Assembly (NCBI GenBank): GCA_022925895.1
Contig: JAKSYS010000065.1
Location: forward strand, 1 to 64,000
DNA length: 64,000 bases
Source: Fragilaria crotonensis
Taxonomy: Eukaryota; Bacillariophyta; Fragilariophyceae; Fragilariales; Fragilariaceae
Direction of reading: 5' to 3'
The notes under the pieces: model-generated
Databases searched by the model: none
Seen by the model: only the letters and a program-made list of their open reading frames with translations
Told to the model about the DNA's origin: nothing
Part shown: positions 1 to 64,000 of the stretch, piece by piece
How the letters are laid out: each line of letters begins with the position of its first letter
How positions within the stretch are numbered: position 1 is the stretch's first letter
Translations under genes and position numbers: made by a program

Positions 1-3000
1 CTGGGCATACTACGAAGAGCAATTCCCGGGACATGGTTCGGATCGATCTCCTCAAAGTGTTAACGGCGCCGTTCGCGACCATGGATTGCCATGAATTGCA
101 TCTTGGCCAGTTCAGTCAGCCACTGGACTTGCCCCCACTGGACCTTGATCACGAGTGAAGCCCAAGGAGCACGGAATTCATGCTTGCAGTCGACAACTAT
201 TTCCTCACGGTATCGCTATCTGGTGTGAAACCCGATGAGTGCTATTCTTGCCAACCAATCGAGTACGAAATAGTCGTTCATCTCTTGAAGATGCTAAGTA
301 CCTCGTAACCTAGTCGAGCGGTATACCGATGTCGCCGAACAGGCAGCGCCGTTGATAACTGCTGCATTAGGTTTCGGTGTCAAGCAACCAATGTGTGTGT
401 TCTGAAGTTTGCTGTGGGGCATGCCCCCTGTGAAAATGAAACGATCCACTGGAGCCTGGTATTATACCGCTGCAAGTACTTGATGACACGCTTTTTGTCA
501 CAATTACCTTATCATATCTACTGTAAGTAAATTATTCAGGAGTTTTCTATCAAAAGAAGTTTTTCTGTTCTTAAGCAGATTTGTCAGAAGTTGTTTCTTG
601 TCAGCAGATTTTGTCAGAAGATTCAATCAGCAATTTTTCCTCGTCAGCAAATGTCTTTTCATATGTCAGTAAAATGTAAATGTCCGCGCCAGCATATTCT
701 GTTGCGCGCCAGCCTGCGTTTCTTGAGGGAAACATTTTCTCCTCTGGCGGGCGCGCATTTTCGCTTCAATCAAAATTGCATTCGTTTTACCGGACCTTCC
801 AGTTGCTTCAATACAGTGTAATTTGAGTACAGTACAGAACACTACCATGTATCATAGTAAGATGATGGGCTCATGCCTGGTGATGGTGGAGTATTAAGCT
901 TTTCGCGTACGTGATTTGTACAGAGTTTTTTGTGGTACATGCTTAATGTTGACCAATCACATCGTAGAAAAGCTTAATACTCTTATTGCGTTGACCAATC
1001 ATATCGTCGTAAAGCGTAATACTTTTGCCGTAGCCCAGCGTTCAATATGTATGCATACTGTGTACATCAAGATAAAAACGCTGTACTGCACTCTGAGTAG
1101 GCGCTACGAGCCACTCTGAAACTCAGAATCTGGGTACTATGCAGTATTTAGGGTATGCGTACTCGGAGTACTACAGTACCGTACAACGCGATACTCTAAC
1201 ACCTATGCAATACCGGTACTTCTTATCCGCAACGCCATTGCACCGGTACTACTCTAATACATTACACTAACTAAGCAAAGCACCACCCTGCTTGGTCTCA
1301 CTACAATGTGTCCTTTGTTGGATTCATGTATAGTAACAAGATGCAAGCAAGCATGTTGTGATTGCTTGACAAAGTGATTATGTTGGGCAGACTGCAGACA
1401 AATCATTCAGAAGCACCACGATGGGAAAATGAGGGCTGAACAGGTTGCAGCACTAGAATTAATGAATATGCTCCATCTCACCTTGCTCATTAAACTTGTG
1501 TCATTTAGTATACCTGCAGAGTGGGAAATCCACAGACTTTCTACTAGCATGCCTTGCAGCATTGTCATGGCTTGCTATCATTGACATGCTGGTGGGTAAA
1601 CAGCTGTAGCTTTCACTGAATGCTGAGTCTGAGGTGTGGTACTCATGGCAACAACCCAAGGGCACTGTGTTGTTGTTGGCAACAAGCAGGCCTTTGGAGG
1701 GCCTTTGTAACATGGCAGAAATCTGCCATCAGGTCCAAATGAGACATCTCAATATTGTTGCATCAGTACAGATGTGACATCAAGAAATCTCATAACTAAA
1801 CAACTAAAAACCATAGGGGGTGCAAAAGGCTGCAATCAAACATACTCCGTGCATTTGGAGCACAAGCTATTGTGTGTCACGTAGGTGTTTTGAATTGAAA
1901 TAGTACTTCAACCACGGAATCAAAGTTTAGTGTGATGCATTTCAACTATAGGATGTTGCTCTAGAGTGGTGGTGCTATCAATACATTTATTCATGTTCAA
2001 TCATGGCATCAATTCTTGTGCAGAGAAAAACTCAATTGAATTTCAATTGTAGAGACTGCTTGAGACAAGGTCCAATCAACATTTTGGTTCAGACTTTCAT
2101 ACTGTATCAAAGATCACAACATGACTGCCAGTCGCTGCTGTGTTATGATTTGGACAAAGGAAGAAGTTGGTACTGTTGCATTTTGTCCATCATGCTGCTA
2201 AGATTTAGTAGTCTGATTGAATTTGCAAGACAGCCTCCCCCAACTTTCAATTCATGGACTTTTGCAGAAGCCATTTCAAAATAGCTAGTAATGGACAAGG
2301 CTTTGAGTGTAACCAATATTCATATTGAGTATTCTTGCAGGACAGCTTTGCAGGGACATGTCTCTTTGTGTCATGATTTCAAAAAGATTAATCTTATACA
2401 CAACCAAGTCATGCGTATAAAAGCTCGTATGACATAGTATTTACACCAACTGGATAGATGGTGCAGTCCTTACCATCAGCATGATGATGCATCAGAATTC
2501 AGAATGGAGAGCTGATGCATCAGAATGCATGGACATGATACATGCATAGAGCATTGTATGGGCCTGAAAAAGCCACAGAGATCTTTGCTGATTTGTGATG
2601 GCAGCAGAGTGTTCTTCTCTTGTTTGGGCTTGTCTCATAGTTTCCACCATTCCAGCAGAGTACTGATTATTGACTGGTGGACCTCAAATGGCAAAGTACT
2701 ACTGAGTACATAAAATTAATGTTTTTTCATTTACTTTCTTCATAGCTATGCACCAGCACATGATAAAATACAATTACTGATCATTTCATCCACATCCACA
2801 TGCTCTACAGTGAGGTGATGACCACATTTGTAAGATCTTATTAAGTTACAAAGTGAGAACCAGCATCATGGCGTGTTGCATTCATTAGTACTACCTGTAG
2901 TAGTACCTTACTGTTGTACCGTTGTCATCGCACTGCTCTAACATCCGGTAATGTATGATGTAGTAGCAGTAGTACGTGGATCCAAGTATCCGATCCGCAG

Positions 3001-3299
3001 TACAACTCTTTCCTCCTTTTTCTCCCCTTCTTCCCCGCTTTTTTTTATAATGAGCTCCACTAACACCAGACATAAGCCGTAAGATGGGGTGTGTTTTGAC
3101 AGTGTTCGTGTGGTCGGTACACGAGTACTGGCCGACGGTAGACTTAAGGATAGTAGGACCTAGAATTCTAGCGTTGGACTTGACGGGTGAGGAAGCGAAC
3201 CTGACGGATCGTCCAGCTTTGGGCAATGGTGTTTTGAAGACATACACCATGGCGGTAGATTTGTTGGTACAAGGATGTAGAAATGTAGGAAACTAAGTA
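1..3299. other. Intergenic DNA, no supported gene
   Basis: I see no convincing coding region here. Open frames are all under 120 codons, overlap on both strands, and show no recognisable domain. The DNA has short GTAC-rich tracts, for example around 1150-1260. It also holds the small repeat cluster at 889-1026. It could be host intergenic sequence or a transposon decayed beyond recognition. Confidence 0.6.
889..1026. repeat. Short inverted and tandem repeat cluster
   Basis: A 15-base sequence at 889-903 (GAGTATTAAGCTTTT) recurs inverted at 968-982. A 37-base unit beginning GTTGACCAATCA at 948 is repeated imperfectly at 990, a period of 42 bases. The arms could form a hairpin. There is no evidence for function; it may be part of an old repeat or promoter-proximal DNA. 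Confidence 0.55.
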
Positions 3300-3399
3300 G
3301 TAAAGGCCTTTACTGTTTTTGGTTTGTGGAAATTATAAGATTACGTTAAGATGAAAAATGAAGGTGAGACTTGCAACATTAGTTGGAGTCTCACAAATG

Positions 3400-3689
3400 A
3401 AGTGCGGTCTTAGTCCCACTTCCTCAGTGGTGTTTGGGAAGTGTTGTCCATAGTAAAAAGAGTGTTGCTGAAGTTATCAACAACACTCATGATTTGAATA
3501 ACATAGGAAGTGATTCAAATCATTTTTGTGTTGCAGACCGGTACCAGGTTCTGATTCTCAGAATTCTACTGGAACAGGTCACGGACAGACTAAGGAAAAT
3601 AAAGGACTGTCTACTGTATTACCGTATGGTATTTAACCTTACAGTAATTACGTGTGACAGCATGACGGAGTGACAGTAGATCACTAACA
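3400..3689 (-). repeat. Probable 3' LTR of copia remnant (only one edge defined)
   Basis: Reading the minus strand, the pol stop codon (complement of 3701-3703) is followed by the purine-rich tract CCAAGAGGGG (complement of 3690-3699) and then TGTTAGTGATC, which starts like an LTR. This sets the inner edge at 3689. I could not fix the outer edge, because the matching 5' LTR is lost with the truncated 5' part of the element. The start given is only a minimum extent. Confidence 0.45.
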
Positions 3690-3700
3690 CCCCTCTTGGA

Positions 3701-4934
3701 TCAGATCTCTGGTCCCGGTGATGAAAGCATGTGGTCGGGGAGAACACAGAAGATCTTGGTGAGGTGAGGATCAATTTTGCCGGAGTGTTGAGTTTTGGTG
3801 AGGATATTGGCAAGTTGAGAGTCACAGGGAATCCAATGAAGTTGGTGAATGCCGTCTTGTTGGCCTTGACGGACAAAGTGGAAACGGCGTTCGATGTGTC
3901 GTGTCTTGCAAGTGAGTTTTCCATTCTTGGCAATTTGGACGGTGGCTTCATTGTCAATCATGAGGATGGCAGGTATGGAAGGAAGATGTTGGGTTGATTC
4001 ACGCCATTGTTTGGTGCTGAGATAGAGCATATCATAGAGAAGCATTTGGATGTGAGCTGTGGTCATGGTGGCAGAACATGCAGCCATGTATTCAGCTACA
4101 GAAGTAGACATTGCAACAGGTGTAGGCATGGTAGAATTGGCTTCAATGAGAGCACCATTGTAGAAAATCATGTATCCAACAGTGGAACGGCCAGTGTCTG
4201 GGCAGTCTTGCCAGCTGGCATTGGAGAAAACTGTGAGATTGAAGTATGGGATACGATGGTGAAGGCAGATGTCATAGATGGGATTTCAAGTGCCATCGGG
4301 GTAGAATTTGAGAGCGTAGTAGGGGCGGCGGCAAAGATAGCCAATGAGCCAAATAGAGCTCGAAAATCAGGTATGCCAGGGGAGATGCATGCTTTGGCAA
4401 GTTTGCAGACAGCAAATAGGATGTCAGCTCTTGTGTTGTATGCAAGGTACAGGAGAGTGCAGACAGTAGAGCAGAAGGGGAGGCATTGTTGCTTTTGTTC
4501 GACAAGAGTAACGTAGAGGCGGTTACGGGGCGGTTATCCTTGCTGAAGGTGTAGTCAGGAGGAAAGGGGGTATCGCGTTCAGGGAATTTGGAATTCAGAT
4601 CATAGCATTGCAGAGTATTCAAAACGTAGCGGTGTTGATCCAGAGTGTAGCTTGAGTCGGAATGTTTGTGGATACGCATTTGGAGAAACCATTGCGCAGG
4701 GCCGAGGAATTTGACATCAACGCAATTGCAGACGGAATCTTCAAATTGTTTTTCGATGTAATCGTTGCTTCCGGTGTAGAGCATATCGTTGACGAAGAAT
4801 AGGAGACGGAGCCATTGATTGTGTTTGTTGTATCGGACAAACAAGACCGTTCGGAAGGAGACTGGATTAATCCTTGGGAGTAGAGCCATTCCAAAAATTC
4901 AATGTTCCAATATTTGCCGGAGTAGACAAGACCG
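3701..4934 (-). pseudogene. pol: copia pol fragment: end of reverse transcriptase and RNase H
   Basis: The minus strand encodes the second half of a copia reverse transcriptase and the RNase H domain. Recognisable parts are the NDMLYTGSND block (the degenerate equivalent of the catalytic V-D-D region), the LGPAQWFLQMRIH block, the thumb/connection region, and the RNase H stretch with ATVQIAKNGKLTCKTRHIERR and the terminal QLANILTKTQ motif. The reading frame changes at least twice, near 4.2-4.3 kb and 4.6 kb, so it cannot make an active enzyme. It continues the sequence at 10383-11205, from which it is separated by the nested element. Its stop is followed at once by a purine tract and an LTR start, as expected for a copia 3' end. 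Confidence 0.85.
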
Positions 4935-5388
4935 TGTGAGACCCTCCCTAATTACGAGCGCTCGCGCTCAGGAGTAGGAGGGATAGAATGTGAGGTCCAC
5001 AGAGGCCGGAGATCAATCGTATCGCAGGCACCGATCAAAACAGATGAATCACGATGATCTGTCGAATCGCCAGCAGGAAGTAAATGTGGACTCAGCGATG
5101 TTCAGAGCGGTGTCACCAGTGTGACAGTATGTGTTGGATGGTTGTCTATTATATAGCCCAACACCTCTTCACCCTTACGATCAAATGGACCGGCAAGAAT
5201 GCAGTTGAGGTAATAGTAGGCTATAATAGAAGTTGTGACCGGAGTCTGTGAAGCACTCCAGTTCTTAGACTACGACGTAGACCAAAGTAGTCCATGTGGC
5301 GGTAGACAGTGTACAGTAGATACGGAGGATAGTAGTATCGCGGTACTGTACAGTCACATTGGCAGTAGACTGCCGTGATGCACTGACA
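4935..5388 (-). repeat. LTR of nested element (3' LTR)
   Basis: This 454-bp repeat is nearly identical to 9925-10377. On the plus strand it begins TGTGAGACCC and ends GCACTGACA. It contains a TATATAG-like stretch near 5152-5158 that could serve as a promoter element. Its right edge abuts the putative polypurine tract, which makes it the 3' LTR of a minus-strand element. Confidence 0.9.
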
Positions 5389-5394
5389 CTCCCC
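5389..5394 (-). other. Putative polypurine tract of nested element
   Basis: The minus strand reads GGGGAG directly next to the LTR start (TGTCAGTGC). This short purine run is where plus-strand DNA synthesis would be primed, and it supports the minus orientation. It is short, so the call depends on its position. Confidence 0.5.
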
Positions 5395-8300
5395 ATTGTC
5401 TGCATCGGTGTAGGGCGGGCAATGAGCAAACAGAAGTGCATCTCAGGAGTTGGTGTTTAGTCACGGTCACCCAACAGGAAAGGTATAGTGGGAAGGCCAG
5501 GTCGCAAAGTAGTACCGAAAATGACAATACAGTGCTACGATTGTCCCAAGATAATGTGCTCCGATGACGGAACCACCGACCGGGGAAGTTGCGATCACAC
5601 TTTCCATCAGAGCACTGCTTTCAATCTGGTTTTGTTGGCCAGTTCAGTCAAATTGTTGCGGCTGTCATGACTTGCTTTCATCAGAGATATCAATTCAGAT
5701 TGCAGAGTATTGAAACTGGAATCACATCAGCCATTCATCAAATCTGATCGATGCATGTGCGCTTCAAGTCGCTCAATCGCCGCATATCGCACCAATTTTG
5801 TGTGCAGTCAGGCAACGACAAGCATGGCATGAGGGGCAAACTTTGCCATGTTTGCAATCCGAGCACGTGGGCGACCGTCACCAGTGAGAAAAGCTGGGAT
5901 GCTGTGATCCTATGCATCACGACAACGGTTTGCTCAAGTGGTGACATTGCATTGCCTGAATGTTGCGGACCAAAGAAGTCATGCCGCCCGTTGTTGCACA
6001 CAAAATTTATTTCAATCATGGCTTGAACGCGATCTCTTCATGGCAGCAAGTGGTTGTTGAGCGAGTCGATTGGTACCGTCAAAGCATCACACCACAGGAC
6101 GGTTGTAGAAGAGTCAAACAGCAAATGGTCGATGTCAGTTGCTGTACTTTGAAGTTCCAAACTGATTTCCAACATCCAACAAAGGTAATTGCCGATTGTG
6201 GAGAAGCGGACTCCGTTCTCAGCTATACTTGTCTGCGCATTCCTTCCCGCGGACAAAACGAACGTGCTGTGCGGTCTTGCGGATCTCGCACGTCACGACA
6301 TGGAGGTTCACGTCATGCGGGTACGCACTGACAGAAGGAGATTCGGGATTCAACTGGTCTGCAGTAGGATCACAACTGAAAGGAACCAAAGGGGCCGGAG
6401 GCGTGGCATTGGCACTGTCAACATGATGAGACTTGATGGATAGAATAGGGGGTGCCAGAGTCGTCTAAGGGGCCAAGCTGATGGCACAGTATAGTACCAG
6501 CCATACGGCCAACCTGTCAAACGGCACTCGGGGAAAATCCCGTCGCCACGAAGCAGACCGACCAAGTAGTTGCCAACGGATGTTGCGATAGGCAGCGCCC
6601 TTTGATTGCATGTTTGCAGCAGACGCCCATTCAACCCACAACGCAGATCAATTTCCTCTCGAGTACGGAATCAGCACTGGAATCATGTTGGATGTACGAT
6701 CACACTCCCCCAATGTGTGCAGTGTTACACAGTGAGTAAAAAGTACAACAAAATGCAACATGTGCCATCAACCGTCGCGCCGATAAGATCAGTTGAAGCC
6801 ACATGGGAAAGCTCACGGGCGTCCGGAATCGATTGGCTGCTGAGACCGGATGGTTAGGAAGAGGCAAAGCGAGCCGGGAATTGAGCACACATGAAGTGCC
6901 ATGATACAACACCTCTGTGGATGCGACATCAGCAAGCTGCTGCTGAAGATGCGAACGAATCCAGTGCCACGTTTGTGACGGTATTCAAGACCAGGATCGC
7001 GTTTGTATGGGAGTTGACGCCCTCGACCTGGAGGAAATGTGCTACCCACGTAAAGTAGGTCTCGCTGGTACAGACAGAAGGTAAGGACCTGCGCAGTTGT
7101 CAGCTCAATGAATCGCCCCATCGGCACAGAATATCGGCCATCAGGAGGCTTCAAATGGCAGATAATGTGGCAACAATAGGCTGGGCAGTGTCAAGGATGA
7201 CTGTCATTTCACTAGGCGTGCTCTGAGGGATCTCTATAGGTTTCAGGTTGCAAAACACTTCCGGTTTACATCGAATGCACGTGGAAACTGGCCCGGTACT
7301 AGCTGTGAAGTGGTACCATGTGGTTGCGACGGTCATCAAATTCGTAAGAAGCTTGTTCATGCTTTTCATTATTTGAGTCGCTCAACCGGAGAATGATGCG
7401 CATCAGTTCCGTGAGCGTCGACGACAAAACGCAAGGTGCGAGGAAGGGTCGGACGACAGTTATCCCGAATTGTGCTGCTTGGAGATGTCGTTTCCCCAAA
7501 GAAAAAAACACCACCATAGCTCGCACAAAGGTGCCAGACGCCAATTCAATGAACTCAAACCGAAACAAGGAGATTGTGATGCAGCAACGACGTTCTGCCA
7601 AAATTCCTGTCTGCAGTTGTCGCTTCATCAAAACACAACGATACCTCGCGCAGGCGCCAGACGCCAAATCAATGTCCATGCTATGTCATCAAGACTGAAA
7701 CAGCTTATCAGTCTCTTCCATAGCCTTTCTTCCATCCGTGGAGCAATCCGAACACAAAACCTTCACTGTCGATGTTCCTGCGTTCGCTACAACGACAACC
7801 AGGGATGGGGAATCGTCCTTCACTGCCAAAGCCATGTTGACATAGAGCATCGTCAGCTGCTGCCATCGCCATTTTGACCAACACCAGAAATATGTGCAAC
7901 TGTTGTTAAACAAACTTGGTGTCCCTCAAGACAACGTTCGTAAATGCCGTGCAAGCGACACAGATGCCAACAATCAGCAGAAAACCGAGAGTGGACTACC
8001 TTGCTGTCCCTCAAGATATCGCTCGTGAATGCCGTGCAGGCAACAAACTCCATCAGCTCAAGGTGTCCGATTGAGAAGGTGAAGACCGCAACGCATAGAG
8101 TACCGTACAGCAACGATGGATGCAAAAATCTCTTTGCAAGCTTTGTTTTGTGATTACCCGACCAACACAGTACATAGTATCGATTTTGCAACAGAGCGAG
8201 CAAACATTTCTGAGCGGGCTGTCACTGCCACGTCACTACCGTTTGGCTTATGCCCGTATCATTCGGAGGTAGTAGTAAATCAAGGGACATGAACATGATT

Positions 8301-8836
8301 GATAACAAGCCAAACCGAACAAACACAAGCTGTTTGGTGTGCGTGCGGAGAGCAAAACGTGTCTGAGCCTACCGTCATTGTCGTGTGCCTTTGCTCGTGT
8401 TGTTATGAGGTAGAAATCAATCAGGAGACAGACCGGACAAGAGGGTCTAGTTGCTGGTCGTGACACAATAATGTCAGCAGACATCGGGCCGCTGTGCGGG
8501 AACAACGCGGCGGTTGGAGCAGTCACGCGGTCATGGCTTTGCAGCTATGCGATGGCTGGCAGCATCGTCGAACCAATCCAAATTGTTTGGCATGCCAACA
8601 TGGTCTGTAGACTGAGGCACATGTTGGAAGTCACATTTGGTGACGTGCATATCATGCAATGCTGGATATGCGTCCTTGGCAATCCACACAACGGAGCCTG
8701 TGGTCATCGTTATTGTAATGACACCGGTGTCCAACCAGCTACTTGTGTCATTATGTTCTGGTACAGTACAGGATTTACGGTATGTGGTCTCCCCATGCGG
8801 CGACTGAGCATCTCGAAACGTGAGATAGTGCAGTGA
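5395..8836. other. Interior of nested element without recognisable genes
   Basis: About 3.4 kb with many short overlapping open frames on both strands and none longer than about 135 codons. I find no reverse transcriptase, integrase, RNase H, zinc-knuckle or transposase motif. The stretch contains imperfect internal duplications (see 7921-8042). It may be structural cargo of a non-autonomous element or captured and decayed host sequence. Confidence 0.6.
7921..8042. repeat. Imperfect direct repeat, period 84
   Basis: The segment at 7921-7958, starting GTCCCTCAAGA, recurs at 8005-8042 with a few substitutions. A second weak duplication nearby has the shared core GCCAGACGCCAA at about 7530 and 7650. 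These suggest that part of the nested element's interior arose from small tandem duplications. Confidence 0.6.
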
Positions 8837-9852
8837 TCAACTTATGCATACACGTACACGCCCGCGGTCGATTGGATGAAACCTCATATCAATGGAGGGG
8901 AGCAATCGATTGGAGTCCTCGATCGCGTCTTGGCAGCTGACATCAGCCCAGGATGGCACTGATGATGTTGCAACACGGCGAGGCAGGGTCCCCATGTCTG
9001 TCATTGATGATGTCGCAGAAACAATCATGACACCGTTCTGGCATTCAACAAGGCCGGGGCAAGTGGTAGGTACGGCGGTGTGCTGAGTCATGTCAAAGGT
9101 CAGCAGCAGCAATCGAATGTCAAGATGCGGGCCTTCAACAATGTTCTTGCACTCCAGCGGTGTCATTTGTGGTGATGTATTGTAGTCCATATCCTCGTTA
9201 TAGACAAAAAGGACTTCCACGGAGTTATCACAGTCCTCCAATGTCTCTTTCTCAGTACAATCATGCCCATACTCAGTGAAACGTGCTGCAAAACTATCGG
9301 GGGTGATCTCTGCCAAAGTGGAAACCTTGGTGGTGCCGGAACAAACCACATCAGGGATGGTCGTAATTCTTGCACTGTCAAAACCGTGGGCTTCAGCGGA
9401 ACGGATAATTGCAGTAGATTGACCGACGCGAGGAGCAGCTGTAGGAAACCTGGTTTGCGTGGGAGGGTGATTGCGGGACGCATAAATCGGATGAAGAGTG
9501 GTACTTCAATCGGATGACAAGATTGAATTCCATTGTTGCGACAGCGAAGCATCTGAGCAATTAGTCGTTGCAATGCTGGTTGTCGCAAAGTCAAAAGTTT
9601 GCCTTCGTTCCTCCAATGATACATGCAAAATCGAGCACAAAGAAGACACAATCTTGATTGCGTGTCCAGCCATGTCGTATCTTCTATTAGCTGCGTGACA
9701 TAGTCTTGCACCACCTCGAGGTAATTGTCCACAACCGTTGAAGTGGCAATGTCAAACAGCTCTGTGAGAGGAACTCTACCAAGGACAATCTTCGATGTCA
9801 GCAGTAATGACAACATAATCGTCTGAGTGATAAAACTCCTTGGGGCCATCAT
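8837..9852 (-). CDS. Unrecognised reading frames inside nested element
   Basis: Two overlapping minus-strand frames are open here. One runs 9852-9163 (229 codons from an ATG). The other reads from about 9513 to 8837 without a nearby ATG and ends in RGRVRVCIS. The second has a more protein-like composition in its downstream part, with acidic and polar segments such as CTEKETLEDCDNSVEV. Upstream, the same frame is interrupted by a TGA near 9515. I recognise no domain in either. They could be a Gag-like protein, a captured host gene fragment, or chance frames. They lie just inside the 5' LTR of the element, where gag would be expected, which is the only contextual hint. Confidence 0.3.
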
Positions 9853-9909
9853 GAGTTTTATCCCGGCAAGGGTTAAACTCTTCAGCCACTAGGATCAGTA
9901 CGAGTCGTA

Positions 9910-9924
9910 CTTGGGCTCATAACC
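9910..9924 (-). other. Primer-binding site resembling initiator tRNA-Met anticodon arm
   Basis: Immediately inside the 5' LTR, the minus strand reads GGTTATGAGCCCAAG. Its complement contains GGGCTCATAACC, the anticodon stem-loop signature of eukaryotic initiator tRNA-Met (anticodon CAT). Drosophila copia is known to prime from a half-tRNA-iMet cut in this arm. The position, flush with the LTR end, supports the same mechanism here. The exact match to this organism's own tRNA gene could not be tested. Confidence 0.7.
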
Positions 9925-10377
9925 TGTGAGACCCTCCTAATTACGAGCGCTCGCGCTCAGGAGTAGGAGGATAGAATGTGAGGTCCACAGAGGCCGGAGA
10001 TCAATCGTATCGCAGGCACCGATCAAAACAGATGAATCACGATGATCTGTCGAATCGCCAGCAGGAAGTAAATGTGGACTCAGCGATGTTCAGAGCGGTG
10101 TCACCAGTGTGACAGTATGTGTTGGATGGTTGTCTATTATATAGCCCAACACCTCTTCACCCTTACGATCAAATGGACCGGCAAGAATGCAGTTGAGGTA
10201 ATAGTAGGCTATAATAGAAGTTGTGACCGGAGTCTGTGAAGCACTCCAGTTCTTAGACTACGACGTAGACCAAAGTAGTCCATGTGGCGGTAGACAGTGT
10301 ACAGTAGATACGGAGGGATAGTAGTATCGCGGTACTGTACAGTCACATTGGCAGTAGACTGCCGTGATGCACTGACA
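9925..10377 (-). repeat. LTR of nested element (5' LTR)
   Basis: This is the 453-bp partner of the repeat at 4935-5388. The single-base indels seen are in the CCTCC(C)TAAT, GGAGG(G)ATAG and CGGAGG(G)ATAG tracts. It lies next to the primer-binding site, so it is the 5' LTR of the minus-strand element. The high identity implies a recent insertion. Confidence 0.9.
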
Positions 10378-11205
10378 GACCGTAGATTCCTTTGTTCAGT
10401 AACATTTGAGAGCCAAAGAATTTAGCGTATTCAGGAAAGTGATAGGCGTATTCCAATGGCAATCTCACAAAGTGGCGGCCAATAACTTTTGGCTCAGAGG
10501 TAGGCACCAATGAAGTCAGCACTCTTGACACTGCGTCTGGATGCACAGATGGTTGCAATGAATAGTTTGACCCCTCTTGCAGATCCACAGGGTGACCAGG
10601 TGTCTTCATAGATGAATGGTTCAACAGGTATAGGTTTTGGAGTGCCAGGTGAAGGGGTAGATTCAGCAATTTCTTGACGTTGTTCAAGGAGTCATTGTTG
10701 GTTGATGGCTTTGACTCTTTTCAGGAGACGTTTCTCCAGGTTGCCACGGGCAACAAGGCAAGCTTTTAGTTTGTCAAGTTTTCCAGTTGCAGTTTGTTTT
10801 GCTTTGAGCACAAGTTTGACTGGGATAATGAGTTCATCTTTGTGTGGAGTTTGTCCAAGGATAAGGTATCATGATCAATGAGGTTCTTGATTTCCATATT
10901 GATTGCATGTAGCCAAGCATTGCGGACATTGTCATCAAGTTTGAGGACAGCTTTTAGAGATTGAGGCTCTGGAAGATAATTGTCCACAGATTCCAAGGAG
11001 TTGGCTTGTGAATTGTTGCTGGAAGTGTTGTCAATTGTCATCATGGCAGAGTGAATGGGATCAATCCTTGGTAGATCTTCATTGCATTCTTGAAAGTATA
11101 TTGTCATCATCTTATGGAGTTGAGAGTGATGTTGTTGATGGGTGACAGAGTTGCCTTGGTGTGGTGTGGGTGGTGTTGGACCATGTTGAGGATTTTGAAT
11201 GCAGC
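10378..11205 (-). pseudogene. pol: copia pol fragment: integrase-RT linker and start of reverse transcriptase
   Basis: Read on the minus strand from about 11.2 kb, this encodes the linker and N-terminal reverse transcriptase of a copia element. Recognisable parts are the TIYFQECNEDLPRIDPIHSAM block, the YLPEPQSLKAVLKLDD and AWLHAINMEIKNLIDH blocks, the IIPVKLVLKAKQ motif, and AYHFPEYAKFFG running into KGIYGL at the insertion point. A one-base loss near 10855 shifts the frame. This copy keeps a CAA codon where its relative at 44.0 kb has TAA, which helped identify that stop as a mutation. The copy is 5'-truncated near 11.2 kb. Confidence 0.82.
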
Positions 11206-11633
11206 AAGTGTACATTGGAAGGTGGCGGGTTTTACACGCAATATATTTAGTGCAGTGTACCATTTTTTGGGGTCCAGTACACCCTGTAAAAATTTATTAC
11301 ACCATTGCATGCGTACGTGCATGTAATATGTGTTTTACATGTAAATTTGCTGTTGCTCACTGTACCATTTTTTCTTGGGTCCAGTACAGTCCCATACCTC
11401 TTCATGGTACACAAAGTATTCTCCGGTTGGCATACTCTTGCATTTGTTTGTGTACCGTCGGAACATCATTGTGCAATTACTGTTCATTAGGTGTAGCATC
11501 AACTTTCAAGAGTCGTTACAGTACCACAGTATTGCACCTGCCAACCAGTGCTTCACTGGAGTATGAGTCGTCAATTGCGGTTGATTCAACTACTAGCTAG
11601 TAGTAACGTTTCTTTCCATCAATTGGCTGCTAT
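11206..11633. other. Non-coding spacer with a duplicated motif
   Basis: No gene is supported. A motif of the form TGTACCATTTTTT followed by GGGTCCAGTAC occurs at about 11256-11280 and again at about 11361-11387. The spacer separates the truncated 5' edge of the copia remnant from the 3' end of the minus-strand gene at 11634. Confidence 0.55.
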
Positions 11634-13316
11634 CTACAACTCGATGAATGCGTTGATCTTCGGTCGATTTGCACGTTCCACAGCCCTCTGCACAGCACTC
11701 GGATCCATTTCTCTCATTTGTGTTCCACCTCCAACCTGTTCCCTCAGACTCTTGAGTACCCATTCCTCTGCATCCCTCGCATTCCTACTCTTCCTGTCGT
11801 CTTCCACAATTCCACCCAACATGTTGAACATTTCTATTCCTTCGTCACTCCAGCCTCCGTATTCAGAGGAGGCATCTTCGTTCTTCGTGTATTTCCCCAC
11901 CATACGTGGTGTCCTCGGTTCCCCCCTCCTATCTTCATGATATCTCTTTATCCACTTGTCTATGTACGCATCATAAAGTAGTAGGGCAAATGCCTTGTCA
12001 GAAACGGTGACTATGGCATTGCCCGTGTCACTTGATGTTGCATCAGAAATTATAGACCTGTACTTCTTCCTTGATCCCCATGCTCTCATTCCGCACACGG
12101 TTTGCAGAAACTCCCCAACAAACCACAAGAAAGCCTCCTTTTCCTCCGGTGTCTGTGACTGACGCAGTTTGCAAAGCACTTGGAAAGAATATGGAGGAGG
12201 CTCAACTTCATCTCTATGATCCTTCATCTTCAGTAGCTTCATGACCGCTTCCGATGCAGACTGTTCGCACGTGCTCCGCTTGGTGTTGAGGGCTCCAGTA
12301 ACGATGGTCTTGTACATTCTCACGAAGTGATTCGCATTGGGTGGTTTTTCTTGAGCGATCACAACTTCCATCACCTTCTCCATGTGTTCTTCACAGGTAA
12401 TGAATTTCACCGCACGAAAGATGACAGTCTTCACCAGAACTTGTATGCGCTCCCTGGTACTCTTCGTAGTTGCAGTCCTGGCGGTTCTGTACGACATATG
12501 TCTCTGCTTTTTTGGCGATTAAGTTCCATGCGGAGGTCCTTCGTCCAGCCATTCCTGGTGTTGTGCTTGTATGAAGAGTCGGGTTGCTGTTGCTGCTGAT
12601 GGATGCTGTCCATTGGTAACAATGGAGTAGCCGCCACCAACTTGGTCTCCAACACGGTCGTTTCCACCAGTTTGGTGGCCTCTGAATGGAGGCCCTCCGT
12701 GGTTGACAGACCATCCGGTACCAAGGTGGTTGCGACGTCCGCCGTCAACAATGGTATGGTCTCTGGATGGAGGCCTTCCATTGTTTACAACAATGCATTG
12801 TCCTGCACTTCCAGCTTCTTGGCCATGTCCGATTTCCACCAATGGTTGGTCTCTGGATGGAGGCCTTCTGTTGTCGACAACAATGTGTCCTCCTGCAGTT
12901 CCAGCTTCTTGGCCACGTCTGATTTCCACCAATGGTTGGTCTCTGGATGGAGGCCTTGTTCCATTGCGGATATTGATGACAGCACCTCGGAGTTCACTGT
13001 TAGTAGCACTTCCGTCCAACTCCTCATCTGCCTCTTCCTTGACGCTTGAGTCATCTCCGTCCTCTCCGCTAATCTCATCGTTCTTATGTCTAAAGGCAGA
13101 AGGTCCGCTTTGGTCTTCCACGACAGCTTCTGCCGGCAATTGTGCTTCTTTGTCCGCCTTGTCATGGGTACCCTTGTTGACATTGGATTCTTTATCTAAA
13201 TCACTTACTGTTTTCTTATGGATCTTACTTCCTCCTCTAGCGTTTCCCTTTTTTCTTTGTTGCGGGTCCTTGTTTTCAGCATCCGACCGCTTCCTCTTTT
13301 GTTGTCTGGAGCTCAT
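11634..13316 (-). pseudogene. Unrecognised repeat-containing gene, frame-disrupted
   Basis: The minus strand carries a 265-codon frame (13316-12519) and a 287-codon frame (12497-11634) in different phases. The first starts at an ATG and is basic at its N terminus (SSRQQKRKRSDAENKDPQQ), then acidic, then has about 30-residue repeats built on RPPSRDQPLVEI and GQEAG. A short third frame between them (SAWNLIAKKAETYVVQ) looks like genuine protein and links them, so at least two small indels, or an unrecognised splice, separate the parts. The C-terminal part is charged and probably helical, with no domain I can name. It could be a broken multi-copy diatom gene, or two genes. A nuclear location is only a guess from the basic N terminus. 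Confidence 0.5.
12678..12957 (-). repeat. 90-bp coding tandem repeat
   Basis: The sequence TCTCTGGATGGAGGCCTT recurs at about 12760, 12850 and 12940, a 90-base period. A more diverged unit lies near 12680. On the minus strand each unit encodes about 30 residues around RPPSRDQPLVEI. The period is a multiple of three, so copy-number changes keep the frame. This explains the long frames seen on the opposite strand. Confidence 0.8.
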
Positions 13317-14357
13317 TGTAGAACATGATTTTTATGGGATTGTTTGTGCATTGTTTTGGACTTGTGCCGCGTAAAATGATTTGAACTGAAGGTGTACACG
13401 CTCGTTGTACGAGCATTATCTCAAATGTTGGTGTAACATTGTATACGTGATAATTTGTACTCCCTAAAGATGTCAAATTTCTTGTGTCCACGCCACCGCA
13501 GATAGATGTCGTTTCTTCCTTTGAATCACCCGAAACAAGGGCAATCGAATGACCTACATAGCGATGTGGTTGCTCTTAGAACAACCACATCGCAATAGCA
13601 AACGACATCGTCGAGTTCTGATGAGGACTAAATACGAGATACAATTTTTGTGTTTTAGCGAACTCGCGGTGACATGCAAACCGCGCCGCCTCATGTCAAG
13701 TACCTGGTACCGGTACTGTAGCGCAGCAAGATGAGAAGTCAACAAACTCTAATAGTAGGCCATATGCTGCTGTACACAAATCATTTTCCACGTGGAAGTA
13801 ATTTCTGAACACGTAAACACGTGGAACGGAATTTGCTCAGCGTCAAGTCGAAGGGAAATTCGGGCTTTAAATTTACCAAAAGACCCCAAAATTCATGAAG
13901 TTAAGGAAAAATTTGAATCTCAATTTTACGAAGCTGAGGACCCAGAACCGGTACTGGGTCCGGAGTTCTGTTAATTTGTAGTGTAAGAATTCAAAAGAGG
14001 GTCTCTCTATTGTGTTGACATTGAAGATCATGTCATATATGACCACAGTACATGTACCAGGTACCAGCACAACAATAGACTAAAGACTAAACTTCCACAC
14101 AGAATCAACGCTGCCCTTGGGTTGCACAGATCCAGTCAACATCTTGGCGTAGCCCATCTACTGTACTTTACCGAAATCCAGGCCAGACTTTTGTCGTATC
14201 CTCACACACACGGCAAATTCATCGCGACAACCGTCAGTCAGCGTCGGGGCCATCACACACACGTCAAATTCATCGCAACAGGGGCCATCACACATACGTC
14301 TCACGACGGCTACATAACGTTTTTGTTGGCGGACGAAACTATTTGTACTGATTGCCA
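13317..14357. other. Intergenic region with a strong hairpin
   Basis: No gene is supported. A perfect 12-bp inverted repeat, GCGATGTGGTTG at 13561-13572 and its complement at 13582-13593, has a 9-base spacer. Outside it, GATGTCGTTT at about 13505 pairs with AAACGACATC at about 13601, giving a longer nested stem. The region is upstream of the unknown minus-strand gene and could hold its promoter, but no promoter motif is evident. Confidence 0.55.
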
Positions 14358-14635
14358 TATGGCTGGGTGCAAATAAAAAGTACTTTGGGTAGCCATCGTA
14401 GCTCTCGTACAATATATTTTTAGTTATCAATTTGTCTATGATGAACACCAGAAAGATTTCTGTATAAAGAAGCTACGATATTGAATATTTTGAAAGCATG
14501 CTCTTCTGAATTCGCAGACGAGAGACGTGTCTCATTCTTCCCAAAAAAAGCACATCATCACTCATCCATTCATTGCCTCCATGATGAACTTGTAGTCAAA
14601 GTCAAATGCGCAACGGTGGGTTTTGAAGTTGTTGA

Positions 14636-17600
14636 TCAACTTGTCAACAGCCACCGGGCCATACTGAGGCAATCATGGCGAGTTTGAGCATCCACTTGTC
14701 CTGAATCAATAGCATGGTAAGCCATCAAGTATTGTCGTGCCCGTGCGTATTTTCTGACTCTCTCAATGGTTATTACTTCTTCTGACAGGCAATGATGTAG
14801 ACTGGATTTGAAGTTGTCCTTCCCTCTCTTTTCAGCAAGGCTAAACCGTCGATATTCGCCCTTTGCCCCGCCCCAGATGTACTCCACACCCTCTCCTGCG
14901 AGTTCGGCGTGGCACTTTGGTGTCAAGAGAACCTCGGTACCGAGACGCTTTGCAATGTGCTGAAGCATTCCCTCTTCGTTGACAAAATCGTGACATAAAC
15001 CCATGATATGCCGTAAGCTTGTACTGTAGTCAACAACAGTCCCAAAGTCGTCCTTCTTTCCGGTAAGTGAGTACTGCTTGATCCGTGTGCTGTCAATTTT
15101 ACCTCGCTCCCACAACACTTGTAATAACCCCTTCGCTTTCCCCATCCAACCCTCCTTGATTTTTTCAGCTGTTCTTGTGCATGCAATGTCATTAGCTCTG
15201 CAAAGGTCAACCAGTTCTCGTTTGTTTTTGCCTTTTGTCAATATGCCTCGGCTTCGAAGTTCAAGCTCAAGTTCCGCTCGATTGCGTTCGATAACGTTCT
15301 CGACAGGTCTCAAGATTGGAATCTGATGTTGTCGACAGAGATCCCTCAACTGTCTTGTAGTTCTTTGTGAAGTGGCATCCTCCTCCGCTATGCCTTTCTT
15401 TCCAAGCTCTTCCTTCATTTCGGTGTTTGTGAGTTTCACGTTGTTAAACGTGCCGTATCGCTTGTCGTGGCGGCATTCATCTCTCTGAGAATCCGAAAGC
15501 CAGAACGGACCACTATCTGATTCGCTGAAGACAAGCGACTGTGTATCTCCAGGCTCCAAGGTTCGGGGGAAGCTGCCGAGGTATCCCTCTTCTTGTTCGA
15601 TAAGCGTTGTTCGCATGTGCGATGCCTTCCCTCCGTAAGAACGATTCATCCGAAGATGGTTGAGACCATCGGGTCTTTGTTTTGCATGCCCTGAACTGTG
15701 ATCAAAAAGAAAAATGAAGTCGTATTGTGGATGCATGACTCGTAGTACATCAACTGCATCCTCGAATTGGATAACCATGTTGTTGTAATTCCAATAGCCC
15801 TCCCGATTCTCACCATACTCGAAGAATAAGAGGAATGGAGACTTGGATTTTGTAAGTGGCATTTTTTTCGAGCATCCGTGAACTTCGATTGCTGCTTCTT
15901 CATCTGCATATACTTGTCCTAACCGTTGCTCATTCACTTCGTCCAGAACCATATCGCTTATCTCGCGAATAATCCCATGCTCTCGTGTTACAAATGCAGA
16001 GACCATTATTCCTGAGCCTTCGTCCTTCGGAAGAAGGGCTCGTTAGCCACCTGGAGCGACCCACATCTTGTGGGAGAAGAGGAACTGCTTAAAGATGGCC
16101 TCATCTTGGCCAACATAGATCACAGGTTTTGCGGCAATCGGCTTTCGAATGCTTAGGTTCCCGCCAAAGGGATACCCAGCTAATTTTCTTCAAAATGATA
16201 CGAGACGTCAACATGATACTCAATCATGTCTATCCCGTCATCATCAACATAGATGTAACCGCAATTAGTTGGAATTTGTTCAAGACTTTCCATTCTTTCG
16301 ATTCTTCCAATGTCATCTGTATCCATCGGTGTGCTTGCACTTCACTTGCTAGGTACTTCCTTGTGAACACTGGGCGGTACGCAAGGGTCTCGGTCTCGTG
16401 ACCGTCGACGAAGTAGTGCTTTTCCCGCTTCTTAAATCGGAAGCCAACAGCATACATCCATCTTGCGATTGTAGTGATTCCTAGGGTCTTGAGGCCATAT
16501 CTTTGGAGAAACAAATCCTTTAGAGTGTTAGGAGGAACCTCTACTGTATCAAGGACTAGACTTGGGGTCGGTGCGTTGTCGTTTGCACAAGTACTAGCAT
16601 TGGTATCTTGTCGCTCCGTACCATCATCATCAAACAAACCATTCAGTACTGCTTTTGACAAAAGCTTCGGAAGGAGGTCTTGATGCACAAAGTTGTACAT
16701 TAATTCAACGCAAAGATCTTGAATGTGCGCCACCCCATGTTTCTTGAATGCCTAACGCATCCGGATTGTCGCGAAAGAACGGTGGAATCAGCAGCTTCGC
16801 CTCCGGAGTCGAACAAAGAAATGTCGGTGTTTCGCCAGTTTCCTATGCCATCTTGCTAATGTTCTAAAGTTTGTATAGTACTCAATTCCAACATCATTCA
16901 TTCGCTCAATTGCAAACACGAGGCATTTCTTCCATGTCCATTGTGTCTTCATGTCACCGGTAACGTGGCATACAAATTGACGTAAGGCCAAGGCAATGTA
17001 CATACTCCGCAATCGCAGTGTGTGTATGTCTGATTCGGAGTAGGGGCATGTCTCCATGCTCCAAGACCCTGGCTCAACAACGTTTGCCCAAGTTTTTCCA
17101 TTCCTATTCACCGACTCTAGCAGCTCAATGCGATCAAGCACGATTGATTTCACGCATTCCATCGTTTCATAGATGACGGCAGAAGGAGCAAAGATTTTGC
17201 GTGCATCACCAGATTCCCACCAGGAAGGAGGTGAAGGTGAGCTTGTTGCTGTCTCTGTTCCACCAGAAGCACCGCTGTCACCCAAAATAAGATCACTTTC
17301 ATCCGTCAACACTCTCGGTTGCTTTGCTTCTGGTTCTGTAGTCGTGGTGTCAGTGGACAATGGATGCATTCGGGCACCGAGAGTCAAACGCTTCAAGACG
17401 CAGTCTTGCTCCCATACTGTAGCATTAAGTTGCGACGGTTGTGATGGAATCAATCCAACCTGGGTTGTGACCCAGAAGAAGTCCCTCCGAGTCCGATTTT
17501 GGTACGTATGTCGAAAGACTTGCAGCTGCAATCCTTCTTGAATTTCAAGTATGTTCGCAAGAGTTCCCGTAAAAGGAAGCACCTTGTTCACCACTCTCTT

Positions 17601-17786
17601 CATTGTACTCAATGAGAACTTGATGGCATCTCCAATTTGAAACTTCATGTGCATGTAGTCAACAAGTTGTTCGGCAGGTAGCCATCTCCCTTGCAGTTTC
17701 GGTTCGCTAAAAACGCCACGCAGACACGTCAAGATAAAAGCGGATCCATTGTGTCTCCCGTGTGCACCGAGAGTGCGAATGCTCAT
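14636..17786 (-). pseudogene. Broken DDE transposase with SAP-like repeats (copy 1)
   Basis: The gene begins at the ATG complementary to 17784-17786 (SIRTLGAHGRHNGSAF) and corresponds to a protein of about 1,070 residues in the combined evidence of both copies. Compared with copy 2 it has a one-base loss after KHRHFF (about 16800), a two-base loss near 16750, a one-base loss near 16285, a C-to-T stop near 16047 in the VAPGGQ codons, and a one-base loss near 14664 that changes the C terminus. The catalytic D in FLFDHSSGH and the E in GVEYIWGGAK lie in the intact 456-codon stretch 16006-14636. Between them are two SAP-like helical repeats (NTEMKEELGKKGI and RAELELELRSRGI). It cannot make an active enzyme. 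Confidence 0.85.
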
Positions 17787-17828
17787 GATGGACTTGACGA
17801 AGCTTCGCAGCTATCGGTGCACACGGGA
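17756..17828. promoter_or_regulatory. Inverted repeat around transposase start, copy 1
   Basis: TCCCGTGTGCACCGA at 17756-17770 and its exact complement at 17814-17828 flank the start codon of the transposase. The same pair exists in copy 2 at 20681-20753. A function as an operator for transposase or as an mRNA hairpin is an inference. Confidence 0.5.
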
Positions 17829-17986
17829 GGTGCCTTTGATTTGAAGGTAGTGATTGTCGAAGGTTGACAACAATGAAGCACGACGTTTGACGTGATGAGT
17901 GCATCGACGGAGGGAGTACAAACAAAAATGTCATACTATGGTCTACTAAGTCTACCCAAATCCCTTTTTTCGTGCACCCAGCCATA

Positions 17987-18261
17987 TGTAGGCATGAAGG
18001 GTATGCTCGGTCAGACAATTGTTCTTGACATAACGATGCATTTTTCATACTGAAAGCCGTGTACCACTACAGTACGTCCTTGCACTCGGAAGGCATCACA
18101 AGTGGTAACACATTCCGTAATTCTGCGAGCAAAACGCTGAAGCGATACAAGAGCGTTGCATTCCATCATGTTCTCCTTTGGATCCAACTCGTCTGTAGGT
18201 GGTGCAGTTGTTGTCATACGCAGCGCTTCTGTTATCGATGTCCTACACGACAGATGAGGTG
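17987..18261. other. Spacer between transposon copy 1 and GAAC-rich repeat
   Basis: No gene is supported. The sequence is ordinary low-complexity intergenic DNA leading into the tetranucleotide-rich tract. Confidence 0.5.
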
Positions 18262-18776
18262 CCGACAAACGAACAAACGAATGAAGAAACGAACGAACGA
18301 CGATGGCGACAAGCGAACGAACGAGCGACGATAGTAACAAATGCACGAACGAACAACAATTGCAAGTATCGCACGAACGAAGGAACGAACGAAGATAACA
18401 CGCAACACGCGAACAAATGAACCAGCAAAAGACCGACAATTGCAACGAAGGAACACATAAACGGCGATAGCTACAAACTTATGAACGAACGAACGAACAA
18501 ACAATGATAAGAAGCAACCCCAAAACAAACTGACAAAGATAACACGCAACAAATGAACAAAGGAGCGAATGAAGAAACCAGCAAAAGAATGACAATAGCG
18601 ACAACGGCACAAACGAACGAACAAATGAACGGCGTTAGATACGAACGGATGAATGAACAAACAAAAACCCCAATGAACAAACAACGATAGCAATGAATGA
18701 ACAAACAAACGGACATAGCAGCAAATGAACAAACAATGAGTCAATGACGACAAGCACTGAACAAACGAACGAACGT
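18262..18776. repeat. Degenerate GAAC-type tetranucleotide repeat
   Basis: About 515 bp made of GAACGAAC, AACAAACG and AATGAACA variants. The period of four, combined with scarce stop codons on the minus strand, produces a 173-codon frame rich in Cys, Phe and Val that is an artefact. It looks like an old microsatellite with interruptions. Confidence 0.85.
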
Positions 18777-19290
18777 TGATGGCAAGGGAAATTGTGTGGG
18801 ACTTGATAAGCGGCCTTGTCAGACAAGGCCACTTAGCTTATTCGGGCATAGATAGAATCTGTGCAGTGTATGGAGGGCAAAACTAGTGTGAGCAGTGAGC
18901 AACATGATCAACGGATTGAAGCAAGATAGAAAATGGTACGTTGAATCCAAACCCATTTAATGTTATATGAAACGCAAGTCTGATGCTTCATACTGTAGTA
19001 CTTCATACTACCACTGTACTGTGCACTGTATCAATTTGGTACTTCTCGATTTTAGTTCACGCGGTGAAAGCATGGAGGGTTTTCCTACAGCGATCTTAGT
19101 ATCCGCCTACAGAGTTGTAACATGAGTTTTAAGAATTTTAGGCACGACCGCAGTGCACGGCTGGCAGCTGGCGGCCAACGGCCGCCCATCAGACTGGTAT
19201 TATAACAACCAAATTTCTTTTCGATTGTATCACCAGCTATTCCAGTAAGTCTCGCTATCAATGTTATTGTTACCATGAGATTTTTCTCTT
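18777..19290. other. Spacer with a compact hairpin
   Basis: No gene is supported. GGCCTTGTC at 18812-18820 and GACAAGGCC at 18822-18830 form an almost perfect palindrome with a one-base centre, extended outside by ATAAG/CTTAT. The satellite array begins right after this spacer. Confidence 0.5.
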
Positions 19291-19541
19291 GAACCAGACT
19301 GGATATGTGCGGCCCAAGGCCGCGTTGATCTGGGCTACTGGCGGCGTTTATTGTTGTACTGGTAGTGTGGTTGTTTCAGTACTGCAGTATTGCCGGTACT
19401 CATTGCTTCAGTCAGTATCGGTACATACACTGTATGCCTACGGCGGCAATGAGTGCTATTTGCTATAATAATTTCGTCCGGCAATAGAGACGTGGGCCGC
19501 GTTGATCTGTGCTACTGGCGGAGTTTATTGTTGTACTGGTA

Positions 19542-20464
19542 CAAGCATAAACATAGTACCTGGACTAGTAAAATTATTCGTTGTGTCGGCACACTTCATA
19601 CACAACTTCTAACGGCACCAAATTGTAGATCTCATAAAAGGCTTTCTTTTCAGCTACTCAAAGCCGTGATACAATATGTATTGATGGAGTTATGAGTGGT
19701 CTAATTTTATTTTTCGAGATTTTTTTAAACATAGTACCTGGACTTTCAGTCACTAGTGTGGCAAATTGAGTCCCTTTTGACAATGTCAAGTTGGAACAAG
19801 TTTTTTTTCACGTTACAAGTATATCACAAGGGCCTATTCTACAGTTCTGCCATCTTGAAATTTATGTATTCAGCAATAAATACACTCGGATTGGCATTGA
19901 GATGGACAGCAGTAAAATTTCGAAGTTCGTAATGAAACTCTTGCTTTGTATGCGATTAAATTAGTAGCATGCAATTTTTTGTATGAAACATATGGAAAGT
20001 GCCGTAGGATTAAAAAATTGCGACGTTGACGCACTTCAATGTTCAAAATTGACTTTGACCATGTTGATTTTGCAGTGGCCGTCAGAAATGCAAAAGTAAG
20101 TTATGTGACTGCAAATTTGACCGGACATTAGAATACCGGCATACTAACAAGTAATAACAGTGTCAAAGAAGCACTACTGTCGTTCTTTGCATCTGTTGAC
20201 ATGATACAAAAATGTGCAATTAAATTACGAAGCAAAACTTTACATTCGCCAAAAAAATCCAAAATTTTAACTCGCCGCATCTTTTGAACTGTCCCACCTC
20301 ACCACAAACAAGCTACAGTAACCCCATATGTTTGAGGGCATAGGACAATTCTCTAGTTACTGAAATGCACAATCTTCGTGCATGAATGTGGTGAAATGAG
20401 TGGTTTTAAAATCCGTCCAGCTACTCTCGTAATTTTGGTCGTCCAGATACTATGTTTATGCTTG
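19542..20464. mobile_element. 923-bp MITE with TA target duplication
   Basis: The ends are CAAGCATAAACATAGTA at the left and its complement at the right, continued by CCTGGAC or a one-base variant. TA flanks both sides (19540-19541 and 20465-20466). The uninterrupted target, GTACTGGTAGTGTGG, occurs many times in the surrounding array. The interior has no meaningful coding frame. An extra internal copy of the terminal motif near 19728 suggests an internal rearrangement. It is probably mobilised in trans by a TA-specific transposase. Confidence 0.85.
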
Positions 20465-20680
20465 TAGTGTGGTTGTATCGGCACTCATTGCTTCAGTAGT
20501 ATTGGTACATACACTGTATGCCTATGGCTGGGTGCACGAAAAAAGGGATTTGGGTAGACTTAGTAGACCATAGTATGACATTTTTGTTTGTACTCCCTCC
20601 GTCGATGCACTCATCACGTCAAACGTCGTGCTTCATTGTTGTCAACCTTCGACAATCACTACCTTCAAATCAAAGGCACC

Positions 20681-20753
20681 TCCCGTGTGCACCGATAGCT
20701 GCAAAGCTTTGTCAAGTCCATCATGAGCATTCGCACTCTCGGTGCACACGGGA
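20681..20753. promoter_or_regulatory. Inverted repeat around transposase start, copy 2
   Basis: TCCCGTGTGCACCGA at 20681-20695 pairs with TCGGTGCACACGGGA at 20739-20753. The ATG at 20723 lies in the 43-base spacer. The arrangement is conserved between both copies, although so is nearly all of the element. It may be a transposase-binding operator or a translational hairpin. Confidence 0.5.
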
Positions 20754-23700
20754 GACACAATGGATCCGCTTTTATCTTGACGTGTCTGCGTGGCGTTTTT
20801 AGCGAACCGAAACTGCAAGGGAGATGGCTACCTGCCGAACAACTTGTTGACTACATGCACATGAAGTTTCAAATTGGAGATGCCATCAAGTTCTCATTGA
20901 GTACAATGAAGAGAGTGGTGAACAAGGTGCTTCCTTTTACGGGAACTCTTGCGAACATACTTGAAATTCAAGAAGGATTGCAGCTGCAAGTCTTTCGACA
21001 TACGTACCAAAATCGGACTCGGAGGGACTTCTTCTGGGTCACAACCCAGGTTGGATTGATTCCATCACAACCGTCGCAACTTAATGCTACAGTATGGGAG
21101 CAAGACTGCGTCTTGAAGCGTTTGACTCTCGGTGCCCGAATGCATCCATTGTCCACTGACACCACAACTACAGAACCAGAAGCAAAGCAACCGAGAGTGT
21201 TGACGGATGAAAGTGATCTTATTTTGGGTGACAGCGGTGCTTCTGGTGGAACAGAGACAGCAACAAGCTCACCTTCACCTCCTTCCTGGTGGGAATCTGG
21301 TGATGCACGCAAAATCTTTGCTCCTTCTGCCGTCATCTATGAAACGATGGAATGTGAAATCAATCGTGCTTGATCGCATTGAGCTGCTAGAGTCGGTGAA
21401 TAGGAATGGAAAAACTTGGGCAAACGTTGTTGAGCCAGGGTCTTGGAGCATGGAGACATGCCCCTACTCCGAATCAGACATACACACACTGCGATTGCGG
21501 AGTATGTACATTGCCTTGGCCTTACGTCAATTTGTATGCCACGTTACCGGTGACATGAAGACACAATGGACATGGAAGAAATGCCTCGTGTTTGCAATTG
21601 AGCGAATGAATGATGTTGGAATTGAGTACTATACAAACTTTAGAACATTAGCAAGATGGCATAGGAAACTGGCGAAACACCGACATTTCTTTTGTTCGAC
21701 TCCGGAGGCGAAGCTGCTGATTCCACCGTTCTTTCGCGACAATCCGGATGCGTTGGAGGCATTCAAGAAACATGGGGTGGCGCACATTCAAGATCTTTGC
21801 GTTGAATTAATGTACAACTTTGTGCATCAAGACCTCCTTCCGAAGCTTTTGTCAAAAGCAGTACTGAATGGTTTGTTTGATGATGATGGTACGGAGCGAC
21901 AAGATACCAATGCTAGTACTTGTGCAAACGACAACGCACCGACCCCAAGTCTAGTCCTTGATACAGTAGAGGTTCCTCCTAACACTCTAAAGGATTTGTT
22001 TCTCCAAAGATATGGCCTCAAGACCCTAGGAATCACTACAATCGCAAGATGGATGTATGCTGTTGGCTTCCGATTTAAGAAGCGGGAAAAGCACTACTTC
22101 GTCGACGGTCACGAGAGACCCGAGACCCTTGCGTACCGCCCAGTGTTCACAAGGAAGTACCTAGCAAGTGAAGTGCAAGCACACCGATGGATACAGATGA
22201 CATTGGAAGAATCGAAAAGAATGGAAAGTCTTGAACAAATTCCAACTAATTGCGGTTACATCTATGTTGATGATGACGGGATAGACATGATTGAGTATCA
22301 TGTTGACGTCTCGTATCATTTTGAAGAAAAATTAGCTGGGTATCCCTTTGGCGGGAACCTAAGCATTCGAAAGCCGATTGCCGCAAAACCTGTGATCTAT
22401 GTTGGCCAAGATGAGGCCATCTTTAAGCAGTTCCTCTTCTCCCACAAGATGTGGGTCGCTCCAGGTGGCCAACGAGCCCTTCTTCCGAAGGACGAAGGCT
22501 CAGGAATAATGGTCTCTGCATTTGTAACACGAGAGCATGGGATTATTCGCGAGATAAGCGATATGGTTCTGGACGAAGTGAATGAGCAACGGTTAGGACA
22601 AGTATATGCAGATGAAGAAGCAGCAATCGAAGTTCACGGATGCTCGAAAAAAATGCCACTTACAAAATCCAAGTCTCCATTCCTCTTATTCTTCGAGTAT
22701 GGTGAGAATCGGGAGGGCTATTGGAATTACAACAACATGGTTATCCAATTCGAGGATGCAGTTGATGTACTACGAGTCATGCATCCACAATACGACTTCA
22801 TTTTTCTTTTTGATCACAGTTCAGGGCATGCAAAACAAAGACCCGATGGTCTCAACCATCTTCGGATGAATCGTTCTTACGGAGGGAAGGCATCGCACAT
22901 GCGAACAACGCTTATCGAACAAGAAGAGGGATACCTCGGCAGCTTCCCCCGAACCTTGGAGCCTGGAGATACACAGTCGCTTGTCTTCAGCGAATCAGAT
23001 AGTGGTCCGTTCTGGCTTTCGGATTCTCAGAGAGATGAATGCCGCCACGACAAGCGATACGGCACGTTTAACAACGTGAAACTCACAAACACCGAAATGA
23101 AGGAAGAGCTTGGAAAGAAAGGCATAGCGGAGGAGGATGCCACTTCACAAAGAACTACAAGACAGTTGAGGGATCTCTGTCGACAACATCAGATTCCAAT
23201 CTTGAGACCTGTCGAGAACGTTATCGAACGCAATCGAGCGGAACTTGAGCTTGAACTTCGAAGCCGAGGCATATTGACAAAAGGCAAAAAAACGAGAACT
23301 GGTTGACCTTTGCAGAGCTAATGACATTGCATGCACAAGAACAGCTGAAAAAATCAAGGAGGGTTGGATGGGGAAAGCGAAGGGGTTATTACAAGTGTTG
23401 TGGGAGCGAGGTAAAATTGACAGCACACGGATCAAGCAGTACTCACTTACCGGAAAGAAGGACGACTTTGGGACTGTTGTTGACTACAGTACAAGCTTAC
23501 GGCATATCATGGGTTTATGTCACGATTTTGTCAACGAAGAGGGAATGCTTCAGCACATTGCAAAGCGTCTCGGTACCGAGGTTCTCCTGACACCAAAGTG
23601 CCACGCCGAACTCGCAGGAGAGGGTGTGGAGTACATCTGGGGCGGGGCAAAGGGCGAATATCGACGGTTTAGCCTTGCTGAAAAGAGAGGGAAGGACAAC

Positions 23701-23955
23701 TTCAAATCCAGTCTACATCATTGCCTGTCAGAAGAAGTAATAACCATTGAGAGAGTCAGAAAATACGCACGTCGGGCACGACAATACTTGATGGCTTACC
23801 ATGCTATTGATTCAGGACAAGTGGATGCTCAAACTCGCCATGATTGCCTCAAGTATGGCCCGGTGGCTGTTGACAAGTTGATCAACAACTTCAAAACCCA
23901 CCGTTGCGCATTTGACTTTGACTACAAGTTCATCATGGAGGCAATGAATGGATGA
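20723..23955 (+). pseudogene. DDE transposase with SAP-like repeats (copy 2, two 2-bp deletions)
   Basis: The gene starts at ATG 20723 and is read in three frames: 20723 to about 21355, about 21356 to 23300, and about 23290 to 23955. Copy 1 shows that the breaks are two-base losses, at GGAATG(CG)TGAAATC near 21354 and at GGCAAAAA(CA)AACGAG near 23290. The catalytic residues are likely D in YVGQDEAIF (22410), D in FLFDHSSGH (22812) and E in GVEYIWGGAK (23629). The first spacing is about 134 residues and the second about 272. The long second gap holds two SAP-like repeats, a DNA-binding fold. From my knowledge of related fungal DDE endonucleases, the core after the second D (conserved KGLLQVL, DFVNEEGMLQHI and LTPKCHAEL blocks) is shared but the SAP insert is not. 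The first 300 residues have no domain I recognise. Confidence 0.85.
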
Positions 23956-26900
23956 GTGATGATGTGCTTTTTTTGGGAAGAATGAGACACTTCTCTCGTC
24001 TGCGAATTCAGAAGAGCATGCTTTCAAAATATTCAATATCGTAGCTTCTTTATACAGAAATCTTTCTGGTGTTCATCATAGACAAATTGATAACTAAAAA
24101 TATATTGTACGAGAGCTACGATGGCTACCCAAAGTACTTTTTATTTGCACCCAGCCATACGGCACTGAGTACTAATTGTTTCGTCCAGCAATAGAGACGT
24201 TAAAGGACCGGCTGGCGGAGTTTATTTATGTACTCGAGTACTCTGGTACAGTGTGGTTGTTTCAGTAGTATCGGTACTCATTGCTTCAGTAGTATTGGTA
24301 CATACACTGTATGGCTACGGCAATGAGTACTAATAGTTTCGTCCGGCAATAGAGACATTAAATGACTGGGACGACAATTGTCTGGCCGGGCTCAGTATCG
24401 GTACATACACTGTATGGCTACGGCAATGAGTACTAATAGTTTCGTCCGGCAATAGGGACGTTAAATGACTGGGACGACAATTGTCTGGCCGGGCTCAGTA
24501 TCGGTACATACACTGTATGGCTACGGCAATGAGTACTAATAGTTTCGTCCGGCAATAGAGACGTTAAATGACTGGGACGACAATTGTCTGGCCGGGCGGG
24601 CTTTATTGCTTCAGTGAGTACGAATAGTTTCGTGCGGCAATAGAGACGTTAAATGACTGGGACGACAATTGTCTGGCCGGGCTTTCCCTATCTGGGCTAC
24701 GGCAGTATTTCGTCCGGACCGGAAAGAAAATCTTATTATGTAACCAGACTGGATATGTGCGGCCCAAGGCCGCGTTGATCTGGGCTATACATACTGGCGG
24801 AGTTTATTGTTGTACTGGTAGTGTGGTTGTTTCAGTAGTGCAGTATCGCCGGTACTCATTGCTTCAGTCAGTATCGGTACATACACTGTATGCCAACGGC
24901 GGCAATGAGTGCTATTTGCTAATAGTTTCGTCCGGCAATAGAGACGTGGGCCGCGTTGATCTGTGCTACTGGCGGAGTTTATTGTTGTACTGGTAGTGTG
25001 GTTGTATCGGTACTCATTGCTTCAGTAGTATCGGTACATACACTGTATGCCTACGGCACTGAGTACTAATTGTTTCGTCCAGCAATAGAGACGTTAAAGG
25101 ACCGGCTGGCGGAGTTTATTTATGTACTCGAGTACTCTGGTACAGCGTGGTTGTTTCAGTAGTATCGGTACTCATTGCTTCAGTAGTATCGGTACATACA
25201 CTGTATGGCTACGGCAATGAGTACTAATAGTTTCGTCCGGCAATAGAGACGTTAAATGACTGGGACTACAATTGTCTGGCCGGGCGGGCTTTATTGCTTC
25301 AGTGAGTACTTATAGTTTCGTACGCCAATAGAGACGTTAAATGACTGGGACGACAATTGTCTGGCCGGGCTTTCCCTATCTGGGCTACGGCAGTATTTCG
25401 TCCGGACCGAAAAGAAAATCTTATTATGTAACCAGACTGGATATGTGCGGCCCATGGCCGCGTTGATCTGGGCTATACATACTGGCGGAGTTTATTGTTG
25501 TACTGGTAGTGTGGTTGTTTCAGTAGTGCAGTATCGCCGGTACTCATTGCTTCAGTCAGTATCGGTACATACACTGTATTCCAACGGCGGCAATGAGTGC
25601 TAATTGCTAATAGTTTCGTCCGGCAATAGAGACGTGGGCCGCGGTGATCTGTGCTACTGGCGGAGTTTATTGTTGTACTGGTAGTGTGGTTGTATCGGTA
25701 CTCATTGCTTCAGTAGTATCGGTACATACACTGTATGCCTACGGCACTGAGTACTAATTGTTTCGTCCAGCAATAGAGACGTTAAAGGACCGGCTGGCGG
25801 AGTTTATTGATGTACTCGAGTACTCTGGTACAGTGTGGTTGTTTCATTAGTATCGGTACTCATTGCTTCAGTAGTATCGGTACATACTTCATACACTGTA
25901 TGGCTACGGCAATGAGTACTAATAGTTTCGTCCGGCAATAGAGACGTTAAATGACTGGGACGACAATTGTCTGGCCGGGCTTAGTATCGGTACATACACT
26001 GTATGGCTACGGCAATGAGTACTAATAGTTTCGTCCGGCAATAGAGACGTTAAATGACAGGGACTACAATTGTCTGGCCGGGCGGGCTTTATTGCTTCAG
26101 TGAGTACTAATAGTTTCGTACGCCAATAGAGACGTTAAATGACTGGGACGACAATTGTCTGGCCGGGCTTTCCCTATCTGGGCTACGGCAGTATTTCGTC
26201 CGGACCGAAAAGAAAATCTTATTACGTAAAGTAAAAGTAACCAGACTGGATATGTGCGGCCCAAGGCCGCGTTGATCTGGGCTATACATACTGGCGGAGT
26301 TTATTGTTGTACTGGTAGTGTGGTTGTTTCAGTAGTGCAGTATTGCCGGTACTCATTGCTTCAGTCAGTATCGGTACATACACTGCATGCCAACGGCGGC
26401 AATGAGTGCTAATTGCTAATAGTTTCGTCCGGCAATAGAGACGTGGGCCGCGGTGATCTGTGCTACTGGCGGAGTTTATTGTTGTACTGGTAGTGTGGTT
26501 GTATCGGTACTCATTGCTTCAGTAGTATCGGTACATACACTGTATGCCTACGGCACTGAGTACTAATTGTTTCGTCCAGCAATAGAGACGTTAAAGGACC
26601 GGCTGGCGGAGTTTATTGATGTACTCGAGTACTCTGGTACAGTGTGGTTGTTTCAGTAGTATTGGTACTCATTGCTTCAGTAGTATCGGTACATACACTG
26701 TATGGCTACGGCAATGAGTACTAATAGTTTCGTGCGGCAATAGAGACGTTAAATGACTGGGACGACAATTGTCTGGCCGGGCTTAGTATCGGTACATACA
26801 CTGTATGGCTACAGCAATGAGTACTAATAGTTTCGTCCGGCAATAGAGACGTTAAATGACAGGGACTACAATTGTCTGGCCGGGCGGGCTTTATTGCTTC

Positions 26901-27321
26901 AGTGAGTACTAATAGTTTCGTACGCCAATAGAGACGTTAAATGACTGGGACGACAATTGTCTGGCCGGGCTTTTCCTATCTGGGCTACGGCAGTATTTCG
27001 TCCGGAACGGAAAGAAAATCTTATTATGTAACCAGACTGGATATGTGCGGCCCAAGGCCGCGTTGATCTGGGCTACTGGCGGAGTTTATTGTTGTACTGG
27101 TAGTGTGGTTGTTTCAGTACTGCAGTATCGCCGGTACTCATTGCTTCAGTCAGTATCGGTACATACACTGTATGCCTATGTACGGCGGCAATAGAGAGGT
27201 GGGCCGCGTTGATCTGTGCTACTGGCGGAGTTTATTGTTGTACTGGTAGTGTGGTTGTATTGGTACTCATTGCTTCAGTAGTATCGGTACATACACTGTA
27301 TGCCTACGGCACTGAGTACTA

Positions 27322-30137
27322 AAGTATTATTCGCGGCGTTGAGGCTGCAAACTAGGGCTCGACGAATTAAACTGAACTTAGGCTTGTAAGAATTGATTAT
27401 TGATTAATTGTGAGATCATGAAATAATGAAAAACACGAATCGAAATGCGAGCTCCATGATTGAATGAAAGCTGTTCTTCTTTGTTCTTTGCTTGTTCTTT
27501 GATTGTTCTTTGCTGAGGAACATGTGTAGGATGATGTAGAACATGTATGGTTGTGACTAGGAACCATGTGAATGAATCATGTGGATAATTCCCATTTGTA
27601 ACCAGGAACCATGTGAATAGTTCCCCATTTGTAGCTCGGCAGGCGATACGAACCGAGCTGTGACGAGTCGTGACGCATCGGAGAAACTTTGGTTGACGGA
27701 CGGACGAAAGGAGAGATAGAGTATCCACACGACGGTAAGTGCTGACACAGTGGTTTTTCTTTTACTCCCCTCACTCGCTCGACGAAGTCTTCCGATTACC
27801 AACCCATCAATTGCTTCCTCAACTTAGTGTGAATCTGCTCATTGCAAACCTTGGTGAGAATATCAGCAAGCATGTCTTCAGTTGAGACTTGATGAATTGA
27901 AATGGTACCATCTTGCACCTTGCTTCTGAAGTGATGATACTTTGTGTTGATGTGGCGCGTTCGCGGACGCATTTTCGGATTCTTGACACTTGCAGCCAAT
28001 TCCACTGCACCACTGTTGTCCTCAAAGACCCTGCAATGAAGCTGAGGTGTTGTTGCTGTCAATCCACATTCATGCCTTTGCATTTCCTGAATCAACTCCA
28101 TTAAAGGAAGCACCTCTCTGGTTGCTGCTGAAATTGCCAAGTATTCACTCTCAGTTGTTGATAAAGCAATCTCTGACTGAAGCTTGGATGCCCAGATGAC
28201 TGGACAATTGGCATAAAGAATCACATATCCAGTTCTGGACCTTGCAGTGTCTGTATCCCAGTCAGCATTCTCTGGATCCCAATCACCTGTGAAAGAAGCA
28301 TCCACATAGACCTCAAAGCTTTGGTTGCCTGGAGAATAGATCATCCCCTTGTCTCTTGAGCCAACCAGGTACCTGCCCAGCCACTTCAATGCTTTGCCAT
28401 GTTCAAACCTTGGATTGGAAACAAACCTGGCGCCTTGATGCACAGCACAAGAGATGTCGAGCCTGGAGCACTTTTCAAGATAGTTCAACTGTCCAATGAC
28501 CCGCCGATAATTGAAGTGATCATCAAAGGGAGGAGAGTTTAAGTGCCTGCACAGGGTGTTGCTGGAAGCTCCAGTTGTCTTCTTGATAGCGACATCCTTC
28601 CCATCCAACCTTAATTCCTTGATGACATCATTGATGAGGTGAGGCTGAGATAGGTTGAAGGTCTTGTCATTGATTCTGTCAATTTGCACTCCAAGAAAGT
28701 CTGAGATGTCTCCTTCCACAGTGAGCTTGAGTCCAACTGCCGCCATCTCTTTGATAATGTCATCCAACTCTTGAGGATCAGGTCCTGCCAGGATTGAATC
28801 ATCTGTGTAGAGAACAAACATTGACTTGCCCTTGTAGAAGAGACACTCGTCAACTTCACTTTGGATGAACCCAACTTCCTTGAGTTTGTCCACCAAATGC
28901 TGGTTCCACACTCTGCCAGCTTGCTTCTGCCCAAACAAATTCTTCTTGAGCTTGAGGACAAAGTCTTGAGCTTCACCCTCCACTTCAAAGCCCTTTGGGA
29001 TGGCCATGTAAAGTTCACATTCCACATCTGCTTGGGTGTAAGCCAACACGAAGTCAATCTGTTTGGTGTACCAACCATGAATCAGGGTAGTGATGAGCAC
29101 CATCCTGATGGCTGCCCAGGATGCCACAGGTGAGAAGGTCTCCCAGTAATTGACACCTTCCTCTTGCTTGGATCCATCAATGTTGAGCCTGGCTTTCCAC
29201 TTGTAGACTTCACGAGTTGCAATCCTGCGCTTGCGTTTCATTGCCCACACTGCCGGAAGAATCTTGACTCCCTCAGGAACTGATGACCTTGGTACCAACT
29301 CCCAAACTCCATTCTCAGTGTGACTCATGACTTCCTTTTGCATGGCTTTGATGAATTCTGCTCTGTCTGGCTCCCTCATGGCCTCATGGTAGTACATGGT
29401 GTCTGGATCTGCTGATGCAGCATAGGCAAGCATAGGATGCTCCCCTCCTTCAATGTTCACCCATTCCTTGATGGTTTCAAAGGCCACATGATAAGGGAGC
29501 TTGGTTTCCAACTTGGCTTCCAGATTATACCACACCTCCAAGACTTTTGATCCTCTGGCTGATGCTTGTGAGTTCTTGACTGTTGCTTCGCCCTCTGTGA
29601 CCTTGTTGAGCCTTGGAGACCTCCTGGGTTGTTGTGCTTGAGGTTCTTGAACTTGCTCCTCTCCCTCAGACTGTGGTAGTGGTGTTAGAAAGGCTTGACC
29701 CTCTCCCTCATTGACTTCTTCCCCTGGTTCCAGATTGAATTCCATGAAAGGAGCACGCGGTTGCGCTGCCTGGTCTGGAGTAGATTGGTTGAAGCCTTGA
29801 TTCTTGGAAGTCGTTGGGGTAGTGAAGCCACACATCTTCTGCCATTCTGAATGAGGAGACAAGTTGCCCATGGACTGCCTGACTGTTTCAAACTTTGGAT
29901 CAAAGGTGACATGAAATTGAGGTGAGACATGACCAGTCTTCAGGTTGAGAACCAGAGCCACACTCCTTGCATGTTGCATAGACATTCCAAGGTAGACACC
30001 CATCCTTGATCTGACTTCCCACTTGGGCAGCTTCTTCCCAGATTGCATCATGTTGTCAAGGACAAAGACAGGACATCCAAATGGTTGGAAGTGATTGAGG
30101 TTAGGAGTGACTTCAGACTTGGCAAACAACTCAAATG
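27322..30137 (-). mobile_element. 5'-truncated copia fragment embedded in satellite
   Basis: A minus-strand copia 3' portion replaces satellite sequence between about 27322 and 30137. Its left edge cuts into LTR-like DNA that resembles 52.4 kb (shared GGCTCGACGAATTA-type sequence). Its right edge cuts integrase coding sequence at PPFELF. There is no second LTR and no target duplication. The satellite resumes at a different phase on the right, so this is not a clean insertion. Confidence 0.85.
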
Positions 30138-30147
30138 GTGGCGGCAA
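27796..30147 (-). pseudogene. pol: copia pol: integrase C-terminus, reverse transcriptase, RNase H
   Basis: This uninterrupted frame of 783 codons is read through the satellite junction; its first codons are satellite-derived and it has no genuine start. It holds the integrase C-terminal region (HFQPFGCPVFVLDN), the linker, reverse transcriptase with KWKARLNIDGSKQ, VDECLFYKG and the catalytic box YTDDS at about residues 446-450, and RNase H with YVDASFTGDWD (about 613), TESEYLAIS (about 662), EDNSGAVELA (about 708) and ADILTK (about 759). It ends at a normal stop. The box YTDD in place of YVDD is shared with the related copy at 54.1 kb, so it is a lineage trait. The catalytic part has no stop or frameshift, which is unusual for a truncated copy. 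Confidence 0.9.
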
Positions 30148-33100
30148 TGAGTGCTAATTGCTAATAGTTTCGTCCGGCAATAGAGACGTGGGCCGCGGTG
30201 ATCTGTGCTACTGGCGGAGTTTATTGTTGTACTGGTAGTGTGGTTGTATCGGTACTCATTGCTTCAGTAGTATCGGTACATACACTGTATGCCTACGGCA
30301 CTGAGTACTAATTGTTTCGTCCAGCAATAGAGACGTTAAAGGACCGGCTGGCGGAGTTTATTGATGTACTCGAGTACTCTGGTACAGTGTGGTTGTTTCA
30401 GTAGTATCGGTACTCATTGCTTCAGTAGTATCGGTACATACTTCATACACTGTATGGCTACGGCAATGAGTACTAATAGTTTCGTCCGGCAATAGAGACG
30501 TTAAATGACTGGGACGACAATTGTCTGGCCGGGCTTAGTATCGGTACATACACTGTATGGCTACGGCAATGAGTACTAATAGTTTCGTCCGGCAATAGAG
30601 ACGTTAAATGACAGGGACTACAATTGTCTGGCCGGGCGGGCTTTATTGCTTAAGTGAGTACTAATAGTTTCGTACGGCAATGGAGACGTTAAATGACTGG
30701 GACGACAATTGTCTGGCCGGGCTTTCCCTATCTGGGCTACGGCAGTATTTCGTCCGGACCGGTAGTATCGGTACTCATTGCTTCAGTAGTATCGGTACAT
30801 ACACTGTATGGCTACGGCAATGAGTACTAATAGTTTCGTCCGGCAATAGAGACGTTAAATGACTGGGACGACAAACGTTAAATGACTGGGACGACAATTG
30901 TCTGGGCGGGCTTTATTGCGTCAGTGAGTACTAATAGTTTCGTCGGCAATAGAGACGTTAAATGACTGGGACGACAATTGTCTGGCCGGGCTTTTCCTAT
31001 CTGGGCTACGGCAGTATTTCGTCCGGAACGGAAAGAAAATCTTATTATGTAACCAGACTGGATATGTGCGGCCCAAGGCCGCGTTGATCTGGGCTATACA
31101 TACTGGCGGAGTTTATTGTTGTACTGGTAGTGTGGTTGTTTCAGTACTGCAGTATCGCCGGTACTCATTGCTTCAGTCAGTATCAGTACATACACTGTAT
31201 GCCTACGGCGGCAATGAGTGCTAATTGCTATAATAGTTTTGTCCGGCAATAGAGACGTGGGCCGCGTTGATCTGTGCTACTGGCGGAGTTTATTGTTGTA
31301 CTGGTAGTGTGGTTGTATCGGTACTCATTGCTTCAGTGGTATCGGTACATACACTGTATGCCTACGGCACTGAGTACTAATTGTTTCGTCCAGCAATAGA
31401 GACGTTAAAGGACCGGCTGGCGGAGTTTATTGCTGTACTTGAGTACTCTGGTACAGTGTGGTTGTTTCAGTAGTATCGGTACTCATTGCTTCAGTAGTAT
31501 CGGTACATACACTGTATGGCTACGGCAATGATTGCTAATAGTTTCGTCCGGCAATAGAGACGTTAAATGACTGGGACGACAATTGTCTGGCCGGGCTTAG
31601 TATCGGTACATACACTGTATGGCTACGGCAATGAGTACTAATAGTTTCGTCCGGCAATAGAGACGTTAAATGACAGGGACTACAATTGTCTGGCCGGGCG
31701 GGCTTTATTGCTTAAGTGAGTACTAATAGTTTCGTACGCCAATAGAGACGTTAAATGACTGGGACGACAATTGTCTGGCCGGGCTTTCCCTATCTGGGCT
31801 ACGGCAGTATTTCGTCCGGACCGAAAAGAAAATCTTATTATGTAAAGTAACTGGATATGTGCGGCCCAAGGCCGTGTTGATTCTGTTTGGATGTTCAGTC
31901 TTTAGTTTATTGTTGTACCGGCCGCGTTGATTCTGTAAAGATGTTTAGTCTTTTTAGATTACTGATAGTGTGGTTGTTTTAGTAGTCCCAGTACATACTG
32001 TATGCCTACGTTGTTTTGGTAGTATCAGTACATCTACTGTATGCCTATGACATTGAGTACAAAGAGTTTCGTCCGGCAATAGAGACGTTAAAGGACCGGC
32101 ACCATAATTGTAGTATCAGTACTAATTGCTTCAGTAGTATCTGTACATCGACTGTATGCCTACGGCAATGAGTACTAATAGTTTCGTCCGGCAGTATAGA
32201 CGTTAAAGGACTGGGACGACAATAGAGACGTTAAATGACTGGGACGACAATTGTCTGGCCGGGCTTTATTGCTTCAGTGAGTACTAATAGTTTCGTGCCG
32301 GCAATAGAGACGTTAAATGACAGGGACTACAATTGTCTGGCCGGGCCGGCTTTATTGCGTAAGTGAGTACTAATAGTTTCGTACACCAATAGAGACGTTA
32401 AATGACTGGGACGACAATTGTCTGGCCGGGCTTTCCCTATCTGGGCTACGGCAGTATTTCGTCCGGACCGAAAAGAAAATCTTATTATGTAAAGTAACCA
32501 GACTGGATATGTGCGGCCCAAGGCCGCGTTGATCTGGGCTATACATACTGGCGGAGTTTATTGTTGTACTGGTAGTGTGGTTGTTTCAGTACTGCAGTAT
32601 CGCCGGTACTCATTGCTTCAGTCAGTATCGGTACATACACTGTATGCCTACGGCGGCAATGAGTGCTAATTGCTAATAGTTTCGTCCGGCAATAGGGACG
32701 TGGGCCGCGTTGATCTGTGCTACTGGCGGAGTTTATTGTTGTACTGGTAGTGTGGTTGTATCGGTACTCATTGCTTCATTAGTATCGGTACATACACTGT
32801 ATGCCTACGGCACTGAGTACTAATTGTTTCGTCCAGCAATAGAGACGTTAAAGGACCGGCTGGCGGAGTTTATTGATGTACTCGAGTACTCTGGTACAGT
32901 GTGGTTGTTTCAGTAGTATCGGTACTCATTGCTTCAGTAGTATCGGTACATACACTGTATGGCTACGGCAATGATTGCTAATAGTTTCGTCCGGCAATAG
33001 AGACGTTAAATGACTGGGACGACAATTGTCTGGCCGGGCTTAGTATCGGTACATACACTGTATGGCTACGGCAATGAGTACTAATAGTTTCGTCCGGCAA

Positions 33101-33283
33101 TAGAGACGTTAAATGACTGGGACGACAATTGTCTGGCCGGGCGGGCTTTATTGCTTCAGTGAGTACGAATAGTTTCGTGCGGCAATAGAGACGTTAAATG
33201 ACTGGGACGACAATTGTCTGGCCGGGCTTTCCCTATCTGGGCTACGGCAGTATTTCGTCCGGACCGAAAAGAAAATCTTATTA

Positions 33284-33396
33284 TGTAAAGTAAAAGTAAA
33301 GTAAAAGTAAAGTAATAAAGTAAAAGTAAAAGTAAAAGTAAAGTAAAGTAAAGTAAAGTAAAGTAATAAAGTAAAAAGTAAAAGTAATAAAGTAAT
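33284..33396. repeat. GTAAA/AAGTA microsatellite at the array edge
   Basis: The tract consists of GTAAAGTAAAAGTAAA variants over about 113 bases. The seed sequence TATGTAAAGTAAAAGTAACC occurs at internal unit boundaries (about 26225 and 32485), so the microsatellite seems to have expanded from the end of the last unit. Confidence 0.85.
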
Positions 33397-33665
33397 CTGT
33401 ACCACGACCACCACGTTCCCTAAGTGCTTTTAAATCTGCCCGAATATGTGAGCAGGTCAGCGCTTCAACGACAAACAGCGAACGCAATTCTATTTCCAGT
33501 GACAAAGGCAGTGTTTAGAACAGAGGCATTTACATTCACAAAATCAAAACTATGTATGTCCGGAATCTGGAGCAATCCAGAATGGCTGTGTAGCACAATG
33601 CAGATTCGAAGCGGTCGTAATGGTAAGAAGGGATCCTGTGCCCACCTCCTAATCAAAGGAATCAT
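33397..33665. other. Spacer 3' of the glycosyltransferase gene
   Basis: About 270 bases separate the microsatellite from the stop codon of the minus-strand gene. No gene is supported; the gene's 3' untranslated region presumably lies here. Confidence 0.5.
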
Positions 33666-35054
33666 TTACTCGTCCACAGCTGCCGACGAATTTCGTCCTG
33701 GCTGCGTATGAGAGTGTCGTTTGGCTTCTTGTTCCCGCTTTTCCTTTGCGGCTTCTTCCTCTAGAATTTTGCGTTTTACATCTTCCATACGTTGAATCCA
33801 ATCAACCTTTTCGCTGACTTTCACCTCGTTCGGCCAGAACAAACTTGGAATATCCTCGACTCTCGCAGCGGGCAAGATTTGGTACAAATTGGGTTCCACC
33901 AACTCGCTAACTTTGCGAATGTACAGCGCTCCTGTTCTTCGTATCGAGCGCAAGTCGTAAATTCCCAAAAAGTAGGGTCCCCAAGGTTTCGGAGCGTCCA
34001 CCATTGCAGACTTGGGAACATCGTAATGTTGACGAAGCGGAACCACGCCAAATGCGCTGGGAACGTGTTCGTCCATGCGCTCATAACGCAATGCCGTCAT
34101 TTCCGGTCGAGTAGCGAGAGAGCCGTTGGCTAGGACCGGTGGTAATGTCGTTTCGTTGAACGGGGCCACGTGCATGAGGAGCGTGGCGATAAAGGTTTCA
34201 TCGGTCATAAGGCGTCCCGCTGCAATCAAATAATCACGAAAGCGGCTCACCAAACTGTCCGGTCGAGCCAAGGACTGTATGACGTAGGAACAGAAATCAG
34301 GGAGTAGAGCAACCCATTGAGACCCAAAGTGAATTTGCATGGTAATTGAGTCGTTATGACCTTCGTCATTGACAAAGTCGATTTCAACATCACCTCCTGG
34401 ATTTCTGGTGTAGTGCCTTCGTTTGTGCCACCAGTCTGGAAAGTGATAAACGTTGGTGGGTAAGAAACCAGTTTCACATGAGCTCGAAGTGGCAAAATTG
34501 ATCCCCTTGAGTTCATTTGCAAAGAGCCGACCAATGACCGCGGGAGTGTAGACAGGCATGGAATCTCCGGAAAGGTTGATGAAGACATCCCACTGATCTC
34601 CCCGCAGCAAGGCTTGCTCCATACCCCAAAATAATGGATCATTCATACTCCAGGCCGACCATTGGGCCGAGTGAACTGAATCCACAATCACTTCCGATCC
34701 GCAGGGACAGGCAATGATTTCTTCACGCAGCGATGAGTGGCGGTAGACATTGAAGTCAAGTTTCAAATCGACGTGAACAAAAATGAGATTGTAAGGCGAC
34801 CGAATGGCTCGAAATAGAGGTGTAGCATCCTCAAGTGTGCGATTGTTGTGGACGATAATGAGGTAAGCAATGCGTGCGACGTCACAGTCTGGGCAGGCAC
34901 CATCAGCATCGCACCAACAGTCTGACGACAGCAATTGGTCAAGCAGTGGCTGAGGATTAATAGCAGCGATTTCCTCTATGTCATCGCACAAGATTGAAAG
35001 AGGTAGCGACAACAACAGCCACAGGAGGAAGATTGCCAATGCCATGCATGCCAT
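33666..35054 (-). CDS. Family-14 glycosyltransferase (core-2/I-branching type), type II membrane protein
   Basis: The 462-residue protein starts at an ATG followed by a hydrophobic N terminus (residues 2-23), fitting a signal anchor for the Golgi or ER. The catalytic region spans about residues 62-380 and has the family landmarks: AYLIIVHNNRTLED (63-76), NLIFVHVDLKLDF (89-101) and WDVFINLSGDSMPVYTP (155-171), which matches the NLSG-D-P box of branching GlcNAc- and xylosyltransferases. The tail (about 420-462) is charged, with EEEAAKEKREQEAKRH, and may be a coiled coil. Cysteines cluster at 46-58. The frame is intact and is the best candidate host gene in the window. Sugar donor and acceptor cannot be told from the sequence. 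It sits between a satellite array and a large copia element. Confidence 0.85.
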   Translation of the reverse strand: MACMALAIFLLWLLLSLPLSILCDDIEEIAAINPQPLLDQLLSSDCWCDADGACPDCDVARIAYLIIVHNNRTLEDATPLFRAIRSPYNLIFVHVDLKLDFNVYRHSSLREEIIACPCGSEVIVDSVHSAQWSAWSMNDPLFWGMEQALLRGDQWDVFINLSGDSMPVYTPAVIGRLFANELKGINFATSSSCETGFLPTNVYHFPDWWHKRRHYTRNPGGDVEIDFVNDEGHNDSITMQIHFGSQWVALLPDFCSYVIQSLARPDSLVSRFRDYLIAAGRLMTDETFIATLLMHVAPFNETTLPPVLANGSLATRPEMTALRYERMDEHVPSAFGVVPLRQHYDVPKSAMVDAPKPWGPYFLGIYDLRSIRRTGALYIRKVSELVEPNLYQILPAARVEDIPSLFWPNEVKVSEKVDWIQRMEDVKRKILEEEAAKEKREQEAKRHSHTQPGRNSSAAVDE

Positions 35055-35295
35055 TTTTCCGTCGGACCTAACTCAAGTATTATTGTTTCTGTAATTTATT
35101 ACTAGAACGCGTATGTAGTACATGCATGTACCCTTGTTCAGAGGGCACCAATTGGGATAAAAATGTACGAAACCCTGCTGCGATTAATTTAGCCATTGCG
35201 TACTTCATTGGGTGCCAAGTCCGACGTCACATGATATAAAGATATAAAGTTTGAATACAGAGTACGCGACCGAACTTGACATTTATTGTATAGTA

Positions 35296-35633
35296 AGCAC
35301 CATCTACTTGCATCGTACCTACAGATACTAGCACAGTCGCTACGCCTACTAGCACTGTGTCTTCGTCTACATGTACTGCAGTTACGCCTAGTCATACCGT
35401 AGCTCAGTATACCCGTCCCGTAGACTACCACGCGTATACCGTCGCGTTTGCTACTAGCACTCCCGCTTCCTCTGTCGCTAGCGTAGCATCCAGTAGTCCT
35501 GAAACCGTAGCACCGGCCAACGTTCGTACTGTAGCGACCGTGACGTCACCACCTGCCTGCGACCCCGGTCTGGCGTGCGCCCGATTTAACCATGGTCTGG
35601 CCTCCACTCCGCGCTCGCACGCAGAATCTATCA
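35296..35633 (+). repeat. Truncated 5' LTR
   Basis: This segment matches 46221-46597 from AGCACCATCTACTTG to GAATCTATCA. It lacks a 12-base stretch and one copy of a 27-base tandem duplication that the 3' copy has. The missing upstream part would include the promoter region, so the element is probably not transcribed from its own LTR. Confidence 0.75.
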
Positions 35634-35646
35634 TGGTTCACTCGCC
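35634..35646 (+). other. Candidate primer-binding site
   Basis: TGGTTCACTCGCC directly follows the LTR end. TGG is the usual start of a site complementary to a tRNA CCA end. I could not assign the tRNA, and the call rests on position alone. Confidence 0.35.
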
Positions 35647-35877
35647 TAGAATCAACCGACTTAGGCAGGCATCCTCTGCCCTTTTTAACTCTGATACCTT
35701 CAGGTTAGTTAGGCTCAGGAATTCAGTTATGCTTCCATCTAAACTGTCAGATCTGAGCAACTGAAAATAACAGAATTTTTCAACAGAGCTCCCCCAGATT
35801 CAAAGTGCATACAAATATTTAAGAACTTAGTTAGCAGCCCCAGCCCCTCCAGCAGCATCATTTCAGCCCCAACCACC

Positions 35878-38800
35878 ATGCCCACCATTCACTTCAACCT
35901 TACGAAAGCTGACAAGAAGTCGAAGAAGAAGGACTCGTCCCCCTTTTTTGCCTCCAAAACGGAGCCTCCAGTCGTCATGAGCACAGATGCCAACATTCCT
36001 GCCGCTACGCCCACCCATCCCACCCTTTATCTAACTCGCTCAAAGAGAGCCACAATGAACTTTACTAACACAAAGACTAAGAAGAAGAAGCTTCCCACTA
36101 CTCATGCTGCAATTACCTACGAAACTAACAACGATGAAGCGGCCGTCATCGCCGAGGCCATCGAACGCGACAACTCCGAGTGCAACTTTCTCCCAGGGCA
36201 TCCTTACAACTCCTATTGGGCGCAACAAAACATTCAGGGCTACCTTTTCCGCCGACGATGACAACGATGAAGCGGCTAGCAACGCCGAGGCCATCGACAG
36301 CGCGACTCCAGAGCGCTTCCCAACTCACACAGCAATGAAAATCAAGCAGGAGTACATTCCAGACGTTGTAAACACTCACCATTCCACCCCTGCGCGCAGC
36401 CACCAACCCCAGACAGGCTTATTCGATGAAAGCGACGTCGACGACGACGATTACAGCGTTCGCAGTGACGACGACCGCAAAATTCCAGCTCCCACCCGCC
36501 CAAAATCCACCAGAAAGCGACAATTCGATGACTCCGACGTCCCAGCTTGCTCCCCTGATGTTCCCCCTGCGAAAAGGATGCGTTTTCAGACGCAAAAACA
36601 GCCAGAGATTCGTTACAAAACCCGCCAATATGTTCTTGAAAGTGGAACGCATCAAATCAATTACGTGGGACCTGCGATGACGCGCACGACAAAAAAGGTT
36701 AGAAACTCCTCAGGCGCTCCAAGACCTGCAAAACAAGCTGCCACTTACCAAAATTGGAGCGACCAATCCGGAGATATCGCTGCTCAAAGCGACCCCATGG
36801 CGGACCCCCAATTCCCAATTTCCGACCACGACCATGATCGTGGTGATTCGCACCATCAGCTCCCAAGAGTCCTGGACTTAGGACATATTGGACCTCCACG
36901 CCGAACTGCCATTGTACAGATTTCTTTCAGTACTGCGGCTGCAACTTTTGGCAGCCCATCCGTCCATATTTTCCCCCATAACGCAAACGTCATCTTGCGT
37001 CCGACCGGTTTTGAGATCCTACCCACCCCTCTCCGTCCGCGCGCGCCAACCCCGACTTCCGAAATGACTGACGCGTCTGACGATGTTCCAGCTCGTTCCA
37101 CAACCAACATTTATCGCGATGACGATATGGATGACGATGACGATGACGACAACGATAGTGACGTAGTTAATGCTTCAAGTGTCGTCTCCATTTACTGCCC
37201 GTGTCCCAATCAATTATGCCTTTCCGTTCGCAACCAGACACTGCCCACCAAAGCACAAAAAGCTCCCGCTGACGTTGAAGTTGAAGAACAAAGCAACGGC
37301 GACAAAAAGGAATCTCAAAAACAACTTGGTGCACCCCCAATGAATCAAAACTCTACCTGCTCAGTCCCAGATTCCTCAGACAATGATGACAGCACAGGCA
37401 CCAGCTCATTTATCCCAGATTCCTTCACAGTCAAAACAATGGATTCCCTAACTCTCATGGACAGGATGACAACCAGAAAAGCTACCAAAAATATAATAAT
37501 GACGAAAAATATTCCAAGACCAGCAAGATTGTTACCACCAGCCAAGTCATCCCAGCAACCCAGGCAATTTGCAACTCCCATCAATGTTGCCAACCCTTTT
37601 TATGTTAAGCCTCCCATCAATGCTGCAATCCCATTCACCATTTCAATTGATGATGATGAAACTGAGACCCCTTCAACTCCTTCCAGCAGACACAAAACAC
37701 AACCATGTCAGATCAATGATTTGAAAACCTTCAACACCTCTGGACCCAGGAATCTTGATGCACCACCATCTCCGGCAGTCAGTCTCAATTCAGAACTTTT
37801 CAGTCCCTTGTTTTCCAATTTGAGCAGCAGCCATGACAGTACCTTTGATTGCCTTTCCACAACCACTGGAATCACAGCATTTCTTGAGCTATCTGATGAT
37901 GATGAAACTTTGGAGCTTCCATACCACCTTGACAAACTGCACATCCCTTCCCCTGAAGACAATATCTTGGACCCAATCCATCATATTCCCTTTTTGCAAC
38001 ACCATTCTGATTTGGATTCCAGAACCAATCCACATGCCTCACTTCTTTTCTATGCTGATGCAACTCTTCAGGATGACATCAATGGGCCAATCACCATGTG
38101 CAACCTTCCAACATGTGTTGATTCAAGTATCACAGCTGCAAGCTTCTGCCTTTGTTATATTCAGTCAAATCCAGCCACCAAACAATGCATTTGCGACTTG
38201 ACGACCGAACATCTTCGCCTCCTCATGTGCAATCTCTATCCCATTTTAATTGCTGGATCTGACAAAGACCCCAATCAAGAGGAATTCATTCAATTCATCC
38301 AACATACTTTCAACAGAACTACCAATTTGGTCATGGACAATCTTTCTTCTGAGCACAGATCTCAACTCACCAATGGCATCCCATCATTATTTGTATCCCT
38401 TTTGAGTGACTATGAACCTGGATCCTTTGGACATGAATGCTCCCTATCCATCCTTTATGCCTTCAAAATGATGTACCTCATTCACCTTTATATTCAGGGA
38501 CAAACATCTTCATGCCCTCATCAACCGCCTGAACTTGCTGATATCATTTGCAATATCCCAACTTTTGCGACCGCTCGACGTCTTTTCCCAAACCGAAGTA
38601 ACTTCAGAGATGTCCCACGCTTCATCATCAAATTCTTTCAAGATCAGCAACTAACTCCCAGTCCCTATGATACCACTTTGGACAGCACCAGGACTTGCCA
38701 TATTCAAACTCCTGCACATTTGGACTCTGCATATCTCATTGCATTCACTCATTCACCGCTTGTTAACGGTTTTGGAGAACATACAACTGGAATATCTCCC

Positions 38801-41101
38801 CCTGCTTCCCATGTTGCCCGTGTCTTAATTTCAGCCACACTCCGCCAACATGCAATTTTGACTGCCAAACTCACAATTGGAGATGACCTACATTTGCAAC
38901 TCTCAAACATCTGCATTGGTTCCCTCCCTCCTGCTGATCTTCTCATGAATCACAATTGCTCAGCCTTCCCAATGGCCACATTACCAACACCTGAACAGCT
39001 ATCAACCATGGACTCAAAAGCCACTGCCATTGCCGTCAACTTTGTCATCTGCCATCCACTCACTTCCAATGATCTTCAGAACTTCACCATCCCAACTGGA
39101 AACTGTGATTATGCAACCCTCAAGTCTCACTTTGACCCCATCAAGACAGATGTCATTAACCACTCCATTGATTTCCTGCCAGATCATGAATACACCATGT
39201 TCAGAGTTGTCTCAAACATCAATATCACTGACCCTCAATGTGTCCTACCTCAAACACCCTTGCCAACCAAAGTCCTTATCTACCAAGGCAACACCCAAGA
39301 GCATCAGTCAACTCCTTTTTACACTTCAGGCTCCCCAACTGAGTTTCCCATTCCATTGCCAAGTGCTCATACTTTCCCTATCATCTACAACAAGGAGAAC
39401 AAACCAATCATCTTTCATCAACACAACAGGACCATCAAACCCTACACAACCACAACAGTCCAACAGCTTTTCAGTGACCAAGCCTCCATTCCAATGAACA
39501 CCTGTTATGCTACCAATCCCTGGACTTGTCCCAATAATCCTAGCCAACTTTGGCGCCAACCTAACCCTGTTTATCATGTCATTGATGATCCCAAAACCAT
39601 TCCATTGTCTCTTGCAACTCGCCTCATCCAAGTGATCACTACAAAACGTGGATCCACCAATGTCTATGGATCCTGGGCTCTCCCACACCTTGAGAATGCC
39701 CTCAGCAACCCATTGTCTCAGATCACTCACAACCCTTTTTCATATTATTGGCAACAACACAATCATCCTGAATATCCCTTCATCAAAGAGTCTGAACCCA
39801 ATATCTTGAGCAACCTTCCTGGTGAGTCTGGTGTGAACACTAGTCTCTTGAACAACCAGGTTACTACTTGCAACTTACCTGATCCCTCTTGCCTGTACAG
39901 ACACATTGGTGTAATTGCTACAAGAATGGACAGCAGTAATTGTAATGTAGTAAGATTTCAATTGGACAAACAAGAATCATCTTTTTGTGAACACACAGCC
40001 CGTATGGTTGTCCGCACCCGTAGATCGTCTCTTCAAGAAGAAAATCCCCCTGAAATTGAACCAGAAACTGCAGATCCAGATACTTCTGATAATTCGTCCG
40101 AAACTGACATTTCCCGACACGAAACGCCAAATATTGATACAAATCAGCCATCTTCCGACGTCCAAGCTCAAGAAATTGACACTCCTGCTGAAAATCCTTT
40201 GAAATGTCTTTCACGCACTGTCACACAAATCCTGTCACCAAAATCTGTGCAATCAGACACCCAAGTTGAAACATCCTCACCTAAGACACCCAAGCCATCC
40301 AAACCTGCAGCAAAGGACAAGCAATCAGAACCTGCAAAGCATCCAACTTTTGCCTATCCTCCAATTCATGAAACATTCTTTACTGATGATGAAGACAATG
40401 AAGACCAACAGGATGACCCTCCTCAGATCCCTTTGCAATCCCCAGATGCACTAACTTCTTCAACCAGAACTGACTTCACTTATCCACCCATTGAAGATTT
40501 AACTAAAACCCTTTTGAAATATGCCAAAAATGCCAATCTCCGGAAACTTTCATACCCAACCGATCTTGTTGCTCGACGCCAACAATTCAATGCCTTCATG
40601 GACAACCTCCGCATTGTTTGCAACATCTCTCCCTGGACACGCCAAGTCTTTGATCTTTGGCCCAAACAGATTTCCTACTCCCATCCCTTCATTGGCACTG
40701 CAATTTACAACCTAATCATTACACATGTTTGTGACCCTTGCCAGAAACACATCATTGATGGCCCACCAGATACAAGAACTGCAATCTTTGCTCTCCGCCA
40801 ACATTGTGCTCCGCTTACTCCAGATCATGTTGAACGCACAAGAGAAGCCTTTTATTCAATCAAACAAGGTCACAATGAAGTTGCAACCTCCTATTTAAAC
40901 CGCATCCGAGTTTTGACGCGCGATTGCTACCACGCCGGCATTCCCAATACAGACGCGGAACTTATCAAAAGAGCCATTCGCGGTGGAAGTAATCACCATT
41001 TTATGCTGCCTCATACCAACGCTTTGATGCTGACCTCCGCAGAGCCGAACTTAACGATGAAGAATTGCCCGCTTTCTCCGAACTTGAAAGCCATCTTTTG
41101 A
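35878..41101 (+). pseudogene. gag: Gag of copia element with giant N-terminal extension
   Basis: Translation likely starts at ATG 35878 (PTIHFNLTKADKKSKKKD). A frame change around 36180-36260 leads into a frame that stays open from 36104 to 41101 (1,665 codons). The Gag domain proper covers only about residues 1484-1650 of that frame (ARRQQFNAFMDNLRIV, ALRQHCAP, YSIKQGHNEVATSYLNRIR). Everything before it is unknown: a Pro/Ser/Thr-rich part with acidic clusters (DESDVDDDDYSVRSDDD) and KR-rich spots, then from about residue 660 to 1310 a more folded-looking section rich in His, Cys and hydrophobics, then another acidic linker. The Gag frame itself needs a minus-one shift at CATTTTATG near 40999-41007 to continue into the pol frame. 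A single T loss is the simplest explanation. Confidence 0.7.
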
Positions 41102-44010
41102 ATATTGACGAATCCCGTGGCCTAACTTTGCCATCGCAAAATCAACGCAATTATAACCAACATGCCAATGCTGCCCGTCAACAATTCCATCGCCCTGCCC
41201 ATCGCCCGACATTCCAAAAACAATTCACCCCGCGACAACATCAAGCTCTCAGCTCAATTCTGCGACCTTATACCCAACAAAACAGCAGCAGCAATCGGCC
41301 ACCAATCAGACCCCAAAGCAACCAAAACTCGCATCCAAACCGCCCGAACAATCACCAAAACAATCGTCGCAATCCTCCGCCACCAAGACCAAATCATGGC
41401 AACCGACCACCCTTGCGACCAACTTCATCAAACTCCAACAATCAACGTCAACCGCAGAGCAATTCCACCCCACTTTGGCGAAATCCTTCACCCAACAATG
41501 CCACTAACATTGTTTGCAACAATTGTGGAAGAACTGGTCACTATGCAAGACAATGCCCAACTGCAAATAACAGACCTCAGAACACCAATAACAGGAATGG
41601 AGGAAATCCAAGGTCACCAGCCAATAATGAGAACACTGCTCCTAGAAATCAAAGAGCCTATTTTGTCACTGATTCATCTTCACCTCATGCTGAAACAACT
41701 CATTACCATCAAGCCTTCCTTGCTTCATCAAACAACAACCCTGTCTTTAACAATGGACCACCAACAATCTGGCCTGATACCAACTTGCCTCAAATGGAAA
41801 TCAACCCATCACTGACTGACAATGATTTTATACCTACCATGTCACATTCACCTCCCAACACTGATGCAACTGAATACTTTCCAGATGATCCCATGTCTGC
41901 ATATCAACGCTTTGGACCACCAGATCTTGATAATTGGCTCCCTGACAGTGGTGCCACAAGTCACGACACTCCTCTTTTCAGTGATCTGCATGATGTTGAA
42001 CCCTGCCATGTACCTGTTTCCCTTGCTGATGGAACCACCAAGATATCCACTTTCAAAGGCACAACTGACTGTTTCTTCACAACCACAGAAGGAGAGAAAG
42101 CTATCCTTGGTCTTGCTGATGTTTACTACATTGAAGGTCTTAGCCACTGTCTGCTTTCCCTGACTGCCATCTCTGCCACCCAAAACTTCACAGTCATCAT
42201 CCAGAACAGAGCAACCACAATCCGTTTTCCCAATAATTCAACATACACATGGCCAACCATCCTTCAAGAGTTACCCTCTGAACAAGCTTTCTCCATGATT
42301 TCACAACCCAACACAACTTCTGATGACACTTCAAACTCACCTGCCATCACTTTTGAGCAACACTTGGACACTTCAACCAATCCAAACCCAGACCAACCTA
42401 CTGCAACCTTGCCACTTGAGATCACATCCCGTTGCCTTGCACACTGCAACTTCCGCAATCTTATGACTGGATCCCTTCACCATGTTTGGAATGACCACAT
42501 TTTGTCACCAGCCACTGACACTCAAACTTGGCCAATCAGAATCTCAATCAGCCAAAAATGCGCCAGAAGCAAAGTCCCACTCTGCCAAGGTTCAGAACCA
42601 TTCCACCAACTTCACCTTGACCTTCTAAGAAACCCATTCCGTTTTGGCCTGACAACTAGCACAAACTATTCTGCTTACCTTTTCATTGTGACAACCCCTG
42701 GCAAACTAACTGGTTGGATTGGACTACCCACTGAAAGCACTTTATCCATTCTTACAGCCTTGCAATCTTGGCTCACACAATCAGAACTTCGTGGACGCAC
42801 CCAATCTGTCCGCTTTATCCGCACTGATGCTGGAACAGCCTTTACTTCAGCCAAATTTATCTCAACTTGCACAAATCTTGGAATCAAAGTTGAAGCTGCA
42901 GCCCCTCAACATCAAGAAATGAATGGAATTTGTGAAGCCAAATGGAGAGAAGTCCACAACATTGCAAACACTCTGCTCAACACTGCCAGACTTGGAGGTG
43001 CCTTCTTTCACCATGCTCATGCCTATGCAGTCCAAGTTGTCAATGCTTGCCCTGCAAAGAATGTTACTGATCAAGATGGAAATCCCACAACTCCCTTCCA
43101 CTATAGTTATGGCCAAAAACCCAGCCTCACCAACTTCCGTGTATTTGGATGCCCAGTCTATTTCAAACGTTATGAACCAACTTTTCAAAACAAGTTGATC
43201 ACTTACAAGCAACAACTCCAACGCGCATCCCGTGGAACATTTATTGGATTCCCTGAAAACTCTGCTGGCTGGCTTGTCTACTCTCCGGACCATCCCCAAC
43301 AAATTATCACAACCCGTGACGCTTATTTTGATGAAGATTTCAGCTCTGTCCTTGCTTTTGACTCCAAACCCTTTGCTGGAGCCATTCCTATCCGCTCCCA
43401 CATGGACCCTAATGGACTTGAAAATGTTAAGAATTCTGAACCCACTATCATTCACCAAACTGGATCTGTTGCCAACCTTGGAATCAACCCTTCTTCCTTC
43501 ATTGAAGAACTCACAACAGAAGACCCTTCAGAAGCCCTAAACACAAGCACCAATAATGTTGAAAACCACCCTCCTACTGAGACTATTGACAATGATGATG
43601 ACACTGATGATGATGATCTACAACCTGGTCCAACACCACCTGCACCTCAACTGCTCAATCTCACTCATCACCAGAAGAGACACACACCCCTTCAGAAAGA
43701 GATGACACTTTACTTTCAAGAATGTGCTGAATCACCACCATCCATTGATCCTATCCACACTGCCATGCTTACCCTTGATGCCTCTGCTGACACATCTACA
43801 GAAAATGATGATCCTGTTGATAAATACTTGCCAGAACCCCAATCCTTTCAAGCTGTCCTCAAACTTGATGATGACATCCGCTCTGCCTGGCTTCATGCAA
43901 TCAAAATGGAAATCAAGAACCTCATTGATCATGGTACCTTTATTCTTGGACAGAAACCCCGCGCTGACGAATTGATTATCCCAGTGAAACTTGTACTCAA
44001 AGCAAAGTAA
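41065..44010 (+). pseudogene. pol: copia Gag C-terminus, protease, integrase, start of reverse transcriptase
   Basis: This 981-codon frame carries Gag's C-terminal part (AFSELESHLLNIDESRG), an Asn/Pro/Gln-rich stretch, and a CCHC zinc knuckle, CNNCGRTGHYARQCP, at 41515-41559. The aspartic protease motif DSGATSH follows at about residue 294. The pre-integrase zinc region has HCNFRNLMTGS. Integrase catalytic residues are D519 (HLDLLRN), D588 (IRTDAGTAF) and E624 (NGICEAKW), a DD35E spacing. Then comes an acidic linker (DDDTDDDDLQPGP) and the first reverse transcriptase block (YLPEPQSFQAVLKLDDD). It ends at a TAA (44008-44010) where the related remnant at 10.8 kb has CAA, so this stop is a mutation. 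Confidence 0.85.
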
Positions 44011-45658
44011 ACAGCATCTGGCAAAGTTGACAAACTCAAAGCCCGCCTTGTTGCTTGCGGCGACATGGAAAAGAGAAGAATCAAGAAAACAAAAGCAAAG
44101 TATCAGCAACAACTACTCAAACAAAGAGAAGAAAACACCAAGAAAATAAATAAGTCTAACACTATCCCAATTGAGATCCCTCTACCTTATGAAGACACAT
44201 GGTCACCCTGTGCATCTTCAAGAGGGGTCAAGCTCCTTATATCCAAAACCTGTGCTTTCTGCCGCATCCTTAAAGGTGCTGACTTCATTGGAGCCTATCT
44301 TCAAGCCAAGGTTATTTGATGTCACTTTGTGATCCTGCCACTTTACCTTGCTTACCACTTCCCAGAATATGCCAAATACTTTGGAGTCCCACTTCTTCTT
44401 GATAAAGGAATCTATGGTCTTGTCTACTCAGGCAAATATTGGAACATTGACTTCTCTGAATGGCTAAACTCTCAAGGATTCATTCAATCCCAAGCAGAAC
44501 CATCCTATTTTGTTGACTATGACAAACACAATCAATGGCTTTGCCTCCTATTCTTCGTCGATGACATGCTTTATGTTGGAAGCAATGATTCCATCGAGAA
44601 ATCTTTCGAAGATTTTGTCCGCAACTGCTTTGACATGAAATTCCTTGGTCCTGCACAATGGTTCCTGCAAATGCGCATCCACCGACACAAAGATTCCACT
44701 TACACTCTAGACCAACATTGTTATGTCCTGAACGCTCTCCAACGTTATGACCCAGATTCCGAATTCCCTGAACGCAAAACTCCCTTCCCACCCAATTACG
44801 TCTTTAGCAAAGAGAATCGCCCTGTCACTGATCACCACAAGTCTATTATTGAGAAAAGACATTCCCGCCTCCCGTTTCGCTCAGCCGTATGCACCCTACT
44901 TTATCTTGCATACAACACACATGCTGATATCCTTTTCGCAGTCTGCAAACTTGCAAAAGCCTGCATCTGCCCCGGCAAACTTGACTTCCGTGCCCTTATC
45001 TGGATATTTGGCTATCTCAGATGCCGACCCAGCTATGCTTTGAAATTCTATCCTGATGGCACTTCTAATCCAATCTGTAGCATCTGTGCCCAAACACAGC
45101 ATTCCATACTCTGACCTAACTGTCTTCTCTGATGCCAGCTGGCAAGATTGCCCTGACACTGGCAGATCAACTGTTGGATACATGCTTTTTCACAATGGTG
45201 CCCTCATTGAAGCCAACTCAACAATGCCTACACCAATTGCAATGTCAACCTCTGAAGCTGAATACATGGCAGCCTGTTCTGCAACTATGGCTACTGCACA
45301 CATCAGAATGCTTTTATATGACATGACATATCTTGGCACTAAACAATGGCGCAAATCATCCCAACGCCTACCTACAATCCCATCTGTCCTTATGATTGAC
45401 GATGAAGCAACTGTTCAAATTGCCAAGAATGGAAAACTAACTTGCAAAACACGCCACATTGAGCGACGCTTTCACTTTGTCCGCCAGGGCCAACAAGATG
45501 GTACTCATCAACTCTATTGGATCCCTTGTGACTCTCAACTTGCTGACATCCTAACCAAAACTCAGACATCATCCAAGATTGATCCCGACCTTAACAAAAT
45601 CTTTTGCGCACTCCCTGATCACCTACTTTCTCCATCACCAATTTCTACGGAGATCTGA
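44011..45658 (+). pseudogene. pol: copia reverse transcriptase and RNase H, interrupted
   Basis: The sequence continues in frame after the TAA (TASGKVDKLKARLVACGDMEK), meets a TGA at 44317-44319 where the relative has GGC, and then reads AYHFPEYAKYFG, DKGIYGLVYSGKYWN and the catalytic box FVDDML (about 44555). A frame change near 45060-45110 leads to RNase H: TVFSDASWQDCPDTGRS, STSEAEYMAAC, DDEATVQIAKNGK, RHIERRFHFVRQ and ADILTKTQ. The final stop is at 45656-45658. Two stops and one frameshift make this copy inactive. The box FVDD in place of YVDD is a conservative variant. Confidence 0.85.
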
Positions 45659-45669
45659 TTCAAGAGGGG

Positions 45670-46597
45670 TGACAGACTTTTAGTACCAATCCTACGTAGT
45701 TTGCTGTTTAGATTGTACAGTGCTACAATACACATTAGGCTAGTAAACAGTATACGTCGTATCCTTACTGTCGTACGGGAATCATATCCCACTCAGAAAT
45801 TGCAACGATCGTTTTCATTCGTTCGTCATGTAAACGATCATTTTCTCGCCCAACGCTCGGCCTCGCACGCTCTCTTCAGACGTACACCTTTTCAGACGTA
45901 CACTCTTCAGACGTACGTTGTTTCTTTTGTGATCCTGAGTGTTCCTGGAGAACACTCATCAAAAGAAGTTGATCATCATTTGATGATCAACAATTTCTCA
46001 TAAATTTGTCCAACTGTAAATATATTTAGTCCGGCCCCCATTTTTCTACAATGTATAATTTTACTCGCAGCGTAACTGACCATGACGACTTTTTACCCGC
46101 CGTCATCATGGTTCAGTCCCCCTGTAGCGATAGCCAGTGTACTAGTACCCACTTGGCTACCGACGTCACCGTAGGACTCCACCCACGTCCACATACTGTA
46201 GTGTCACCTACGCGCAACGTAGCACCATCTACTTGCATCGTACCTACAGATACTAGCACAGTCGCTACGCCTACTAGCACTGTGTCTTCGTCTACATGTA
46301 CTGTAGTTACGCCTAGTCACACCGTAGCTCAGTATACCCGTCCCGTAGACAACCACGCGTATACCGTCGCGTTTGCTACTAGCACTCCCGGTTCCTCTGC
46401 CGCTAGCGTAGCATCCAGTAGTCCTGAAACCGTAGCACCGGCCAACGTTCGTACTGTAGCGACCGATACCGTCACCGTGACGTCACCACCTGCCTGCGAC
46501 CCCGGTCTGGCGTGCGCCCGATTTAACCATGGTCTGGCGTGCGCCCGATTTAACCATGGTCTGGCCTCCACTCCGCGCTCGCACGCAGAATCTATCA
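45670..46597 (+). repeat. 3' LTR of large copia element
   Basis: The repeat is 928 bp, from TGACAGACTT to GAATCTATCA. It follows the polypurine tract at once. It contains three GACGTACA repeats around 45889-45916 and a tandem 27-base duplication near 46506-46560. A frame of 183 codons in it (46051-46602) is Thr/Ser/Val-rich and is likely incidental to the LTR's repetitive sequence. Confidence 0.7.
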
Positions 46598-47672
46598 CAT
46601 AGCCTCACATCTACTTCAAAGCCAGAATTCAAGGTTCGTTAGATCAGACACCTATAATTGTGTTACACACCTTGTACGAAGGAATGTAATTCAACACACC
46701 CGATGTGCGCAACGCAGAGAAATCAGGGACATATTTCTCGACACAATCTCACAGTACAAGCACGACACTACTACAGAGCATTCGGCCTCTGGAGATCCGA
46801 GTCGAAACAACCAGAGTGACGATTTCTGACGTCAGCATCTGAAGTCCATATACAAATTTTGCGTATAAAATCAATAAAACGCACAGCTAATGGACAATGG
46901 GAATCATTCATTATATGTGTGCATCACATTCTCGTTGCGATTGCAACGTTTCTGTTTGCGTTAACGGCATACACATGTACTCGAGTATGTTGGTAATATA
47001 TATAAGGCCGATCCTACAACAAAAACAAAAACAAAACCTGATGAGACCTTCATTTTGTTATTGCTTGTGTTTTTTATGGTTCATGTCCCCAACTGTTGCC
47101 AACAGATACAAAATATTCTTCACATGAAGCAATGGATAAAGAATTATGCATGATATTGTCGTCTTTCATGTGTTCTGAATTCATGGCACTCCGCCGCCAA
47201 GGGTAACACAGTACCAGGCAGGCCACGGTGAAGTTATACTTTAACCATACTGCACATTTGGACTGCTGACAGTATTCTGTTTAACACTGCGACCTACCGA
47301 ACAAATACTGCTGTGCGGTGTTATACTGTGACATGACACGAAGCATGTGTGTGACCATACGTTGGTATTATGGTATAGCACCCGATGTATACTACGTTAT
47401 ACCCCAGCGAATACCGGTAAGACAAAGGTATACACAGCATCTAGATAAACCTAACATGTGCTAAGCACATGTTGGATATAGCGATATGGTGCATGATCTG
47501 CCTTACTGGTGGATCTCACTCTTTTGTTGAATAACTTGAATTGTAATAAGTGCTGTCCCATGAGACAGGCAACTTTGTACGGTTAATCAGACCCAGCCTC
47601 TATGATATGAGAAGAAAATGAATGAAATACCACCAGTGTTCGAATGGCATGATATGCAACTCATTGCCGACA
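46598..47672. other. Region upstream of copia gag, possible 5' LTR
   Basis: No gene is supported. The sequence includes ATATATATAAGG near 46996, which could be a TATA box, followed by an ACAAAAACAAAA tract. If the site at 47674 is a primer-binding site, the part just before it, ending ...CCGACA, would be the end of a 5' LTR. The outer LTR edge cannot be seen because the matching 3' LTR is absent. Confidence 0.4.
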
Positions 47673-47673
47673 T

Positions 47674-47684
47674 TGGTTCTCGAC
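47674..47684 (+). other. Candidate primer-binding site
   Basis: TGGTTCTCGAC lies 156 bases before the gag ATG and follows CA plus one spacer base. The element at 61.2 kb has TGGTCTGGGTT at a similar distance (172 bases) in the same CA-T-TGGT context. The tRNA is not identified. Confidence 0.35.
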
Positions 47685-47829
47685 TTTCGACCTTGTCAAA
47701 GCGATGATGCACAAAACCTGGAAGGACTGATCACCCGACCGTATGAAGAGCGCCGTCGCAGCAACCATGTACAATGAATGCAATGTACTCACTATTTTCT
47801 TCTACAGAAACTAACTTAACAGCAGCTGT

Positions 47830-49242
47830 ATGGACATCGAAGAACTTGACAACGTGGTCAACAAACCACAGCCACCTGTGATAGATACGATCCTCACATG
47901 GATTGGATTCGAGCAAGAAGCAACTGGCCAACTCCTTCTTGATGAAGGGTTCGAGTCATTTGCAGACGTACTTGTAATGAAGGAGAAGGATGTCCGCAAC
48001 CTCGCAGACTCCTATGGAAGGCACACGGTCGCCGATGGACGCTCCATATTCGGATTGCGCAGGACCCGATACCTCATTGGACTAATCCACTGGGCTCAAG
48101 ACTACCAGAGGATCGGCGAGGAACCAACTATCATTGGTATTCAGGACGCTATCCAGTTTTGTTCGGCTCTCGACAAAGCATACAAACGCGCCGATGTTCG
48201 TAAGGTAGAAAAGGAGCAGTCCGATACCGTCAGCAAGGCAGCCGACCCAGGCAAGTTCAAGGACGAACGCAAATGGCCTGAATGGGAACCAGCATTCGTG
48301 AACTACCTATCAACTATTCTCGGCGTCAACGGGATTCCCCTTTGCTACGTTATCCGTGAACTCGCTGAACCTGACCGCTCCGCCAATTTTGCCAGCTTTA
48401 ACAAAAGGGCAATCGCATGTGCCCCTCTGAACGGCTCGAACTTCCAAGCCGACGCCTGGAAGGTACATCAGCTACTGAAGCGTTTCCTTCATGCCGAATC
48501 GGCTGAACAGTGGATCAAGCCCCTGGCAAAGCACCAGGATGGCCGCAAGGACATGGAAGCCCTCAGAGGTCACTACAGCGGTGAGGGCAACACTAGTCGT
48601 CGTGTCGCTGTTGCTGAAAGGTACCGCAATACACTCCACTACAAAAACGAGAGGGCTCTATCCTTCGCCGTATTCTTGGATAAAATCCAAACAATGTTCA
48701 ACATCTTTGAGACGGAAGGCGAGCCGGTGCAAGAACAAGCCAAGGTTCGAATGCTTCTAAAGAAGGTGGAGCACCCACAGCTACAAACTGCCGTGGGGAC
48801 CCTTCAAGTTCGTGCTCAGATGGACAAGGTCACGTTCACTGAGTGCGCAAACCACTTATCCGCGATTGTATCAGAATTGCCTGACTATCAACTCAATCGC
48901 AAAGTGCCGGCGACTGACACTACAAGGTCAAAGCCAAACGCATTCAAGGCGGGGGTGGAAGCGGTAACTCCCTCGCGTCTAAGCGCAAAGGTATCTACAT
49001 GCCGGATGGTTCCATCTGGCCAGGTTACTACTCCGACTGGGAGAAGATGTCCGACGCCAACAAGCAGACAGTAATGGATACCAGAAAGAAAAATAAAGCG
49101 AAGGGAACAACCCCCAACAAGAGAAAGGTTAGCGACATTAAGTCTCAACTTGCCCCAAGCTGAAGAAGTCTATCGCAGCAATCAAACTCAGCAACTCGTC
49201 CAAAGATGACAACATGTCCGCCACTCACAAGTCCAGTGTCCC
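47830..49242 (+). pseudogene. gag: copia Gag, frame-shifted near its 3' end
   Basis: The protein starts at ATG 47830 (DIEELDNVVNKPQPP) and stays open to 49074. It is homologous to the Gag at 61222 over most of its length, with shared GHYSGE/EHYIGE, VQEQAKVRMLLKKV and VGTLQVRAQ segments. An N-terminal SAM-like helical region (WIGFEQEATGQLLLDEGFESFADVLVM in part) is followed by the capsid-like part. The original C terminus, with IWPGYYSDWEKMSDANK, is in the next frame after a one-base slip in a GCGGGGGTGG run near 48945. Coding similarity ends near 49242, where minus-strand pol sequence begins. Confidence 0.75.
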
Positions 49243-52200
49243 TGATAGCGCTGGCGACTCATTTGGCGGACAACTTGTGGCTCATGTGAGATGCAAAGAA
49301 TGTCATCCACATAGCAAAGGACATACTCCCAGTACTTGTCCCCATTTGGCTTCACCTTAGGCCTCATCCACACATCAGGATCACCTTTGCAGCAAGCCTC
49401 ATTTGTGTAACGTGGATGCCATGTGGTCTCGCCATCGGGCTCCACTTGACTTAAGACCATAAAGTGCCCGGACAATAAGGACTGGTCGGCCAACTTTGTC
49501 CACCCTGCGATTGTGTAGACCTTCTCCTTCGAAGGAGCGTTCAGGTATGCCCCTTGCACATTGGCAGAAAGGACGTCCAAGTCATTCAGCGCTGCCAACG
49601 TGAAAGCAATCCGTATGCTGTTGCGTGAAACAACACTTGAATATGTTGACTCTTTTGGTGGATCAGTTTGATGCCCTCCAGCAACCAAACGCGCCTTCCT
49701 TGTCAAATCCATTTTGACATCAAAGATCATGTGGCAGTCGATCTTCTTGTAGAACTTGGGCACTTTGTCGCCGTCAATGAACTCGAATGCCGGCATAACA
49801 TTCTTCATTTCCTGCTCGATCATCTTTCTCCAAAAGTCGGTCCCCGTTCGTTCATCGATCTTAAGGGCCTCCGCCACCGTCTTCAGCAGTTCGATTCCAA
49901 ACTTATGCGTCTAAGCCCAGTATCTGGCCTTGACCTTCTTGATGATTCAATCCCGTTTGCGCAGAGCCTTGCGTACCCAGCAAGCAAACGCCGGCTCCTC
50001 GGCAATCTTGTTGGCAACAGCATACTCCGCGACCTCCACCGGGCTTGACTCCTTCAATTCTGACAATGGAACCCAGGTTGTTGAAGCATCGCGCCACTCG
50101 ACTTGCAAATCCCAACCTCGAGTAGTGATCCGCGGATGTCTCTTACCATATCAGTCTTCCACGAAGCCATCATCCTTTGAAATAGCTTGGCCATTAGTCC
50201 GATGGTCGACAATCTCGCTCAAGACTGAATAGCTTTGTCCCTCGTCATCAACCTGGGTTTCTGTCGAACCGTCAGGGAATTCCACCTCGTATAAACGAGT
50301 ATCCAACAACGGGTTTGCGTGATGCTTGCCAATCGGCCGACCATCATGGTCGCGCTTCCTCCCGACAACGGTTACCTTCTTGGCTTCACCGCCCTGGGGA
50401 AGGAGCACCTGAGCAGTCAAATATTCATCATAAGATTCAGGGGTGTGGTCATCGGTCCCCTCATCAGGACTTGGCATGTCCCCTGGATCATTACGACCTT
50501 CGTCTTCATCGTCGAAGACATCATCTGAGACTTCCGGCATGGAACCTCTCAGTTCTGGGTCCATGTCCTCCTCCTTGAGATCATCCCCAATTATGGAGCG
50601 GATGCCCTCATCCAACTCAGCGAGCCGAGTCTTCACGTCAGGATTAGCAAAGTCATCTTTGCTCAGTCCCCAGACAGACTTGCGGACAATAATCTTCCCA
50701 GTATTGGTCAGAAGGTAAAACGCCATCAAGTCTGTTGAGACTTCAGCCACTCCAAGCCACCGACTGTTCAACTTCTGCTCATGTGGGAAGGTACCAACTG
50801 GATCCCAATACAAGACTGGCTCATACCAATCAAACTGGGCATACTGAGAGATGTCTGGTGTAGACCCCAACACGTCTTTGTCGTGAACTCTTCCTTGGAG
50901 TTGTGGCATATCAAGTGCCGTCAATTGTCGAATCGCCTCCACCCACTTACCGCAGAAACACCAAAGGCGTCTCGGTGCCTTCGAACGAAAAAAGGTTCTC
51001 CGGATCCCAACTCTCAGTTCTCAAATCGTTGACTCCGCCAGGTTCAACCATGGACTGTAAGGAACTGTCTGCTCTTGCCTAGTTCGAAATTGGCGACAGG
51101 TCTTTCCAAACTCCCCGTGGACCTCCTCCGGTGCATTGTCAGTAACAATCGTCTGAGGTATCCCAACCTCTTGGATAAAGGGCATCTGAGCATTTGGGCC
51201 AGCCATACTCTTGTTCTTCATGGGATAGAAGTGGTTGCTCCCTTGACCATTTGTAAACACTTGCGCCGTCAAGTGTCCCCTGACCGATTGCGTCTTCGAG
51301 AACATAGTATCCGAATACCACTTACCGCTCAGGTTCGGGAACGCAAGATGATTGAGTTTCTGATCACCTTCCTTTCGCCTTGTGCCAAGACATTCATGAT
51401 TCCAGATTGCTTTGTCCCTTTAATGTCCAGAGATGTCAAGGCCAACTCTCCACCTCCGAGAAAGAATCTCAGGTGTTAAAACTGATTCTTTGTCGCTCAT
51501 GGAAAGGGCAAACAACTTTCGGCTTTCGTCGTCCATCGGATAAACATCATTGTCATTGCGACCGGACAAGCCATCTCCAATAGTGTCATCTGCTGCGACA
51601 TTAACTGCAGCCACCACGCGATCTGCCAGAGAGCCATCCTCCTGACCAATGGTGGCGTGCATTGCACGCACAGATTGCACCTCAGAAACCAACCTTGAAG
51701 CATTTCGCGCATGATCAGTTGCCAACAACTTTTGAGCAACACACATGCCGGAAACAGATGTCCTCCTTTTTGGCAAACTGGTCTGAAGAGGGATCCCACC
51801 GCAGTGGGGATGTCAATTCCACGTGAGGATATTGCTTGTTCTCTGCCCAAGTTGGCTTGCAACTCACAAAACCAGAAGAAATACCGTCAAGGGATTAAGG
51901 AATACGCAACTTTGCGGTTGGGTGAAAAATAGAGTGCAAAGACTTGGGGTCAAACTGTTGTGGAACATCCTCAACAATGACACTATTTGCGCGTAATTGG
52001 TTTGGGTTCAGCAGAGTGACATCCACTCCGTCCCCAAAAAATAGAGCCTTGTTGATAATGAGGATGTATGGTTGTCCATTCTGAGGGTGGATCCACATTG
52101 TCGCAACCGTGGCGATGGAAACATTCTGTATGGGTTTATATTCACCACTGTAAGGATGAACAGTAACCTGACAACCTTTGTCAGAGACAAGCAGAGTACT

Positions 52201-52345
52201 GCGACCTGCAACACAACTATCCGCATGAGAATCAAGTTCAGGCCTCATGTCATTGTCATTGTTGCCGCATGGCTTGAACGCAGAGACACGAAAAACATGT
52301 TTCACAAAACGGAAAGTGCAAAGGGACAAAGTGGCCTGGCCTCTT
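49243..52345 (-). pseudogene. pol: copia pol fragment: protease, integrase, partial reverse transcriptase
   Basis: Read from 52345 down, this gives the protease with ELDSHADSCVAG, a zinc-region remnant (SRRWRVGLDISGH), an integrase core with WYSDTMFSK, IVTDNAPEE and YSPWLNLAE, a linker with an acidic stretch (DDVFDDEDEGRNDPGD), and reverse transcriptase blocks (KARLVAGGHQTDPP, VQGAYLNAP) up to the catalytic box YVDDIL, where it stops abruptly near 49250. RNase H is absent. The frame is broken several times, including a stop after DISGH and breaks near 51.0 and 50.1 kb. It faces the gag at 47830 tail to tail. Confidence 0.8.
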
Positions 52346-53047
52346 GAACATAAGAATCACCTAACTTTAGGTCTGTCTTAACAAGAGCCGGTTCGGATCT
52401 GTAGTTTTAATCGTTACAATGTCGCAATGAGGTAGGCTCGACAACGAATTAGCTTGCTGTGAGCAATTTAACTAATTGTGAGCTTAAAGTACATCTAAAA
52501 ATGAATCTCCATCTGCTCCTTGTGAACCTTGTGAATGAAAGTGCACCTGATGTAGATTTGCACTTGGAAATGTAGGATGGAGAGAACTTCTGATATCCTG
52601 AATGTGTAGAATGTAGGTGATAATGTAGATGACAAATAACACATGGTACTGCAGTTGATGAGTTACGAGGTACTGTCGCAGACGTACCGTGTACTGTCAT
52701 GTTTGTAAAATCCTGAGTTTTGTGATGTCCTGATTCTTCAAATATCCGTAGGCTCTGCCTGCGCGTAGTATCTCTGGCAGATGTCGTGTTCTTCCTTACT
52801 TAGGCGCGTCATCAAAATTACTTAGAGTGACGCAGGGTTCGCATCGAGTTTTGAGTCCCGAATGGACGACTTCATATGTCTTACGTCGACATCCGGACAT
52901 TCTCTGACGTGGTGGTGACAAAGTTGGAGTAGCGGTAAACAGTAATCCGTACAACGGTACGCCGGTACGCGATTTCGACGGTACTTAACACGGCGCAGTA
53001 CGGCATGATACCAGTATACGTTTCACTCCCTCTCGCGTCCAACGCAG
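52346..53047 (-). other. Probable 3' LTR region of the following copia element
   Basis: No gene is supported. The sequence lies just downstream of the pol stop of the minus-strand element and shares a GGCTCGAC...GAATTA segment (about 52436-52453) with the LTR-like end of the 27-kb fragment. Neither LTR edge can be fixed, since no second copy is in the window. Confidence 0.45.
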
Positions 53048-56000
53048 TTACCATCCCATGATTCGTGGTCTTAACCTTGTCAAGGTTTTGTCATTGACCA
53101 CTTTTGTCAGTATGTCCGCCAACATGTCCTCTGTTCCAATCGCTTTGATCACTATTCGTCCTTCTTGCACTTGTTGCCTGAAATGGTGATACTTCGTGTT
53201 GATGTGCTTGGTTCTTGGCCGCATTTTCGGACTTTTGACGCTTGTTGCCAATTCCACTGCACCACTGTTGTCCTCAAAGACTCTGCATCTCATGACTGGC
53301 TTGACACTCTTCTCAATTACTCCCTTCTCTTCCAATTTGTCCATCAACTCAATCAGAGGTAGCACTTCCCTTGTCGCACTTGAAATTGCAATGTATTCGC
53401 TCTCAGTCGTTGATAGCGCCATTTCGCTCTGAACTCTTGATGTCCACAAGATAGGGCAACCAGCATACATGAAAATGTATCCCATCCATGATTTTGCAGT
53501 GTCACTGTCCCATTCTGTTGTCTCTGGGTCCCATTCACCAACAAATGAAGCATCCACATAGACTTCAAAACCCTTGCTCTTGTCAGGTTTCAGGACTAGA
53601 CCTTTGTCCTTGGTACCTGCCAAATACCGTCCAATCCACTTGACCGCTTTTCCATGAACATCCTTCGGTTCTCCGACAAACCTTGCGCATTGATGGGTAG
53701 CACATGTCACGTCAATTCTGGTGCATTTCTCCAGGTAGTTGAGCTTTCATATCACTCTGCGGTAGTCAAAATGACCATCAAATGACTCGGCATTCGGGCA
53801 TCTGAGTAATGGCTTGCTTGAAGCTCCTGTTGTTGTCTTGATTGCTGTCTTGTCAGCTTCCAATCTCAATTCTTTGAGAATGTCATCAATCAGATGTGGC
53901 TGTGTGAGGTTGAAGCTCTTTCCATCTTCACTCCTTTCAATCTTGACACCCAAGAAATCTGCAATGTCTCCTTCCACTGAGAGATCCAATTCAGCCTTCT
54001 TCATATCCTCAATGATGCTGTCCAACTCCTTGGAATCTGGTCCTGCCAGAATAGAATCATCAGTGTAGAGCACAAAGACACTCTGTCCTCTGTAGAATAG
54101 GCATTCATCAATCTGACTTGCCACAAATCCCACTTTCTTGAGCTTCTCAATCAGATGCTTGTTCCACACCCTTCCAGCTTGTCTTTGACCGAACAGGTTC
54201 TTCTTGAGCTTCAACACATATTGCTCATCACCTTCCACTTCGAATCCCTTTGGAATTGCCATATACAGTTCGCATTCGACCAAAGCTTGGGTGTATGCCA
54301 GCACAAAATCGATTTGCCTTTAGTCCCATCCATTGATGAGGCATTGGATCAGCACAATCCTGATGGTTGACCATGATGCAACTGGAGCAAAGGTTTCCCA
54401 GAAATTCACTCCTTCTTCTTGCTTTGATCCATCAATGTTCAGTCTTGCCTTCCATTTGTAAACCTCTCTGGTGGCAATCCTTCTCTTCCTCTTCATTGAA
54501 CACACTGATGGCATGATCTTGTGACCCTTTGGCACCGCTGACTTCTTGATCAATTCCCAAACTTCATTCTTGGTGTGCGCTTCCACTTCTTTCTTCATGG
54601 CTCCTTTGAATTCCTCTCGGTCTGGCTCTCTCATCGCCTCGTGGTAATACATAGTGTCCGGATCCTTCAACGCTGCCAACGCAAAAACCTCCTTGGGCTC
54701 TTTGCTCTCTTATGCGATGGTCACAAATGCAACGTCTTCATCTTCTCTTGGTCTTGCCAAACTCCTTTCTTTGTAATCCACTCTTGGCTTGTCCTTCAAC
54801 CTTGATGAAATCCTTCTTCCTTCAGCCATTTCCATTCCCTGTTCTTCTGGGATGTCAGGTTGCTCTTCCACCTCCTCCCTCTGAGTTGTTAGGTGGTCTT
54901 CTTTTGTACCTTCTTTGCTGAGTTCCAACTTCTTCCTTTCAGTCCTCTTCCTTGGCTTGAATCCACATTCCACTTGCCATTCTGATGGAGGTGCCGAGTT
55001 CCCCAAAGATTCCCTCACTGTTTGGAATTTTGGGTCAAACTTGACATGGAATTGCGGTGACACATGACCTGTTGTAAGATTCAACACCAACACAATGCTC
55101 CTGGCATGTTGATTGGATATGCCCAAATTGATTCCCATCCTGGATCTGAGCTGCCATTTTGGTAGTTTCTTGCCTGCTTGCATGTTGGCATCCAGAACAA
55201 AGACTGGGCATCCAAATGGTTGGAAGTGATCCAAATTCGGCCTCACCGGTGACTTGCTGAATAATTCCAGCGGTGATTTCATGTCTGTCCTTGTCGTTGT
55301 TGGTGCATCGTTGAAGATCTCGTTCGCGGTTCGTAGGGCGTATGGCCATAGGTGCGCATCGATTGCAGTTGGCCAGCGGTGTTGGGCATGAATCAGCATC
55401 GTCCTGGCTTGATCTTGAAGGCTCCTGATCCTCCTTTCCGCAACTCCGTTTTGGAAGTGAGCGTTGACCCCACAGAACGTTATCGTTTGTCCGGCATCCT
55501 TGATCGCTTTCATGAATGTTGTCTCCGCGAATCTTCCGTTGTCCGCCTGATAAGCTTGAACCCTGACTCCGTGCCTCTCCGCAAATTGTTCGAACAAAAT
55601 CTTTGCCGCCAAAGTCTCTTCTGCATTTGTTGATTTCTGCAGGTAGACATATGATTGTGAACTGAAGTGATCCACAAAGATTGTTGCAGCTTGATACCTC
55701 TTCTTGGTAAGCCAACCCTTGACTTGCGCAATCAGACCTGGTGTTCTTGACTCCAGTTGGTCTACACTGATGCATTGTCCTGGTTCTGTTGCAGTTCTCA
55801 ACTTGCTCTCCTGACTGTCCTTCTTGGGCTTGGTCCTCCATGGTCTCCTGGTTGCTTTGCCATACAAGCAGCTTGTGCAGATTGGGATGTCACACTTTGC
55901 CCACCTCTTTGGGAGTATCCCTTGCTTTGCCATTACTTGCATTTTGCCCATGGACAGATGGTTGAGGCAATGATGCTTCTTCAAGAATTCAGCCGCCACA

Positions 56001-56202
56001 TTTGCCAACTTCGGTGAATCTTCTTCATCTTCGATGATCGTTGGAGTTCTGACCGTTTCCTTCCCTTCAGGTCCGTCGAGATTAAATTCGCACTGTTGGC
56101 TTGTCTGTCCGTCGTGCTTTGACGAGATTTCGACTTCTTCCACATTCCTATCGGAGATAGGGAGCTGTACGTTTTGGTCTTCGAATGTCTGGGGGTCTGA
56201 CT
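53048..56202 (-). pseudogene. pol: copia pol with three in-frame stops
   Basis: One minus-strand frame runs from about 56202 to 53048 and is broken only by TAA near 54708, TAA near 54318 and TGA near 53746. Domains in order from codon 56143: pre-integrase zinc region (H58, H62, C89, C92), integrase with D128 (SVDQLES), D201 (QADNGRF) and E236 (NGVAERRI), the second spacing being DD35E, integrase C-terminus (HFQPFGCPVFVLD), linker, reverse transcriptase with YTDDS, and RNase H with YVDASFVGEWD, TESEYIAIS and EDNSGAVELA. It is the same lineage as the 27-kb fragment, which has GGA, TAC and sense codons at the stop positions. The protease is largely missing at the 5' truncation near 56.3 kb. Confidence 0.88.
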
Positions 56203-56896
56203 ACGTCAGCCTTACCAATTTCCAGTATGCCATTTGCGACTGTAGCTTGGTCGTACTGTTGCCGATTGGCACCAGTGCATGCAACTAGAGTAGTATAGTA
56301 TTCTAGTAGATGGCTGTAGAACTGAATTTCTAAGGTTAAGGATGTTCCCACGGATCTATTATTAGTTCCGTTGGTAGTGTCCCGCCCCTAGGTAATCGGG
56401 CGGGAGGGTTAGTATCTCGAAGGGCGTAGCATCCGCAGGTGCATAGAGCCTTAGGTGAGGGTGGGTGGGTAGTCCTTTCTCGCTTGTACTTTTTCGTTCT
56501 CAAACGACAATGGTACAACGCAGGCTGAGTCAAAAAACGGTACTGCGTAGTTTTTGGATTCCGTCCTCTACGTTTAGCGTACGTCCTCGGTCGACGAACG
56601 GACCCACCCTCTGGTGGCCAATCGTGGATCCGAGTCATTTGTGAATCATGTGAATCACAACCTCGGAAACACGATTGCTGCCACGTAGAGGACGGAATCC
56701 AAAAACTACGCAGTACCGTTTTTTGACTCAGCCTGCGTTGTACCATTGTCGTTTGAGAACGAAAAAGTACAAGCGAGAAAGGACTAGAGCGATGGCCGAC
56801 CTTGCACTAGCCGCGGCCGGAGGGCTCCTGTTCGTTTGAACCTCCTGTCCCCCTTCAGCGACCCTATGCCGCTGACCCAGGTACTCTGACGGGTGG
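56203..56896. other. Junction region and leader of the next retroelement
   Basis: The first part (to about 56340) continues the copia 5' coding region in another frame (ILEIGKADVV). From about 56341 the composition shifts to GC-rich DNA. It includes a short GC hairpin, CCCGCC/GGCGGG near 56382-56405, and the 104-bp inverted repeat. No gene is assigned. Confidence 0.5.
56470..56787. repeat. 104-bp inverted repeat with 109-bp spacer
   Basis: The sequence from TAGTCCTTTCTCGCTTG at 56470 to CCTCTACGT at 56573 is repeated inverted from ACGTAGAGG at 56683 to about 56787. The arms look identical by eye. The structure would form a long hairpin in single-stranded DNA or RNA. It could be a fold-back element or part of the leader of the adjacent retroelement. 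Confidence 0.85.
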
Positions 56897-58985
56897 TTGG
56901 TGACGAAGACGGAGGATCTTGGACGAGATGCCATCCTTGCGGTTTTGGCAGCTATGAATGCCAAGTGCGCCAACGTGGTCGATCCTCTTCTCACCCAAGA
57001 GCGAGTCGATGTATTGCTCAGGGAGTTGGCGGAGGACGTCCTGGCGTCCGAAGGATTGGAATCCTTTCTGACGGTGACAACGCCGGAAGGAGGAACGCCG
57101 ACGGTTATTACCGTTTCGAGATTGTCCCGATTCCGTAGCGGAATGGGACAGACATCCCCATACGATGGGAATGTGTACGGTTTCCTCGGAGAGGTCGAGG
57201 AGGGCAGATGCCCCGTTGATGAAGCTCCCGGACGCCTTGTCCCTGCGCCAGGCCCTTGCGGTTAGGGAAGTGGTGGCGGCGGCGGAAGAGGAGCTCGACG
57301 TGTGGTACGGCGAGGGGCCTGGGAACCCTCGAGTGCCGACCCAAGGCGATGAGTTGGTGACGGAGTCGAAGGCGGGCTAGCTACGAACGTGAAGGTTCCC
57401 CTCCTTCAGTATATCCCGATGGCGTGGGCGCCGTACTTCATGGCGGCGCAGTCGCCAGAGGCGGCGCGTCGGACCCTCCATCGACTCATTGAGGGCCACA
57501 TGACCGAGCAGCAGCGGACATACCACACGACTGGAGACGTGGATGCGCGCGGCATGTATGCGGTCCGGGCCCATCGGTGCGAATCGCCACCGCAGCAAGT
57601 TGCACATGACATGGGTGGCTCACCGAGCCGTACTGGATCGGAGCATGGCTCGCTGGGCAACTCGCAGGTTGGCGCCGTTCCTAACGGTACCAGTGGTGGC
57701 TCCGCCTCCGGCGGCACCAGCCATCGTCCCGCCGGTCGGAGCGGGCGGTGCAATGCCTCCCCCTTTGGGAGGGGGAGGGGGGGGGTTATGGAGGCCCCCC
57801 GTACGAGGCACGGGAAACAAAGGTGTTTAGCCCCCTTGAGCATGAACGTATCCGCTTGGCATGTGGGTTGGACCCGGCTAATTACGACGCCGGCCGGCCT
57901 CCAATCTACGCTGTGTTCCTCGCCGAGGGGAGATCGATGGTCAAAGTGGAGGCCGTGCTGCAGAAGTTTCTGGTGCCAGCACCCAATGACTGGGACCCCA
58001 TCAGCGTCTACGCGTCGCAGGAACTCGTTCGTGACATGAAGGACCTCAAATTTGGCTGGGGCAACGAGAACACCCACGATACGTGTCATCGGGGAATCTC
58101 GCCGTTCACCGTGCTCCAGGTGTCAACGGACCAGCAAACGAAGCGCCGCAAGACCCAGGAGCGGGCAGATCGTGCCACCTATTTATCCACTGACGATGTC
58201 AGGGCCCTGGAAGCCGAGCCGGGATGTTGCCCAGCGTCCTATCATGGGATGCTGAACTTGCTGAAAAGGTACATTCGCCTTCTCACGGTGCTCTTCGGAG
58301 CGGGTTGCTCCCATCTCACGGAGGTGCAAGGAGTCTACCAGGTACTCGCAGAAAAAATCGCAGTCTACGAGACGATGTCGGCGGAGCTGATTGCCGAGAC
58401 GCTGTGGCGAGTGTTCGTGGACGCCAGGGAGTGCTTCAGCCACCTGGGACCTGGCCTCCCGGAATCCCAGCTCTATTCGCTCCGGCACGACCTTCGAGGC
58501 TGCTCCCTACGAGTGTCCATCAATTGCCCAGTGGCGCAGCTATTGAACCTGTCATCAATGGCAGTTGTGTCCCAGGCGGGCAGCAGCAGTGCGCTGGGCA
58601 CGCGATCGGGATACGGAGGGAGCAGCGTGGGAAGCGCCACAACACTATCCACGCTGACGGGCTCGGCCCCGCGAGCCCGCCCCGCTAGTAGGCGGGAAGC
58701 GCACGAACCCAACCCCATTCCAGAAGTCGTAGCGATCATGCAAGGCCTTCGGGCCAAGAGGCCAGGAGTCGACATGAACGCGGTGATGCGCTCGGAGAAA
58801 CTAGCGATCGCCGAAGTTGGAATAGGGGAGGGCGTGCCTTGACTTTATGTACTTTGGCGAATGCGCCAGAGCAGGGTGCACCTACGACCACGGCCCGGCT
58901 CGCAACGTGTCGGCAGGCAAACGCCGCGACTGCGTTAAGAGGATGACCAAGGCCGCAGCCGGGTACCTCGAGAACAATCCAGTTG
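56897..58985 (+). pseudogene. gag: Gag-like gene of a GC-rich retroelement, with CCCH-type finger
   Basis: Frames at 56897-57265, 57165-57380, 57389-57830 and 57748-58842 form one decayed coding region, linked by small frame changes. The 364-codon piece (57748-58842) is the best preserved. Its likely continuation, one frame over, ends in FMYFGECARAGCTYDHGPARN, whose Cys and His spacing suggests a single zinc finger at the Gag C terminus. GC content and codon use differ clearly from the neighbouring copia elements. I assign it to the element that also carries the reverse transcriptase at 59566-60690. Confidence 0.55.
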
Positions 58986-59565
58986 GCTGACGGGTGGGGA
59001 CGGCGTGATAAATAAGCAGAAAATAGCAGTACCATTATTTACGAAGTACTCCTCGTAAACACAATGGCGCCCACTACTACTGCACTCGAGTCACGTTCAT
59101 ACCCCGCACTACAAATAAGTACCGTCAGCCAACGCACTGTACCGGTACTAGCAACAGTACCGACCCCGGTGACAAGCCCAGAGGCACGACCACGGGACCT
59201 AGCCCTACGGGGCACCGTGCAGACATCATACTCTGCAGTACGTACTTCCACGTACGCACTACCGAATCCGCTAGGCGCGGCTACGCGCGAATCACGACTC
59301 AAAATTATCCACGTACGACCGATATCGACCCTACGCAGACCGACGCGTTGGAGATACCCAACGACGCGGCCCGCGCACGAACGGCACACGCGCCGGCTGC
59401 ACCGATACAGCACGCGCTGCGCGATAACCCGGAAAAGAACCCGGAAAGTACAATTTTAGAACTAGCCAATGCAGACCCAGCTAGTCATACTAGCACCATG
59501 CCAGTAGCATCCCCACACAAACAAGCCCAAGGTAAGCGAAGGAAACTGATGGAACCAGCCCCTGG
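58986..59565 (+). other. Linker between gag-like and reverse transcriptase regions
   Basis: An open frame at 59064-59459 (131 codons from ATG, APTTTALESRSYPAL) is Thr/Arg/Pro-rich. It could be a protease-region remnant or a leader to the reverse transcriptase, but I recognise no motif in it. Confidence 0.4.
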
Positions 59566-60690
59566 ATGCAGTTCCACCCATTTGTAGCTACACTAGAGCA
59601 GTGGGCATCCGGTGTTGCAGCTGTGTGCGGGGCCGTGGTCGGAGGCAGCCATTCGAGCAGCCGTCGAGCGCGGCCCCCACACAGTGCCCTAACGCCTGAG
59701 GCCCGAGTCCTCATCGACGAAGAAATGAAATACCAAATCCAAGCGGGTTTCTCAGAAACGGTATTGTGGAACGCCATACAACACTCGTATCCGATAAACC
59801 TGAAGGTGTCGCCGCTAGCAGTGATACCACAGGTCGGACGGCGCGGCCGCCTCCTGTTAGATTTGTCGTTCCCGAGTCAAGCCGCACGACCAGCGAGCAA
59901 ACGGGGCGACGCAATGGGTGGTTCCCCACCCTTAGCCCCATCAGTTAACTCCACTACTATACAACAATCGCCAGAGTACCCGGTCAAAGAGTTAGGACGA
60001 GTCCTCCCACGACTCCTCTCCTTTATGTATTGTGTCCCACGCGAGGAAACCATTATGTTTGCGAAGATTGACCTGTCCGATGGTTTTTGGCGCATGCTAG
60101 TACGCTGAATCAGACAAGTGGAACTTTGCCTATGTTTTGCCTGGCGCAGCAGGGGACCTGCGGCTCATCATTCCGCACGCCCTACAGATGGGGTGGACGG
60201 AGAGCCCGGGTTACTTCTGTGCCGCCACGAAAAACCGCCGCGACATTCTGCAGGCACTCATTGATGGGGGCACCTGGTTACCCCCACATGTCTTCGACTC
60301 GTACATGTCCCCCGAAGCAGTTGTCCGCCGCCAGAGCTCTCCCGTGGCGGACAGACCATGGCAGATGTCGGCCGTCTATGTCGACGATTACATCCTCGCC
60401 GCCGTCGAAAGCGCTGATGGCTCCGCCCTCCAGCGCACAGGGCGGGCCGCGTTGCACACCATCCACGGCTTGTTCCCACCTCCGGACCGCTCCGGCCATG
60501 TCGGCGGCAAGGACCCCATCTCCCTAAAGAAGTTGGAGGCGGGCGATGCGCGATGGGCGCAGTCTAAAGAATTATTAGGCTTCGTATTTAATGGCCAGTC
60601 ACGTACGGTGCACCTCACTCAACGCAAAGCCCTTGGTATCAGCGAGGCTATCACCCGGTTATTAAAAAAGACGCGTGTGTTTAATGCTGG
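59566..60690 (+). pseudogene. Reverse transcriptase of a non-copia retroelement, truncated
   Basis: The first frame (59566-60108) ends AKIDLSDGFWRMLVR. A shift of one or two bases leads to the second (from 60120), which continues SDKWNFAYVLPGAAGDLRL, then QMGWTESPGYFCAATK and the catalytic box AVYVDDYILAA (about 60380). The arrangement DLSDGFWR - QMGWTESP - YVDD is that of a reverse transcriptase palm. It is not the copia type found elsewhere in the window. Similar proteins occur in oomycete and diatom genomes to my knowledge, but I cannot place it in a named clade. It ends near 60690 (LGISEAITRLLKKTRV) without RNase H or integrase. Confidence 0.72.
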
Positions 60691-61048
60691 TCGTACTGTC
60701 TACTGTACTATCGGTGGGTCATTATATCGATCCGGACTCGTGATTCAGTCATTATGTGAACGTAACGTGTATCTTTATATATTATATTATAATATTGTTT
60801 TAACCTGTTGTTATTGATCTTCTTGCTTGTGTGGTAAGTGTTTCTTTGGACATGACGGCTTATCTTAAACAGTTTATCAGACCCATTGAATTGAGAAAGA
60901 TATGAGAACGAGGAGTTGCGTTTTGAAAAGACGACACCCATGTGTTGCCATCCCTCGGATAAACGGACGAGGTGATGCTATGACATGGCATTGTATGAGC
61001 GATTAAGGTAGGCCACCGTCATGGGGTCGCTCAGCCGGTCATAGAGCA
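60691..61048. other. AT-rich junction and possible 5' LTR of the last copia element
   Basis: An AT-rich tract (about 60770-60800) marks the end of the reverse transcriptase sequence. The stretch up to 61048 ends ...AGAGCA and may be the end of a 5' LTR for the gag at 61222. No gene is supported. Confidence 0.4.
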
Positions 61049-61049
61049 T

Positions 61050-61062
61050 TGGTCTGGGTTCC
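61050..61062 (+). other. Candidate primer-binding site
   Basis: TGGTCTGGGTTCC starts two bases after a CA and 172 bases before the gag ATG, as in the element at 47.7 kb. It would be complementary to a tRNA ending GGAACCCAGACCA. The tRNA is not identified. Confidence 0.4.
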
Positions 61063-61221
61063 AGCCTTTGCGTTTGTACGTACAAGCCAGAGACGGATCA
61101 TCTCTTGGCGCGATGTTGACTCCCATGGTCACGGCGGTCACAATATGTTGTCCGAAATCGCTGGTATTCGCACGCACGTAGGAGTGGTATTGACACCCTC
61201 TCGTAAATTGACACAGACATC

Positions 61222-62802
61222 ATGGCAGAAATTCCCATCGTCGTTGATCTTGAAGCGATGTTCCCTGGGTTGGAACATCAGCCGATGCGTTTTATTCTTC
61301 ACGTGTGTGGATTGAGGGATATCCCCTCCCAAACTCGACTTATTGAGTATGAAGGGTTGGAGTCTGTTGAGGAGCTAGCCAACTATACGGATTCTGAGTT
61401 GGACTCCATGGCGGACCGCAATTCTAAACGTTCCCCTGCGGCTACTAGAGTTTTGATGGGTTTAGCTCGCACAAAGAAGTTGAAGGCAGTCAAGTTCTGG
61501 GTTAACAAGAAACTCCGCGAGGATGCTCCATGTGATCTAACGGAGTTGAATGATGCCAAGATTGCCCAACTCATTCGTGAAATGTCCTTGGTTAAGGAAG
61601 GCAAGGAGTCTGACTCAAAGCTGTATTATCCTGACGCGTTTAACGCAAGTGATTATAAGAATTGGATAAAGAAAGTGACAAATTATCTTGACTCGAGGAA
61701 GGGTAAAGCTGGTGTGCCCTTGAGCTATGTTATTCGCCCTGCTGATGCCGATCCTAATGATGCGCCAGATGAGTATACTCGCACGTTATGGGCGGTATCG
61801 TTCGACACCCCGCAATACATTGAAGACAATCGTGAGGTTTATCACTTGTTCAAAGACTTATTGACAAAGACAGACGGTGCAACCTGGTTTGAAAAGGTAA
61901 GCGATGGTGATGGACGTGCCGCGCATTTGCTCTTACGCGAACATTATATTGGCGAGGCGCACGATATGAGGCGTGCAGCTTCGGCAAATGCGAAATTGGA
62001 AGCGCTTTTCTGGAAAAGTGAAGCTGCATTTCCATTCGAGAAATATTTAACCCGGATGAATGAGGCGTTCAAAGAATTGGAAGATGCAGGGCAGCCCATG
62101 TATGAGCAACAAAAGGTACAGTTCCTTCTTCGCAGCATACGTTGTGACGATATTCAGGTTCAGACGACTATGGGAATTGTACGTGATAAGTACTTGGCTG
62201 ATTTTGATGCCGCGTGTATCACACTTTCCCGAACGGTCTCGAGTCGATTCGCACTATCCGAACCAGGTAAGAACAACAAACGATCGATTGGTGCCACAAC
62301 GTCGACCAAGTCTCGTGGAGGCGGCAGTCGTGGGAGTGGACGCTCCGGTAATCGCGGTGGCGGCCGTGGCGGTGGGGGACAAAAGTTGAAAGTTGTAATG
62401 AACGGAGTTGATGTATCCGATATCAATCGAAACTTTACAAGTGATGAGTGGGAGAAATTGAGAACATGTGGAGGCATTGCTTATATTCATCAGCGTCGTG
62501 AATACCTAGCCAATCGCGGTGGTTCGGGTCGCTTCGACGGCCGTGGAGGTGGTTATGGACGCGGTGGCGGCCGAGGATACGCGGACCGTGGCTCGTACGG
62601 CGGGCGCGGTGGCGGCCGATACACAAACGACAACCGTACAAGCGACCAGCCACGCGCGATTGCGGCGACCGCGGCAAATTCGTCAACAGAGGTCGTTGAA
62701 TATGACGCTGATGCTCCGAATGCGCCGGCCCGTGCTCCGGCTGCTGGAGGTGATCGTGGTGGAAAAGCGGGTGCTCGATTCGGGCCCCGACGTGAGTATT
62801 GA
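61222..62802 (+). CDS. gag: copia Gag with RGG-rich tail
   Basis: The 526-residue protein begins at ATG 61222 (AEIPIVVDLEAMFPGL). An N-terminal helical part is followed by the capsid-like region (about 125-355; YPDAFNASDYKNWIKKVTNYL, LLLREHYIGEAHDMRR, YEQQKVQFLLRSI). From about residue 366 the protein is rich in GRGGG and RGG repeats, broken by a conserved-looking segment VDVSDINRNFTSDEWEKL. There is no CCHC knuckle, so RNA binding probably depends on the RGG tail. The frame is intact and ends at TGA 62800-62802, after which the same frame continues into protease. It is the best-preserved gag in the window and is homologous to that at 47830. Confidence 0.88.
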   Translation: MAEIPIVVDLEAMFPGLEHQPMRFILHVCGLRDIPSQTRLIEYEGLESVEELANYTDSELDSMADRNSKRSPAATRVLMGLARTKKLKAVKFWVNKKLREDAPCDLTELNDAKIAQLIREMSLVKEGKESDSKLYYPDAFNASDYKNWIKKVTNYLDSRKGKAGVPLSYVIRPADADPNDAPDEYTRTLWAVSFDTPQYIEDNREVYHLFKDLLTKTDGATWFEKVSDGDGRAAHLLLREHYIGEAHDMRRAASANAKLEALFWKSEAAFPFEKYLTRMNEAFKELEDAGQPMYEQQKVQFLLRSIRCDDIQVQTTMGIVRDKYLADFDAACITLSRTVSSRFALSEPGKNNKRSIGATTSTKSRGGGSRGSGRSGNRGGGRGGGGQKLKVVMNGVDVSDINRNFTSDEWEKLRTCGGIAYIHQRREYLANRGGSGRFDGRGGGYGRGGGRGYADRGSYGGRGGGRYTNDNRTSDQPRAIAATAANSSTEVVEYDADAPNAPARAPAAGGDRGGKAGARFGPRREY

Positions 62803-64000
62803 CTTGTATCCCCAACACCTTGCAAATGTGAGGTGCTGGGGCGATCTGTGGCGACGATTAAGACGGGCAGCAGGACTCGATCGATCAATGCAGTGAACCG
62901 TGGCGACGAGTTTAGAACGGAGGAAGGTTATAATGCGCGTTGTGAAATGGATTCCCATGCAGATACGTGCGTTGCTGGGCCGAATTTCAAAATACTAGAG
63001 TATACCGGAGAGCAATGTGACGTTTCGCCGTACACAAGTGATTATGATCCAATTACGAATGTTTCAGTGGTTAACGCAGCAACGGCCTTTACCGATGAGT
63101 CAAGTGGTGAGACTGTGATCTTGAGGTTTAATCAAGTGCTATGGTATGGAAGTCGAATGCGAATGAGCTTAATAAACCCAAACCAATTACGATATTATGG
63201 TGTGTCGGTCTCCGATGATCCAACTGACAGTACGCGACCCTTTGGGATCACGATTGCGAACGTTGTGCATGTTCCGTTTAAAATGGACGGTACGACGGTA
63301 TATTTCGAGACACGAGTGCCAACGCAGTACGAGTTGGAGAACTGTAAGACAATCCAAATGACCGATGACACGGTTTGGGAGCCATCCAGTGTAAGTATTG
63401 CAAACGTATCGGTTATGTCATCGGATTTGCCTATTATCGAGATGTCAGAGCGCAGAAAGATTTCAGCAATGAGAATCCGAAACAATGACAATGTACTTCC
63501 GCCTGATGAATCATCCAATGACCTAATGCCCTATGATGATGCGACGTTCCTGAATCGGATGATAAGCAACGTCCGAGTGGCGACCTCGTATCGTGAGGCA
63601 AGTATTTCGTTTATTGGCAGCAAAGATCGACATTCGCGCGTCAACGCTGAAACGGTGGCGAGGAGGTTTAGATGTGGAATTGAAACTGCGCAGAAAACGT
63701 TGAAGACGACAACCCAGCGTGGCGTTCGCTACGCCATTCACCCTTTACACAGACGTTACAGAGTTGATCACTTGAACTTGCACAGACGAAGACTCGCCGA
63801 CACCTTTTACATGGATACCTTGTTTTCAAAAGTAAAGTCATTGAACGGGATGGAATGTGCTCAACTAATAACAAATGGATCCTTTACTCGCGTTTACCCC
63901 ATGGCGTCGAAGTCGAGTCACGATATCGCACAAGCACTAACTGAATTCATCGATGATGTGGGTGTTCCGGGGACTCTAATTTGCGATTTTGCCACAGAAC
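62803..64000 (+). CDS. pol: copia pol start (protease, zinc region, integrase), continues past window
   Basis: The frame is open from 62803 to the last base and is in phase with gag. The first ATG is at 62932-62949 or within that stretch; readthrough of the TGA would make a Gag-Pol fusion. The protease motif is MDSHADTCVAG (62947-62979). The region after it (LINPNQLRYYGV) is typical of this copia lineage. A zinc-region equivalent follows (RRFRCGIETAQKTLKTTTQRG in part, then IHPLHRRYR), and the integrase core begins with FYMDTLFSKVKS and reaches LICDFATE at the end. No stop or frameshift is present, so the element may be functional. Confidence 0.85.

Follow-up and report, generated by a model that had tools for sequence, protein, structure and literature searches.

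LTR elements are commonly taken to consist of gag and pol, and a Ty1/copia element in a 64,000-nucleotide stretch of Fragilaria crotonensis DNA (contig JAKSYS010000065.1; the whole stretch is termed the window here) raises the question of what is encoded by the very long open frame that lies ahead of its Gag.

Anatomy of the element

The element spans 35296-46597 and measures 11,302 bp even with a truncated 5' LTR, of which the first ~550 bp are missing (Table 1). Its pol order of protease, integrase, reverse transcriptase and RNase H (Pol_BBD, SH3_retrovirus, RVT_2, then RNase H) is that of Ty1/copia, and RVT_2 is the copia-type reverse transcriptase model. Two TG...CA LTRs with a polypurine tract ahead of the 3' LTR likewise agree with Ty1/copia, the 5' LTR of the window copy being truncated at its start. 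Gag does not occupy the N-terminus of the polyprotein, as about 1,480 residues precede it in the window frame, and this extension is treated as a variant feature that does not decide the superfamily. The 5' LTR remnant differs from the 3' LTR by 5 substitutions in 338 aligned bases and by length differences of 12 bp and 27 bp, both multiples of three. The window copy is decayed, with two stops in pol, a frame break near 45.1 kb and the truncated 5' LTR. Its RNase H shares 84% identity with a second copy at 3722-4258 on the minus strand (dN 0.088, dS 1.43).

Table 1. Features of the Ty1/copia element in window coordinates
Feature	Position	Strand	Basis or remark
5' LTR remnant, 3'-most 338 bp	35296-35633	+	direct repeat with 46221-46597
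Open frame from LTR across primer-binding region	35297-35764	+	counterpart in copy L003 runs stop-free into the extension
Primer-binding-site-like stretch, within the reading frame	35634-35651	+	directly after the CA of the LTR; TGG start, by position only
N-terminal basic segment in another frame, from ATG 35878	35878-36261	+	frame break before 36239
Low-complexity N-terminal part of extension	36104-37903	+	patches of basic and of acidic residues; composition of disordered type
Middle domain of extension, conserved core ~37,916-39,898	37904-39973	+	alignments, dN/dS
Linker from middle domain to Gag	39974-40543	+	composition, dN/dS
Gag, capsid-like part, then frame break in window copy	40544-41037	+	weak Retrotrans_gag; 82-86% identity in five cousins
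Nucleocapsid zinc knuckle, protease-type region, integrase	41065-44007	+	zf-CCHC, Pol_BBD and SH3_retrovirus above cut-off, rve below; stop at 44008
Reverse transcriptase, stop at 44317 inside	44011-45111	+	RVT_2, E 2.6e-16
RNase H, different frame	45095-45631	+	called from sequence and match to second copy
Polypurine tract AAGAGGGG	45662-45669	+	same motif in second copy and ahead of the C291 LTR
3' LTR, 928 bp, TG...CA, complete	45670-46597	+	open frame within, from ~46,030

The plus-strand frame at 36104-41101 remains open for 1,665 codons from its ATG, just as the original prediction had it, and for 1,680 codons from stop to stop, beginning at 36059. Over 36-42 kb G is scarce and C abundant on the plus strand (skew -0.27 to -0.38), which lowers the density of stop codons and could thereby favour a chance open frame. 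However, the longest open run in 300 first-order Markov replicates of the same composition has a mean of 148 and a maximum of 284 codons, and the extension is conserved, with dN/dS below 1, at many separate loci (see below), results that refute both a chance frame in G-poor DNA and an assembly artefact and leave them a probability of practically nil. The remaining five frames of the same stretch are open for at most 182 codons.

Both ends of the coding region had been placed differently in the original prediction. Coding probably begins before 36104, given an ATG at 35878 and the frame of copy L003, which begins within the LTR. The frame of this ATG (35743-36261) joins the main frame at a break between the halves of a repeat (36106-36169 and 36239-36302) spaced by 133 bp, similar peptides being encoded by the halves in the two frames. 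At the other end Gag, predicted to make up the last 180 or so codons, does lie at the end of the frame but comprises only about 165 codons, and the stop at 41101 comes after the reading frame is broken within Gag, close to a short T run at ~41,037. The Retrotrans_gag match (E 0.0015, on the sub-fragment 40451-41101) is below Pfam's cut-off. The zinc knuckle of the window copy lies in the frame next to that of Gag.

The extension in other copies

Copy L003 contains one frame (325-7818) of 2,498 codons that comprises the LTR, the extension, Gag, the zinc knuckle and the protease-type region. It tracks pol to about residue 433 of ORF2, past the protease-type region, and by its coordinates places about 1,830 residues ahead of Gag. 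In L013 and L016 a single frame runs through the end of the domain, Gag and integrase, and matches to the extension at C840 and C430 sit in long frames of 2,284 and 1,795 codons, both partly read. The uninterrupted frames of L003, L013 and L016 lead to the rejection, as a general rule, of programmed frameshifting where Gag ends.

Close copies of the extension occupy 27 places on 26 contigs of the 62.1 Mb assembly (59 matches), the window included, in addition to many cousins, and the extension is present in all five cousins that were fetched. Loci were counted as 90 integrase and 122 extension places, with one entry per place, the window included and the best-scoring candidates only. An extension match lies at most 12 kb upstream of 79 of the 90 integrase loci that an outgroup query retrieved, in 74 cases within 5.1 kb; the five that are farther off may belong to other insertions. 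This does not bear out the refuting outcome named in the original prediction, that other full-length copies lack the extension. Eleven integrase loci have no extension in reach. Three of these (C162, C70, C650) are at contig starts, C148 has the last part of the extension only, though 4.5 kb upstream were read, the nearest extension to C340 is 15.8 kb upstream and none is found in the short upstream stretch read at C142, while C123, C33, C108, C7 and C420 lack it for no evident reason. Conversely, 43 of the 122 extension places lack an integrase match within 12 kb, among best candidates only and with most places unread; pol is in fact present at some of them, such as C7, C434, C449, C41 and C224. 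Within this genome the extension characterises a copia lineage and is not peculiar to a single element.

The core of the middle domain (~650 residues) can be aligned even in the most distant of the long rows, at 31-33% identity. Values of dN/dS were obtained pairwise; in the main series 18 loci were each set against the window copy, with segments of less than 60 codons excluded. The choice of loci was non-random, L028-L032 having been taken for their open frames and L033-L046 for open frames and diversity, and L016 and L028 are one element. Among 12 close copies dN/dS is 0.21-0.45 for the middle domain and 0.24-0.69 for the low-complexity N-terminal part. All 25 values for the middle domain are below 1 (0.05-0.68, the highest for the pair L034/L037), although two of them repeat a counted pair, and a further comparison, L032, is undefined. 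High values such as 0.68 here and 0.69 in the N-terminal part count against the reading preferred below. For the linker, 10 of 15 defined comparisons give 0.13-0.26 and the other five 0.34-0.70, L016 and L028 again representing a single element. The extension is coding and common to many elements of one copia lineage, and its middle domain is under purifying selection, the outcome that the original prediction had proposed to look for.

The middle section had also been predicted to resemble folded protein, and its composition bears this out: residues ~600-1290 contain 31-40% FILMVWYC, flanked by residues 1-600 and ~1290-1440 of disordered-type composition. In its codon usage the middle section follows the element's pol (r=0.89), as compared to r of 0.11-0.41 between six other window ORFs and pol and 0.11-0.46 between these ORFs and the middle section. 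The element's own short Gag correlates more weakly with pol (r=0.53). The frequency of G at third positions is 0.09 in the middle section, 0.08 in pol and 0.23-0.30 in the six other ORFs, and the codon-usage match to pol may in part reflect base composition.

Searches for relatives

The extension has no convincing match in Pfam, PHROGs or PDB, and the profile searches suggested for its middle section found it recognised by none of these libraries. Over 28 to 43 residues the extension resembles designed Armadillo repeats, but this similarity was rejected, as its E value of 0.003 with alignments of 6 and 13 rows became 7.9 with 31 rows. Pfam lines for Orthomyxovirus nucleoprotein, DUF1970 and plant transposons (E 0.08-0.13) and a PHROGs line on a Gag fragment (E 0.086) are at chance level. 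A single-sequence AlphaFold2 model of 38075-40084 has a mean pLDDT of 31.8, too low to lend support to a fold.

Scans of viral contigs with P0001, ORF2, the RNase H alignment and the integrase alignment, a tblastn search of phages and a scan of genome contigs with the extension yielded no relatives; the contig scans rely on short exact peptide patterns, so that only close relatives are within their reach. The scan of genome contigs with the RNase H alignment retrieved one distant copia element, L001, whose contig is filed under a Moorena MAG and is probably a eukaryotic contaminant. Compared with the extension, the 5' region of L001 gives no match at E below 1.

Comparison with known elements

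In yeast Ty1 the frame of Gag opens within the 5' LTR and extends across the primer-binding site. L003 is alike in having a frame that runs from the LTR across this site; Ty1 is not known to have a large domain ahead of its capsid part. Retrosat2 is a Ty3/gypsy-type element, elements of the Ogre/Retrosat2 type are defined by the Ty3/gypsy pol order, and one ORF of Ogre (ORF1) precedes gag. The window element does not have this order, as its integrase lies before the reverse transcriptase.

According to the excerpts of the Retrosat2 report used here, this element has LTRs of more than 3 kb and a separate additional ORF, ORF0, ahead of gag-pol (PMC3485330). The likeness to the window element lies in coding sequence before gag-pol that evolves faster than the gag-pol ORF, is absent in some relatives and, in the case of ORF0, is described there as lacking homologues outside its lineage (PMC3485330). 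ORF0 is separate, whereas the extension of the window element and L003 is in the Gag frame. Ogre and the giant Burro are characterised, in the sections consulted, as gypsy-like giant LTR elements with extra coding capacity, but in Burro Gag is N-terminal and the extra domains follow it, in contrast to an extension that lies before Gag (PMC6431247). Plant LTR elements may have extra ORFs upstream of gag-pol (PMC7264820), those in sense orientation in the 5' part forming the eORF-5'F class, and 582 Ty1/copia elements have an extra ORF of at least 250 codons in any position or orientation; in the parts of these papers drawn upon they are counted as separate ORFs, and none is described as fused in frame to the N-terminus of Gag (PMC6317226, PMC7264820).

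The diatom CoDi elements are Ty1/copia elements of 5,182-8,062 bp with PR-INT-RT-RH order and LTRs mostly ending in TG/CA (Maumus et al. 2009, PMC2806351; also PMC2774666). Class, pol order and LTR ends are shared by the window element, but its 11,302 bp are outside the 5.2-8.1 kb range reported for CoDi (PMC2806351). An ORF1 upstream of the CoDi polyprotein ORF was looked for by Maumus et al. (2009, PMC2806351), and in clade CoDi-A integrase ends in a chromodomain, the extra domain reported for that clade (PMC2806351). The portions of the CoDi descriptions that were consulted name no domain before Gag like that of the window element (PMC2806351, PMC2774666).

Derivatives without the domain

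A derivative family, read at three of its six places, has lost nearly all of the core and kept Gag. In its members C291 and C774 integrase and reverse transcriptase are missing too, and C322 was read only ~1.5 kb past Gag. C291 has both LTRs, which are 97.2% identical over 905 aligned columns, LTRs having been checked in this one member. The remaining ORF of the family has a dN/dS of 0.87 (one pair). As the family has Gag without the domain, the domain seems dispensable in cis. Random deletions could also explain this pattern, and it is from one derivative family that action in trans is deduced.

Origin and role of the extension

The preferred reading, with a probability of roughly 0.6, is that the window holds a decayed copy of a large Ty1/copia element whose lineage encodes an accessory polyprotein domain before Gag, a domain that probably acts in trans. 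Translation would start inside the LTR and produce a polyprotein with up to ~1,800 extra residues before Gag, made up of an LTR- and leader-encoded stretch, a disordered-type part, the ~650-residue domain and the linker. The element's protease may then cleave the domain off the Gag precursor, and the released domain would act in trans like the pol enzymes, so that deletion derivatives could borrow it. Its role is most likely that of a non-structural accessory factor, in nuclear entry, target choice or counter-silencing, and not that of a component of the capsid shell. A more specific version, held tentatively and at less than even odds, proposes a new domain family seen only in one copia lineage, a trans-acting helper (e.g. 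against silencing or for nuclear targeting) that is made as the N-terminus of an LTR-started polyprotein and parasitised by domain-less derivatives as is the case for reverse transcriptase.

The extension could instead be structural and belong to Gag as an enlarged matrix-like N-terminus, staying with the particle and giving it shape or binding to membrane, chromatin or RNA. Its location in the Gag frame of the window and several other copies and the constraint on the linker that leads into Gag would suit such a role, but a derivative family that keeps Gag without the domain does not, and in five cousins the domain shares 35-55% identity as against 82-86% for Gag; this explanation is considered rather unlikely. 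Descent from a host gene captured by the lineage and now evolving with the element is improbable. The size and fold-like composition of the extension and the lack of similar sequence in the outgroup L001 would be in keeping with capture, and the original prediction had offered a captured gene beside a new function. What has stood is a large, element-owned coding stretch with an unrecognised fold-type middle; host capture is opposed by a codon usage near that of pol, by the lack of a match in the libraries searched and by the host genome, where no copy was recognised outside the element lineage, most of the 43 extension places without an integrase match being unread. There is a similarly low chance that the extension is a separate upstream accessory ORF, in the Gag frame here by accident. 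Retrosat2 ORF0 and Ogre ORF1, as well as the upstream ORFs of plant LTR elements, are precedents for this, but the single L003 frame covers LTR, extension, Gag and the start of pol, and the matches at C840 and C430 also sit in long frames.

The lineage has many copies in which the coding sequence before Gag is larger than Gag itself and contains a conserved domain that is absent from the libraries searched. The genome represents a natural experiment in which full elements with the domain coexist with derivatives without it, two of which are also without integrase and reverse transcriptase, and both the need for the domain and its supply in trans are thus testable by ordinary means. Annotators who meet such a protein by itself in a metagenome or transcriptome should consider that it may come from a transposon.

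Distribution across the genome

The extension, the coding stretch ahead of Gag, is element-encoded and is a trait of a lineage rather than of one copy. In the assembly of the window (62.1 Mb, 881 contigs) its protein query has 59 matching stretches, spread over 27 places and 26 contigs with the window included, and the pol query has 62. All five fetched pol cousins, which were picked by their long open frames, carry the extension, with 35-55% identity to the window copy in the middle domain and 82-86% in Gag. Queried with three cousin domains, the genome returns overlapping sets of 109, 119 and 95 stretches. So that loci were not selected by the extension, the genome was also searched with the integrase of an outgroup copia contig, L001. 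At 79 of the 90 loci identified in this way the extension is matched on the same strand within 12 kb upstream (within 5.1 kb at 74 of them; median 3.8 kb); 11 have no match in that range. The original reading of the stretch as element-encoded is correct, and is widened to a lineage.

Structure and coding character

The element belongs to the Ty1/copia group since, within LTRs, it has Pfam matches to a zinc knuckle, Pol_BBD, SH3_retrovirus and RVT_2, followed downstream in another frame by RNase H. The window copy is decayed: two stops (44008 and 44317) and three frame breaks (near 36.2, 41.04 and 45.1 kb) interrupt its reading frames. Its frame at 36104-41101 runs for 1,665 codons without a stop, far above chance for its composition, as 300 first-order replicates of the same composition reach a maximum of 284. 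Both this long frame and its folded-looking middle hold up: by composition, residues ~600-1290 appear folded and their flanks disordered, and no match to the extension was found in Pfam (whole, pieces and alignment members), PHROGs or PDB sequences (single proteins and profiles as queries).

It is unlikely that the extension is a captured gene. The codon usage of its middle section (38075-40084) correlates with that of the element's pol at r=0.89 and with six other window ORFs at 0.11-0.46, and third-position G is avoided in both the section and pol; the measure is rough, as the element's own short Gag reaches just 0.53.

Features of the window
Feature	Position	Strand	Remarks
Polypurine tract	45662-45669		directly before 3' LTR
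3' LTR	45670-46597		
5' LTR remnant	35296-35633		last 338 bp only; 5 substitutions vs 3' LTR
LTR frames matching that of L003	46030-46602 and 35297-35764		rich in Thr/Ser/Val
Second RT/RNase H copy, same lineage	3688-4933 and 10377-11188	-	decayed; interrupted by nested ~5.4-kb element
Terminal repeats of nested element	4935-5388 / 9925-10377		455 bp, 99.3% identical
Inverted duplication, 3.7 kb	14315-18005 vs 20508-24202		98.9% identical
Large tandem-repeat arrays	24158-33390		~85 and 103 bp
Copia pol ORF	27796-30147	-	flanked by these arrays
Branch ORF	33666-35054	-	matches Core-2/I-branching enzyme; adjoins element upstream
414-residue ORF	47830-49074	+	just 3' of element; weak DUF7083 match (E 0.0003, below cut-off)

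Selection

Against the window copy, dN/dS in 12 close copies is 0.21-0.45 in the middle domain, which confirms the purifying selection looked for among copies, and 0.24-0.69 in the N-terminal part. Gag gives 0.08-0.52 (11 close copies where measurable) and pol 0.06-0.50; the top values of both belong to L004, L007 and L023, copies with broken frames, and are therefore likely due to misalignment. L003, the copy with the longest frame, gives 0.27 (N-terminal part), 0.21 (middle), 0.14 (linker), 0.08 (Gag) and 0.12 (pol). For the middle domain the cousins give 0.15-0.36 with dS of at least 1.0 (L032 undefined), and five pairs excluding the window copy give 0.05, 0.24, 0.25, 0.28 and 0.68. The middle domain is therefore constrained, in most copies less than Gag and pol.

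Start of the polyprotein

In L003 a single frame (325-7818, 2,498 codons) opens within LTR sequence and crosses the primer-binding region, the extension, Gag and then pol to about residue 433 of ORF2, the pol-side frame, ending beyond the protease-type region and before the integrase core. By coordinates, ~1,830 residues lie ahead of Gag. In two further copies (L013, L016) the domain end, Gag and integrase are joined in one frame. The window LTRs carry a matching frame, and their two length differences (12 and 27 bp) both preserve it. Translation would start inside the LTR.

A derivative family without the domain

At six places one cousin query matches with its final quarter alone; three of these were read. 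In C291 and C322 the frame joins pre-domain directly to post-domain sequence, with ~610 residues missing, and C774 aligns with C291 across the junction at 95%. The long ORF of C291 likewise opens inside its 5' LTR; its LTRs (~900 bp) are 97.2% identical. C291 and C774 retain Gag and nucleocapsid, and between Gag and the next LTR neither integrase nor RT was found in them, C774 having a short RNase H piece there. The C322 match ends within Gag (sequence read to ~1.5 kb past it). The remaining ORF has a dN/dS of 0.87 (one pair, C291 vs C322). The family is probably non-autonomous. From these structures one family lost the domain together with the enzymes, which hints that the domain may work in trans.

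Comparison with other elements

One Ogre ORF is positioned before gag. Going by the parts of the descriptions available, the extension resembles the ORF before gag-pol in Retrosat2 (PMC3485330), the extra ORFs of Ogre (PMC6431247) and the plant eORF-5'F class (PMC6317226; cf. PMC7264820), although all of these are ORFs of their own. Diatom CoDi copia elements are shorter, at 5.2-8.1 kb (PMC2806351; cf. PMC2774666). No copia element with a large folded domain joined to the front of Gag is mentioned in the titles and abstract openings searched, which include few subscription journals.

L001 is filed under a cyanobacterial MAG; judging by a 55-bp overlap of its ends and by its PPT, the contig seems to hold the complete interior and a single LTR. 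The ~3 kb separating LTR from gag in L001 (L001:388-3080 (+), L001:1433-2398 (-)) is unlike the extension; it contains two ORFs, one in sense orientation and one, of 321 residues, in antisense. Elsewhere in the window, each arm of the inverted duplication contains an ORF with a weak SAP match, below the cut-off.
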